From positions 7,208,823-7,272,822 of the forward strand of contig OZ025252.1 of the NCBI GenBank assembly GCA_964019135.1: a stretch of DNA of 64,000 nucleotides. The letters are read 5' to 3'. Shown here piece after piece: positions 1 through 64,000 of this stretch. The position numbers and the translations under genes are program-made. This stretch comes from Arenicola marina (lineage: Eukaryota > Annelida > Polychaeta > Arenicolidae). The notes beneath the pieces were generated by a model. The model did not search any database. It was not told the DNA's origin and worked only from the letters and a program-made list of their open reading frames with translations. The first letter of the stretch is position 1. Every line of letters begins with the position of its first letter.

Positions 1-1258
1 CGACTATCATCCATCGAAGCGAGCTGGGTGATTCAATGCTACTTTTTTGACCTTGTGTATGGCATGGCCCTTACACCCCCGTTAGGGTTGAGGTCGTGAG
101 GGTCATGCGTCAGGGCTAGAAAATGCCCATCCTGGAAGTAAAGTTAGCATCTCTCCAACTGGGTTATGTCAAGAAATTGTATAACGGGGACGCTAAGGTT
201 TGGAAGGAATGCCTTCAAGCATACTTCCCCCAGTTGGGTATACAAGACCTGTTCAATACTAGATGCTGCATACCCGATATGTATTTAGAATCTGTACCTT
301 TATTTTACAAAGATATTCTATCAGCATGGGCGAAGGTTAAAGCTCACTTTGTGCCAGAGAGTATTCCGGACATTCGACAAGAAGTACTGTGGTTTAATCC
401 GTTCATACAGATGGGCAACGAGTCGGTCCTCTACGGCAAGTGGTATAAATGTGGCATTGTTAAAATTAATGACATAGTTGGAAATGACAATTGTTTTTTG
501 TCCGAGGTTGAACTGGTAGAGAAATATGGGGTAAATTTACACTTTCTGGAGTATTATAGTATTAGACAAGCAATTCCTCGTGGCTGGAGAACACGCCTGC
601 AAAATAGAAATTGTCTCCAGTCCTTGCACCATTTGGATCTGTTATCTCTTTCGTGTAAATCTCTCTACGATATACTTTCTTCTCGCCCATCAAGTTGTGT
701 ACAGATGGACAAGTGACTTGATGTATTTTCGTTCCACGAATCAGATTGGGGCAAAATATGTTCCCTGCCTTTTAAATGTACCTTTGAAACCAAACTACAA
801 TCCTTTCAATATTCAATCCTTTACAGGTTTGCTCCCCACAACAAATATCTAAACACAATTGGGCTGGCGGAGAGTGGTTTGTGTGCCCTCACAGAGTGGT
901 GGCACCTAGCCACATCTGATACTGTAGCTGCTTCTACTAAGACAATCATTTTAAGATCCTACGATAAACCGGTCTATTCCATAAATAGTGCGTTCCTTTT
1001 AGCCAAATATTATATTCACGTATCAAGTGTAAATCTGAGCCTATCAGGCTAAATTCTTATATATCCAAGCTAAAATATCATATAACAAACGAGCAGTATA
1101 TCCTGTGTAAAAAAAATCAGTTAAAAGTCTTCATGTCTCGATGGGAGAAGCTTTTATTTCTTATATCCTAATTGCCATGTATGTGTTAATGTATTACCAC
1201 AATCTCTTCTCATGTCTGTAACGCATCAAGAAAAAAAAAAAAAAAAAAAAAAAAAAAA
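1..1258 (+). mobile_element. 3' end of a decayed L1/Tx1-type LINE (ORF2 C-terminus plus poly(A))
   Basis: An open stretch at 123-716 reads like the region after the reverse transcriptase in L1/Tx1-type non-LTR retrotransposons: a YKDILSAWAKV-type helix, then a W-N-P-F segment, KWYKCGI and LEYYSIRQAIP. The similarity resumes in other frames: EFSG-like linker text near 720-850, a SGLCALTEWWHL segment near 875-915, LLAKYYI near 1000-1015, and a last segment near 1120-1165. It is therefore broken by several frameshifts and is not a working gene. A pure A run at about 1231-1258 closes the element, as expected for target-primed reverse transcription. The 5' part, with the endonuclease and the RT core, lies left of the window. 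It sits downstream of the last visible ADCY10 exon, in the opposite orientation, probably inside an intron. Family assignment is from motif recall only. Confidence 0.7.
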
Positions 1259-1686
1259 GCCTAGCGTGTCGTAACGTGGCGTATGTATCGCCCTTCATGC
1301 AGTCGTGGAAAAGAGATCGACTGTTATATGTTATATCGGTAAAGTTTATGACAAATAATGACAATGATATAAGCCAACGTATAATCATATTCTCGCTCCA
1401 ATGTCTCTTAATCTGTTATTACCTAAATCTCGTAAACTTCAATTTGTTTCAATGTTTATATCGAAAAGACCCATGAAATGCACAGCTAAAGATAAAATCA
1501 TTGGATGATTGCACCAACGTTTCTTCTTTGTGATATCACAAGCAATGGATGATTACACCAAAGATATGATCGTCCGGAATTCTCATTGCACCGACAATTA
1601 CAAGGACAAGTATTAACGGACGGTTAAATATTATCCAAAAGTTCAAACTGAAGATGACCTGCAGTAAAGTATAGTGTTGACCTTAC

Positions 1687-4600
1687 CAGTGTATTCGTGA
1701 CGATGGCTATGGCCCACGACACCACAGAATAAGGAGCCAGTGGTCACACCTATCGACGCCTTTCTGGAGAAATAAATGGATTCTAATCATAGATCTTGCC
1801 AGTCATAGCTTCGTCCCATTCGTTCGCTTTTACATGACACCGTTAATTTATATGCCAGGAAATATATATGGTTCCGTCACGTAACGAAATGATATTTGAG
1901 ATATGTTAGATTGGTTGTATATCGCGTCAATGGGAGAAGGAAGGAAGAGTGGAGCCATGTCCCCCGGGGTAACACCCTACTCTCTGTGAAGAAGGACATG
2001 GGATATATATCCTGTGACCACACAGACATGGCCATAGCGGGGCTTGAACCACCGATCCACGGTGTCTCGATCACATAATTCTGACAAATAATATGTGTAA
2101 TAAACGATATATATATATATTATTATAATGAAAGATCTATAAATATATTACCATTAAATATCTAATGGATGGCTTAGCTATTTAACAACGGGTTTTTATG
2201 CGACCGTTTGATGGTTTACTTACTCAATATTCTGCACTGCACATAGTTCTGTGCGAATGTGATAGGCACACTGGAGTGCATGCGCACAATCGTTCTCGTG
2301 TTTGTAGCCTGGCAAACCGAAAATCACCAAGAAAGTGCAACCCTTCAAATGAAAGAAATGGTGGGTGACATAACTATACATGTATATACAGAATCCCCGA
2401 CAAAGCAAGAATAGTATCCTTACAAAAGCTTGCTAACTGCCTGCGAGTTAAGTTGAGAAAACCGTTTCTCCACAATATGGGTTATATACTGGCACCACTC
2501 ACCTTGTCAAACATGAAGATTTTGTTCAGGCATCCTGGAAAGAAACCCCAAGGGTTACCACATAAATTACGGTTTTAACCGATACAGTGATTATTGCAGC
2601 ACAAAATAAAACACATCGTTGTTCTTATATATATAAAAGTTATTCTAGAAACCAGCCAATATATCAGGGCTGTAATGAAACAGTGTGCTTTTAGAAAGAA
2701 TATGCTAATTAAATATGTATTTCACCATTCTCTAAAATCCGAAAGATAAGTTATCCAAAGTTCAGGATATGTCGCACGGTAAATGCTTTCCCGGATAAAT
2801 AAATGCAGATAGCGGTCGAGTACACAATGTTTATGTTTTGCAGGCTGAAATCACCCACCTTGACTTCGCTTGACGTTCGTGTAGATGATATCAAATGCCT
2901 TCTGTAGATTGATAGTCAGTTCATAGTTGGTACTGTGTGTAATGGACAGATTGATGAATACTATAGTGACTTGTCGCATCTCTGAGAGATACTCTAACGG
3001 CTGATGTTCTTCCAACTGAAGAGAAATTGAAGTACGTCAATAGGTAAAAGTCTATGTGTATGATGTCATCCAGTCGTCCTTGGTAGGTTGGAACATTGCC
3101 ACCTCTGCCCATTGTTACGATATGACCTAGAGGTTAAAGCGTCTTACTTAACCCAACTAACCAACCAAACATCTTTCAATGATAACTAAATGTCAATGTA
3201 TTGGTTCACAACGACTACATTCTCTACATCATCCATAACAGCAAGGTCAACCACTTTTTAAAGGTCATCATCGAAGGTGTTCATGTCGCACCCTCGTCAG
3301 TATTACTTATTACATGGCCACTGTTATCACAGCAGCCTACTTATATGCGCCCTCTTATATTTTTATACATTTTAGAATCAAGACTAAAATTATCTCAAAA
3401 TTAAGATGCGTATGTTTTTATATCTCGTTGCGCCTGTAAAACAACAATTTCAACATAAAACTGCGTGGACTATTTTATCGTGCGGACGTCCTAGCAAGTC
3501 GCGGTCGACATCACACAATATACCGAACAGCGAACAGGCGCGCAGGGATATAAAGCCGGCCACCAACGTCTGCTCCGGTGAACAAATTTCTCCGGAAAGC
3601 CCACAGGATTTAAATTGAAGACAATACAATTATTTGACATGGGGAAGAGGTTGGTAATACAAACATTACAGAACATATTACTTTAAAGGTCAACATCGAA
3701 GGTGGTCATTTTGCACCCTCGTGAGTATTAGTCACTACACTTCCACTGTTATAACTCGTATTAAGTGACATTTATAAAGTATCGCACTGACGTCATATAG
3801 CGGCAGTCTTACCTTCTTCATCACAGGTGGCGCCACATAGAGACGCAGCTTCCATTCGGAGAATTCACTCTGCTTATCAATTATGGCCATGCGAACTATT
3901 GCAAGAAATTACAACCAGTATTAATTTCGTTCTGTCGGCAAACAAAGAAATGCAATAGTACAATGTAGGAATGTTCACCGTAGATCATATCACAGTGCAA
4001 ATAATCACGCTTTCTGCATTAATCGTTAATAACGTTAAATTATGAAAGCAGATATTGGACATGAATCCTAAAGAATAGTAAACGGACTTTGCTTTATACA
4101 TTAAAATATTCAGTAGCAAAATTAATTTAATTAAACTGAATTATCTAATGTACCTTTCGTTGGCCTCTCCATGCCTGTGATATCTGCGTAATAAAGAAAC
4201 GCAATGGTCAATGACAGACTCAGCAAAGTAAGGAACGGAATGATGGCGTATTGCGAAAGGATGTCGGGCATCAGCCAGCTTATCGTTCGGATTGATCTCA
4301 CATCGAGAGACTATTACTACACTGTGCAGCAAAGATGAACATTGACCAACTAATAAAGGAAATTAAAGCGGGTGGCCAACCTAATTTAATCGCGATCTGC
4401 ACCGAAAGTTTACATCTTAAAATGAAATTAGCGAGTGTTAACGCTTCGTTTCGGCCGACTGGTAAGGAGAAAAAAATTAAGGCAACCCGCCCTTATCAAT
4501 GTCGAGCAGCGCGCCATTTTGCCGGAGCAAGTGACGCATATTGTGACTATTCATATGGCGCCGCCATACGCTACAGCTAGCGGAGAGAGAGATCAGGGCC

Positions 4601-7600
4601 GCGATTTCTAGATGAACAGCGGCAGTTCTAAGCCGTGCAGTAGCGCAAGATCTTAGCCTTTCATGGAAAAGTACCGTTCAAACAAATTGATATACGTCTT
4701 GCGACGATTGAATCCGCAACAATGCCATGATTGGAGTTAGAATCGCAGCTATTTATACTAGCGATTATCATGCGCTCTTGTTTTGCGCACACAATAGGCG
4801 CAATTTTCGGTTTGAATAAATTAGAGTATCGCCTCCTGATTGGTCAATCGCGGACACGCCTCCAAATAGGGCTGCCGCCTGGGTAGGCGGCCAAATCGTG
4901 CCTGGCGGTCACTTTTAAATGCTACAGATAGAACGAAAAATTCTATAATTTGGAGGATAGACAATTGAGTATTATATGAATCGGTAAAGCAGCGTTAGAG
5001 GCCAGGCTGGCGGTTCCCTTTAAAGAACATAAAATGCAATTACATACATATATACAAAGATGCATATACAGATGTCTGTCGCAGTAGGAATCGGTGAATA
5101 TAATAATTTTGTTTTACATCTTGAATATGTCCGCAGACAATCATAGCTCTGCAAAAAAACTATGACATACCAAATTCATATTGAATCGCCAAAAAACAAA
5201 CGCATTTAAAAGATTCAGAACTTGAAATATAATTATTAGCAGAACTATAACATCAACATGCGGTGTATCAACAAATGTTCGTATAACAGCTCTCAGCATC
5301 AACATAAGATCATATAACATCACATTTACGTAACACAAGCAACCAACCTTTACTGTTTCTCTTCGCAGCTGCGCCTTGCTGGTTCTCAGTCTGGGGAACG
5401 ATACTATTGGTCTGACTTTTCCTTGCTACGTCTGGGACAAAAACAAGTGACCTTCAATTGTCAATGCCAAGAATATTCCAACATTTCTGGTATTGCATGT
5501 AATATTTTCGTTTCCACTTACGTTTCGTATGTCGAATCATTAATTTACATATCACCACCAAGATATAAGCGGTCAAACAGTGTGTCCTGGTTGGTTAGTT
5601 GGTTGGTTTTATATTCAGGAAGCTTTAACCAATCTTGGTCATATCACGTCAATGGAAGAAGGAAGGAAAGCGTGGAGCCATGTCCCCGGGGGTAACCCCC
5701 TACTCTTTGCAAAGAATGACATGGGATCGTTATCCTGCGACCACACAGACATGACCACAGTTCCGCCCCCCCCCCCCCCGCCCCCCTTTCCCTCCCCAAC
5801 TCTCCTGGTTAATTTCTATTTCTTCAGCGATAACTCATTCCGACCCGTCTTTCAAACTCCTGGATCCGCCCTTGATGTATATATACCATTAGATACGGTG
5901 CCAGACGCCCGGGACCATGCACGAGACGCTGAGTCGAAGAAAGCGTCGGCGTCCCCCGGGGCGACCTCATCCTGGTACAGCATCGCCACAGTGTCCGGGA
6001 CGGCCACAATGTTGACCGACTCGTAGTTCATGTCGCTTGGTGGCAAGTTGATTTCTAACAGCTGCACGGGTGAGGCATGCGTGCATTAGGTTGGTTGTAT
6101 ATTCAGGACGCTTTAACCACTTTTGGTCATATCGCGTCAATGGCAGAAGAAGGGAGAGTGGAGCCATGTCCCCGGGGGTAACCCCCTACTCTTTGCGAAG
6201 AAGGACATGGGATCTTTATCCTGCGTGCATTACGCATCGATATCAACAAACCATACATCAAGGCGAGACGGGCTGAGAATGGCATTTGTTTTCAAGAAGT
6301 AATTAATTTTAAAGAAACAAATGTGAATGAAAATCTGTACACCATTATGTGTACTCGTCACCATATCACATACCTCCCAATCAAACAAGAAGTATTGTTA
6401 AGGTTAGTTCTGATGGCCACTAGTCTTAGGTGAACATATGGGCGTACCAAGATGTGACTCTCTTCCCAATATGGTCCATATGGGACCGTTCTTCCCATAA
6501 TTCCCATCCTAACCTCATCAAATAAAGGTCGGGTAGATAAGGGTCTAGTGGATAAAGGTCGGGTAGATAAGGGTCTAGTGGATAAAGGTCGGGTAGATAA
6601 GGGTCTAGTGGATAAAGTTTGGGTAGATAAGGGTCTAGTGGATAAAGGTCGGGTAGATAAGGGTCTTGTGGATAAAGGTCGGGTAGATAAGGGTCTAGTG
6701 GATGAAGGTTGGGTAGATAAGGGTGTAGTGGATAAAGGTTGGGTACATAAGGGTGTAGTGGATAAAGGTCGGGTAGATAAGGGTCTAGTGGATAAAGGTC
6801 GGGTAGATAAGGGTCTAGTGGATAAAGGTTGGGTAGATAAGGGTCTAGTGGATAAAGGTCGGGTAGATAAGGGTCTAGTGGATAAAGGTCGGGTAGATAA
6901 GGGTCTAGTGGATAAAGGTCGGGTAGATAAGGGTCTAGTGGATAACGGTCGGGTAGATAAGGGTCTAGTGGATAAAGGTCGGGTAGATAAGGGTCTAGTG
7001 GATGAAGGTTGGGTAGATAAGGGTTGGGTAGATAAAGGTCTAGTGGATAAAGGTTGGGTAGATAGGGTGTAGTGGATAAAGGTTGGGTAGATAAGGGTCT
7101 TGTGGATAAAGGTCGGGTAGATAAGGGTCTAGTGGATAAAGGTCGGGTACATAAGGGTCTAGTGGATGAAGGTTGGGTAGATAAGGGTTGGGTAGATAAG
7201 GGTTAGGTAGATAAAGGTCTAGTGGATAAAGGTTGGGTAGATAGGGTGTAGTGGATAAAGGTTGGGTAGATAAGGGTCTTGTGGATAAAGGTCGGGTAGA
7301 TAAGGGTCTAGTGGATGAAGGTTGGGTAGATAAGGGTTGGGTAGATAAAGGTCTAGTGGATAAAGGTTGGGTAGATAGGGTGTAGTGGATAAAGGTTGGG
7401 TAGATAAGGGTCTTGTGGATAAAGGTCGGGTAGATAAGGGTCTAGTGGATAAAGGTCGGGTAGATAAGGGTCTAGTGGATGAAGGTTGGGTAGATAAGGG
7501 TTGGGTAGATAAGGGTTAGGTAGATAAAGGTCTAGTGGATAAAGGTTGGGTAGATAGGGTGTAGTGGATAAAGGTTGGGTAGATAAGGGTCTAGTGGATA

Positions 7601-10205
7601 AAGGTTGGGTAGATAACGGTCTAGTGGATAAAGGTTGGGTAGATAAGGGTTGGGTAGATAAAGGTTGGGTAGATAAGAGTGTAGTGGATAAAGGTTGGGT
7701 AGATAACGGTCTAGTGGATAAGGGTTGGGTACATAAGGGTGTAGTGGATAAAGGTTGGGTAGATAAAGGTCTAGTGGATAAAGGTTGGGTAGATAAGGGT
7801 CTAGTGGATAAAGGTTGGGTAGATAAGGGTGTAGTGGATAAAGGTTGGGTAGATAAAGGTCTAGTGGGTAAAGGTTGGGTAGATAAGGGTGTAGTGGATA
7901 AAGGTTGGGTAGATAAAGGTCTAGTGGGTAAAGGTTGGGTAGATAAGGGTGTAGTGGATAAAGGTTGGGTAGATAAAGGTCTAGTGGGTAAAGGTTGGGT
8001 AGATAAGGGTCTAGTGGATAAAGGTCTGGCAAGAGGGAATCACCGTAACCAACAGAAAATCGGTTTGGTTCTTTTATCGTAACGTGCATTGTAAATCCTG
8101 GACATAAGACTATTAAAACCGTTCTTGTGTTGAGTTATTAGTTTAACTATCCTTCGAGGACTTGCGGTCTTTTCCTGTCTTTTATTAGGCCTTGCGGTAT
8201 TAGACGTGGTCTTAAATATAATTATAAACACTTGCACTAGCTACTGCATAGTAAAAGCCCAGCGCAACACGGTATAGTAGTCCCGACACTGAAATACGAA
8301 ACTAGCTGACCTTGATGTGTTTCATATCACTGAGAACCTCGTAGTCGGTGTCGAGGTTTGCGCAGTGGCACCAGGCAGACGGGGAGACTACGGTGTCCCC
8401 GGACACACAGAACTTCTCGGCCATATTAACGCTCTCCACGGCTCGCCCCATCGTCACGTAGTGACAGAACTCGTTGTTCCCCAGGAACGTAATGTTGATC
8501 TCTCCAGCGGCGATTCCTACAAAGCGGAAAAAATCTATGATGAGGAAAGGCTGCTAAAATCATAGGTACACACATCAAGTGAACGTCAGCTGATGCATAT
8601 ATGTCCCTATCCTAATTATCAAGCGGTCGAGTATGTGGAATTGTTTTCATACTTTACACTCGATCCATGCCATTTTTTTTCACGTGTCGGTGCTTTTCGT
8701 TTTTCCTACCTGTAATCAATACATTCCTGGTTTTGGGGGAGTTCCGCGTTAAAGCCCCCGTTTTTTCATCGCCAAAATCCGCTCGAAAGGGGCGTTTTAC
8801 CGCCCAACCCGCTCGGAAACCGCCCTCCCCCCCCCCCACCCCCCGCGAGTTTTAAAATATCCGCTCTATAGGGGTTATATCTTCATGGTCGTATCTTTAT
8901 TATATTTGCACAGTGCTGTACTTACTTTCAACGAAGCAGTTCTTGCTTCTTCTTACCTTATTTATGGAAGAATAGTACTTTTATAATAAGTGGGCGGGGC
9001 GACCTCTTCAACACAATAATATTCAGATATTAGCAGTACTATATGAGAAGAGGATGTTGCTAAGGCCGCTTGCATGGGGCTCATTCATGCTCACCAATTT
9101 TGACCCGTAGTTTAACGCCAACGCTGGTTGTCCATTCTCCATATTTCCTCTGGATATTTAAGGAAGTGTCGATCACATGGGCTACTGTTGATTTCATCTT
9201 CTGGAAGCTGTCCACTTTCCACATAGTTAGTATGGCATCACCTAAATAGTGGAGTAAGTAACCAAAGAATATCACTTAACTCATATTCTCACTGTGACTT
9301 GGAATCAAGCACTTGTACAGTGACAACTTTTAATAAACTCAGAAACTGTTTATTGTGATGGTGCTGGCATAATCAATAAATTGTGACACTTATAAGTACT
9401 TGTAAAACAATTAAAATTTACAAACAGTATTCTATTATACTAGTATAATGGTACTGATCTGATCCATGCAACAGAAGTAGCCTCTTCCACATATATCAAC
9501 TCGAAAGATTGATCATACAGATGTCTTATTTAAGAATATTCCACTATTGATCTGATGCAAACCTGCAAACTTCAGTACATCTCCATCACTGATGAGGATT
9601 TCATTGACTAGAGCCTCCATGTAGCCATTGAGTGTCTTTGTAAGTTGATCTGTTCCATTTCTGGTGTTCATGCTGTACTTTTCGCAGAGGGAAGTAAAAC
9701 CTAATCAATGACAAAGCACACAACACTTAAAGTACACTTTCTGCATAATAGTTGTAATAGATATCTTAAATGCAACAAATTAAATCATACAGTTTTGTAT
9801 CCAGTCATTGAAAAGGATAAACATATTAATGATTCACAGACTCTAATCAATTAAGTTTCAACACAGCCATTATTTTAGCATCAAAATGTCATGCATGCAG
9901 CACTGTTTAAATTTATGAAATATATATGGTCCATAACAGCCCAGATTTGATAATATGAAAAATATTTTACCTGATATATCAAGAAACATTAAGACTCCTT
10001 GACTACGGCTTTGAAAAGGCAACTCCTTGGTGTGTGCTGCATAAACCACTGCATCTGGCAAATTTGTGCCAACTTGATTTATCCATATTTTATTTGTGTT
10101 GGCAATGAGACTGGCAGTCTTTCTGACATCCTTTTGATTAGGTTCAGCAGCTGGTGCAGCAAATATGTTCCCTGCTGCTGCAGTAGGCACATATTCTGTT
10201 GTCAT
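1687..10205 (-). CDS. ADCY10: Soluble adenylyl cyclase, 5' part (11 exons; C1 and most of C2)
   Basis: Makes cAMP from ATP; family members are bicarbonate- and calcium-regulated and soluble. Exons (minus): 9971-10205, 9563-9700, 9095-9241, 8311-8516, 5887-6061, 4154-4183, 3813-3895, 2859-3015, 2503-2534, 2224-2342, 1687-1763. All have GT-AG borders and every phase agrees, giving 466 residues. The start ATG at 10205 follows an in-frame TAA. C1 shows FLDISGFTSL (metal Asp76) and [11 protein letters not shown] (Asp126), the two catalytic aspartates. The linker contains [10 protein letters not shown]2 shows [25 protein letters not shown] (Lys401, matching the ATP-contact lysine) and [11 protein letters not shown]. 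The expected next exon, with the C2 Asn/Arg pair, was not found in 1259-1686, so the gene continues left of the window. The 30-bp exon 4154-4183 and the 3895 acceptor are the least certain. In the bicarbonate pocket the position expected to be Arg reads Asn. A Ty3 element lies 150 bp upstream. Confidence 0.9.
1904..2062 (-). repeat. tRNA-derived SINE, copy 1 (truncated)
   Basis: This is the first of six copies of one SINE family here. The plus strand reads TCAATGGGAGAAGGAAGG, then the CATGTCCCCCGGGG block, then a B-box-like GGGGCTTGAACCACCGATCC. Read on the minus strand this is a Pol III B box followed by the tRNA-unrelated body. The A-box end is missing, and the segment found in other copies between the 3' tail and GCGTCAATGG is deleted. 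It lies in the ADCY10 intron between exons 1687-1763 and 2224-2342. Confidence 0.75.
3252..3757. repeat. Dispersed repeat A, copy 1, flanked by a ~72-bp direct repeat
   Basis: The core at about 3335-3690 matches 41548-41920 in the same orientation; shared landmarks are GCGAACAGGCGCGCAGGGAT, AAAGCCGGCCACCAAC and AGAAGAGGTTGGTAATAC. At both sides of this copy lie two imperfect copies of one ~72-bp sequence (3254-3325 and 3686-3757, AAAGGTCAWCATCGAAGGTG and onward). That arrangement suggests insertion into a duplicated sequence, or a tandem duplication. It is in the ADCY10 intron between exons 2859-3015 and 3813-3895. No coding capacity was recognised. Confidence 0.65.
4363..5025. repeat. Dispersed repeat B, copy 1 (long form)
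   Basis: The start (GCGGGTGGCCAACCTAATTTAAT, shown only in part elsewhere) and the end (GAGGATAGACAATTGAGTAT, TCGGTAAAGCAGCGTTAG) both recur at 31725-31985, where the middle is missing. It looks like a non-autonomous element in long and internally deleted forms. It lies in the ADCY10 intron between exons 4154-4183 and 5887-6061. No ORF or clear terminal inverted repeat was identified. Confidence 0.55.
5588..5762 (-). repeat. tRNA-derived SINE, copy 2 (truncated)
   Basis: Same family as the copy at 61633-61889: GTTTTATATTCAGGAAGC, GTCAATGGAAGAAGGAAGG, CCATGTCCCCGGGGGTAACC and ATGGGATCGTTATCCTGCGA. It is cut off after the ACCACACAGACATG segment by a long C tract and a MITE end, so both Pol III boxes are missing. 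It is antisense on the plus strand, which is sense for ADCY10. Confidence 0.75.
5765..5873. repeat. C-rich tract and remnant end of a GGATCC-type MITE
   Basis: Long C runs (about 5766-5787) are followed by CTCCTGGATCCGCCCTTGA at about 5851-5869. This resembles the terminal repeat CAGGGGCGGATCCAGG of the element at 43879-44057. It ends only about 13 bp from the splice donor of the ADCY10 exon 5887-6061. Confidence 0.4.
6086..6226 (-). repeat. tRNA-derived SINE, copy 3 (truncated)
   Basis: Contains the family 3' tail (GGTTGTATATTCAGGACGC), the GTCAATGGCAGAAGAAGG block and CCATGTCCCCGGGGGTAACC, and stops at TTTATCCTGCG. The tRNA-like head is absent. It starts 25 bp upstream (gene sense) of the ADCY10 exon beginning at 6061, so its 3' tail lies next to that exon's acceptor. 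Confidence 0.75.
6522..8028. repeat. Minisatellite, 15/30-bp unit (GATAAAGGTYGGGTA / GATAAGGGTCTAGTG)
   Basis: About 1.5 kb of a 30-bp unit made of two related 15-mers. It is purine- and G-rich on the plus strand. Because the unit is a multiple of three it yields long repetitive reading frames ([10 protein letters not shown] and similar on plus; [14 protein letters not shown] on minus). A ~180-190 bp higher-order block ending in GGTAGATAGGGTGTAGTGG repeats at about 7050-7560, and the 3' third is more homogeneous. It is wholly inside the ADCY10 intron between exons 8311-8516 and 5887-6061 and is not adjacent to either junction. I do not regard the reading frames as genes. Confidence 0.95.
8655..8910 (-). 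repeat. G-rich dispersed element, copy 1
   Basis: On the minus strand this reads through CGCTCTATAGGGG-type, TTTTAAAACTCGCGGG and long G runs, then GGCGGTAAAACGCCCC. Similar text appears at 33765-34100 and 39040-39305 (GATACCCCTATAGAGC, GAGCGGATATTTTAAAA, G runs, AGCAATGTATTAA). It looks like a degenerate dispersed element whose G tracts have expanded. It lies in the ADCY10 intron between exons 9095-9241 and 8311-8516. Confidence 0.5.
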
Positions 10206-10355
10206 CTTGATCAGTTATTCAGCCGGATCATCTAATGATAAACCAATGGTACAGACATTCACTAATTATAGATAATGGAGGTAAGTTATTTACATATAAG
10301 TAAATCTAATCAGCGTAAAAACACTTATCAAGTGTTAACATACATGGTTTAATAT

Positions 10356-10811
10356 TGTTGCGTTCCTGCCGAGCGTTTACACTGGAAGTAAATAACTTCG
10401 ACAAAGTATTTCCACTTCAAGTGTTTCTTTATTAAATTCTAGGTATGACATATACCCGTTGATGTGGGTGTTGTCTCTCGTGTCTCGCCAAGGTGGTCTC
10501 GATGATCTTGGGGCTTCCTCTCTATATACCCGGGGGTCCTCATTCGCTGAGAGGCCAGCTCTACACCTACTGTAAAGCTGCAGCCAGCTCTGCAGTTACT
10601 GTAGAGCAGCCAGCTCTACATCTACTGTAGGGCTGATCTGACCCCCTTACGCTGCCCACCGACTCTGGAGAGCAACGACCTTGACCTCTCAGCCCGCGCG
10701 GACGTGCTGTATGGGCTGGGCTGACCGCGCGTAACCTGAGAGGCCTACCGCTGCGCAAGCAGTCCACTCCACCCCCCTCCCTCGCCAGGACCCACATCTG
10801 GGATCTCCACA
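10356..10811 (-). repeat. LTR (3' LTR of the element), next to ADCY10
   Basis: Matches 16079-16548 over almost the whole length. It contains small inverted motifs of the CCAGCTCTACACCTACTGTA type and a CTCTATATACCCGGG segment. An extra 40-odd bp at 10380-10430 is absent from the other LTR, which instead has a short duplicated TTTATTAAATTCTAGGTA. A purine tract directly precedes it on the minus strand, which marks it as the 3' LTR. Its outer end is 150 bp from the ADCY10 start codon, in the same orientation. Confidence 0.93.
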
Positions 10812-10951
10812 TTATCCCCCTCCTGGTTGGCAGCTCCCGATGCCACCAGGGATATTTTAAGCTTACTGCATAAAAATAAAGTAAAGCAAAACCCTACTGG
10901 CGTGACCCAATTAATCACACCATAATGTCCAAATGTCTTTCCTGCGATGGT

Positions 10952-12123
10952 CTAAGCAGCAAAGACTTTGCTGGCTTCCCGCTGCTGTGTCGCCATATCC
11001 GCTTTGAAGGCCTGAGATGCCGTGGCGGCCGGCCGCTGGGCGAGCGCGGCCGACACCCGGCTCAGGTCGGCGTGCAGTGTCTCCGTGCACCGCTGCTGGT
11101 AATTCTGGGTGCTGGTTGCCGCGTCGGTCAGGGCCGCTCCCAGGCCGTCCAACTGCCGCTTTATCCCGCCAAATCCTGCATGCATCGCCTGCTCCAGGGC
11201 GGTGATTTCGTTTTGAAGACGCAGCCCTGATATCTCGGTGGGGCGCTCAACCGTGGACCGCTCTCCCACTAGACGTCGCAGAGGGGGTGGGGGTGGCACA
11301 CCAGCAGGGCCCCTGAGGGGGGGGGGGTAGCCATGTCGCGTGTCGATTTTAAGAAAAGGTCCATGTCGTGTGTCGATTTTAAGAAAAGGCCTATGTCGCG
11401 TGTCGATTTTAAGAAAAGTTTCATGTCGCTTGTCGCTAAGTCTTATCTCGCATGTCGATTCTAAGACAACCCCAATGTCGCGTTGTCGATTTTAAAATTC
11501 GCCATGTCGCCGTGTCGAAAATGCCCCTCTGGGGCCCTACCAGTGGCCGCCGGCAGCGACCGGTCATCGCTGCCCTCCGCTGGTAATGCACCCCGGGGAG
11601 ACGGCGACACGCACTCGGCCGCAGACAGCGGTAACCGCGCTGTTACCGCGGGCGTTACGCCATCCCCGGCGGCAAACGGTGGCGTCAGCCAACCTACCGA
11701 ACCTTCGTTCACGGCGCTGGCTCCGGAAGCAACGAATGGCCCATCCGAATCCCAGTCACCCAGGGATGGAGTCGCGAATAGTTTCGACCTCATCTCTGTA
11801 GGCGACGCGGTGGTAGAGGGTAGATCCGTTTCCTCGGCTGGCGTCGGGGACACTAATTCATACATGTCAAATTTATCCATTGCGCGTCGTAGATGTCGCG
11901 AGCCGGCGATGTGTGTGGCCAACCGGTGACCGCTCTGGAATGCTAGTTCGCACGCACCGCACTTGTATACCGCAGATTTCCAGGAAGTATGCGTTAGTCG
12001 GTGTCGCGTTAGATTTTTTAACTGTCTCAAACACACTGCACAGGCGAACCCTTCGACGTCCTGAGACATACCTGGGCTCCCGACGATCGTACACCCGCCC
12101 ATCTCTTGCTGTTTCCTGCGCAA
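10952..12123 (-). pseudogene. Extra 3' ORF of the LTR element: C2H2 zinc fingers and a coiled-coil-like C-terminus, split by a MITE
   Basis: This lies between integrase and the 3' LTR, where other elements may carry env or nothing. The upstream part (from 12123) has two C2H2-like motifs: CAVCLRQLKNLTRHRLTH, then CGACELAF with a His pair (RLATHIAGSRH). A Ser/Thr/Pro/Ala-rich stretch follows. The downstream part (10952-11299) is alanine- and glutamine-rich and looks helical. A 235-bp MITE (11305-11539) with its CCAG duplication sits between them. With that insertion set aside, the frame on both sides is in register, so it was one ORF before the insertion. No transmembrane or env-like feature is seen. 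Function unknown; captured host DNA or a lineage-specific element gene are both possible. Confidence 0.65.
11305..11539 (+). mobile_element. Short MITE family with internal 30-bp repeats, copy 1
   Basis: The ends are CAGGGCCCC and GGGGCCCTA (9-bp imperfect inverted repeats), flanked by CCAG on both sides (11301-11304 and 11540-11543). Inside are tandem ~30-bp units built on CATGTCGCGTGTCGATTTTA plus AGAAAAGG. It is nested in the 3' ORF of the LTR element. Other copies: 18598-18828 and 42528-42738. Confidence 0.85.
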
Positions 12124-12160
12124 CGGTGATATATGGTCGTCTTTTTGACGAACGGCCGGC

Positions 12161-12800
12161 CTATCCAGGAGCCCAGCGGTCGGGAGGGCGGATCCCTCTT
12201 GAGCTCCCTCCGTGGTGACCTGGTCCCCTCATCAGGACCCGAGTGGGGCCTCGGCCGGCCCGGTCGCGCCCTTTGATGTCGATGTGCGCGCGCCGGTGTG
12301 TGGGGCCCAGGCCTCTGGTCAGTCGCACCGTCCTTCTTGGGAGCGACGGGCACAGGCTCGCAACTGGGATCTTAGCGCCGCTATCCAAGGGGGGATTTCT
12401 AGGCTTTGGTATGGCTTCAACCGGTCGTGAGGTAGTATTTCTCGCCTTTTTGTCGGTTGATGCTGCACTCCATAAAGTAAATCGCTGATCTTTCTGGTAA
12501 CCACGCTGGGACCAACCCAAGGGGAAGGCTTGACCAATGGTTTTGGTGAATGATGTCCAGGTAATATACCAGACTGCCGGTCTATGATGCACAATCCTAG
12601 TATGATAATCCCGCGTTTGCCGGTTTGATGTTTTTTGCAAACTGTCCCTGACAAACTGAGAGACCGTTGTCATCTTTAGTTGTAGATTTCTTACGTAATC
12701 CGTCTCGGTTTGGACGCCACGGTCAGTCGTTCCTGGCATGTGTCCGAGGACGATGTCAATAGCGTGTTCTCTACCCATCCGCATGTTAGGCACTGTTTTC
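12161..12800 (-). pseudogene. Integrase C-terminal remnant (Ty3/gypsy element)
   Basis: The minus frame in 12161-12868 contains MGREHAIDIVLGHMPG followed by a helical stretch and a VWYITW-type segment, the region after the integrase catalytic core. No HHCC zinc-binding part and no DDE core is present between RNase H and this point. I infer a deletion of roughly 1 kb or more. The element could not integrate on its own. Confidence 0.65.
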
Positions 12801-13071
12801 CTAGCAGGTGATGGCGGAACTGCTGGGTAAAGACCACGATGGCCAGCAGCTCCCTTCTCGTTACACAATACCGCCGCTGAGTCTTGGAGAGCGATTTACT
12901 AGCAAAGGCAATGGGGCGCTCAACCTCTTGTTGCTGCTCCTCACACCACTGTAGCTGTGACAGAGTCGCACCCACACTTGTATCTGAAGCATCTGTATCA
13001 AGGATGAGCATGTTCTCATCCAACGGATACGCCATAACTTCGTCTCCTGTTTTTAGATCATCAAACGCTTC
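12800..13071 (-). pseudogene. RNase H domain (Ty3/gypsy element)
   Basis: In the RT frame after the TAG it reads ILDTDASDTSVGATLSQ, RPIAFASKSLSKTQRRY and TRRELLAIV, the standard Ty3 RNase H landmarks. It ends at about LLGKQ and then runs straight into unrelated text in another frame, which marks a deletion junction at about 12800. Confidence 0.85.
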
Positions 13072-14232
13072 CTAGCATGCCGGCGTCCACTGGAAGGGCT
13101 GACCCGCCTCCAATAGGCGATTCAGCTGCCGTGCTCTCCCTGAGAAGCCGCGAACAAACCGGCGGTAGTAGGCGCATAATCCTAAGAAGCTCCTGACATC
13201 CGTTACGTCACGTGGCCGCGGCCATTCTCTGACTGCGCGCACCTTGTCCGGATCAGGCAGCACGCACTCCGACGGGACGATATGACCCAGGAAAGCCACT
13301 CTGGATTGCAGCCCAGAGTGACATTTGCTCGACTTCAGATTCATCCCTGCCTTCTGTAGCCTTGTTAACACAGCATCTAATCTCTCTAGGTGCTCATCTA
13401 AGGTGTTACTGAACACTATAATGTCGTCAAGGTAAATGATAAGAGTTTCCCACTGCAGTCCTCGCAAAACCATCTCCATACACCGCTCAAATGTGGTTGG
13501 AGCGTTGCGTAATCCCATTTGCACCTTGATGTATTCATACAGACCACGTCTTGTCACAAATGCAGTTTTCGCCCTATCCTGCTCATCTACTTCTAGCTGC
13601 CAATAACCTGATTGTAATTCCAAGGTGGAAAAGAACTTGGCACCGGCAATGGAGTCGAGACAATCAGACGCACGCGGTATCGGGTACGAATCGGGAACGG
13701 TAACGGCGTTAAGCCGACGAAAATCGATGCACGGCCTGACTTGCAGTCCCTCCTTCTTCCGCACGGAGACCATTGGCGACGCCCACGGCGAGGAAGACTC
13801 CTTGATGATACCAGCACTGACTTGCTGGTCGATGATCTTATCCTCTTCCTGAATAAAAGCCCTAGGGGGTCGTCGGGATGGTTGTTTCACTGGTCGTGAA
13901 TTCCCCGTGCCGAGTGTATGCTTCACTGCTGTCACGTGACCAAGATCATCAGCAGACTTTGCAAATAAGTCCACATGGCGGCCAATGAGAACCTTGAGTC
14001 GCTCCCGCTCTTCGGCAGTCAGATCGGTCACCGTCCGCTCATACAACTCTCTGATAGCGACCGGCCAACTGTCTACGTCCCCTTGACGTGTATCCGCATT
14101 AACGGTCACGACGTTAGCCACTCCTGAATGATCGGCTAACCTATCGATATCCACATCCTGTAGCGTACGGATTGTCGTGTTTTTCCGCAGAACGATATCC
14201 TCAGACGACGGATTCAATACGCGCACAATCAA
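13072..14232 (-). pseudogene. Reverse transcriptase (Ty3/gypsy element)
   Basis: A 386-codon open frame with RT landmarks in order: SPWASPMVSVRKK, RPCIDFRRLN, the FSTLELQSGYWQ block (the usual Asp of this motif reads Glu), MGLRNAPTTFERCM, the catalytic YLDD, and VAFLGH. It ends with the RSFLGLCAYYRRF connection typical of Ty3/gypsy. A TAG at 13072-13074 stops it just before RNase H, which continues in the same frame. The Asp-to-Glu change would affect a metal ligand of RT, if the sequence is correct. Confidence 0.9.
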
Positions 14233-14820
14233 GCCTTCCCGCCTCCAAGGTATCCACCAATGTGTTACCCACCAGCACCTCCAATCTTCTGCCGCCAGAC
14301 AGCTTACTTATCAGACGACAATCACCACTCGTATCCGCCGTTGTCTCCACTGTCGACTCACTGAAGGCAGGCACCACAATATCTGTCTTGACCGTCACGC
14401 GGGCTATCCTTGGTTGATCGCTTTCAACTTCCAGACGCTCCTCATTGCCATTTAAGGTCATTTCATTTCTCTTCAATTCAATTCATTCTCGGTAAGAAAA
14501 TCAGGACCTAATAATCCGTCCTCTCTGATAGGCGCCACAAACATATTCCAATTAAATGTTTGCTGAGCGGTTTTGAACTCCACGGCAATTATCCCATCAA
14601 TATCCAAACAATGGTCATCTGCCACCTCCAACCTGACGTTGTCTTCCGGTTTCTTAAGTTGTGGCCGGCGATGAGCAGGAATCGCATTGAACAGTCTTCT
14701 TGACATCACTGTCACTCCCGCTCCGGTGTCTATCACGAACTTACATGTTTGCCCTTCCAATTCCATCGGCAAAACTAACGACGTAACAGTCGTTCTCCGG
14801 CACCTCAACTTTATAGTCAC
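14201..14820 (-). pseudogene. Aspartic protease and linker (Ty3/gypsy element)
   Basis: The frame at 14473-14820 contains VIDTGAGVTVMS, the single-copy active-site DTGA of retropepsin-type proteases, and ends with a GLLGPDFL-type segment. The linker to RT continues in another frame (14201-14476), so a frameshift separates protease from RT. In an intact element the product would cut the polyprotein. Confidence 0.8.
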
Positions 14821-15188
14821 TTCGTTCTGGACCAGTCCAGGGCCGGTCCGGCCCCTCCTAGTTTCCCGAACCAGTTGGCTGGCTCGTGGCGTGTTTTAAT
14901 CTTAGCGTGAGCACTCGTTGCCAGGCGGCGTTTGTTTACTTCCGGCGAGCGGCGGAGCATTCAAAACGAAGCGAGAGGTGAAATAAATTGTCTGGATTAC
15001 AAGAAAATACATTACCAAGCAAAGAAATGAAAGTGCGACGAAAGTCCAAAAAGCTTTAGGAACGTCGTGGCGCACATTGTCGGGTAGGCACTGTATATTT
15101 ATTCTGTTATGAACTTCAACTTGAGCCACCGGGCCGCGATTTCTGCCGATTTCTTGTTTTCGGCCGTGTCAGCGGCATGGCTCTCACC

Positions 15189-15955
15189 CTAGCTCCGTTT
15201 ACGGGCGTGGTAAGAGAGGCATGTACCAGGGCTAGGACACTCCCTAGCGAAATGGCCAGCTTCTTGACAGTTGTAGCACACCACTGTCGACGAAGTGCGA
15301 GTCCTGTCTCTATATCCGTTGCCACGATTGCGGGGCGCTGCTTTCTCAAGTATATCCTTCAGTTCTTGTATTTTTCGTCTCAAAGGAACTTTGCATATCT
15401 TTACCAAACTCCTTTAGTCGTTTTTCTGGGACATATCGCTCGTCGTCACTCTCTGTTTCCCGTGGCGGAGGACGAACGGCTCGCACCCGGTGTCCACGCC
15501 CATCAGGCCGCAAGCTGTTATGTAACTCCAAAGCTTCTTGGGCCTCTTTTACGTTGTCAGGATCTCTCATCCCTACATTAACAGCGATTTGCTGATCAGG
15601 CAATCCACAACTTCCGGCGATAGCTGCGCAAACACATATTCCGCTGCTTCACCCCATAAGCTATTACTCAACCGGAACAGCTTCTCTTCATCCCCCCAGC
15701 CGCATGAGACCGATAAAGCCTAAAAATGACCGCTTCTCCTATCTTCCGTCTGGTGGTTTCTGAAAGTTCATCTTTCTCACGTTCCGCTTTCTCTCGCATT
15801 TCTTCTGTCGCCACATCTGAGAGCTCTGTAGCTTCTTCCACCTGTTGTTGGGTATCAGTCAGTTGAGTCTGAAGTGAAACAAATTTTTGTCTCTTCACTC
15901 TCTGTCGCCTCAGTGTTCTTTTCCTTTACTTTCTGTATTCTTCTTTAGCGCCATA
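15189..15955 (-). pseudogene. gag remnant with CCHC zinc knuckle (Ty3/gypsy element)
   Basis: Read from about 15955 downward on the minus strand, fragments in three frames form a short, broken gag. There is a charged coiled-coil-like part (15668-15898, with EEMREKAEREKDEL), a middle part (15346-15603), then a zinc knuckle with the pattern CYNCQEAGHFARECP (C-x2-C-x4-H-x4-C) at about 15240-15290. The total is shorter than usual for the family, so part of the capsid region is probably deleted. It cannot encode an intact nucleocapsid. Confidence 0.75.
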
Positions 15956-16078
15956 GCTGTAACTGCGTCCGCTGCCGAGACACTGGTTTGTATCAAAAAG
16001 TATCCAAATAGTCACCCACAATAATCCAAAATAATCCAAATCCGTGTAGAAGTCTGTATCCCACCGTTGTCACCAATG

Positions 16079-16548
16079 TGTTGCGTGCCTGCCGAGCGTT
16101 TATTAAATTCTAGGTATTTATTAAATTCTAGGTATGACATATATCCGTTGATGTGGGTGTTGTCTCTCGTGTCTCGCCAAGGTGGTCTCGATGATCTTGG
16201 GGCTTCTCCTTATATATACCCGGGGGTCCTCATTCGCTGAGAGGCCAGCTCTACACCTACTGTAGAGCTGCAGCCAGCTCTGCAGTTACTGTAGAGCAGC
16301 CAGCTCTACACCTACTGTAGAACTGCAGCCAGCTCTGCAGTTACTGTTGAGCAGCCAGCTCTATGTAGAGCTGATCTGACCCCTTACGCTGCTCCCCGAC
16401 TCTGGAGAGCAACGACCTTGACCTCTCAGCCCGCGCGGACGTGCTCTATGGGCTGGGATGACCGCGCGTAACCTGAGAGGCCTACCGCTGCGCAAGCAGT
16501 CCACTCCACCCCCCTCCCTCGCCAGGACCAACATCTGGGATCTCCACA
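16079..16548 (-). repeat. LTR (5' LTR of the element)
   Basis: Partner of 10356-10811. The minus-strand sequence just inside it is TTGGTGACAACGGTGGG, the position of the primer-binding site; I could not assign a tRNA. Differences from the other LTR (indels near the TGTTGCG end, point changes, an extra copy of the CCAGCTCTACACCTACTG segment) show it is not a fresh insertion. Confidence 0.92.
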
Positions 16549-16672
16549 ATATTAAAACAGGGTAAGGTTATAAAATTATAACTGGTACTTGTTTTAAGCA
16601 TCCACTACCTTAATTAGGCTTGATCTACTGCAGAAAAATCTGTGAAATAAGCATATACTGCAGGGAGAGACA

Positions 16673-17894
16673 TTGGCGCAAGTGCCCCCAGGCAAGCCCG
16701 CTTTCTAGGGGCACAACGTCAACGGTGTCCATGCAAAGTTCTTTAAAAAAAGACTTTAGACGCCAGTCGGGAATCGACTGTAGCTTTTATCATAATGTGT
16801 GTGCGTACAATCATAGTGCTTACGTATTCTATATACTTTGATCCATCTTCTGACATCAAGAAAGTGTTCAACACTATGTTGTTTCGGCTATATTTTCGCG
16901 AAAAAATGTTGGAGCACACGACTTTTCCCGACCAACCGTCCGCCATATTTGTCTTTGGCGGATGCCGGTACCTGTGAATGCAACTTGGTTCCCCGCTCCG
17001 TTAGCATATGATTCTCCGCTAGAGGGCATTGTCAGACGCTCAGTTTGAACTAAAGGACAACAGCAGCGCCCTCTGTCACAATTAATTCACGGTTACAAAG
17101 TCTGGGACCCAGGCTACAAATGGTTCAAATGGTGACGGGACTCGCCAGGTGGCGCTGCATACGCATGGCCGTTGGTCGGGAAAAGACGTATGCTCTAACA
17201 TTTCTTCGCGAAAATATAACCGAAACAACTAGTGTTGACACACTTTCTTGATGTCAGAAAATAGAACAAGGTATATAGAATATGTAAACACTATGATTGT
17301 ACGCGTACACATTATGATCAAAGCTACAGTCGATTCCCGACTAGCGTCTAAAGAACTTTGCATGTGTAGTATTTCTGGTCCCAGGCCCGAATGGACGCCG
17401 AAAGTTCTACCCGCAGAGGCGGGATTTGAACCGGCGACCCTTCGCATTCCGAGCGAACACCTTACGCATTTGGCCAAAGGAAGCGCTTGGTGTCTTTCAT
17501 CCACCGGGCCTGGGCCGAGATATCACACTCCACCCTTTCCCCAATCGACTGCGACCTCGCAGTAACCGCCACCATGCGCCACGCCGTCAAACCGGACGCT
17601 GGCCTTATCATGTGGCTCCGGGTGGCTCCGACAACCCAGGCTCGTCTCCATCGGCACCAAATGTAGTATATGTAGTGCCCGAATGGACGCCGAAAGTTCC
17701 ACCCGCAGAGGCGGGATTTGAACCGGCGACCCTTCGCATCCCGAGCGAACACCTTACACGTTAGGCCAAAGGGAACTTCCCATTTGGCCCGAGGCGCTTG
17801 GTGTCTTTCATCCACCGGGCCTGGGCCGAGATATCACACATGGACACCGTTGTGCCCCTAGAAAAGCGGGCTTGCCTGGGGGCATTTGCGCCAA
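16673..17894. mobile_element. Fold-back element A (MULE-like: long inverted repeats, 9-bp target duplication)
   Basis: The outer ends are TTGGCGCAAGTGCCCCC and its inverse (GGGGGCATTTGCGCCAA), flanked by a perfect 9-bp repeat GGAGAGACA (16664-16672 and 17895-17903). The inverted arms run about 16673-16936 and 17178-17364, continuing after a nested insertion (17365-17838). The centre contains CCTGTGAATGCAACTTGG. Net length without the insertion is about 750 bp, with no coding capacity. Long inverted repeats plus 9-bp duplications suit a Mutator-like origin; this is inference. Confidence 0.85.
17365..17838 (-). repeat. Nested tRNA-like SINE pair inside fold-back element A
   Basis: Two direct copies (about 17385-17530 and 17680-17835) share CGAATGGACGCCGAAAGTT, GAGGCGGGATTTGAACCGGC and ATCCACCGGGCCTGGGCCGA. 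On the minus strand each holds a B box (GCCGGTTCAAATCCCGCCTC). CATG flanks the insertion (17361-17364 and 17839-17842), which breaks the right arm of the fold-back element. It is unrelated in sequence to the six-copy SINE family of this window. Confidence 0.65.
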
Positions 17895-18552
17895 GGAGAG
17901 ACATAGCCGACTGCCCGGGACAGTTGAATTACATGGTCGGACAGGTCAGAATACGGGTTGTATGCCCGACGGGGCAGGCGAAGATGTTCATCAGTTACAC
18001 AGAGCGAACAACCTGCAGGCACTGATCAATGCAGGAAGCTTTTGTGTTTCGGTCTCGACAATATAACATCGGAAACCTGTGCACAAAATTCTTGTAAATA
18101 GGGCAGTAAATAAATTCTTTATGAGTTGTATCAACGTTGTTGTTTCTCAGTTTGATCGGACAGGTAAAATTTCAGGGAGGCAGGTCTTTCTCAACACCAC
18201 ATGCCCGACAGGACAGGCGACATCCAAAGTTAATTTCGGTCCCTGAATATAATAGGATCTGGTCTATGCCAAAGTTCACTGCATAGTTTACTGATTAATA
18301 CAATTAGGCCCTATTAATATCCTTACATTTCTAAGTGGATGAGGAGGAGTTGTAATATTGGATCTTACATTTCCCATACTAAGCTTATTGTTCTATTGAT
18401 CTACAAATAATAACTCAAATAAGTAAGCTTATTTAGCATTTTTATTTCTCCATGCAATATCTCTAAATTCATGTGCTGCAGACAAGACGAATGTACATTT
18501 TTTGTAGCTCTCTGATGTAGCCTGATACAATGTCACAAGTTTAGGGGTAACC

Positions 18553-18850
18553 TTGGCGCAAGTGCCCCCAGGCAAGCCCGCTTGAAGCAGGCTTGCCTAA
18601 GGCCCCTGAGGGGGGTAGCCATGTCGCGTGTCGATTTTAAGAAAAAGGTCCATGTCGCGTGTTGATTTTAAGAAAAGGTCCATGTCGCGTGTCGATTTTA
18701 AGAAAAGGTCCATGTCACGTGTCGCTAAGTCTTATGTCGCATGTCGATTCTAAGACAACCCCAATGTCGCATTGTCGATTTTAAAAATCGCCGTGTCGCC
18801 ATGTCGAAAAAGCCCCTATGGGGCCCTTTGCCTGGGGGCACTTGCGCTAA
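18553..18850. mobile_element. Short palindromic MITE with a nested MITE
   Basis: Without the nested insertion (18598-18828) this is a near-perfect ~65-bp palindrome, TTGGCGCAAGTGCCCCCAGG to its inverse ending TTGCGCTAA. Its ends match those of fold-back element A. The flanks GGGGTAACC (18544-18552) and GGGCTAACC (18851-18859) differ at one base of nine. It is the minimal form of the same 9-bp-duplication family. Confidence 0.8.
18598..18828 (+). mobile_element. Short MITE family with internal 30-bp repeats, copy 2
   Basis: The ends are TAAGGCCCC and GGGGCCCTT, flanked by TGCC (18594-18597 and 18829-18832). The internal units (CATGTCGCGTGTYGATTTTA, AGAAAAGGTC) are the same as in copy 1, followed by a CTAAGTCTTATGTCGCATG segment. 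It is inserted in the arm of the palindromic MITE at 18553-18850. Confidence 0.87.
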
Positions 18851-19332
18851 GGGCTAACCTAGCCCCAACCTTGTGGCGTTGTTGCCGAGAACAGGCAGAG
18901 AGGTACGACTGGACGCCTGTTAAAACTGGCACGTAACAGGACTAAAGGGTTAACCCTATTGTTGTCCTGTCAATATACTAACATTTTAACCACCTCATTA
19001 AAAAAAAATTGTAACAGCAACGGTTTAGGTCTAGATCTATGCCTATTTTGACAGTGGGACGTTTTGACCACCAGTGCCAGTTGGGAGTTGGGGATAAACT
19101 TAAACTTGTGTTGGGCATGGTGTGGGGAGTTTGGTGGTTAATGTTTAAGGTGGTAGAGTCATGCCCAGGTGAAGAGGGATTGAAATAGCTGGTTATCATT
19201 AATCGGCTGAAACATGGCAGCGTGGGCGAGCGACGGGAGAGGGAGTCACTGGGCGTCGGCGTCAGCCACATCAGCTGAGTGACTGCCAGACTGGTGACAT
19301 CAGCTCCAGCGGCGGGAAGACAGGGTTGGGCA

Positions 19333-20026
19333 TAGCCTCGGGATACCCACTCTGTTCCGCCGTTGGGTCTCGGTTCCAGCCTGGGTTTTGCACGGGGACT
19401 TTTAAACAGAATAGGCGCATTTGGAAATTCTGAATCATCTGGAGGCACACTGGGGCTAAATATCATATTTTTGTATAGATCAATCTTTTACCTATCAAAT
19501 TCTTCCAAACAATCAAAAAGATTGATCATCTATATCTGTGTCTGCAAAATGATTTACGAATCACCAACGTCCGAACCGGGGGCCATACATGTTTTTGGCG
19601 CGTGCTGGTGCCTGTGAATGCAGCCTGGTTCCAAATTTTGAATTCTCTGTAAGAGAGGGCGCTGCTATTGTCCCTAACTGCAAAGTGCCCGTCTGACAGC
19701 GCCATCTAGCGAAGAGTCGTAGGCTGGGAACCAAGTTGCATTCACCAGGTACCAGCATGCGCCAAAACAGATATGGCGCCCTGTTCGGATGTTGGTGGTC
19801 CGTAAAACGTCTTGCAAACACACATACAGGTGATCAATCTTTTTTATTGTTTGGAAGGATTCGATAGCTAAAAGATTGATCTATACAAAAATGTGATATT
19901 TAACCCCAGTGTGCCTCCAGATGATTCAGAATTTCCAAATGCGCCTATTCTGTTTAAAAGTCCCCAAGCGAAACCCAGGCTGGAACCGAGACCCAACGGC
20001 GGCACAGAGTGGGTCTCCCGAGGCTA
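19333..20026. mobile_element. Fold-back element B (MULE-like, 9-bp target duplication)
   Basis: The ends TAGCCTCGGGA and TCCCGAGGCTA are flanked by a perfect 9-bp repeat GGTTGGGCA (19324-19332 and 20027-20035). The arms of about 270 bp (19333-19600 and 19780-20026) pair almost throughout; shared marks are AACAGAATAGGCGCATTTGG and TCTGGAGGCACACTGGGG. The centre is itself palindromic and shares CCTGTGAATGCA with element A. No ORF of its own. Confidence 0.87.
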
Positions 20027-20430
20027 GGTTGGGCATACCGGGGTCCGATGAGCTGGATGCCTCCCTGAAGTAGCGAGACAGGGTCCCATTTCCCAGCCAC
20101 ATATGAGGCCTACCCATACCCGCTTCCCCGTGACACTTTCACAGTCAAATCATCCAGCGGTCAAAATGGACCGCGGTCAAAGACAAAGTGCCAAGTGCAT
20201 ACACACTAAAAATAGCCAAGATGGGCTGCAAAAAACATCTGGAACACAGCACACGGTCAGTGTCATTTAAACGAAAGGAACAGTTGTCACCTAAGAACAC
20301 TTGCCTGAACTATTCAGCCAACAATCATGCTTCCTAAATATTAATTTTTCTTCAATTTTGGCCAAAATCATTCAGCCATCCGCCATTTGAACTTCCCACG
20401 GCCGCCTCTGCAGTCCGACCAAAACAAAAG

Positions 20431-20456
20431 TGACGTCATAGAAACGTCCGCACGTG
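20431..20456 (+). promoter_or_regulatory. Candidate OTUB promoter motifs: CRE and E-box
   Basis: TGACGTCA (20431-20438, a full CRE/ATF palindrome) and CACGTG (20451-20456, an E-box palindrome) lie 32-57 bp upstream of the OTUB start codon, followed by ACCGGAAAATGG around the ATG. No TATA box is evident. Position and palindromic matches are the only support. Confidence 0.4.
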
Positions 20457-20487
20457 CGCGAAGTTGTCCGAGTGAAAATACCGGAAA

Positions 20488-23400
20488 ATGGCTGAGGAGG
20501 ATTCCGATTTCAGTTATAATCCAGGTTTCTCCAGTTATCTTTTGTATATTTGTGTATGCTTGTATGCATTAACTCTTCCATAGTAATGTAACATAAATGC
20601 TTCTGATCGATGTTTGGGATATGCGACTTTTGATCAATTATAGCCACATTTGATGAGTGATTCTGTCAGATTCCTTTATTATCGCTCTATTAGAACCGAT
20701 TGTTGCCGACAAAGTTGGAACTGCGATGACAGCGAGAGAAACACAATGTTGATAATATGGATAAGTGCTACCTAAACTGAATGCTAGAGTATATAGCTCA
20801 ACTAATTCAGCTATTCCGATACATCAAGATCAATATTGCATATAAATTCTTACATCGGTTTGCAATAATACATATCTTTTATCATTTTTGTGTGTAGATG
20901 TAACAGATTGTAAAATGTATAAACGAATTGTGGTATGTTAATTTACTGTCATATTTACTGTTTGATCAATGTCTGCCAAAAATATTGTAAGTATATATTG
21001 TAAGTATACATCAGATTAGTTATTATATATTAAAAAATTCATTTAAAAAATAATAAAACGATTACAGTAATTTCTAGCCCTGAAGAACCCAGGCCTCGTT
21101 ACTGCTCGGCCAGGGTCCTGAAGTGCAGCCTGCAAATCCTCAGCGATTTGAAACCCCTCCACTTTAATCTGACTAGTGTCACTTTGTGGGTGAATACCAC
21201 GTCCAATCCTTATTATATTTGAATTTTACATACCTTAAACTATCTATTTACGTATAGTTTGTTTCTTTAAAGAATTGTTGATATCCACAATACCGGCGAT
21301 ATTCCGCATTTCATTCGTAAAATGCGTGCAGCCATTCGAAGTGACAAGCGGCAACTTTGTCAACAGATGGTGCTACAGGGCGGAAGCGGCAAATTCCCCG
21401 GTTTTACCGGTTTACCTCATACAATTTTACTGAGCGCTCACGCTCGATCCCAAGACGTTTTCGTGCATAACTACAAGAAAATAAAATGAGTGTCTTGTGG
21501 ATGTGGAAATCGCAACATAATGATGACACTAAGATTGAATGAAGCCTTGCATTATACTGTGCGATCTTTGTGTCTTTGTTATATCACGATTTCCACATCC
21601 AGAAGACACCCATTTTATTTTCTTGTAGTTATACGTGAAAACGTCTTGGGATCGAGCGCCCAGTAAAATTGTATGAGGTAAACCGGTAAAACCGGGGAAT
21701 TTGCCGCTTCCACCCTGTAGCGCCATCTGCTGACAAAGTTGCCGCTTGTCACTTCGAATGGCTGCACGCATTTTACGAATGAAATGTGGAATATCGCCGG
21801 TATTGTGGACATCAACAGTTCTTTAAAGAAACAAACTATACGTAAATAGATAGTTTAAGGTATGTAGAATTCAAATATAATAAGGATTAGATGTGGTATT
21901 CACCCACAAAGTGACACTAGTCAGATTAAAGTGGAGGGGTTTCAAATCGCTGAGGATTTGCAGGCTGCACTACCCCTCCCTTACCTGACTAGCCAGGGAG
22001 ATAGGGGGTAATTTATGTGTGAACAGAGTTAAATACTCATCACATGGTTATATGAATAGAGATTTTGCTGTAAATTTACTTTCACAATGTTTTTATCTAT
22101 CAGTGATATCAACATGCATCATGCACATATTGTTTCAATGTGAGGGTGAATTTTGCACTGAATATGTAACTTATACACTGGTGTGACTTACCCCCTGACA
22201 ATTATGGTATATTAAATATTGTAGAATTTTTTTACATACCTGGTCTAAAATAAGTAATTAAAGGAGACTAGCATAGAAGAGTGGAATCAATCCATCTGTG
22301 TAACAAAATGGGCTGGCATAGAGTAGTCTGGTTCTAGGCCCAGTGCAACTAAGTAGGGGTGGCAATTATGAGTATGCTTTTATAACCCTGTGATTGGCAG
22401 AGTGTTTATGTTGGAGTCAGACATAGCTAACCCAGCGTAAGTTCCCCTATAATACAGTGTGAGCCCCATTCACTTGGCATCCGTCTATGCCATGCTTAGA
22501 ATTAAGCAGGTAGTCAGTACTTGAATGAGGCTAGATGCGAGTCCACCTTAATCCCAGAATCAGTAGATGTTGACTTTTGATAATTCTTTAGACATTACCG
22601 TAAACTGCCTATTTGAAGCTGCGGCTTATATTAGGAAGTTGGAGGTTCCACTTTCCGGGTTTGAGTTGCAAGTCAGGGTGCAGCTTTAAATAGGGCCTTT
22701 TGCCGATTTCAAATGAGCGTGGCGAGAAAAGCGGGGGGAGGGTAATATTACCGGTGGGTGGCCAAAATAATTTATTGTCATATAAGTCAACGAGTTGGGC
22801 AATCATTAAACTTAAAAGCTGTAAATTGATATGGCTGTCGCTGGCCTCGCACCAAATGCAATAAGTTAATTGTGCCAGACAGAAACTTGATACTGAGTAG
22901 GTACGACAGTGATTCATAAACATGCAGTAAGAGCCAGCCACTGGTGTGACACTTGATAAGAGCTGAGATAGTAGAGGGAGAGGTGAATGTTGTTAGTAGT
23001 CATCACTGCTTGTATAAACAATTAATTGGCTTGGTAGGGGCCAGGAGAGCCAGCCACTGGTGTGACACTTGTATAAACAATTAATTGGTTTGGTTGGCGG
23101 GATGGGATTAAGAAGGGATACAGGGTGGGGCGGGGTAGAGGTCGAGAGGCCAAAGTCTGGGTGCGGCTTATAATATGTCGTTTTCGGGAAATGGTTTTGG
23201 GTGCGCGCCAACCCGGTATTGAGGCGAAAGTTGGGGTGTGGCTTCTAATATGTATGTGACTTCAAATAGGCAGTTTACGGTATATATTACTGGTATATCA
23301 TTTCCCAGAATCATATGAAATTAGTGATGAAATAAAGTCTGAGTATCAAGCATTAATCATGTAATTTTTCAATTGTAAAATCGCAGGAATTACATTGTCA

Positions 23401-26400
23401 ATAATGGCTTAAATTAGTTACCAGCTGTCTGTTTCTGACTGCCTGCTTCCCAGTCAAGGTAGAGAGGAGAGGAACCAGGAAAACCAGTAAAATACAAATT
23501 TGTTCATCAAGTCATTTGTTTTTAGGAGATATTTCTGTGGGTATCTTGTGTCTAAAGCATGTTCATTGCAGAATGTTTTTTATGTTCAAGATGCCAATTA
23601 TGATGAAGCAACTATGGCACAACAGCGGGAAATTGAGAAAGAGGTAGGAAAGCCTAACTGAAATACTTTGTTCACATGCATATTGACAGTTACACATGAA
23701 TCTATTTATCTCTGTAAGTTGCCAATACTTGGATGGTATTTACTGGCAAGTGTGTATTTGTGTATAAAAAATAATATTTTCCTTCTCTTTCTACAGTCAC
23801 TTATGAGCCATGAGCGAATGGTCAAGAATTTTTTCTTGTTTGCTATGTTAAAAATATTGTATCTCACATGTGACTATAACAAACAAATTACTACTGGGAG
23901 CATAGCTAACACTATTATTGGTTTTGAATTTTATGTTGACTGATTATGATTAACAATACTTTTGCAGATAGTTACTGCTCAAAATATAATAGGAGATAGG
24001 GAAGACTTCTCTGGTCTGATCAAAGAATATGCTAAAGAGGATGACATATATCAACAAAAACTCAAGGTTAGTCTTTAAAGCATAAGCAAATACAAAACTT
24101 GTGCATATTTTGTGATGTCAGCAGATATGACAGCTCAGACCAACACAATCAGTACTATCAAGTTTTAAGCATATTTCATCTGGAGTGTTCAGGGTAAAGG
24201 CCATGAAACGTTTTCAGGTATGAATTGTATTAGATTACTAGCCAAATGGAAGGCAACTGAGTTGTACAAACATCTGATTTAATAAAATACAAAGTACTTG
24301 TAAAATGATCACCCCAAGTTTCTTGTATATAAGTACATGTATATTTATCTGTAATATTTTAATAACGAGTTATTCGTTTGTATCGAAACAGGACCTCCAG
24401 AGTAAATATAACCATATGCGGCGAACCAGGGGTGATGGCAACTGTTTCTTCCGTGCCTTTGGCTTTGCCTATTTTGAAAAATTGCTGCAAGACCAAGAAG
24501 AGTTCAAAAGGTACAGGTTAAATTTGATATTCTGTAACAAGTTACATACCATACGTCAGTCCTTGGTACAAAAACTTCCGACCTGCTGTCACAGAAAACT
24601 ATTAAAAATGCCTTCTCTGTGGTATATGTTGCTACAATAGAATAATTACAAATGACTAAGAAAAAGAAATTTGGTTAAATTGAAGATCATAATGTATGCA
24701 TAAATATGGTTCGTCCCTTCATGAATGTGTTACGTACTGATGGCTTTGGTAACCTAGCAACAGTTCTGAGGTGCTAAACTGTATGTGTCTTCCACAGTGA
24801 TTTTTATACCCACATATTGGTTTTTTGGCCAATAGTTGATAATATGTAATAAATTTTCAGATTTAAAGATTTTGCTGTAAAAAGTAAAGAAAGTCTTCTC
24901 AGTCTTGGCTTTCCTCAATTTACTCTGGAAGACTTCCATGATGTGGTGAGTGTTTATTCTATTTCAATACGAATAATGCATTCTGTTTCAATTCCCCTAG
25001 CCATTTCTGTGTGATTTACCTCGTAAATCTATAAACTGTTTTCAGAACAACTAAGTAAAAATTGATCCATTGTGTCATATGATATTTTATATTGGTAAAA
25101 CATGAAAGAAAACCCACGTCTCTCATCTCTTGTCATACCTAAAGTCCTCATTTCACAATGGCTTGAACATTAATGATACTACCGGCACTTGCTTTACATG
25201 TTTTAATATGCGTGGTTTCTATTTTGGTGGTGCTGTAGTTTATAGAAGTGCTGGACAAAGTGGGAGCACAGTGCTCTTTAGAGGATCTCCTGGGGATCTT
25301 CAACGACCAAGGTTACTCAGACTACTTGGTCGTCTATTTGAGGTAGGTAGTCGTAACTGATATAACAGCATTAGTATAAGTTACTTTAGCCTTACCATAA
25401 TTACCGATTTTTTTATTATTATTATGTATTTATCTCTTCAAATGAATTCTTTATAAAATGGATAAATCTTTGCTTTCTTGGACTCGCTTGAGCTGCTGCT
25501 CCTGGAAAATAATGTCCATAGTTCTTCACTGATGTGATGTGTGCACTTTGGCAGGTTACTGGTGTCTGGTCAACTGCAAAGAGAAGACGAATTCTATGCA
25601 AATTTCATCGATGGTGAAAGAACAGTGAAGGAATTTTGTGGTCAGGTAATTAATCTTGCGAATCCCACCCGTACAACTTTTTTTACTAAGGACCGAGGGA
25701 CATTAGAACCTTTTAATTGTCACCTGAAGACAATAAGCTGCATGGAAAATATGACGCTACGAGCTCGTAACTTTTGTGAAAGGATATCGGGTCATTTGGT
25801 GAACATGTGATCGTTGATTTAGGAGGTGGGGCAGCGGTCTGGACGATAGTTGGGATATATTTTATCCAGATTATTCATTGTCCCCGGCGGATCGTTGGCG
25901 TTAATTTTAGCCGTCGTGTTCACAAACCTGGCCTAAGACATTAGGGGCGGGCCCGATAGCTCAGTGGGCTAGAGCGCTCGCCTTGAGTATTCTGGCCACC
26001 TGAGCGGCTAACGGCACATGGATCGATGGTTCGAGCCCCGCTGTGGCCATGTCTGTGTGGTCGCAGGGTAAAGATCCCATGTTCTTCTTCGCAAAGAGTA
26101 GGGGTTTCCCCCGGGGACATGGCTCCATTCTCCCATCCTTCTCTCATTGACGCGATATGACCAAAAGTGGTTAAAGCGTCCTGAATATACAGCAAACCAA
26201 TCTAAGACATGATTTTACTTGATGTCTTCTTTCAGGAGGTGGAACCGATGGGGAAGGAGAGCGACCACATCCACATCACGGCTCTGTCGGCCACGACCGG
26301 GGTGGCGGTCAGGGTGGCCTACATGGACCGGGGGGAGGGCGCCACCGTCATCACTCATGACTTCCCCGATGGCTCCCAGCCCCTCGTCCACTTCCTGTAC

Positions 26401-26433
26401 AAACCGGGACACTATGACATCCTGTACCCGTGA
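20488..26433 (+). CDS. OTUB1: Otubain-type ubiquitin thioesterase (8 exons)
   Basis: A cytosolic OTU cysteine protease that removes ubiquitin, typically Lys48-linked. Exons: 20488-20524, 23572-23643, 23968-24066, 24392-24510, 24861-24945, 25239-25342, 25555-25645, 26236-26433. Recognisable blocks are YDEATMAQQREIEKE, EYAKEDDIYQQKLK, the catalytic RGDGNCFFRAFGFAYFEKLL (Asp and Cys), FNDQGYSDYLVVYLR, EVEPMGKESDHIHI, YMDRGEG and the terminal GHYDILYP with the catalytic His. Exons 2-8 join in phase. Exon 1 (MAEEDSDFSYNP) ends in phase 1 at its best donor while exon 2 needs phase 0, so a small exon or a one-base error (T6 run at 23576-23581) is missing. Lysine-depth and length fit OTUB1 better than OTUB2. 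The last exon is much more GC-rich than the others. A SINE sits 25 bp before its acceptor, and a minisatellite starts at the stop codon. Confidence 0.9.
21122..21970. repeat. Large inverted repeat (~395-bp arms) in OTUB intron 1
   Basis: The arms at about 21122-21519 and 21581-21970 are inverted copies with few differences; shared marks are GTGCAGCCTGCAAATCCTCA, ATAGTTTGTTTCTTTAAAGA, CCGGTTTTACCGGTTTACC and CCCAAGACGTTTTC. The loop is about 60 bp. The intron transcript could form a long hairpin. No clear target duplication was found, and the outer 50 bp on each side are only loosely related. Probably another fold-back element. Confidence 0.9.
22470..22555 (+). repeat. 5S rRNA-like fragment (pseudogene or SINE head)
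   Basis: GAATTAAGCAGG followed by AGTCAGTACTTGAATGAGGC and CGAGTCCACC follows the order of the internal control region of 5S rRNA (A-box GTTAAGCA, C-box AGTACTTGGATGGG). It is too diverged and too short at the 5' side to be a working 5S gene. It lies in OTUB intron 1. It may be the head of a 5S-derived SINE. Confidence 0.5.
22596..23282. mobile_element. MITE with TACCGTAAACTGCC termini
   Basis: The ends TACCGTAAACTGCCTATTTG and its inverse (CAAATAGGCAGTTTACGGTA) bound about 690 bp. The outermost TA may be the target duplication, as in Tc1/mariner-like elements. Inside, GAGCCAGCCACTGGTGTGAC and TGTATAAACAATTAATTGG each occur twice, which indicates an internal duplication. No transposase ORF. 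It lies in OTUB intron 1. Confidence 0.8.
25942..26201 (+). repeat. tRNA-derived SINE, copy 4 (full length, 9-bp target duplication)
   Basis: The head is GATAGCTCAGTGGGCTAGAGCG (A box, quoted in part elsewhere), then a B box GGTTCGAGCCCCG, then the CATGTCTGTGTGGTCGCAGG body and a 3' tail ending AATATACAGCAAACCAAT. CTAAGACAT flanks both sides (25933-25941 and 26202-26210), as expected for LINE-mediated insertion. It is in sense orientation in the last OTUB intron; the right duplication ends 25 bp before the AG of exon 26236-26433. Confidence 0.9.
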
Positions 26434-28250
26434 GCGAGGCGCCCTCTAGCCGTGAGTGAGACGCCCCCTATCCGAAAATGAGGCGCCCTCTACCCGTGGG
26501 TCAGGCGGCCCTCTACCCCGTCGGTCACGCGGCCCTCTACCCCGTTGGTTAGGCGGCCCTCTACCCGTCGGTCAGGCGGCTCTCTACCCGTAGGTCAGGC
26601 GGCCCTCTACCCGTGGGTCAGACGGCATTCTACCCGTGGGTCAGGCAGCCCTCTACCCCGTGGTTCACGCGGCCCTCTACCCGTGGGTCAGACGGCATTC
26701 TACCCGTGGGTCAGGCAGCCCTCTACCCCGTGGTTCACGCGGCCCTCTACCCGTGGGTCAGGCGGCCCTCTACCCGTGGGTCAGGCGGCCCTCTACCCGT
26801 GGGTCAGGCGGCCCTCTACCCGTGGGTCAGGCGGCCCTCTACCCGTGGGTCAGGCAGCCCTCTACCCGTGGGTCAGGCAGTCCTCTACCCGTGGGTCAGG
26901 CGGCCCTCTACCCGTGGGTCAGGCAATCCTCTACCCGTGGGTCAAGCAGTCCTCTACCCGTGGGTCAGGCGACCCTCTACCCGTGGATCAGGCAGCCCTC
27001 TACCCGTGGGTCAGGCAGTCCTCTACCCGTGGGTCAGGCAGCCCTCTACCCGTGGGTCAGGCGGCCCTCTACCCGTGGATCGGGCAGTCCTCTACCCGTG
27101 GGTCAGGCAGTCCTCTACCCGTGGGTCAGACAGTCCTCTACCCGTGGGTCAGGCAGTCCTCTACCCGTGGGTCAGGCGGCCCTCTACCCGTGGGTCAGGC
27201 GGCCCTCTACCCGTGGGTCAGGCAGTCCTCTACCCGTGGGTCAGGCGGCCCTCTACCCGTGGGTCAGGCGGCCCTCTTCCCGTGGGTCAGGCGGCCCTCT
27301 ACCCGTGGGTCAGGCGGCTCTCTACCCGTGGGTCAGGCAGCCCTCTACCCGTGGGTCAGGCAGTCCTCTACCCGTGGGTCAGGCAGCCCTCTACCCGTGG
27401 GTCAGGCGGCCCTCTACCCGTGGGTCAGGCAGTCCTCTACCCGTGGGTCAGGCAGTCCTCTACCCGTGGGTCAGGCAGTCCTCTACCCGTGGGTCAGGCA
27501 GTCCTCTACCCGTGGGTCAGGCAGCCCTCTACCCGTGGGTCAGGCAGTCCTCTACCCGTGGGTCAGGCAGTCCTCTAACCGTGGGTCAGGCGGCCCTCTA
27601 CCCGTGGGTCAGGCAGCCCTCTACCCGTGGGTCAAGCAACCTTTTACCCGTGGGTCAGGCGGCCCTCTACCCGTGGGGTCAGGCGGCCCTCTAACCGTGG
27701 GTCAGGCGGCTCTCTTCCCGTAAGTCAGGCGGCCCTCTACCCGTGGGTCAGGCGGCTCTCTTCCCGTGGGTCAGGCGGCTCTCTTCCCGTGGGTCAGGCG
27801 GCCCTCTACCCGAGGGTCAGGCGGCCCTCTACCTGTGGGTCAGGAAGTCCTCTACCTTTGGGTCAGGCGGCCCTCTACCCGTGGGTCAGGCGGCCCTCTA
27901 CCCATGGGTCAGGCGGCCCTCTACCCGTGGGTCAGGCAGCCCTCTACCCGTGGGTCAGGCGGCCCTCTACCCGTGGGTCAGGCAGCCCTCTACCCGTAGG
28001 TCAAACGGCCGTCTACCCGTTAGTCAAGCAGTCCTCTACCCTTGGGTCAGGCGGCCCTCTACCCGTGGGTCAGGCGGCCCTCTACCCGTTGGTCAGGCAG
28101 CCCTCTACCCGTGGGTCAGGCAACCTTCTACCCGTTGGCCAGGCGGCCCTCTACCCGTGGGTCAGGCAGCCCTCTACCCGTGGGTCAGGCAGCCCTCTAC
28201 CCGTGGGTCAGGCAACCTTCTACCCGTGGGTGAGACGGCCCTCTACCGAT
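26421..28250. repeat. Minisatellite, 23-bp unit, beginning at the OTUB stop codon
   Basis: About 79 copies of CCTCTACCCGTGGGTCAGGC plus GGC. The first unit, CCTGTACCCGTGAGCGAGGC, is the last OTUB codons plus TGA. The next two units (CCTCTAGCCGTGAGTGAGAC; CCTATCCGAAAATGAGGC) are intermediates. Units vary mainly between GGCGGCC and GGCAGTC/GGCAGCC. A 23-bp unit rotates the frame, so three overlapping frames stay open (PLPVGQAALYPWVRRPSTRG type); these are not genes. It lies in the presumptive OTUB 3' UTR. Confidence 0.95.
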
Positions 28251-28801
28251 GGCAAGAGTTGCAGTGAGTTGCTGTGATATCAAAAGATGAAGGTGCCATG
28301 GTCGTAACATAGACATGGTTCTTATTCCATGTAAATATGTGAAAACGATTGTTTGTAAGCATGAAACAATAACTCAAACATCGTAATGCGTTTATGTGGA
28401 ATTGTGAAGTTCGCTTGCTTGCGAGATTAACCGAGTGGTAGCGCCACTGTCGGCAGCAAAATGGTTCTATTAGACCCTGGATGTATCTCGGGCTTGTTGA
28501 CAATAGGATCATTTTGTTTCTGCCTATCACTGAATATCAATGGGTGAAGAAATGCAGCAGATGATGCTTGCTGTCATTTGGTGTCTTCCCCTCTCCCTGA
28601 CCTCATGTAAAGGTCATCGGAGCAGACGATCCAGTTCTACCGTCGCTCATGTTTTCAAACCTGATGAATTGCACAACAGACGATTTTAAAACCTCTACAG
28701 TCGATTGTTGATTCACTTCCCAGTGACCTTGGGCCGTTGTCTGGGACGCAGACCACGGATTCTGTGTAAACGTCCACCTTTATTATAATGCCCACTCTAC
28801 C

Positions 28802-29220
28802 CCCGCCAAAACAGTTAAAGTTGCATATCGAGCTCTTTCCCGCCAAAACTATAGAGGTCAAAATACAAATAAGAATCAATCCTTGAATCGTTCAAGATTT
28901 CTTTTGTCTATACTCCACCCATGCCAGACTGTCAAATAGAGTCTCTTAGCTTTGCCCGTGATATCAATTTACCACAAGTTTTCAACTTAGTGGTAAACGT
29001 CATCAGTTTGTGTGCTTCGCGATGCTTTGGTATAAGTAGCAGTGCCGTGACAGAGTTCTGTGGTGTCCCGGGATAGACACGTTTGCCACACCACAGCCGA
29101 AACGGCGATGTTGATCAGGTTTCTGAATTTACAGAATAAAAAAATCGAGTTTTTCTGCATATTTTGATATAAATTTCGCCTGGGCAGGGTTTTGGCGGGA
29201 GAGAGCTCGATATGCAAATT
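28802..29220. repeat. Inverted pair of TTTTGGCGGGA-containing segments
   Basis: GCATATCGAGCTCTTTCCCG plus CCAAAAC at about 28823-28850 is the inverse of GTTTTGGCGGGAGAGAGCTC plus GATATGC at about 29190-29217; another CCGCCAAAAC lies at 28803. The cores resemble E2F sites (TTTCCCGCC). This could be the ends of a short element or paired regulatory sites; only the inverted similarity is directly seen. Confidence 0.45.
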
Positions 29221-30151
29221 TAAGCAAAAACGCCTGCTGCTATTTCTCTCGCGTTTATTTCTATTTCCAACACATTTATGGCGTGTGGTCTGTTTCGTTA
29301 TCGGCAAAAGTTCTTCGTTGGTGTTTAGACTGCTGTCGCACGTGGTTCGCGGGGTCTGATCGGGACAATCATATCATTCATTACCCGACGATATCGTATC
29401 GATTATCGTGTTTCCCATGTTTGTCAGTGGGCCTTTTTGTAGGCTTTTGGGATAAATATCGCTGTCGTCTTGGTAACATCGGTTTCATAGTCACACGGGA
29501 TTCGCCTTAGTGCCATAATTATTGGTCTGGTTGACTGACCAATTATAAGATAATAATAATAAATAAAAAAAACGTGTCTGGTGACATAAATGATTAGTCT
29601 TGAATGCTGTGGGTAGCAGTGTCTTTGTTGTGGACATAACTTCACCTCCAGCGGCTGAAGGCGGGTTGCATAGGCATGAACCCACCGATTCCACACCATG
29701 ATATATACGCCTAGTCGCTGGCCCCCTCGCACTGTGGAACGACCTGTACGTCTCGTATACCGTCGGGCGACCCCTGCGTGTGGCCGGTATTTAATACTAA
29801 CCCCAAGAATGGATATTTATATGTGGCTGGAAAGAGTTCTGCGGCGTGACTGTCTGGCGCGCTGCGTGGTATTCTAGCGGTTATTTGTACGGTCTCAACT
29901 GGTTAACATTCCCTTGTTAAACCGTCCTGAGACATTTCATCGCGATAGGGAAATAGTGAAAAGTGAATACGTGAAAATAAATAAATGAAATACGTGAAAA
30001 TAAATAAATGAAATACGTGATGCGTAACTGTGGTATATGTCAGTTACGATGAATCCACGAATGGATTTGTTGTCCTTGTCGTGATCTTCGTTTGCACGTT
30101 CGTGGATACCGTTGCGTCACCGGGGAGCTCTGCTCTGCTCTACTGTGACTA

Positions 30152-30445
30152 TTATGGTTGATATTCGTATGTAAATTTAGTTACATGTATAACAAGCCGT
30201 CGGAGTATCTGCGCGCGCATCGCTGCTCGTTGAGAGACCGGAACTGGCGTCATACCCCTACGTGAGCCAACCGTTATTACCCCTGAGGCCATCCAGAAGG
30301 GTGACTGAATTGTCTCAGGATCAGTTGGGGTGGCCATGACCCGGTATGTCACCGTGTGCGCGCCTTTTTCTTGTCTTGTCACATTGGAATTGTGGGCGGT
30401 TTCCCTGACAGAGGGTGACCCTAGCTGCGTTATGTATCGGAACAA
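30152..30445 (-). other. Unassigned 97-codon ORF
   Basis: Starts MFRYITQLGSPSVRET and ends at a stop near 30152. Composition is mixed and not repetitive, which is compatible with a coding exon, but I recognise no family and see no convincing splice context. It may be chance or an element remnant. Confidence 0.15.
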
Positions 30446-30620
30446 CGCGGTTGCGATCGCGTTTGACCACTTGTATTATTCTTTAATAAACCGTCAGTGA
30501 GAAACTGGTGACGGGGTCATTCACTTGTTTGTACACGCAGCACACACGTTGAACGGTACTATATTTTCTGTTGACTATACGTACAACAACAACGGTCTTT
30601 TTCTACTTCAACGCCAGTCG

Positions 30621-30835
30621 TTAAATGTAAAACAGATCCCTGACCCTCTTTTCGTGGAAAAACAAACTTCGTTTGAACTGTGAGACGCTGACCCTGATGT
30701 CCTGTGGTGGTGACTCATCCGCCCTCCAGGGGTCTGGACGAAAATAGGTCGATATTGCGCGTTCGACACACTCCGCTGCGTGGCCTGGTGAAGATTGAAC
30801 GATAGCGGGATCCGTCGCGCCCTGCATGAAGTAAC
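30621..30835 (-). other. Unassigned ORF with a possible splice acceptor
   Basis: On the minus strand a CAG at 30838-30836 precedes an open frame (YFMQGATDPAIVQSSPGHAA at its start) that runs to TAA at 30623-30621. It could be a terminal exon of an unknown gene. No domain was recognised and no upstream exon found. Confidence 0.18.
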
Positions 30836-31724
30836 CTGGTAATGCACCGCGTGTAAGTAAGAATTATTCTAGCGTTCACGCCCCGCCCACAGCCAACATG
30901 TCTGTGCAGGGTGAAGGCCCAGAATAAAGACCGGTGACTAACCCTGCGTCATCCGGCGTCATTTTTTTTCCACTGCTTCTTTAGTAACCGTATCAGTTTA
31001 TATATAGATCTATATCAATCCATATATTTGAGGTGTGGATTCAATAATAGGATTTTAATACTCCTCATGCGCGAAAGACAATTAAAATGCAAAAACATCT
31101 CATTGATCCACGGCAAGGTGTGGCAGGGGTATTCTAATCAAAATGTAACATTCCTTCCCCCAATTGTAACAATGCATATATATGTATGAATTAGACTTAT
31201 AATAGCGACAAAATTGCAAACAAATCTTGTCTGAACATGCTTACACAGTGCCTTCGGGGTTGAGCATGTCTTCTTCCTATTCAGTCGCATAAAAAACTGT
31301 ATCCTTGCAAACTATGCGCTGGATGTATGCTATCCTTCTCGCAACGTTTGAAGCTACTCTTGCAGCCATTTTTATAGGTGGAAATTTATATTCTGAGCTC
31401 CTTGCAGTATGAAATAGGCATTTCTGTGTCCCACGTCATCAGATTGTGGACATTGTTGATGGTTTTTGCATGATAATATATAAAGAAAAGGTTAATTAAC
31501 ACTGAAACAGAGCAATGCGTTCAGTTCAGTTCTGCGAAACTATCCGTTACTTGATCAGGAGGGACAGGGTTGCTGTGCACTCGAGCATATTGATTCCAAG
31601 AGCATAGATGCGTCAATATTATGATGACGACAGATGTGACCATGTGACTCATTGTCATATCACCTCTTGCTATTAACGAACCGCGTCCGGATCAGTGTTT
31701 TGCCTCTTATTCGTCATGGTAAGG

Positions 31725-31985
31725 CTTCAAGCGGGTGTCTAACTTAATCTAATCGCGATTTGCACCAAACATTTACATCTTGAAATTAAATTGGCTAATG
31801 TTAACACTTCGTTTTGGCCGACTGGTAAGGAAAAACAAATTAAGCCAACCCGCTCCCACCAATGTCGAGCAGCACACGTATATTGTGACCCGGAAAATTG
31901 TGTTATTCGGAGGATAGACAATGGGGTATTACATAAATCGGTAAAGCAGCGTTGAGAACCAGGAAGATGGCACTTCCCAAAAGAA
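31725..31985. repeat. Dispersed repeat B, copy 2 (internally deleted)
   Basis: Matches both ends of 4363-5025: AATCGCGATTTGCACC, TTGGCCGACTGGTAAGG and AATGTCGAGCAGCACAC at the start, and GAGGATAGACAATGGGGTAT with TCGGTAAAGCAGCGTTGAG at the end. About 400 bp of the middle are missing compared with the long copy. Confidence 0.55.
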
Positions 31986-33664
31986 TAATTCGATTTGATC
32001 TTGTATATTCCGAAAGTTTTGCGCTTCATCGCCTCCAAATATTTGAACTTATACCTCCCATAGCCATGTTTAATGAAATGGGACTCCAAGTCTTTAGAAT
32101 TAACCTGGAACGAAATTGACTTACAGCTGCCTATACTTCAGCATGGAGCACGTGTGTGTGTGTTTGTCCCCAAAAGTGAAGTTTTGCGGCCCGATCACGA
32201 AAACTGTATAGCCCTATTGATCCCCGCTCTTCGTGGACAAATCGGTTGTGCATAGGAAGAAAGAAAAATTGATTTTCTTTCACCGATATTACCAAGGTGG
32301 AGCGACCCTCGTGCAAGGGCGGTCTAGTTTAGCCGTGATTTATTTGATTGCCGGGCCGGTGCTGGTGTCTATCTATAGAACATCGTGACTGCATCATTGG
32401 GAAAGTGGACGATAGGCGGCGCCACCGTATTACGTACAGCTTAGCTCAAAGCACACATGCTCCGGCCGATGACCTTGAACCACATCTGTTTCGACCTTCA
32501 TCTACATCTCCGTGGAAGCCGTCGAGGTAGCGTACTCAACTGCGGATATACCGGTCATGGGTTCGAACCCCACCTGGTCCTTCCTTGGTCCGGTTTAACC
32601 CATGTGTGCATGACGTGGCCTAAAACACCCTAAAACCCATCTATCGTTCTCTTTGTTCCGTCTTCCTGTTGTGAAGAAGGATACACAACGTGAACCCGGG
32701 ATAAAGCGTTGCTCCATGTGTCTCGGCCTAAATAAAAGCCAGTCAACAATGTCACCCCGCAGCGTTGTACATACTAATGGGACTGACACAGCAGTACTTG
32801 TCGACAATTCCTGCCTGACTGTTCTTGAATTCAGTTCTCGTTCTGCTCCTGATCCACCATACCATATATGGTGTGGGTGGGGGTGGGGGGGTCGTGACAT
32901 TTCCTTATTACATTACCGGTTGCAACCCCCCTCTTGGGAACCTGAACATCTGAACACACAATGTTAAAGTCGGCTTCTCCGAGCAGCGCCCGCACCCCCT
33001 CCCCCCCCCCCCTCCGGTCGCAAGTTTCCAGAGAGCAACCCCCCCTTTGCAAATTCCTAGATCCACCCCTGAACTGAATCTAGTGAGGAAACACTTAGTC
33101 TACTATTGCAACGATGCGACGAGAAGGTACCGTCTGGTGTAGACAGCGCCTTGTGTCTGGCCTTACATCTCCACACAAACTTGACAAACCAGGTCACACC
33201 ACGCGGAACGCTTCTAGTTCTTATGTAAACGCATTATCAGACGAGCGATTAGCATGTTTACCTGGCGCACGCGTCTATTTATAGAGCGCGCCGTGACAAT
33301 GTCACGGTCTGTCGGACTGTCTGTCGGGTCCTGGAGTGAGAAGTATTCAATCTGTGCAATTAAAAAGTCTGAAAATGCTTCACTTCTTTTGTAATCCCCG
33401 CTCCCCCCCCCCCCCCCACCCCACCCCACACACACACATCCTGCCCATTTATTACTTCTCGTGACGCCGCCACTAAATGCTTATTCTCCGTAATGAAGAG
33501 AGCCACGTCAAAGAGTGTAATATAATATTACACTTTTTGGCCACGTGAGGTTATGGAGTGTACCAATGTTGATTACGTCATGCACATGCATTAGGTTGTT
33601 GATAATTTTGGCAGCGTGTTGCCAAAATAGAGTAAACGTATATAAATAAATTACCTAATAAGAT

Positions 33665-34800
33665 AGGACATATAGTGCTGGACATAGCTTAGCGGGATAT
33701 AGCCAGATATAGGCAGGCATTGCTAGATAACGCTGGATATAGCTGACATATTAATGACTAGACAAAGAGTGATCCCGGGGGGGGGGGTGGGGGGGGCACG
33801 ATTATACAAAATCTGGTGGGGTGGGGGGTCCGCGGTTGCCTTGATACCTGAGAGAGCATACATTTACGATGAAAAGATACCCCTGAAGAGCGGATATTAA
33901 AAATCTTGCTGGAAATGTGCGATCATAGAGAGGGTTGCCACGAAAGGGGAGGGGATTTTGGCGGTAAAACGCCCCACAGAGCGGATGTTGGAGGTAAAAC
34001 GCCCCGACCGAACGGGTTTTGGAGGTGAAAGGGCCCGGGGGGGCTTTACCGCGGACCCCCCCAAACTCAGCAATGTATTAAGAACCCCCCCCCCCGCCCT
34101 CCGGTTGGATATAGCTGGATATAGCTGGGCTAAGCTTTACATAGTTGAACAAAGCCCAGCTTGTTATACATATCTGGAAAGATCTGGCATAGCTCGCTGG
34201 GCAAAGCTGGATATAGCTGGAAATAGCTCGTCAAATATGGACAAAGCTGGACAGAGATGAACAAAGATGGAAATAGCTGGGCATAGCTGGAAATAGCTTA
34301 ATTTAGCTCGAAATAGCTGGGCGTAGCTGGACATAAGTGATATAAGTGATATGGCTGGACATAGCTGGGCAATTCTGGACAACCCTGAACATGGCTGGAC
34401 ATAGCTGGACAAAGGTGATATAACTGATATAAATGACATGGCTGGGCATATAGCTGGACATAGCTGGGCAATTCTGGACAAAGCTGAACATAGCTGAATA
34501 TAGCTGGACATATATATAGCTGGACATAGCTTTACAAAGCTGGACATAGCTGGACAAAGCTGGACATAGCTTGACATAGGTGGACATAGCTGGGCAATTC
34601 TGGACAAAGCTGAACATAGCTGAATATAGCTGGACATATATATATAGCTGGACATAGCTTCACAAAGCTGGACATATAGCTGGACAAAGCTGGACATAGC
34701 TTGACATAGGTGGACAAAGCTGGACATGGCAGGATAAAGGTGATATCACTGATGTAATTGACATGGCTGTACATAGCTGGACATAGCTGGACATAACCGG
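33665..34800. repeat. Decamer satellite (AGCTGGACAT) interrupted by a G-rich element
   Basis: A ~10-bp unit (TGGACATAGC and variants such as TGGGCAATTC, TGGACAAAGC) fills about 34100-34800, with degenerate units from 33675-33745. The G-rich dispersed element (33765-34100) lies between. Longer blocks around TGGACATATATATAGCTGG repeat twice. Minus-strand frames of the AMSSYVQLCPAMSS type come from the repeat and are not genes. Confidence 0.85.
33765..34100 (+). repeat. G-rich dispersed element, copy 2
   Basis: G runs (33777-33796), AAATCTGGTGGGGTGGGG, CTTGATACCTGAGAGAGC, AAAAGATACCCCTGAAGAGC, then GGCGGTAAAACGCCCC and a C run at 34085-34097. It shares these landmarks in order with 39040-39305. 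Confidence 0.55.
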
Positions 34801-37648
34801 ATTTGGTCACGCTGTGGCCATCTTCTGACTGACGCAATGCGAGGTTACCAGTTTCTGGGTTTATAATCTAGTATCCGTGTTTCGTTTTAATATCGATCGA
34901 CCATGACACGCAAATAAATACCCCTTCCGCCTCTACCACCCTCCGCCCCATCTTTTGGACACCTGTGTGAACACCTGTTTGCCGAATTGCAATGGATGTG
35001 ATGTATGGCCATTGTTAACCTACCACGTAGTTCTGATGTTCGTGTGTCTACCCGCTCTCCTGCTCGGGTCGATAATGGACCTGTTGATGCTGTCCCGGGA
35101 GTGGGGGTGTGTGTCGGGGGGGGCGGGGCGCTTAACCATGTAAGTGGGGCACGCAAAACCACAAGACTACTCAATAAATTCCCATGCATGGACTCAGCGA
35201 TGCATGAGTCACGCAGGTATTGACTCATGTACAAAAAACACTTCATTGTCTTTCAACGCAAAATGTTACGTCTTTCCTGAAGATTCCCCGTTTATCTGTG
35301 GTTGCATGGTTTAATATTCAACCCGAACTATCGTACGTTGACTGCAGTTAACTATAGTTAATGATAATACTTGGTTGTGCCCAATACCGTCTCATGTCAA
35401 TATGCTATTTGTCCATTGTTGGACTGATGTTTTGTTTTCGTGCCCGTTATCTCGTTAATTGCTGCAATTGTCTAGTGTTTGTTCGCTTTTGCTTTAGTTC
35501 TCTAGTGTTGTTTTCATTATGTAGGGTTCGACTTGCTTTTTCCGTAATTAGTGTTCAACTTGCTTTTTCGGTAATTAGTGTTCGACTTGCTTTTGCGGTA
35601 ATTAGTGTTCGACTTGCTTTTTCGGTAATTAGTGTTCGACTTTTGTTTCAATTCTCTAGCTAATGTTAGCAGGTTAGACTTGTATTTCAGTCCTCTATAG
35701 CTAGTGTTAGACTTGTGTTTCAGTCCTCTAGCTAGTGTTAGACTTGTGTTTCAGTTCTCTAGTTAGTGCTAGGCGTGTGTTTCAGTTCTCCAGTGTTAGA
35801 CTTATGCTTCAGTTCTCTGGTGCTAGACTTGTTTTTCAGTCCTCTTTTGGCAGATTTTTTGTTTCAGTCTTCTGGTGTTAGACTTGTTTTTCAGTCTTCT
35901 GGTGTTAGCCTTATGTTTTTGCCCTATAGCTAATGTTACACTTTTGTTTCTAGTCCTAGGTAGACTTTTGTGTTTCAGTATGTTATTGTGGTCGACTTGT
36001 TTTTAGTATGTAGGTGTCGACTTTGTGCAAGTTCCTTAGGGCTCCTCAGAATTTCCTTTCTAATTTCCGCACCGGATTCTCGACAACTATGATTTAAATC
36101 TAGCCTACTACGTAATATATGTATATATATATATAAATATATCGCTCAATGTTCTTGCTCAATGTTGGACGGTCTGGATTTGGGTGCAGTTGTGTAGTGT
36201 TAAACTGTTATTGATTTTTATTGTTATTAAACTTTTGCCAAGTTACCGTCTCGCTATCCAAGTTACGTGTCCATTGTACCTATGTTGGATACCAGGGTAC
36301 GATTCTCGGTAACGGTTGAGATTTTCGTCTGAGGTCTTCTGTGTCACACATCATTTCTTTTTACTATCTATAGGTAAGCAAAGATGGTCGAAAATACCAA
36401 ATTCGTCTATTCATTCTTTTAATCCAGATTTCGACGTATAGAGCCTTTCTCCACTAAATGCAATGTTTGTTCATTGTTTATTATTTGACGTTTTTATATA
36501 TAGCATCTCACTGATTTTACTGTAATGTGCGGTACCATTTTTCAATGTTCGACATTTATCCCGTATTTATTTGTTAGTGTTTGCTATTCCTTTATTTATA
36601 CGTTCTTTTTTTCGTAATGCTTGACATTGGGTGTTTTCCTTTTCTGAAGTTATACAGCATCTGGGGTTTGATCTAAACTCTTACCAGGCACTCCAATGAC
36701 GTCTCTTCATCTGTAGTTTGCTGAACACCAACCCGTGGCCTTCCTTCCTTGCATGCACTGTCCTCTAGTGACGCCTATAGTTGGAATTCTACAATTACAG
36801 TTATCGTTGCCGTTGTTAGGAAACCCCACGTGTGTATTGATGGATCCCCCCTCCTCTTACCATTTTAAAAGATGAAAAAATATGAATGATATGCATCGCT
36901 TGTTACGTTCGTGATGGTAAGCTGAGGAGGTGGGCGTTGTCATATATAGCCAGGGCATATTTATGAGGGGCGAATAATGTGCATACAGCCTGTGCATGGT
37001 TCGTGGGCTCACACAAGAGCTACCCCCAAACCACCTTGGGGGCAGGAAGCACTATTTGTCTTTTGTGCCTACAAAAAAGAGGGTTGGTCCTTGGACACTT
37101 GCCCAAACTTGGTGAAAGGACAGCGGTCCCCTTTTCTTGTTGGTCCAACGAGTCGCTTCGACCCGATATTCGCACTGGACAGACATTGCCTGCGCCCTCT
37201 GTAAACCCACGTGACAGCTAGGCAGCGGGTTGGAGGCAGTCTCACTCAACACCGAGCGTCAGTAGATAGGGGGCGTTCCTCGCAATCAAACGCAGCCCAT
37301 CTTCATCGGCCGGAAGACCTGTTGCCAGCCTTGCCTGTCTCAGATCTCTGCCATTAATATCGCTGACGCGTGCCGATTGGGATTTTTACCCATAACGAGG
37401 CTTCAACCGTGCTTGTCGATATCAAAAGAAGACGCAGTTTGGCCATGGTCTGATCGAAGCGTATATATTCAGCCACAATTGCCTGCGGCCCATGCCGATG
37501 CTGGTGATAACGACGTATTGATCTTTTTCGGCGTTTACTCACGGAAGAAAGCAGACGATCGCTACAGCGAGTTCATTGCGCGGGAAAATTCACCGGCCAC
37601 GCGTATAGAGGAGGTATTTCTTGATCTGGTCATCGAGTCGGGATTGCA
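34801..37648. other. 5' flank of the EMI/EGF gene; no recognised gene
   Basis: Holds the tandem array at 35515-36030 and a short TA-rich microsatellite at about 36115-36145. Otherwise it is unique-looking DNA that becomes more GC-rich after 36960. The promoter and 5' UTR of the gene starting at 37649 should lie in the last few hundred bases, but I could not place a transcription start. Confidence 0.4.
35515..36030. repeat. Minisatellite of ~30-bp units with 3'-splice-like TTTCAG
   Basis: The first units (33 bp) are AGTGTTCGACTTGCTTTTTC plus GGTAATT. Later ones are AGTGTTAGACTTGTGTTTCA plus GTTCTCTAGCT. It degenerates toward 36030. About ten units carry a pyrimidine-rich stretch ending in CAG. 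Confidence 0.8.
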
Positions 37649-40600
37649 ATGGGCGTCTGGACTGTGGGTGGAGCAGCGGGATTGCTGGCGGCCAGCATCC
37701 TGGTCTTCGTGACTGCAGGGGTCAGCGGGACCTCGAGAATGACCACCCCGCCCCCTGCCAGCTCCACTACACCCGCTCTAACGGGGTAGGTCATCCATGG
37801 GCAACTAAACCTTGCCCCTGCTAAATATCAGCCGCTAGTAACTGTTATAAATTATCATGATTATTACTACTATAATTATTGTCTGATATTATTAATTACT
37901 CGGATGTTGTCACCGACGTTATGCACTACGTTAATTGATTAATTGTAACCAAGGAGTTTCTGGTTTAAGGAAAAGCGGATTGTATAAATACGGGCTTAAA
38001 CTATTGGCTTATTTGGGGGGGGGGGGGCAAGGGGTATTCCGTTTCTCGGATTCTTTATTTTACACTGAACTGGAATGAAAATATTTCTTCGTGAACTCAG
38101 AAAGAGGTATTAGCCGACCGTCGTTTTTATTAATCGTGAAATGGGAATTTTGATATTAAATAACCGTAAATTAGGAAATCACCAATTCAGATCAAGTATC
38201 CGCCCCTTCTGCGGGGCGGGACTCAGTATAGCTCTGACATATGGCTCCCATACGCTGGTACCCGACGGGCGCGTGGTCCTGAGAGAGCGGACATTTCTGA
38301 TACCGTATAGATAGTGGCTTTTTATGAAAACAATACGCATGAGAACCAACTAGAACCAAGATATTCATTTTAATAGTTATCTCACAGAACTGGTATTTCG
38401 CGTGTAAACCAACACTAAATACGTAGCGGAAGTCCTGGTGTCACGCAGCAGTGTCCATTGCGCGGATTTGGCGGGCAAAAGAAGAATATACCAAGCGGTC
38501 CTGCATGGCAACGTGACGTGGAGCGGGTTAATGGCAGAAAGATGAAAAGGGGGCGCTTTCTGGGGAACGCTCCCAAGCCCAGCAATGTATTAATTACCCC
38601 ACCCCCTTCCACCCCATAACGACGTAAAACAATACACGGTGGCTTAAGGTCTATACACGTTCAGAATATGTACAAAATGAGACGTCATGCCAACATCTGA
38701 ACACATGACCCCAACAAGACAGGTGAGGACATTGTATATCTACGCCGTAGATGCCATTTCTGTCCACAGGTATTACTCTACGTTGCTGTTCCTATATGAC
38801 GTAAAAAAAACAAAGGGGTCCCCTTTATGTTGGGCTAACCTTGCACTTTGGACTCGCTGATGCCATGGCTCCACTTGACTTTCAGAACATACTTTATAAC
38901 AACTATTCGACTCAGGACTGTATTTTTACATGCTAAAAACTGTCTGCGGCGCACTATCTTATTTATATGTTGAGTCGATCTATCAAGTCCAGTCAAAGAC
39001 AATTCTTTTGGCTGCTCGCCAAGACTGGCTTGGTTGTTATTCTTATAGCGTAGAGCCCGGGGGGTGGGGGGAGGGGGTGCACTGTTATAAGAATCTGGTG
39101 GAGGGGGGGGGGCGGATCCGCGGGTGCCTTGATGCCTGAGAGAGCGGATATGTTTGATGAAAAAGATACCCCTATAGAGCTGACATTTATGACGAAAAAG
39201 ATACCCCTATGGAGCGGATATTTTAAAACTTGCGAACGGGTTGGTGGGGGGGGGGGGGGCGATCATACAGCTGGTTGTATGTATTAAGTACCCCCCCCCC
39301 CCCTCCCCGGGCGTAGAGCCACCAAGCGCAAATAACTAATAACAACGGAGAAAATGCAAGGCCTCTATATATGTAAGGTTAGATGAGGACAACTTCAGCG
39401 CTAAGACGTCGCTAATGATATAAGAAAGAAGCCACCGACAACTTTAAAACGCTCTTCAAGCTTGTGTGGTGAGTGGTTGAAGCCGTGGGTAGGTTATTGT
39501 GCGAGAGCTTCTATACGAGGGTATATTTGTACGACAGTTTAGGGTTGGCAGGAGGGGGATTGATGTTATATTGACGGGTATAGGACTGTGGAAGGAGGGT
39601 GAGGTGCGGGGGGGGGGGGGGCACCGGGCGAGGGCGCCCGAGGGACGAAAACAAGAATTAAGAGGGAGCGTTTTGAGGACATGGCCTAAATATGGAATAA
39701 TATAAAGAAGGTTTTCGATCGTCACGGTTCGCCCACAAAAATTATATTATCGGGCTGCCTAGTTGCTTTACCTGTACAGGTGCACTGTGCATTCACATAC
39801 ATACGCTCCAAGTCGTCACGCATGAGTTGACCAGGAAAAGCCCGCCGCACAGAACTGCGTCGTTCCCGGTCAACGCTCAGTCCTCTTGTTACCCCTGTGT
39901 TAACCTTGTTTATGGCCAAAGGAACCCCTGTCACATGCATATTCATGCAGTAAAGGAAGTGAACGCCTTATCCCAGTTACGGAGGTACTCACCTCGACTG
40001 TGGCGGCATGAAATCTATTCTTGGGTGACTGCGTTGTTGTTCATATAATTCCTTCCATATATTAAGACAAAGAACAATGGATTCTAACGGGTAGTTTAAA
40101 TTAAGTGCACTCGATCGCTGTTACAAATTATTTCTTTTTTAGTCTTAGAATAAATATAACAACACTATACTTTTCTAAAATGGTTCAATTGTACATTGTG
40201 GGATAAACAATATCGTAAATCTGTTTTATTTAAGTCTAAGCAAGACCTTCGCTGTAAAATTCAGTCTGCCCGGACGCCCAACATGTTACCCAGAATGCAT
40301 AGCACATGAAATGGCCCCTTAGAGTGAACTGCGATTTGTGCCTATAGGCATATGAGCTATTCCACATAACACATAGAAAAAAGCTTTACAACTAGTTATG
40401 CATAAAGTGCTTTCTTATAGTTTTGTCTCAGTTTATGACCTTTGAATAGTTGTATCTGCTTAGTCACCATCGAGGCACGCTCCGCAATGCCAGACTGTCA
40501 CGAATAACCCATAACATTTGGGTAAAGAGGCCAAGAGCTGACAGGTGTGTAGTTGAGCAGAGACAAGACAAGTGGGGGGCATCTGGAACGGTCTCTGTGA

Positions 40601-43600
40601 TCCGGGCCTGTGTCTCTGGCCCACTTCCAACATTTACCCGCGAAGGCGTGACGCTAGGGGTGATGCCCCCCCCCCCCCCCCCCCCCCACCGCGCCCATCC
40701 TCGCACCTAGCTGCAATGGGCAGCTCTCGAAAGGGAAGTCAGCTACCGTGTCCGGGTAGCAAACCAACGACAATGCCCGCCAAGATCTCCTCAACATAAC
40801 ATGACCCCACGATCGTGCGACAAACTGGCTCCAAGTATTGCACTTGACTTTTAATACCTGCATGTGAGATACCGTATTTATAACCCTTTATGTGACAAGC
40901 GGTACATGCCAGAGAGATGCATCCTGTTTACTAAAACTAAGCTATAAACGCATGCCATGCAGATAGATCATGGTGGCAACAACAAAGATTTACACACTAT
41001 TAACATATATTGAGGTCTCAGTTTTACGCCATACACTGACCTCGTTTAATTGAGGTTTGCGTTGTTGTGATTGGTTGGTAAGATGCTGGGTGCGATGCAA
41101 TCGTCTTTGTCGCTATTCTATCCAACCCATGGCCCTGAAGACAAGTCATTTATGAGTCAAATAAATGTGCAAACTGAAAGGCGCCAGAGAACTCTAGTCT
41201 TCTTACGCTCGGTTGACGGTGCGTTTATGCGAGGCGAAATAATGCGCAGTTTGCCAAATGTCAAGGTCACGGAAATCCTGTTTGTTGGCTCCGTTGACAA
41301 GTAACTAATAATTTGTGGTGGCGTTGGTTACGGCAGCTCTAGGCTTCTGAAAACTGAAGATTGTATGTGGGCGTGTGTGTTGGAGGAGAGCGGGGGGGGG
41401 GGGGGGCGGGGGGAGTACCTCACAATAGATGATTATCTGGGAAGCCCTAGACGTTCGTTTCTGGTGAACAGACGAGTAACTACCTCTGATATTTGATAAG
41501 CCTGGTGCCACTAGCTTCGACGAGACTGGAACTTTTATAGCAATATACTTACATGCGCCATCTTAGATTTTTTACACTTGAGAAACAAGACTAAAAGTAT
41601 CTCAAAAATTATGATGCATATGTTTTATATCTCTTGGAGTCTATAAAACAAACATTTCAGCATAAAACTGCGCGGTTTATTTATATCGCGCTCGGACGTG
41701 ATAGCGAGCCGCGGCCGACATCACACACAAAATACCGAACGGCGAACAGGCGCGCAGGGATCTAAAGCCGGCCACCAACTTCTGCTCCGGTGACCAAAAT
41801 GCTTCTCTCCGGATAGCCCACAGGCTTTGAGGATTTAAATCCACACAAAATGTACTTATTTGACATGGAGAAGAGGTTGGTAATACAAAAAATTACGGAA
41901 TATATTGCTTTAAGCGGAAAACTAATCCTGACTCAAGCTAGATCAACATGGATGCAACTAGGTTTTTTGCTGTCCGTCATAGAGGATAGCAACATCTTAT
42001 GATCGAAAACATTTACTCTCTGAATTGATTTGAGGAACATTTAACTGAAGGTATAACACCCGCTGGCGTAAATAAAGGGCAAACTGCCAATAGGTATTCC
42101 AAGAAGCACCGCCAGAAAAGGCCAGAAGTTCACGCATCGCTGGATGAGAAGAAAGAAAGGTGTCTGCTCCATATAGCTGAGCCATATGCAGGCCCCTGGA
42201 TATGTATATGGTCCTTTGTTACTCGCAGTGCGAGCGCCGTGCATGGTATTTATTTGGTTCACCTCTGCAGCCTCATGTATCAACATTTGAGGGGCGAAAC
42301 CTAAGCAACGGGTTACCCCGCGGTACCAGTGAATTAACCCGTACTGTCATACTACTTACCGCCCCATACCATGCCAATGAATTATCCCCTCTACAGCCAT
42401 ACTACTTGCAGCTCCATATCCCGTACCAATGAATGAACCCAATGTACTGCCATACTGCTGGCAACTCCATGCCAAACCAATGAATTAACTCTCTCTACTT
42501 TCATACTATTTGCAGCCCCATGACATATAGGGCCCCAGAGGGTTTTTTTCGACACGGCGACACGACGATTTTTTAAATCGACAACGCGACATTGGGGTTG
42601 TCTTAGAATCGACATGCGACATAAGACTTAGCGACACGCGACATGGACCTTTTCTTAAAATCGACACGCGACATGGACCTTTTCTTAAAATCGACACGCG
42701 ACATGGCTACCCCCCCCCCCCCCCGCTCAGGGGCCCTACATATCAATGGATTATCCCTATATACTGCCACAATACTTGCCGTCCCCATCCCATACCAAAA
42801 GAATTAACCCTCTCACGTGCCTCACTACTGGCCGCCCCATCACATACCAAAGAATTAACCATCTGTGTACACACGCCACTTGCAGCCCCATACCATACCA
42901 ATGAATTAACCACTGTACAACCATACTTGCCATACCGATGAATTAATTAAGCCCCTCTGCAGCCACTATACTTGCAGCCCCATGCCAGACCAATGAATTA
43001 ACACTCACTGCAGCCAAAAGACTTGCAGTCCCATGTCATACCATTGAATTAACCCTCACTGCAGCCACAAGACTTTCAGTCCCATGCCATGCTAATGAAT
43101 TAACCCTCTCTGCAGCCACAATGTTGCAGTCCCATGATATGTCAATAAATTAACCTTTCTCTGCAGCCACTATACTTGCAGTCCTATGCCATGCCAATGA
43201 CCTAACGCTGTCTGCAGCCACACTATATGCAGCCCGTTCCCATACCAATGCATTAACCCTTTCACCTGCCTCTACACTTGCAGGGACAACGTGTGTTCGC
43301 GCGACGTCATCTGGTACGGGTACACGTACCGTAACGTGACGCGGCTCTGTTACACCGTAGAGCGGGTGGAGCCGTGTAGAGAGGACGATGACGACCATAG
43401 GGGGCGTACCTGGTACGACACCCGCCATCCCCACCGGGGCCGCCGCTCCGAGTACTCAGACTGGGATGATGATGACGATGATGATGACTCTAGACGCCTC
43501 ACCTATCACAGGCCATGCTACAGAATCGTGTGAGTACAGACACAGCTAATAAGTCGGTATCTTAGTATTTCCATAAATGAAATTGAATAAGGCTGAATAG

Positions 43601-46600
43601 TTATCGCCGATAATATTTACGGTTTAGAGACTTTGACGATCACCCAAACACCCAAACGTCGTCGTTTTCATTTGGTCCTTGGAAACCTAATATCATACAT
43701 ATAGTGTTGTTTCTGCAGACGCAATAATAGACCAATCAGTATTGCCCCTCACTCATAGTAATCGACCAATCAGCGTTGCCTCTGGCAGTAGTCAACCAAT
43801 CAGCATTATGTCTGGCAGTTGTCAACCAATCAATCAGCGTTATTTCTGCTCTGGCAGGAGTCGACTAATCAGCATAGCCAGGGGCGGATCCAGGCGGGGC
43901 CGACCCAGCCCCGGCCTGCCCTTTTGGGGCCAACATTTATATAATTTATACCATTTAACATATGAAAAACCAAAACAGGCCCCCCCCTTTCCAGCATACC
44001 CGGATCCGACATTGAAACTGCCTCCCCCCCTATCCAGATTTTCTGGATACGCCCCTGATTTCCCCTCGCAGTAATCGACTATCCCATTTACCCCCCACCC
44101 CCACCCCACACACTTCCTACGCGCCATTATTGCATGACCCTGCCATAATGTAACTTATTTATTCATTATCATTTTCTACATCACGTTTTTGTATCCAGAG
44201 TTAATATGTTCATTCCAGGCGAAAAATATGCTCCCAGTTAGTAAGAACCTGCGTGAGGTACCGGAAGACGGAATACTTCTGTTGCCAGGGGACGGAACCC
44301 GATGGGATGGGGCACTGTGGAAGTAAGAGCATATACCATCTGTACCCGGCTAAACATCTGCCATATGGATGTTTGTGGATACTGTTAAGTTCCTTCTGAC
44401 ACCACATTTCGGTTCTCTCGTCGGGCCGCGTAGTGAAATTCAACACATGTCGTTCTTTTCTCAGCTTTATTTCACAATAATATTCCATGCCACACGATCC
44501 GTCTATCTCTCTATCTCTCTCTCAAGTCCCCCACGTCTCCCGGTCTTCCCTTATTTATACGTCACTCTATCGCCCCTCCCCTAAGTTGGGGGTACCACCC
44601 CAACCCAGGGATTCACCCCCTCGCTAAGTTTGGGGTACCACCCCAACTTGGGGCCTCTCCCCTCCACTAAGTTGGGGGTACTACCCCAACCCAGGATTCA
44701 CCCCCTCGCTAAGTTGGGGGTACCACCCCAACCCAGGATTCACCCCCTCGCTAAGTTGGGGGTACCACCCCAACTTGGGGCCTCTCCCCTCCACTAAGTT
44801 GGGGGTACCACCCCAACCCAGGGATGCACCCCCTCGCTAAGTTGGGGGTACCACCCCAACTTGGGGCCTCTCCCCTCCACTAAGTTGGGGGTACCACCCC
44901 AACCCAGGATTCACCCCCTCGCTAAGTTGGGGGTACCACCCCAACTTGGGGCCTCTCCCCTCCACTAAGTTGGGGGTACCACCCCAACCCAGGATTCACC
45001 CCCTCGCTAAGTTGGGGGTACCACCCCAACCCAGGATTCACCCCCTCGCTAAGTTGGGGGTACCACCCCAACTTGGGGCCTCTCCCCTCCACTAAGTTGG
45101 GGGTACCACCCCAACCCAGGGATTCACCCCCTCGCTAAGTTGGGGGTACCACCCCAACCCAGAGCTTCCCCCCTCCCCCTATCCGAGAGCGTCCGCCCGC
45201 CTGCGCTGATCACTCCTGCATGCTGCCCCTGCCTTGACCCCGGTTTATGACCCCGCTGCCCACCACCGCTCTACCTACTATTGCTACTCTCCCACGATAA
45301 CCCCCAGCCCCGTCTAGCCCTACCAAATCCCTCTACAATACATATATATATATATATATATACATATATAAATGCTTCTTATGGACTGAGCACATTTGTT
45401 CTCACTTATATACCATAATGATCATTTTGTCATATATATATACCTAAAGCCTATGTTGTGACATATTCGTACCTAAAGCATATATTGTGACACATTAATA
45501 CTATATTCTAATTGCCAACAGAGATCAGTGCGTGCAGCCGTGACAACGGAGGGTGTGAGCAACTCTGTGTCCATGACGAATACCGCGGACACTACTGCAC
45601 GTGTTTCCCTGGTTACGATCTTTACGAGGACATTCACTGCGTTGGTAGGTCTCTTGCGCATGCGCATCTGTGTCATCATACATGTGGAGAAGATATCTTG
45701 ATGTGTCTTCAAATAGGTGTCTTTATTTTTCAAGCCATTGCTAGTAGACAGTTGTGAAAGGCCATTCGGCTGTGATTAGGTTTCTATATTTGAATCTTTG
45801 ACACAGGTTTAACTGGCTTTGCTTGTCACTGGCGACCGAGTTGCACGGCACATTAATTTGATATCTAGGGTTTTATTACCCGAACGGGAGCGGAGGAGAG
45901 GGGAGCGGGGCATTATTTTACTGCAGGGATGGGGCCCGTGGGCAGGGCATATGGAGAGAATGTGTACACCTAGCCATTTTTGAAGTGCCCCCCTCCCCAC
46001 CCTTCCCTTGGTTTTCCATGCGGTTTAACCACACATTTTTTACCTAATATATTACTCGGTGTATTGACAACGAGAAGTTGACTAACTGAGCTGAATCTCC
46101 CTACCACGTAAATGGATATGTATAACTGGGTTTAGCTTTACACCGTACATACACCACCAGAATGTAACACCTGCAAGAGGCATACAGTTATCTCTGTGTT
46201 TTCAGATCTGAATGAGTGTGAAGTCGACAATGGCGGGTGTGACCACAACTGCCACAACATAGAGGGAGATCACTACTGTAGCTGCAGGAACGGCTACAGG
46301 CTTACGGGTCCCACCAACTGCACAGGTGCGTCCTCCCCCCCCCCCCCCCATAAAGAGACATGGTATAGAGCAGACCCCCCATCCCATCCCCAATCCCCAA
46401 CCCCAACCCCACCCGCCTCCCCCATTCTCCCACAAGCCATGCGGCAGCCACCTCGCCGGGCCACGTGTTCACGGCGCTGCGGTCCTGCTATGACGTCACA
46501 AGTTGACCCCTCCCCGGTGTCAACTGGCATGCACGGAGCCTGCCATGTGTAACTTAGCGTGGGTCACCCGGGACGAAGGGGTCGGGCCAGAGATCGCATA

Positions 46601-48936
46601 TTAAGCCTACATTATAACCTGTGATCAGGCTGAGCGGGATGGGTCATATTGACGTGTTAGGACACCTATTCGTGCATAGTAGCGATCGATTAGGCCAAGG
46701 AACCAGCGGAGAAATGAGACGTATGGACGAACCGGGGACACAGGGGGTAGAGTCGAGATGGCAGAAGGTAGTGGGGGGGGGGGGGGGGGGGCATGATGTG
46801 TCCAGTATGTCAGCTGTTGATGTGCAGGCAAGTAGGCCTATAACAGTTGTGATGATAACAAGTACAATATATTCATTCTGTAAGTAAACCTGTATTTCAT
46901 GAATTAATTATTCATAATTATTCCATCTGAAAGATCCATTTGACAATGTTCAATATATCCGATAAATAACAATCGTCTTCCGTGATAAACCACACTTTTA
47001 AATGCTACATGCCCCATTACCGTATACTGGTGATTATTTTAAACCAAATGGGCAAGCCCACCTGCTATTTTATTTTGCGATGTATTCGACCTTGTAATGA
47101 TATATTATGGATACATTTTATTCACAAAAATAAAATAAGATAACATAGATAAATATACCTCGCGTGATTTTTGTTACAGCCATCAATGAGTGTGATATAG
47201 GCAATGGCGGCTGCGAACAGAGATGTGTGAACACTGAGGAAGCCTTCTACTGCGAATGTGAGGACGGCTTCCAACTCACCGATGGATACCAATGTCTAGG
47301 TCAGTGCAAGGTCATTCAGCATCCTCTCCATGCTTTGGTTTCTGTCAATTCCCAAGGTCAACAGTGACTTCAAACATTTTATGATTATAGCACATTTTCA
47401 ACTCAGTTCAAGATTAAATTTAGGGCTGACGTTTGCAAAAACTGTAAGTGAGCTCGGATTTATGCATTTTACGTCAGAGTGAAGATGTATAAAGAAAAAT
47501 ATGATTTGAAGTTAAAACGTAACAAAAAGCTAATATCGGATTTCAAGTTAAAACGAAAAAAAGTGTATATCTAGTTTGAAGTTGAAACGTAAAAGAAAAG
47601 TTAATATCTGATTTAAAGTTGAAATGAAAAAAAAAGTTAATATCTGATTTGAAGTTAAAACGTAAAAAAAAGTTTAATATCTTATTTAACGGTTCTCCAT
47701 TTAGAAGTCGAATGTATCATTGTTGGCAGACGTGAACGAGTGTGAGACCCACAACGGTGGTTGCAGCCACGAGTGTGTCAACAGGGTCGGGTTCTTTTAC
47801 TGCCTGTGTCCCCCGGGCCTGACTCTGGACGCGGGGGGTGAGCAGTGTCTGTGCCCCGAGGGATTCGTTCTCGACGCGGAGGGCGTGTCTTGTATACCCG
47901 GTAAGAACGGAACGCCACGGCATGCAGTAGTCGATCTACTTTTATAGAAGACAAAAACATATTAATCCTGTAAATGTCATTAGTACCAGTATTTAAATAT
48001 TAAGTTTTGCTTTTAAGGTATGTTTTTCTGCTCGTTAAGTGATGTTATGTATTGTGTCGAAAGCAGGAATAATTACTCCATGTGAAGTAATATATAATGA
48101 CGTTAATTGTGATTGACTATATCAAGATATCTCTTTGATATAATGAATGTTTAATGAATAAAATCGCTCAAGTGGAAGATAAACTATAGGGAGACGTCGG
48201 CGGTATTGGCTGATGTTTTTGTCGAATAATATTCACACAAGAAGTTGCGTTTTTGCCATCTACAGAAAGCGCGCTTTCTGGTGACCCGAATGATGAGCCG
48301 GTGAGAGGGGACGAGGGCAAGGGAGTGCCCCTGGCCCTGATCCTGGGCCCAGCCGCCGCCGGCATCCTCCTCCTGATCTTCCTCATCGTCGCCGCGTGCT
48401 GCTGCGCGCGCAGGTGTCGTCGCCGACGCGCCGCCGACACCCTGCAGACCGTGGCAACCATTCCCATGGCAACGGCGGTGCAGGCCGCGCCCCCCGTCAT
48501 CATCAAGGTACCGATCTACGAAAAGGAGAAGAAGAAAGGTATCGACGACGACGGCGTAGTCGTGGAGGCGGCCGCCATAAAGGTTGACTCACTCGCCGAG
48601 GAGTGGCCGCAGGGAGACATGGACCGGGTAGGGCAGACCCCGCCCACCTACACCGAAGCTGTCGGCTGCAACGTGCCCCGCCGCGCCCGCGACAATCACT
48701 ACGACGTCCCCGCCAACAGGGACGCCAAGAGTGACGTCACAGACTACCCGGCCAGCTACCTGAATCCGGGTTACGAGCACCATTCCGAGGACGTCAAGAC
48801 GCTGCCTGACTACCAGTTGGCGGACCCCCTGCCGGTCAAGGCCGAACCACCGCAGACGACACCCGAGGAGGAAGAAGGTCAAGTCAGCGTCTCGGACAAG
48901 ATCAAGCAGTTCCAAGACATGATGGGTAAGAAGTAG
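37649..48936 (+). CDS. EMI-like, EGF-repeat single-pass membrane protein (8 exons, complete, ~563 aa)
   Basis: Exons: 37649-37785, 43284-43529, 44219-44322, 45522-45644, 46206-46325, 47180-47299, 47730-47900, 48266-48936. All phases agree (2, 2, 1, 1, 1, 1, 1, stop). Residues 1-27 are a signal peptide (hydrophobic [20 protein letters not shown]). Residues about 50-162 are a cysteine pattern ending [16 protein letters not shown], like the CCxG end of EMI domains, with an acidic Asp-rich insert (about 79-113). Then come an EGF ([12 protein letters not shown]), two calcium-type EGFs ([24 protein letters not shown]), and one long exon with an EGF ([12 protein letters not shown]) plus a half repeat. 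The membrane helix is about 361-385, followed by [11 protein letters not shown]. The tail has PPTY (466-469, WW-binding type), YDVP (486-489, SH2 type) and NPGY (507-510). Function is inferred to be adhesion or signalling. I cannot name an orthologue. Confidence 0.85.
39040..39305 (+). repeat. G-rich dispersed element, copy 3
   Basis: Contains GGGTGGGGGGAGGGGGTGC, GAATCTGGTGGAGGGG, CCTTGATGCCTGAGAGAGCG, a doubled AAAAGATACCCCTAT segment, GAGCGGATATTTTAAAAC and terminal G and C runs. Related, shorter text (CCTGAGAGAGCGGACATTTC; CCCAGCAATGTATTAATTAC) occurs at about 38275-38610. Confidence 0.55.
41548..41920. repeat. Dispersed repeat A, copy 2
   Basis: Same orientation and order of landmarks as 3335-3690: ACAAGACTAAAAGTATCTCA, CAGCATAAAACTGCGCGG, GGCGAACAGGCGCGCAGGG and GAAGAGGTTGGTAATAC. 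It lacks the flanking 72-bp direct repeats of copy 1. Confidence 0.65.
42330..43283 (+). repeat. Minisatellite (~48-50-bp unit) ending in the 3' splice site of EMI/EGF exon 2
   Basis: About 15 units of the form CATACCAATGAATTAACCCT, CTCTGCAGCCAC, AATACTTGCAGTCCCATGC. The last unit, CATTAACCCTTTCACCTGCC then TCTACACTTGCAG, is the real acceptor of exon 43284-43529. At least nine upstream units keep a TTGCAG or similar AG after a pyrimidine-rich stretch and a TTAAC that could act as a branch point. A MITE (42528-42738) is nested in the array. Confidence 0.88.
42528..42738 (-). mobile_element. Short MITE family with internal 30-bp repeats, copy 3
   Basis: Ends TAGGGCCCC and GGGGCCCTA (perfect 9-bp inverted repeats), flanked by CATA (42524-42527 and 42739-42742). 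It is in reverse orientation to copies 1 and 2, with the same internal units (CTTAAAATCGACACGCGACA). It is inserted in the exon-2 junction minisatellite. Confidence 0.88.
43730..43878 (+). repeat. Short tandem repeat with CCAATCAG cores
   Basis: About four ~36-bp units around GACCAATCAGCRTTG and TCTGGCAGTAGTC. They lie in the intron after exon 43284-43529, directly before a MITE. The CCAAT cores match NF-Y-type sites, but here they are part of a repeat. Confidence 0.6.
43879..44057. mobile_element. MITE with CAGGGGCGGATCCAGG termini
   Basis: The left end CAGGGGCGGATCCAGG and right end CTGGATACGCCCCTG are inverted repeats around about 180 bp with C-rich parts. No target duplication was recognised. 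Single ends of the same type occur near 5851-5869 and 33055-33074. Confidence 0.65.
44585..45170. repeat. Palindrome-rich minisatellite, ~42-44-bp units with GGTACC cores
   Basis: Alternating units AAGTTGGGGGTACCACCCCA-AC-CCAGGATTCACCCCCTCG and the same head followed by TTGGGGCCTCTCCCCTCCAC, about 14 in all. Each unit has an inverted pair GTTGGGG / CCCCAAC around GTACCA, so each can fold into a hairpin on either strand. It lies in the intron between exons 44219-44322 and 45522-45644. Confidence 0.93.
45344..45372. repeat. (TA)n microsatellite
   Basis: An ACATATATATATATATATAT run in the intron before the first EGF exon. Confidence 0.85.
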
Positions 48937-51652
48937 CGATGCACGCACGCACGCGTCTTCACGGCGGATGAACGAACGAACGTCCTGCTGTCAACCGAAC
49001 TCTTCCTCCAAACCAAAACTGTTCGCTGTTTCTATTTCAAAGGCTCTATGACTCTACATGAAGGACCTATACATGCTATATACATGTAGAAGGGAGTGGT
49101 TTGACTTCTGCAAGCCGATGGAGAGAGATCATGACGAAAAGGAGGCTGGTGTTGCCGGGTGGAGGCAGATAGAGTTGTACCTCACTGAACTAACGCAACC
49201 CTGAACCAATAACGTGTTTTCGGAACCAATGACTGACACTAACCCAAGGATACCGTCTTTGAAATGCGAGACAACAATATGGCTTGATACCTGCTTATCT
49301 TGTGGGCTATACGACTACATATCTAAGCTATTATATAACCAATGTACAGTACGTGATTATGTCAGAAAGACCGGACATGGCTGCAAGATGTCTCCTTGTG
49401 ATCCGAAAAATGTTCTCGTCAGGACATGTTACTTGAACAGCTCCAGACACACAAAGCCAATATATGCGGCGGATCTATGCGAATAGCTCTTTAAGCTATA
49501 TAGATTGGTCTATATCTATGGAGACTGGGATGAGCGGGGCAATGTTTAACATAACTCTATAACAAAGCTTGACCGATTTATGCAAAATCTGCATTGAATC
49601 TTAGAAGATTAGCAATAAGTAATGTTACTATAGATTGGTGACTTGGCTCCGAATTGAGATTCTATGTATAATTGCTTATAAGACATAAGGCGAAGTTGTA
49701 CATTACTTAACTTTTAACTTTTAAGTTCTAGTAGGAGAATACACTCGTGCTTCACCCGATAAGAAGTGTTCTAATTTTGATTATGTTAATGATATATATT
49801 ATGTGTCGCCAGAGTTGACAGAATGAACCCACAGGGGCGCAGCAGATCTATATGCGCGCTTTGACAGACATTGCAGCGCTTCGTCATAACGTCACCATGC
49901 GCGAGTCAGTCGCTGTCACATATATATAAATATTGTCATGAGTGTCACGAAGCTTCTTAAAATTAATTTGATTGTGTATGTCAGATGTTGGTGTCGAATG
50001 ACTGAATCTACCAAAAGCTTCAGTTTATTTCGGTATCTATTTAACACAGAAGTGTTCAAAACACTATATATACACATGCAAAAGTAAATCGTAACCATCG
50101 CCAGCAAAACGCACATGATAATAGGCAGTTAATAAGTTTATTTTGCCCGTACGCTTCGAAATAAAGTATTGACTGCTTCCAAATAGATGCATTGTTTATT
50201 ACTCCGATTTCATTTCCACGTGTGCTCATAATCATTTTGACCCCCAACCCCACCAGGTTTTAAAATGTGATTTTGACCGGTCTCTACGCCTATGATGAGC
50301 CCTATGAAGATGCGAACTCTCCTATAATTCGATTAAGGGTCTCTTAGAATTCCTCAAATCCGTGAACGATCAGTCCGCGTCTACGGTGCTTGCTTAATGG
50401 CTGCCACGCGATGGTCGTTGCTTTCGCCCTTAGACCAATTCAGGCTGTCAATCATTCACTGACGTCACCGCTGTTTTGACCCAATCATGTGGCGAAAAAA
50501 ATGTATTCCATGTGAGTCATGTCGGACAAACAAAGCAGAATGTCAATATCTTGTCAGTTTCAGAAATGAGTACTTCTAACTTCTATCTACCATCAACAGA
50601 TGATTGTCAATTCCATACTCAAACTGGACTCAAGCGTGGGCGGGGCTTAGTGTCGGAGTATGGATAAGTCTGTTCTGGCAGACGGTTCTCAAGAGCACAA
50701 CACACATTAGGAATTAGGAAGTGTCGACAAATCAGACAAATATCGAAATCCATGTCAAACATTGAAACCAATATCAACTACCTGACGCAGATACGATAAA
50801 AGCACATGTCTTTTACGATTATTTTTATTGACCAATAAAGCAAGAAGATAATCGGAAATTGATAAAAAATATATCCTCCGTACGTTCTTATCTTTTTATT
50901 TGGAATCCTGTAGTTGGCAAGGACACACGATGAATACACAAGCATCCACATTATCGCTTACACACGGTGCAATAAAGCACAGTCCGACTCTATTCACACC
51001 CGCATTTCATTCACATAAGACACTTGTTCTATGAAGTGGTGCATTAGACCGACACAGAAGTCGAAGCTGGTACAGAGAAAATATCGATCGCAATTTATGT
51101 CCTAACTAGCGAGATGTGTGGTTGATTCATTCAAATATTTAAAGTTACATTTACAGAACCTGCTAAGAATACATTACAAACTCGAGACGCAATCGCATGA
51201 AATGTACAAACTCCCGATGCACTTAAAGATTCAGAAACAAACGGTGTTCAACATATTTAACACCGCAGTATTTGGCAACAATCAGGTTTCAACGTAAAAC
51301 ACATGTTATAGTGATAGGTGAAACGGGTGAATAACGTTGGGTAATTGAAACAAATTGGCTTTTTGTAAGCGAGAAAAGGGATACACATGAACTGTCAGTC
51401 CATCACTAATTAAGAGTCCAGTTAATAAGATATTCACCTCGGCAAAACATTAATCTATCCCCAGCGAAGCTACGGACGGAGCAAAAGTTAGTTTGGCTTT
51501 CTTCCAGTTAGGGCACTTTGGGCAGTCAGAATCCGTTTTTGTTAGTCATCAACAATTTCTTCGCGTGGTGATCGCCTCCATTTCCCTTCAACCGTCTTCA
51601 TGATGACTTCAGCAATATCAACAGCAGGGCACACAGCATACGGAGAAGATAT

Positions 51653-51726
51653 TAGGCGCGAGTGCCTATTCCACCATGGCGGGTTACACATGTAATCCCC
51701 CGTGGTGCAATAGGCACTCGCGCCTA
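51653..51726. mobile_element. 74-bp palindromic MITE
   Basis: The arms TAGGCGCGAGTGCCTATTCC and its inverse (TGCAATAGGCACTCGCGCCTA) surround a short CATG-containing centre. Flanks AGAAGATAT (51644-51652) and AGGAGATAT (51727-51735) agree at eight of nine positions. The terminal GGCGCRAGTGCC motif and 9-bp duplication match the elements at 16673-17894 and 18553-18850. Confidence 0.75.
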
Positions 51727-51786
51727 AGGAGATATCTACCCCGGTGCCACTCTTCCGTTCACGCGCCTCCGCGCTACGGCCATCGC

Positions 51787-52040
51787 TGTTGTATATTCAG
51801 GACGCTTTAACCACGTTTGGTCATATGGCGTCAATGGGAGAAGGAAGGGAGGGCGGAGCCATGCCCCCGGGGGTAACCCCCTACTCTTTGCGAAGAAAGA
51901 CATGGGATCTTATCCTGCGACCACAGACATGGCCACGCGAACCTCGCGACATGGCCATCGATCCACGCGCCGTTAGGCCGTCATGTGGCCAGAGCACTCT
52001 AGGCGAGCGCTCTAACCCACTGAGCTACCGGGCCGGCCCC
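51787..52040 (-). repeat. tRNA-derived SINE, copy 5 (nearly full length)
   Basis: On the minus strand: GGGGCCGGCCCGGTAGCTCA head with A box, then a damaged B-box region (GATCGATGGCC; the GGTTCGAGCCCC core is altered by a local rearrangement), the CATGTCTGTGGTCGCAGG body and the tail GTCCTGAATATACAAC. Confidence 0.85.
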
Positions 52041-52823
52041 CCGCCATCGATGTTGTTAAGACGGTGGAAAAAAGGTGGGGGTCGACAAAGCAAGGATGGA
52101 CACGAATTCCTCACACAGCAAAGGGTAGACACGGATTCCTCACACAGCAACGATATCACAAAGGCTGCAAATTAAATTCCGCAATAATACATAATGAAAA
52201 TAATAGGTATTATGACGCGCTAGTAGGTGGGAGTAACTATACACTGAAATAATATCTCATTCACTCCTGCTTCGCCACGTCCGCGAATATCACTTATAAT
52301 TAATAAACGGATCTGGTATATAAGGCAGGCATTGAGGGTCGTGGGACACCGTTGGAACATGTGGGGGTTGGGGGATGGTGGGGGGGGGGGATGGTGGGGG
52401 GGGGTATGAGTCAATGCAAAATGGGCCCTCCTATTTCGATTACGAAGTGGTGCCATTGCAATGGCACCTTGGATTTTTCAATGAGGGTGTGTATTCGCTC
52501 ACTGGTCATTCCCCCCACACCCTCCCTCCCTAATGCCAACTTGTATTTAACACTCGTGTCCTTTTGTCTTTTTCACAACGGTTGCGCGCGCGCCCTGGTG
52601 CTTCACAAACCACGTGTATATCGCGTGATGCAGGCATTGAGATTGGGGAGACCAGTTCCGGTTATCGCTCCGCTTGAGACAACGCGACGGCACAAGGTAC
52701 CCAGACAGTTCACAAAGACTCCCTTCACAGCTTCATAGAGATATATATCATGGCTGCCGGTGGCATCGGTGGTCACTGATAATCACTCAACCACTCACTC
52801 AAATTCAGAAAGCTCAAAGTAAG

Positions 52824-52830
<7 letters not shown>

Positions 52831-52854
<24 letters not shown>
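52831..52854. repeat. (TA)n microsatellite
   Basis: About a dozen TA units between GACCGATATATA and GAGAGAACAAATG. Confidence 0.85.
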
Positions 52855-52861
<7 letters not shown>

Positions 52862-55104
52862 ACAAATGAGATTAACAGAGAACACCTCGTTACAGAACTC
52901 GCAGAAAGGCGGGAAAGGTTAACGTCTGCTTCACAGGATCACGACGATGTACGGATGAAAACAGTCACGCCATATGTACAGAAGGCACGGACAATCAAAT
53001 ATAACATCTTCAGTGTGACATTTATAATATACACATGTACATATATATTATCTATACATTTACATATACATTATATATGCATGTAGATATACATATAATC
53101 TATACATGTGCATGTATATTATTAATTAACATTGTGACACAATTAAAGTCAGCGTGACTCGCGATGGCAACAACTTGGGTTCCGTAAGAGGCAAACACTG
53201 AGAACGATGCTAAAGATTCAGTTCGTTTTAAAATAACTTTGACACTTCAGATAACACCAAGGTTGAGAATAACCTAAAAACTGGCGTACCAAATGCACTG
53301 TCAGCGAGAGACCAAAGTGACATCGAATACAATAATATCACAGATAAAGACCATGCCCCTAGCGGAGAAAACCACCCGTGCGGAGATTTTCGGAACTAAC
53401 ACATAATGGCGGGGTGACCCAATCCCAGCAGGAATCTCTAATACATATCTCACGGCAATGGAAGTTGATGGTAGTTAAAATATTTTGACCATAATAATTC
53501 AACAATAACGCAAGTTGGCTAATTCTCTAAAATGACCTGAAAATATCTCCGATCTCATTCACACAGATCGACAACATTAAGCCGAACACATTCAGCATAT
53601 TAGATAGATGTTCAGGTGAGGTTATTAGCGCTGTTGCCCAGTAATATTCTCTTCCACTTACACCTGCTTCTTACGTAACGTCCCGTGGAATATCCTTCCC
53701 CCAGTCCTGTTCGCAGACAGAGATTAGATCGCTTCTCGTTGCTTGTGAGAGATTTGAAATGGGTGACCGCTACCAAAGACACATTCAACTATAATTCAGG
53801 TTTGTCGTGGAGAGGCGGGGCGAGTTAGCTTAGGTCAGGACTGAGATATACTCCGCTCAATAATTATAAAGTGAGACCTTTCATACGCATCCGAAACGGG
53901 TCTTTCACACTTCCGACGGAAATTGAGAAGAAAATATTCCGTAAGACGATTTCTTGCGGACACTTAACGTCTCATACCACATACTAACGCTGCCTACCAA
54001 CCCCATCCTCCGACAACTCTTCACGAGATATAAATATGTAGGGTTCTAAGTGGGACAACAGTCACAACCATACCAATAAATGTTTCGAACTTTTGAGAGA
54101 CTGAAACAATGAAAATATAACCGGTCAAACACTGCTGCCGACATTCACCGGTTCAATTCCTCTCCCTATCATTATGCATGTACTTCCCTCCTTTCCTTTA
54201 TCATAAGTAACACGAGAAAATAGATTTTAAACAACCTTGCAACCTTTAACCACCGCGACAACCATCAACAAGTAACGAGATAATATGTAGATAATATCTA
54301 CAGTAAGTAAGCATTTTGAGAAGTGAAACTTCTCAAGTCGAGTCATACATCACTTACCGCAAAGACATTAAGAGAGGAAATAAGTACAGAACGGGAGAGG
54401 TTAACGGCGCTTGAGTGTCTGGCTACACACTCGGCGATCACGTCACGTGGCAAGAGGCTTACACTGAGCATGCGCAGTGGCCTTACAGGCAGCGTGCAGG
54501 CGATAACGTATTAATTGATTTCTCTGCGTCACTTCCGCTTAACTTAGCGGCTAAACAAACCAAACTTAGAACAATACTGACCGACTTCGATCAGTAACAA
54601 AGAGGATATACTCTACAATGGGTTTTGATTGTTGACCACGAATACAACTATATGAATTTTTAACACCGAATACAGCGATTCTTATCTCCGAATTATGTAT
54701 CATATGATTCTACGATTTCAAGCCTGTTTACCTTAAATCACTTCAATAGAAACTGTAACAAATTTCCTCTCGAAAGTGCGATCTATTCCGCGAGAGAAGA
54801 GCATGAAGCTAGCTGTGTTACAATATATCTATGAACAAACCACGCGAGACTTAACATGCCTACGGCACCGACGTTTGCTGAACTTTAAATTGAGCAATCA
54901 TTCCAGAAGTACCCTCATCGATTTTTGTTTGCACTCACGCGGAGTAGTTTGTAAACAACCAAAACAACATTTAACAACTGCCATTCTCATCGACAGGCCA
55001 TCAAGGCGACACAAGCATCGCGCCTCGCTGATTGGTCCGCCAGAAGTCTAGTGTGACATATCTAGGTCAAGGCAGGTCACGCTCTTCCATCCAACCGCGT
55101 CCCA

Positions 55105-58100
55105 TCAACTCGTTAGTCGTCTAAACGTGTCCAGTTCGTGGATACTTTGCGATAACCTGAAAGAGTAGAAAATTGAAAGCGGTCAGATAAAGACACTTGA
55201 CGTGGATGAGTGGCTTCATGCTTTCATATCCTAAGACTGGCACGGTACGAAGTCTCAGTAAGGCAATGGAGTGTCTTGACCTCTGGTTGTTAACATCACA
55301 ACCCCCTCTCTTGTGTTTCAAGGCACACAAGTTTCTTACGCGATAGAAATAGATGCGAAGTACACAGTTTGCATCCATCAACATTTGTTTTTTTTCCGTC
55401 AAGATGTATAACCCTATATCCGTTGAAATTCACACGCATACATTCATAATACATACATCTCACTTTCTATATATATATTTCATTATTATTTTATTATCGC
55501 TTTCACATATACTCTCACATAACATCTCTAGTGAAATACGGTTGATATGTTAGGCCACACTTATCCGCCATAAACCTGAATGGGGCCCAGGGCTATGTGA
55601 CTAGAAAGGATGCACGTGTGAGGTTCGAACCCGGAACGCTACCCCTGGACCCCTCCCCCCCCCCCCCCCCCCACGGCGGGCCCCTCAGCTTGAGCGACGT
55701 ACCTGCCGAAGGCGTTGAGGAGAGCGACGATCTCCCCGCGCTGGAGCTGGAAGGGCAGATCCCCCTTCCGGTGGTCCTGGGTCACGGTGGATCCCGGCCG
55801 CATCGAGTCTCCCGAAAACAGGATCTTTAGCGCCGTGCCCATGCCAGTTATCTGGAAACACACAGCGTCCACATCACACACCGTCCACATCACACACTGT
55901 ATAAGATCACACAGCGTCCACATCACACAGCCTCCTCATCACACACTGTATAAGATCACACACCGTCCACATCACACACCGTCCACATCACACACCGTCC
56001 ACATCACACACCGTCCTCATCACACAGCGTCCACATCACACAGCGTCCACATCACACAGCGTCCACATCACACAGCGCCCTCATCACACAGCGCCCACAT
56101 CACACACCGTCCACATCACACAGCGTCCACATCACACAGCGTCCACATCACACAGCGTCCACATCACACAACGTCCACATCACACAGCGCCCTCATCACA
56201 CAGCGCCCTCATCACACACCGTCCACATCACACACCGTCCACATCACACAGCGTCCACATCACACACCGTCCTCATCACACCGTCCACATCACACAACGT
56301 CCACATCACACAGCGTCCACATCACACAGCGTCCACATCACACACCGTCCTCATCACACACCGTCCTCATCACACACCGTCCTCATCACACACCGTCCTC
56401 ATCACACACCGTCCTCATCACACACCGTCCTCATCACACACCGTCCTCATCACACACCGTCCACATCACACACCGTCCACATCACACACCGTCCACATCA
56501 CACACCGTCCACATCACACACCGTCCACATCACACACCGTCCACATCACACAGCGTCCACATCACACAGCGTCCACATCACACAGGGTCCACATCACACA
56601 GGGTCCACATCACACACCGTCCACATCACACACCGTCCTCATCACACACCGTCCACATCACACAGCGCCCTCATCACACAGCGTCCACATCACACAGCGT
56701 CCACATCACACACCGTCCACATCACACACCGTCCTCATCACACACCGTCCACATCACACACCGTCCACATCACACACCGTCCACATCACACACCGTCCAC
56801 ATCACACACCGTCCACATCACACACCGTCCACATCACACACCGTCCACATCACACACCGTCCACATCACACCGTCCACATCACACAGCGTCCACATCACA
56901 CCGTCCACATCACACAGCGTCCACATCACACAGCGTCCACATCACACAGGGTCCACATCACACACCGTCCTCATCACACACCGTCCTCATCACACACCGT
57001 CCACATCACACACCGTCCACATCACACACCGTCCACATCACACACCGTCCACATCACACACCGTCCACATCACACACCGTCCACATCACACACCGTCCAC
57101 ATCACGCACCGTCCACATCACACACCGTCCACATCACACACCGTCCACATCACACAGCGTCCACATCACACAGCGTCCACATCACACAGCGTCCACATCA
57201 CACAGCGTCCACATCACACAGCGTCCACATCACACAGCGTCCACATCACACAGCGTCCACATCACACAGCGTCCACATCACACACCGTCCACATCACACA
57301 CCGTCCACATCACACACCGTCCTCATCACACACCGTCCTCATCACACACCGCCCACATCACACACCGTCCACATCACACCGTCCACATCACACAGCGTCC
57401 ACATCACACAGCGTCCACATCACACAGGGTCCACATCACACACCGTCCTCATCACACACCGTCCTCATCACACACCGTCCACATCACACACCGTCCACAT
57501 TACACCGTCCACATCACACAGCGTCCACATCACACAGCGTCCACATCACACAGGGTCCACATCACACAGCGTCCACATCACACCGTCCACATCACACCGC
57601 GTCCACATCACACACCGTCCTCATCACACACCGTCCTCATCACACACCGTCCACATCACACACCGTCCACATCACACACCGTCCACATCACACCGTCCAC
57701 ATCACACAGCGTCCACATCACACCGTCCTCATCACACACCGTCCTCATCACACACCGTCCACATCACACAGCGTCCACATCACACAGCGTCCACATCACA
57801 CACCGTCCACATCACACCGTCCACATCACACCGTCCACATCACACAGCGTCCACATCACACAGCGTCCACATCACACAGCGTCCACATCACACAGCGTCC
57901 ACATCACACACCGTCCACATCACACACCGTCCACATCACACACCGTCCACATCACACCGTCCACATCACACACCGTCCTCATCACACACCGTCCTCATCA
58001 CACACCGTCCACATCACACACCGTCCACATCACACACCGTCCTCATCACACACCGTCCACATCACACACCGTCCACATCACACACCGTCCTCATCACACA

Positions 58101-61100
58101 CCGTCCTCATCACACACCGTCCACACCGTCCTCATCACACACCGTCATCACACAGCGTCCACACCACACAGCGTCCACATCACACACCGTCATCACACAG
58201 CGTCCATATCACACACCGTCCACATCACACACCGTCCACATCACACACCGTCCTCATCACACACCGTCCTCATCACACAGCGTCCACATCACACACCGTC
58301 CACATCACACACCGTCCTCATCACACACCGCCCTCATCACACACCGTCCACATCAGACACCGTCCACATCAGACACCGTCCACATCAGACACCGTCCACA
58401 TCAGACACCGTCCTCATCACACAGCGTCCACATCACACACCGTCCACATCACACACCGTCCACATCACACACCGTCCACATCACACACCGTCCTCATCAC
58501 ACACCGTCCACATCACACACCGTCCACATCACACACCGTCCTCATCACACAGCGTCCACATCACACACCGTCCACATCACACACCGTCCACATCACACAC
58601 CGTCCACATCAGAAACCGTCCTCATCACACAGCGTCCACATCACACACCGTCCACATCACACACCGTCCACATCACACACCGTCCACATCACACACCGTC
58701 CTCATCACACACCGTCCACATCACACGCCGTCATCACACAGCGTCCACACCACACAGCGTCCACATCACACACCGTCATCACACAGCGTCCACATCACAC
58801 AGCGTCCTCATCACACACCGTCCACATCACACACCGTCCACATCACACACCGTCCACATCACACACCGTCCACATCACACACCGTCCACATCACACACCG
58901 TCCTCATCACACACCGTCATCACACAGCGTCCACACCACACCGTCCACATCACACACCGTCATCACACAGCGTCCACATCACACAGCGTCCTCATCACAC
59001 ACCGTCCCCATCACACACCGTCCACATCACACACCGTCCACATCACACACCGTCCACATCACACACCGTCATCACACAGCGTCCACACCACACAGCGTCC
59101 ACATCACACACCGTCCACATCACACACCGTCCACATCACACACCGTCCTCATCCCACACCGTCCTCATCACACACCGTCCTCATCACACACCGTCCTCAT
59201 CACACAGCGTCCACATCACACAGCGTCCACATCACACACCGTCCTCATCACACACCGTCCTCATCACACACCGTCCTCATCACACACCGTCCTCATCACA
59301 CACCGTCCACATCACACAGCGTCCACATCACACACCGTCCTCATCACACAGCGTCCACATCACACAGCGTCCACATCATACAGCGTCCACATCACACACC
59401 GTCCACATCACACAGCGTCCACATCACACAGCGTCCACATCACACAGCGTCCACATCACACAGCGTCCACATCACACACCGTCCTCATCACACACCGTCC
59501 ACATCACACACCGTCCACATCACACACCGTCCACATCACACCGTCCACATCACACAGCGTCCACATCACACAGCGTCCACATCACACACCGACCTCATCA
59601 CACACCGTCCACATCACACACCGTCCTCATCACACACCGTCCACATCACACAGCGTCCACATCACACAGCGTCCACATCACACACCGTCCTCATCACACA
59701 CCGTCCACATCACACAGCGTCCACATCACACACCGACCTCATCACACACCGTCCACATCACACACCGTCCTCATCACACACCGTCCACATCACACAGCGT
59801 CCACATCACACAGCGTCCACATCATACAGCGTCCACATCACACACCGTCCACATCACACACCGTCCACATCACACACCGTCCTCATCACACACCGTCCAC
59901 ATCATACAGCGTCCACATCACACACCGTCCTCGTCACACACCGTCCTCATCACACACCGTCCTCATCACACACCGTCCACATCACACAGCGTCCACATCA
60001 CACACCGTCCTCATCACACAGCGTCCACATCACACAGCGTCCTCATCACACACCGTCCTCATCACACACCGTCCACATCACACAGCGTCCACATCACACA
60101 CCGTCCTCATCACACACCGTCCACATCATACAGCGTCAAGTACTTTATGGAAGGTGTAAATCAGATTTTTCTGTATTCCCATCGTGCTTAAAGAAATATT
60201 TGTTCTTTCGCACCATATTGACTATAAGTAGAACTAGCACGTCGTTCAGATGCTTGTGGTGTTAGCCGGTAGGGATGGCTATAAGACACAAGTAATATCA
60301 TCCGTAAATTATTTGAAGGTCTCCTACTATCAATGGATATTGCATCTAAAACGTCGATAGCTGCAGTTTGCCCCACATCGACACTTAATTGTCACAACCC
60401 ACCTGCAGTTTGCCCCACATGGACACTTAATTGTCACAACCCACCTGCAGTTTGCCCCACATCGACACTTAATTGTCACAACCCACCTGCAGTTTGCCCC
60501 ACATCGACACTTAATTGTCACAACCCACCTGTAGTTTGCCCCACATCGACACTTAATTGTCACAACCCACCTGCAGTTTGCCCCACATCGACACTTAATT
60601 GTCACAACCCACCTGCAGTTTGCCCCACATGGACACTTAATTGTCACAACCCACCTGCAGTTTGCCCCACGGCAGACACTTAATTGTCACAACCCACCTG
60701 CAGTTTGCCCCACATCGACACTTAATTGTCACAACCCACCTGCAGTTTGCCCCACATCGACACTTAATTGTCACAACCCACCTGCAGTTTGCCCCACATG
60801 GACACTTAATTGTCACAACCCACCTGCAGTTTGCCCCACATCGACACTTAATTGTCACAACCCACCTGCAGTTTGCCCCACAGCAGACACTTAATTGTCA
60901 CAACCCACCTGCAGTTTGCCCCACGGCAGACACTTAATTGTCACAACCCACCTGCAGTTTGCCCCACAGCCGACACTTAATTGTCACAACCCACCTGCAG
61001 TTTGCCCCACATCGACACTTGCCACAATCCACCTGCAGTTTGCCTCACAACCGACACTTGTCACAACCCACCTGCTGTTTCCAACACAGCCGACACTTGC

Positions 61101-62817
61101 CACAACCCACCGGCAGTTTGCCCCATGGCAGACACTTGTCACAGTCCACCTGCATTTTACCCCACAAGCGACACTTGTCACAGCCCACTGCAGTTTGCCC
61201 CACAAGCGACACTTGCCACAACCCACCTGCTGTTTCCAACACAGCCGACACTTGCCAAAACCCACCGGCAGTTTGCCCCATGGCAGACACTTGTCACAAT
61301 CCACCTGCATTTTACCCCACAAGCGACACTTGTCACAACCCACTGCAGTTTGCCCCACAAGCGACACTTGTCACAACCCACCAGCAGTTTGCCTCACAAG
61401 CGACACTTGTCACAACCCACTTGAAGTTTGCCCCACAGCAGACACTCAATTGTCACAACCCCCCTGCTTTTTGCCCCACAGCCGACACTTAATTGTCACA
61501 ACCCACCTGCAGTTTGCCCCACAGCCGACACTTGTCACATCCTACGCAGTCCATTATCCGCGAAATGTTTCGGAAGTGGATTTTAAAGTTCTCCTGCAAA
61601 TTAGAACAAAATGTAATAAACAAAAGCTACATGGATTGGTTATATATTCAGGACGCTTTAACCACTTTAAGTCATATGCGTCAATTGGAGAAGGGAGGGA
61701 GAGTGGAGCCATGTCCCCGGGGGTAACTCCCTACTCTTTGCGACGAAGGACGTGGGTTCTTTATCCTGCGACCACACAGAGATGGCCACAGCGGGGTTCA
61801 AACCATCGATCCACGTGCCGTTAGGCTCTCAGGTGGCCAGAGCACTCAAGGCGAGCGCTCTAACCCACTAAGCTACTGGGCCGGCCCCAAAAAGCTACAT
61901 AGAAGTTAAGAAATGGAATATTTGTTTCACAACATACACATTTACGAAATGGAAACCATATGAATACGGTTGCACCCTTACTATGGCTGCGTGTGTACAT
62001 GTACATAGAAATACAAACCATTAGTTTCTTTTGGTCTCCCTGGAACAGTTGACTTTCGTCGAAGTGATTTGGGAAAGTTCTGTAAAGAAAAAAAGTGAAA
62101 AGGTGAAACGTCGAAATACAACTATTCAGCATCATCTTCCACAATGAAGGATATTAATTCACTTTGCCATTATCTCAATTAGACCTATATATTCTATATA
62201 CGTAATATCTGTGGTCACTTTACAAGTGTAGAGCTCAGAGGGTATGTTGGAGGGGAGGGGAGGAGGGGGGGGGAGAATAATTATTATCGAGTACAGTTAA
62301 TGATTCAACCAATTAATCGGGTTGACAAAGAAAAACTTACTTTGCTATTTCCAAAATATCATTTAATGTTTCTTTGACCTCAGTATCTTCCTTGTCACTG
62401 CCAGTATAGTAGACTTCCTGAAAAAGAGACGCCATTTTGAATTGACATGTTGGTGTTTTGGGCCACTTCTGTGCCCACGAAAGCTAACACGAAATCGGGC
62501 CATGAAACTTCTCGGAAATAATGTTGGATGAAACACTCCCCAGATGCAGGCACCAGGGATCGAACCCAACACCAGGGACGCAAGGACAGCACCGGGAAAT
62601 TCCAGTCGAAACCGGCTAAAAATCTCCGGAAGGGGGCGCTGACTGACCTGCTGCAGGTAGGGAGCCACCTTGACAAGAGCCCGGAGCTCCACGAGGTAGG
62701 TGAAGTAGAGGTTCTTCAGGCGGTTGGGACCCTCCCCGTACGTCTTGTCGGGATCAAACCGCTTCCGGAACTCCTCCACGTTAGGACCCCACACCGGCTC
62801 GTCCCACAGCGTCTTGC
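55105..62817 (-). CDS. ERO1: ER oxidoreductin-1, C-terminal six exons (5' end outside the window)
   Basis: ERO1 is the ER-luminal FAD flavoprotein that oxidises protein disulfide isomerase and passes electrons to oxygen. Exons (minus): 62648-62817, 62341-62417, 62019-62079, 61507-61593, 55703-55851, 55105-55156 (TGA at 55107-55105). All phases agree and give about 198 residues, roughly 40% of the family length. Blocks: [20 protein letters not shown] (core helix), NFPNHFDE-like [34 protein letters not shown] (the active-site CxxCxxC exon), [24 protein letters not shown] and the terminal [11 protein letters not shown]. The upstream exon with the start of the protein was not seen to 64000. The intron after the active-site exon is 5.65 kb and almost wholly tandem repeat. 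It ends 6.2 kb from the convergent EMI/EGF gene. Confidence 0.93.
55857..60137. repeat. VNTR, 16-bp unit (CCGTCCACATCACACA), ~267 copies
   Basis: 4.28 kb of nearly pure 16-mers. Two positions vary independently: ACACCG/ACAGCG and GTCCACAT/GTCCTCAT. A 14-bp short unit (missing CA) recurs, and a few units carry other changes (ACAGGG, ACATCAGACACC, GCCCTC). The first part has TGTATAAGATCACAC variants. It abuts the acceptor of ERO1 exon 55703-55851. A unit of 3n+1 with no stop in any rotation gives a 1516-codon frame of the [16 protein letters not shown] type, which is an artefact. The sense (minus) transcript would be GU-rich. Confidence 0.97.
60366..61506. repeat. Minisatellite made of the ERO1 active-site exon end and 5' splice site
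   Basis: On the minus strand the array starts exactly at the donor of exon 61507-61593. The unit is GTGGGTTGTGACAAGTGTCG plus CTTGTGGGGCAAACTGCAG (39 bp), which copies the last exon codons ([11 protein letters not shown]) joined to GTGGGT. Near the exon, units are diverse and a four-unit block occurs twice (about 61030-61165 and 61175-61380). Farther away (60366-61020) a 42-bp version with an inserted TTAA is nearly uniform. About 28 units; about fifteen keep CTGCAG/GTGGGT, a usable-looking splice donor. Confidence 0.93.
61633..61889 (-). repeat. tRNA-derived SINE, copy 6 (full length, 11-bp target duplication)
   Basis: On the minus strand: GGGGCCGGCCCAGTAGCTTA head, GGTTTGAACCCCGC B box, body and tail as in copy 4. 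AAAAGCTACAT flanks it (61622-61632 and 61890-61900). It is in sense orientation in the ERO1 intron, with its tail 39 bp from the acceptor of the active-site exon. Confidence 0.9.
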
Positions 62818-64000
62818 CTGGAAGCAAGATGGCGTCGGTCAGTCACGTGACGTTTCCCGGTCACAGCGAGATATTTGTGTGAATATAGCTACGAGATCTG
62901 GAGTCAGACTGGTGGGTTTTGATCAGTGTTCTCACGAAAGGGACATGGTGTTGTCATGGTCATGGTTACGGGCATGGTAAGTGTTGCCAAGGTGGAAAAA
63001 GGGCCACGGTCAGTTGTCATAGTTACGGTCATATTGATATAATGTAACAACACCCAAATATGTACATAATTCATATACAATAAATGAATTCAAAAATATT
63101 ATTGTTCACACAAATTTAGGTATATTTAACTTTTCATTTTAAGCGGCGTATGACCTAAAGAGACTTATACCATAACTATCAGTTGACGAATTCACAAGGT
63201 GCAGCCAGTAATAAATCATCGTGACGGTCCTAAAATATGTACCCTGCCGTTACCCGAACAGTTCGCCGCTTTACAGTTCGAAAGTACGTTGCTTTGGCGT
63301 TTGGGAGTGACGTTGAACAAATGCTGGTTTTACATTATTATTATATACCGTTCAAGATACACCAGCCGACAACTATCGTCACAAATAACTACTGCGTGTT
63401 TCGGCTGGGTTTTGTTTTTTGTTATTTCCGCACGGAAGAACATCATCCAACCGGGACTATGACCGCTTTCCCGCTACGTACATTGCAGCGAAACTCATTA
63501 CATTCGCCGGTGGCATTTATATCAGCTGTTTTCCTGAATTTATATAAGCCTTCATGTCATTCTTAACATGTTATCCTTTGAAAGTCAACATATTTATCTA
63601 CACAGATTGGGCTTTGTTTTTTAGAAAACCCCCTGTTAACCTATGATAAGATTTGAATGCAGCTATGAATCCGTACTCGCCCATTGCGTGCTCTGTACGT
63701 ATACGACTATGCAGCGTAGAAGTGTTATACATAACTTTCACATGCAGTGAAGACCTATCGACTGTGCAGCAGACTAATACCTTAATATTACATGTAAATA
63801 TCCCAAAAAAATCGCATAGTGCTTGGGTGAGAGGAATTTTCATGGTGAGAGTGAACGAGGTATCGAGTAGGTTGTACATATACCCAGTCCGTGTCACAGA
63901 GGGTGCGTGGTGTCACAGAGGGTGCGTGGTGTCACAGAGAAAGTACCGGCTCCAGAAAGTGTATGGACAAGAGATAAAAAGCTTGGATTCTCGTCTGTGA
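62818..64000. other. Probable ERO1 intron or upstream flank; no feature recognised
   Basis: Upstream of the first visible ERO1 exon, which begins in phase 1 and needs an earlier exon. I found no ERO1-like sequence here. There is a G run at about 62254-62272 just left of it, and a short triplicated GTGTCACAGAGGGTGCGTG at 63890-63940. Small ORFs look non-coding. Confidence 0.4.

What the first reader, a model, noticed from the sequence alone, without database searches (positions are those of the whole stretch)
60366..61593. Minisatellite grown from the ERO1 active-site exon and its splice donor
Seen directly: exon 61507-61593 ends [11 protein letters not shown] followed by GTGGGT, and the next 1.1 kb of intron is ~28 tandem copies of that same junction. 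The original unit is 39 bp, so it copies 13 codons in frame, including the CxxC cysteines. About fifteen copies keep an exon-like CTGCAG joined to GTGGGT, so each is a decoy 5' splice site. Use of the first downstream decoy would add a TAA (in the AATTAAGTG variant), while units at 61024-61380 would add extra CxxC modules. The conserved ERO1 active site is thus the seed of an expanding repeat. The splicing consequence is inference.
Basis: partly seen in the sequence, partly recalled or inferred. Interest (0 to 1): 0.88.

Follow-up and report, generated by a model that had tools for sequence, protein, structure and literature searches.

The report
Exon-edge repeat array in worm ERO1
In what is probably an annelid worm, the end of the exon encoding the active site of the ER enzyme ERO1, together with its splice signal, has been copied 28 times into the next intron; this is a clear case of a kind of repeat already known from lancelets, probably harmless to splicing.

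Summary
The ERO1 exon 61593..61507 (- strand) ends [20 protein letters not shown], and the intron opens with 28 tandem copies (27 full, 1 partial) of that exon end plus donor, 61500-60361; exon against array scores 61, best of 1000 dinucleotide shuffles 29. Fourteen intronic copies keep CTGCAG|GTGGGT and 17 keep CAG|GTGGGT. The intron ends at 55852; most of the rest is a second, unrelated 16-bp array that stops 5 nt before the acceptor AG, so 95.9% of 5655 nt is tandem repeat. One inference fails: extra CxxC modules cannot be read through, because use of any downstream donor retains an in-frame TAA at 61491. The window is probably annelid. The structure matches amphioxus "mirage" minisatellites, tandem repeats spanning exon-intron boundaries (PMC3087553), and resembles the human IFI6 donor minisatellite. 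Donor changes give no firm evidence of selection for or against decoys. Verdict: a new member of a known kind, in a phylum where my searches found none; splicing and instability are untested.

The parts
61507..61593 (-). ERO1 exon D (87 nt) with the C-terminal active-site motif [14 protein letters not shown]; its last 33 nt are the exonic part of unit 0
61498..61509 (-). authentic junction CAG|GTGGGTTGT; donor GT at 61506-61505
60361..61500 (-). array 1: 28 intronic copies (27 full of 38-43 nt, 1 partial of 36 nt) of exon end + donor
61489..61491 (-). in-frame TAA in copy 1, met by use of any downstream junction donor
60989..61414 (-). copies 3-13, 38-39 nt, without the TTAA insert; copies 4-7 and 8-11 are a repeated block (151 of 155 columns identical)
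60361..60988 (-). copies 14-28, 42-43 nt (last partial), with the TTAA insert, nearly homogeneous; 14 of these 15 end in CAG|GTGGGT
60138..60360 (-). only sizeable non-repeat part of the intron (223 nt)
55859..60137 (-). array 2: 16-bp unit, about 270 copies, ending 5 nt before the acceptor AG
55703..55851 (-). next ERO1 exon E ([16 protein letters not shown]...), acceptor TTTCCAG ending at 55852
55105..55156 (-). last ERO1 exon ([16 protein letters not shown]), stop included
62019..62079 (-). upstream ERO1 exon C
   Evidence: one search had its start one base off
62341..62417 (-). upstream ERO1 exon B
62648..62817 (-). upstream ERO1 exon A; acceptor AG at 62819-62818 (start placed by the AG; one search printed it one base early)

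Best explanation
An exon-boundary minisatellite of the 'mirage' type. A slippage or unequal-exchange event tandemly duplicated the last 33 nt of the ERO1 exon together with the first 6 nt of the intron; further exchange and conversion built 28 copies, all intronic because the upstream-most donor went on being used. The array is most likely a passive, neutral intron part: the real donor is first, ends an exon with its own good acceptor, and the nearest copies are weaker donors, so ERO1 mRNA is made normally; a mis-chosen copy would give a stop after five residues and probably decay of the transcript. Shown: origin, copy structure, stop, donor-likeness. Inferred: mechanism of duplication, neutrality, normal splicing, instability.
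For: Exon-array similarity far above shuffles; exons A, B, C and E lie within the range of their own 200 shuffles. Unit 0 straddles the junction, and copy 14 equals exon end plus donor plus a TTAA insert. Block repeat of copies 4-7 in 8-11, homogeneous distal copies (mean distance 0.06) against diverged proximal ones (0.19), and all four combinations of the TTAA and CGA-TG variants, as unequal exchange and conversion would leave. ERO1 frame open across six exons. With recalled donor frequencies the real donor scores 9.94; candidates within 279 nt score 7.74 or less; the first equal one is 280 nt away. For amphioxus mirages, Adh3 data and globin RT-PCR are reported to suggest no interference with regular splicing (PMC3087553 section 16).
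Against: No RNA or population data; 17 copies match the real donor base for base (-3 to +6), and in human IFI6 repeat units are reported to be used as donors (PMC4526556 passage), so silence is not guaranteed. Predicted structure does not favour the real donor over the copies. One assembly only; array length could be wrong. The distal array edge is not diverged, unlike the published amphioxus cluster.
Confidence: 0.8

Rival explanations
1. The array is a regulatory switch: copies are used as alternative donors in some conditions, always adding the TAA, so array length tunes ERO1 level through transcript decay.
For: 17 copies identical to the real donor over nine bases; every such use ends at 61491; IFI6 precedent of repeat units used as donors. 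No donor change in copies 14-27 (0 seen, 6.7 expected, P 0.00035 if copies were independent).
Against: Copies 14-27 are near-identical and not independent, so that P is much too small. In copies 1-13 donor changes match chance (12 seen, 12.5 expected; 7 of 24 distinct changes, 5.5 expected). The six nearest copies are all altered at the donor, the opposite of what a switch needs.
Confidence: 0.07
2. Selection has disarmed the copies nearest the real donor, since they alone compete with it.
For: Each of copies 1-6 carries exactly one change in the donor nine-mer; the first intact one is 280 nt away.
Against: P 0.06 for six of six units, found after looking; hits 6 against 5.1 expected; copies are not independent. 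The array edge next to the exon is simply more diverged.
Confidence: 0.12
3. The intron itself was born from this array by the Rogers AGGT tandem-duplication route.
For: Most copies begin GT and end AG at CAG|GT, as that model requires; mirages were proposed as a source of introns (PMC3087553); model described in PMC4974935.
Against: Exon E, which follows the intron, shows no similarity to array 1 (15 against shuffle mean 15.1); the intron's 3' end is array 2. Intron position in relatives could not be checked.
Confidence: 0.06
4. Assembly artefact: copies multiplied by the assembler.
For: Distal copies are nearly identical; reads could not be seen; no array protein frame was found elsewhere.
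Against: Copies 1-13 differ by about 0.19 on average and fall into ordered types, which multiplication of one copy by an assembler would not make. Copy number may still be off.
Confidence: 0.04

Closest known systems
Amphioxus 'mirage' minisatellites (Adh3, globins BflGb6 and BflGb9; also named for PGBD5 and troponin C)
   [quoted passage not shown] units 10-160 bp (PMC3087553 section 16; PMC3902484, one passage).
   Different: Here probably an annelid, 28 intronic copies of 38-43 nt (last partial), an in-frame stop in copy 1, a diverged edge on the exon side only. For amphioxus, undisturbed splicing was suggested, and somatic instability (Adh3) and haplotype differences (BflGb6) reported; neither is known here.
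Human IFI6 (6-16, G1P3) donor minisatellite (Turri et al. 1995)
   [quoted passage not shown]).
   Different: There two downstream repeat units are reported to be used as donors. The paper itself was not read; that its unit is about 12 bp and lies at an exon end is recalled.
[quoted passage not shown] potato RdRp, ATP2A1, fission yeast 24-bp repeats)
   Same: Tandem copying of a segment with AGGT supplies splice sites (PMC4974935, passages).
   Different: Exon E beyond the intron shows no trace of array 1.
Earthworm metallothionein intron-1 minisatellites
   Same: Large minisatellite-length repeat clusters inside an annelid gene intron (PMC12783039, passages).
   Different: In the passages read they are not described as copies of an exon boundary.

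Membership tests
mirage minisatellite | tandem repeat whose unit spans an exon-intron boundary | tested here: met
   unit 0 = last 33 nt of exon + GTGGGT
mirage minisatellite | many but not all units keep AG/GT signals | tested here: met
   17 of 28 intronic copies (7, 11, 13, 14-27) end in CAG|GTGGGT; copies 1-6, 8-10 and 12 altered, 28 cut
mirage minisatellite | concerted evolution within the cluster | tested here: met
   mean distance 0.06 in copies 14-28, 0.19 in copies 1-13, 0.21 between; block 4-7 repeated as 8-11
mirage minisatellite | cluster boundaries left out of homogenisation (seen in BflGb6) | tested here: inconclusive
   exon-side copies diverged, but the far edge is not, apart from its cut last copy
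mirage minisatellite | does not disturb regular splicing | not testable with these tools
   no RNA data
mirage minisatellite | length instability between haplotypes or tissues | not testable with these tools
   one assembly; no reads
mirage minisatellite | cephalochordate host (the published cases seen here) | tested here: not met
   ERO1 falls in a set of 15 rows (99/94) whose named members are annelids; no cephalochordate row was in that tree. Host is not part of the definition, so this extends the range
IFI6-type donor minisatellite | downstream units used as donors | not testable with these tools
   no RNA data
Rogers-type gained intron | both intron ends derive from the duplicated segment | tested here: not met
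   exon E against array 1 scores 15, mean of 200 shuffles 15.1; the intron's 3' end is array 2

The most novel reading that the evidence does not exclude
Array length is a heritable, perhaps somatically shifting, dial on ERO1: the more intact copies, the more often a copy is used as donor, the more transcripts end at the copy-1 TAA, and the lower the oxidising capacity of the ER.
Probability: 0.05. Interest if true: 0.8.

Novelty: new member of a known kind. Interest (0 to 1): 0.45.

Why it matters
It suggests that exon-boundary minisatellites are not a lancelet peculiarity but arise in a distant animal phylum, and it offers a natural test of how a spliceosome picks one donor among 18 sites (one real, 17 copies) identical over nine bases. 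An intron that is 96% tandem repeat, with arrays at both splice sites, is a strong case for such a test.

Tried and rejected
Array 2 as a second mirage: its similarity to exon E is at the shuffle mean (15 against 15.0), so no; it scored 28 against exon A (200 shuffles, maximum 26, none reaching 28) and 23 against exon D (5 of 200 shuffles reach it); I take both as composition, because array 2 is very G-rich, but did not test that further. Structure hiding the copies: the opening probability of the real donor lies within, or at the edge of, the range of the 17 copies at all three settings. Selection on donors: see rivals. Copies elsewhere in the window: 0 hits outside 55859-61593 at E up to 1e-3. 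The array in other assemblies, via one distal frame (60330-60686): 739 candidates, none with E up to 1; weak, since gene prediction would often miss it. tRNA genes in the window: none; Rfam matches in 55000-64000: none. My first tracing of exon C was one base off, corrected. An earlier count said that array 2 stops 7 nt from the acceptor AG; the sequence gives 5 nt to the AG and 7 nt to the exon. Donor frequencies are recalled, human-like, approximate.

Papers: PMC3087553 section 16 read whole plus passages and references; PMC3902484, PMC12783039, PMC4526556, PMC2572611, PMC4974935 passages only. Canestro 2002 and Gao and Lynch 2009 are not held, so known only through citation; one search asked for a DOI that I recalled wrongly. 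No report of such an array in an annelid or in ERO1 was seen in the listings of searches (several list only the best of more hits; most listed papers were not opened); the library holds only openly licensed papers.

Full report
What is there. On the minus strand the window carries the C-terminal part of an ERO1 gene, six exons with one open frame: 62817-62648, 62417-62341, 62079-62019, 61593-61507, 55851-55703 and 55156-55105. Exon 61593-61507 matches human ERO1-alpha and yeast Ero1; in Pfam's ERO1 model it ends at position 306 and the next exon starts at 307, so the junction KLQ|ITG is sound; it agrees with the protein of the annelid Capitella.

The array. Reading from the exon into the intron, unit 0 is the last 33 nt of the exon plus GTGGGT; 28 copies follow to 60361, the last one cut. 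Against 1000 dinucleotide shuffles of the exon the similarity (61) is far out of range (maximum 29); the four other ERO1 exons tested stay within the range of 200 shuffles each; the last exon was not tested. Copies 1, 2 and 14-28 carry a four-base insert (TTAA, TTGA in copy 2); copies 3-13 do not. Copies 4-7 recur as 8-11 (151 of 155 columns). Copies 14-28 are nearly uniform (mean distance 0.06), copies 1-13 diverged (0.19). All four combinations of the insert and the CGA-TG variant occur, which points to exchange or conversion between copies, or to repeated mutation.

How it may have begun. The exon reads GTAGGATGTGAC where the intron reads GTGGGTTGTGAC, 39 nt further on. A duplication between these similar stretches would give exactly the 39-nt, 13-codon unit. 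Of the 27 full copies 22 end in GTGGGT, five in a one- or two-base variant of it, and none in GTAGGA, which fits an original intron start GTGGGT better than a donor copied from the exon. This step is inference: the intron's likeness could itself be a product of the duplication.

Splicing. With recalled donor frequencies the real donor scores 9.94. The junction donors 86, 125, 202 and 241 nt downstream score 6.1 to 7.7, copy 1 has no GT, and that of copy 4 falls under the printing threshold of 4; the first of 17 equal copies lies 280 nt away. Extension past the real donor gives VGCDN and then TAA at 61491-61489. Pyrimidine content upstream of five sampled array CAGs (unit 0 and four intronic copies) is 0.375-0.44, against 0.56-0.94 at five ERO1 acceptors, so cassette use is unlikely too. 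None of 238 proteins in hand (236 listed, which list 120 each of 760 and 3409 matches, plus 2 array translations) shows read-through. Of the 236, 139 have a C..CR.WG motif and one (P0130, a fish entry) has two; I did not look into that one.

Is the donor under selection? In copies 1-6 every copy has one change in the donor nine-mer (P 0.06, seen after looking); over copies 1-13 the count is at chance (12 against 12.5); copies 14-27 have none (6.7 expected, P 0.00035 if independent, which they are not). I draw no selection from this. Structure prediction does not set the real donor apart.

The rest of the intron. Array 2, about 270 copies of a 16-bp unit, fills 60137-55859 and stops 5 nt before the acceptor AG. 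Together the arrays make 95.9% of 5655 nt. Both are G-rich on the coding strand (skew 0.47 and 0.69, against -0.10 between them and -0.04 upstream). Such skew is known to favour RNA-DNA hybrids (recalled), a possible reason for instability, not tested.

Whose genome. The best named ERO1 relatives are Lamellibrachia (72% over 72% of the query) and Capitella (71% over all of it). In a tree of 37 rows that I chose, the window lies in a set of 15 (99/94) whose named members besides it are Capitella, Lamellibrachia and Helobdella; the fourth annelid, Owenia, lies outside it with weaker support (85/75); the window fills only 42% of the columns, and no cephalochordate row was included. Phylum labels are recalled. 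The closest row by identity is unnamed (75%).

Known kind. Amphioxus mirages fit in three of the four structural features tested, the fourth (edges) being mixed (PMC3087553; PMC3902484), and human IFI6 shows that such copies can be used as donors. Hence a new member of a known kind, in another phylum; splicing and length change remain to be measured.

Noticed in passing
55859-60137: 4.3-kb array of a 16-bp unit in the same ERO1 intron, ending 5 nt before the acceptor AG, so any branch point probably lies inside it; two units near the acceptor carry CTTATACAG, acceptor-like.
   Followed up: partly
60361-60686 (-): The 42-nt copies keep a frame open that reads a 14-residue Cys-rich repeat ([14 protein letters not shown]); probably incidental; no relatives.
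   Followed up: partly
61640-61890 (-): Stretch with tRNA-like A-box and B-box look (SINE-like, by eye) in the intron upstream of exon D; ARAGORN and Rfam report nothing.
   Followed up: partly
13072-14307 (-): Reverse transcriptase domain (RVT_1, E 7.3e-29), a retroelement.
   Followed up: no
46136-46552 (+): EGF-like / FXa_inhibition domain, E 1.4e-7 but just under the Pfam cut-off.
   Followed up: no
11331-11435, 18619-18724, 42632-42706: The same 30-bp repeat (CCATGTCGCGTGTCGATTTTAAGAAAAGGT) forms short arrays at three places, the third on the other strand.
   Followed up: no
26421-28247 and 6522-8025: Two further long arrays, 23 bp x 79 and 30 bp x 50; whether they touch exon ends was not tested.
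   Followed up: no
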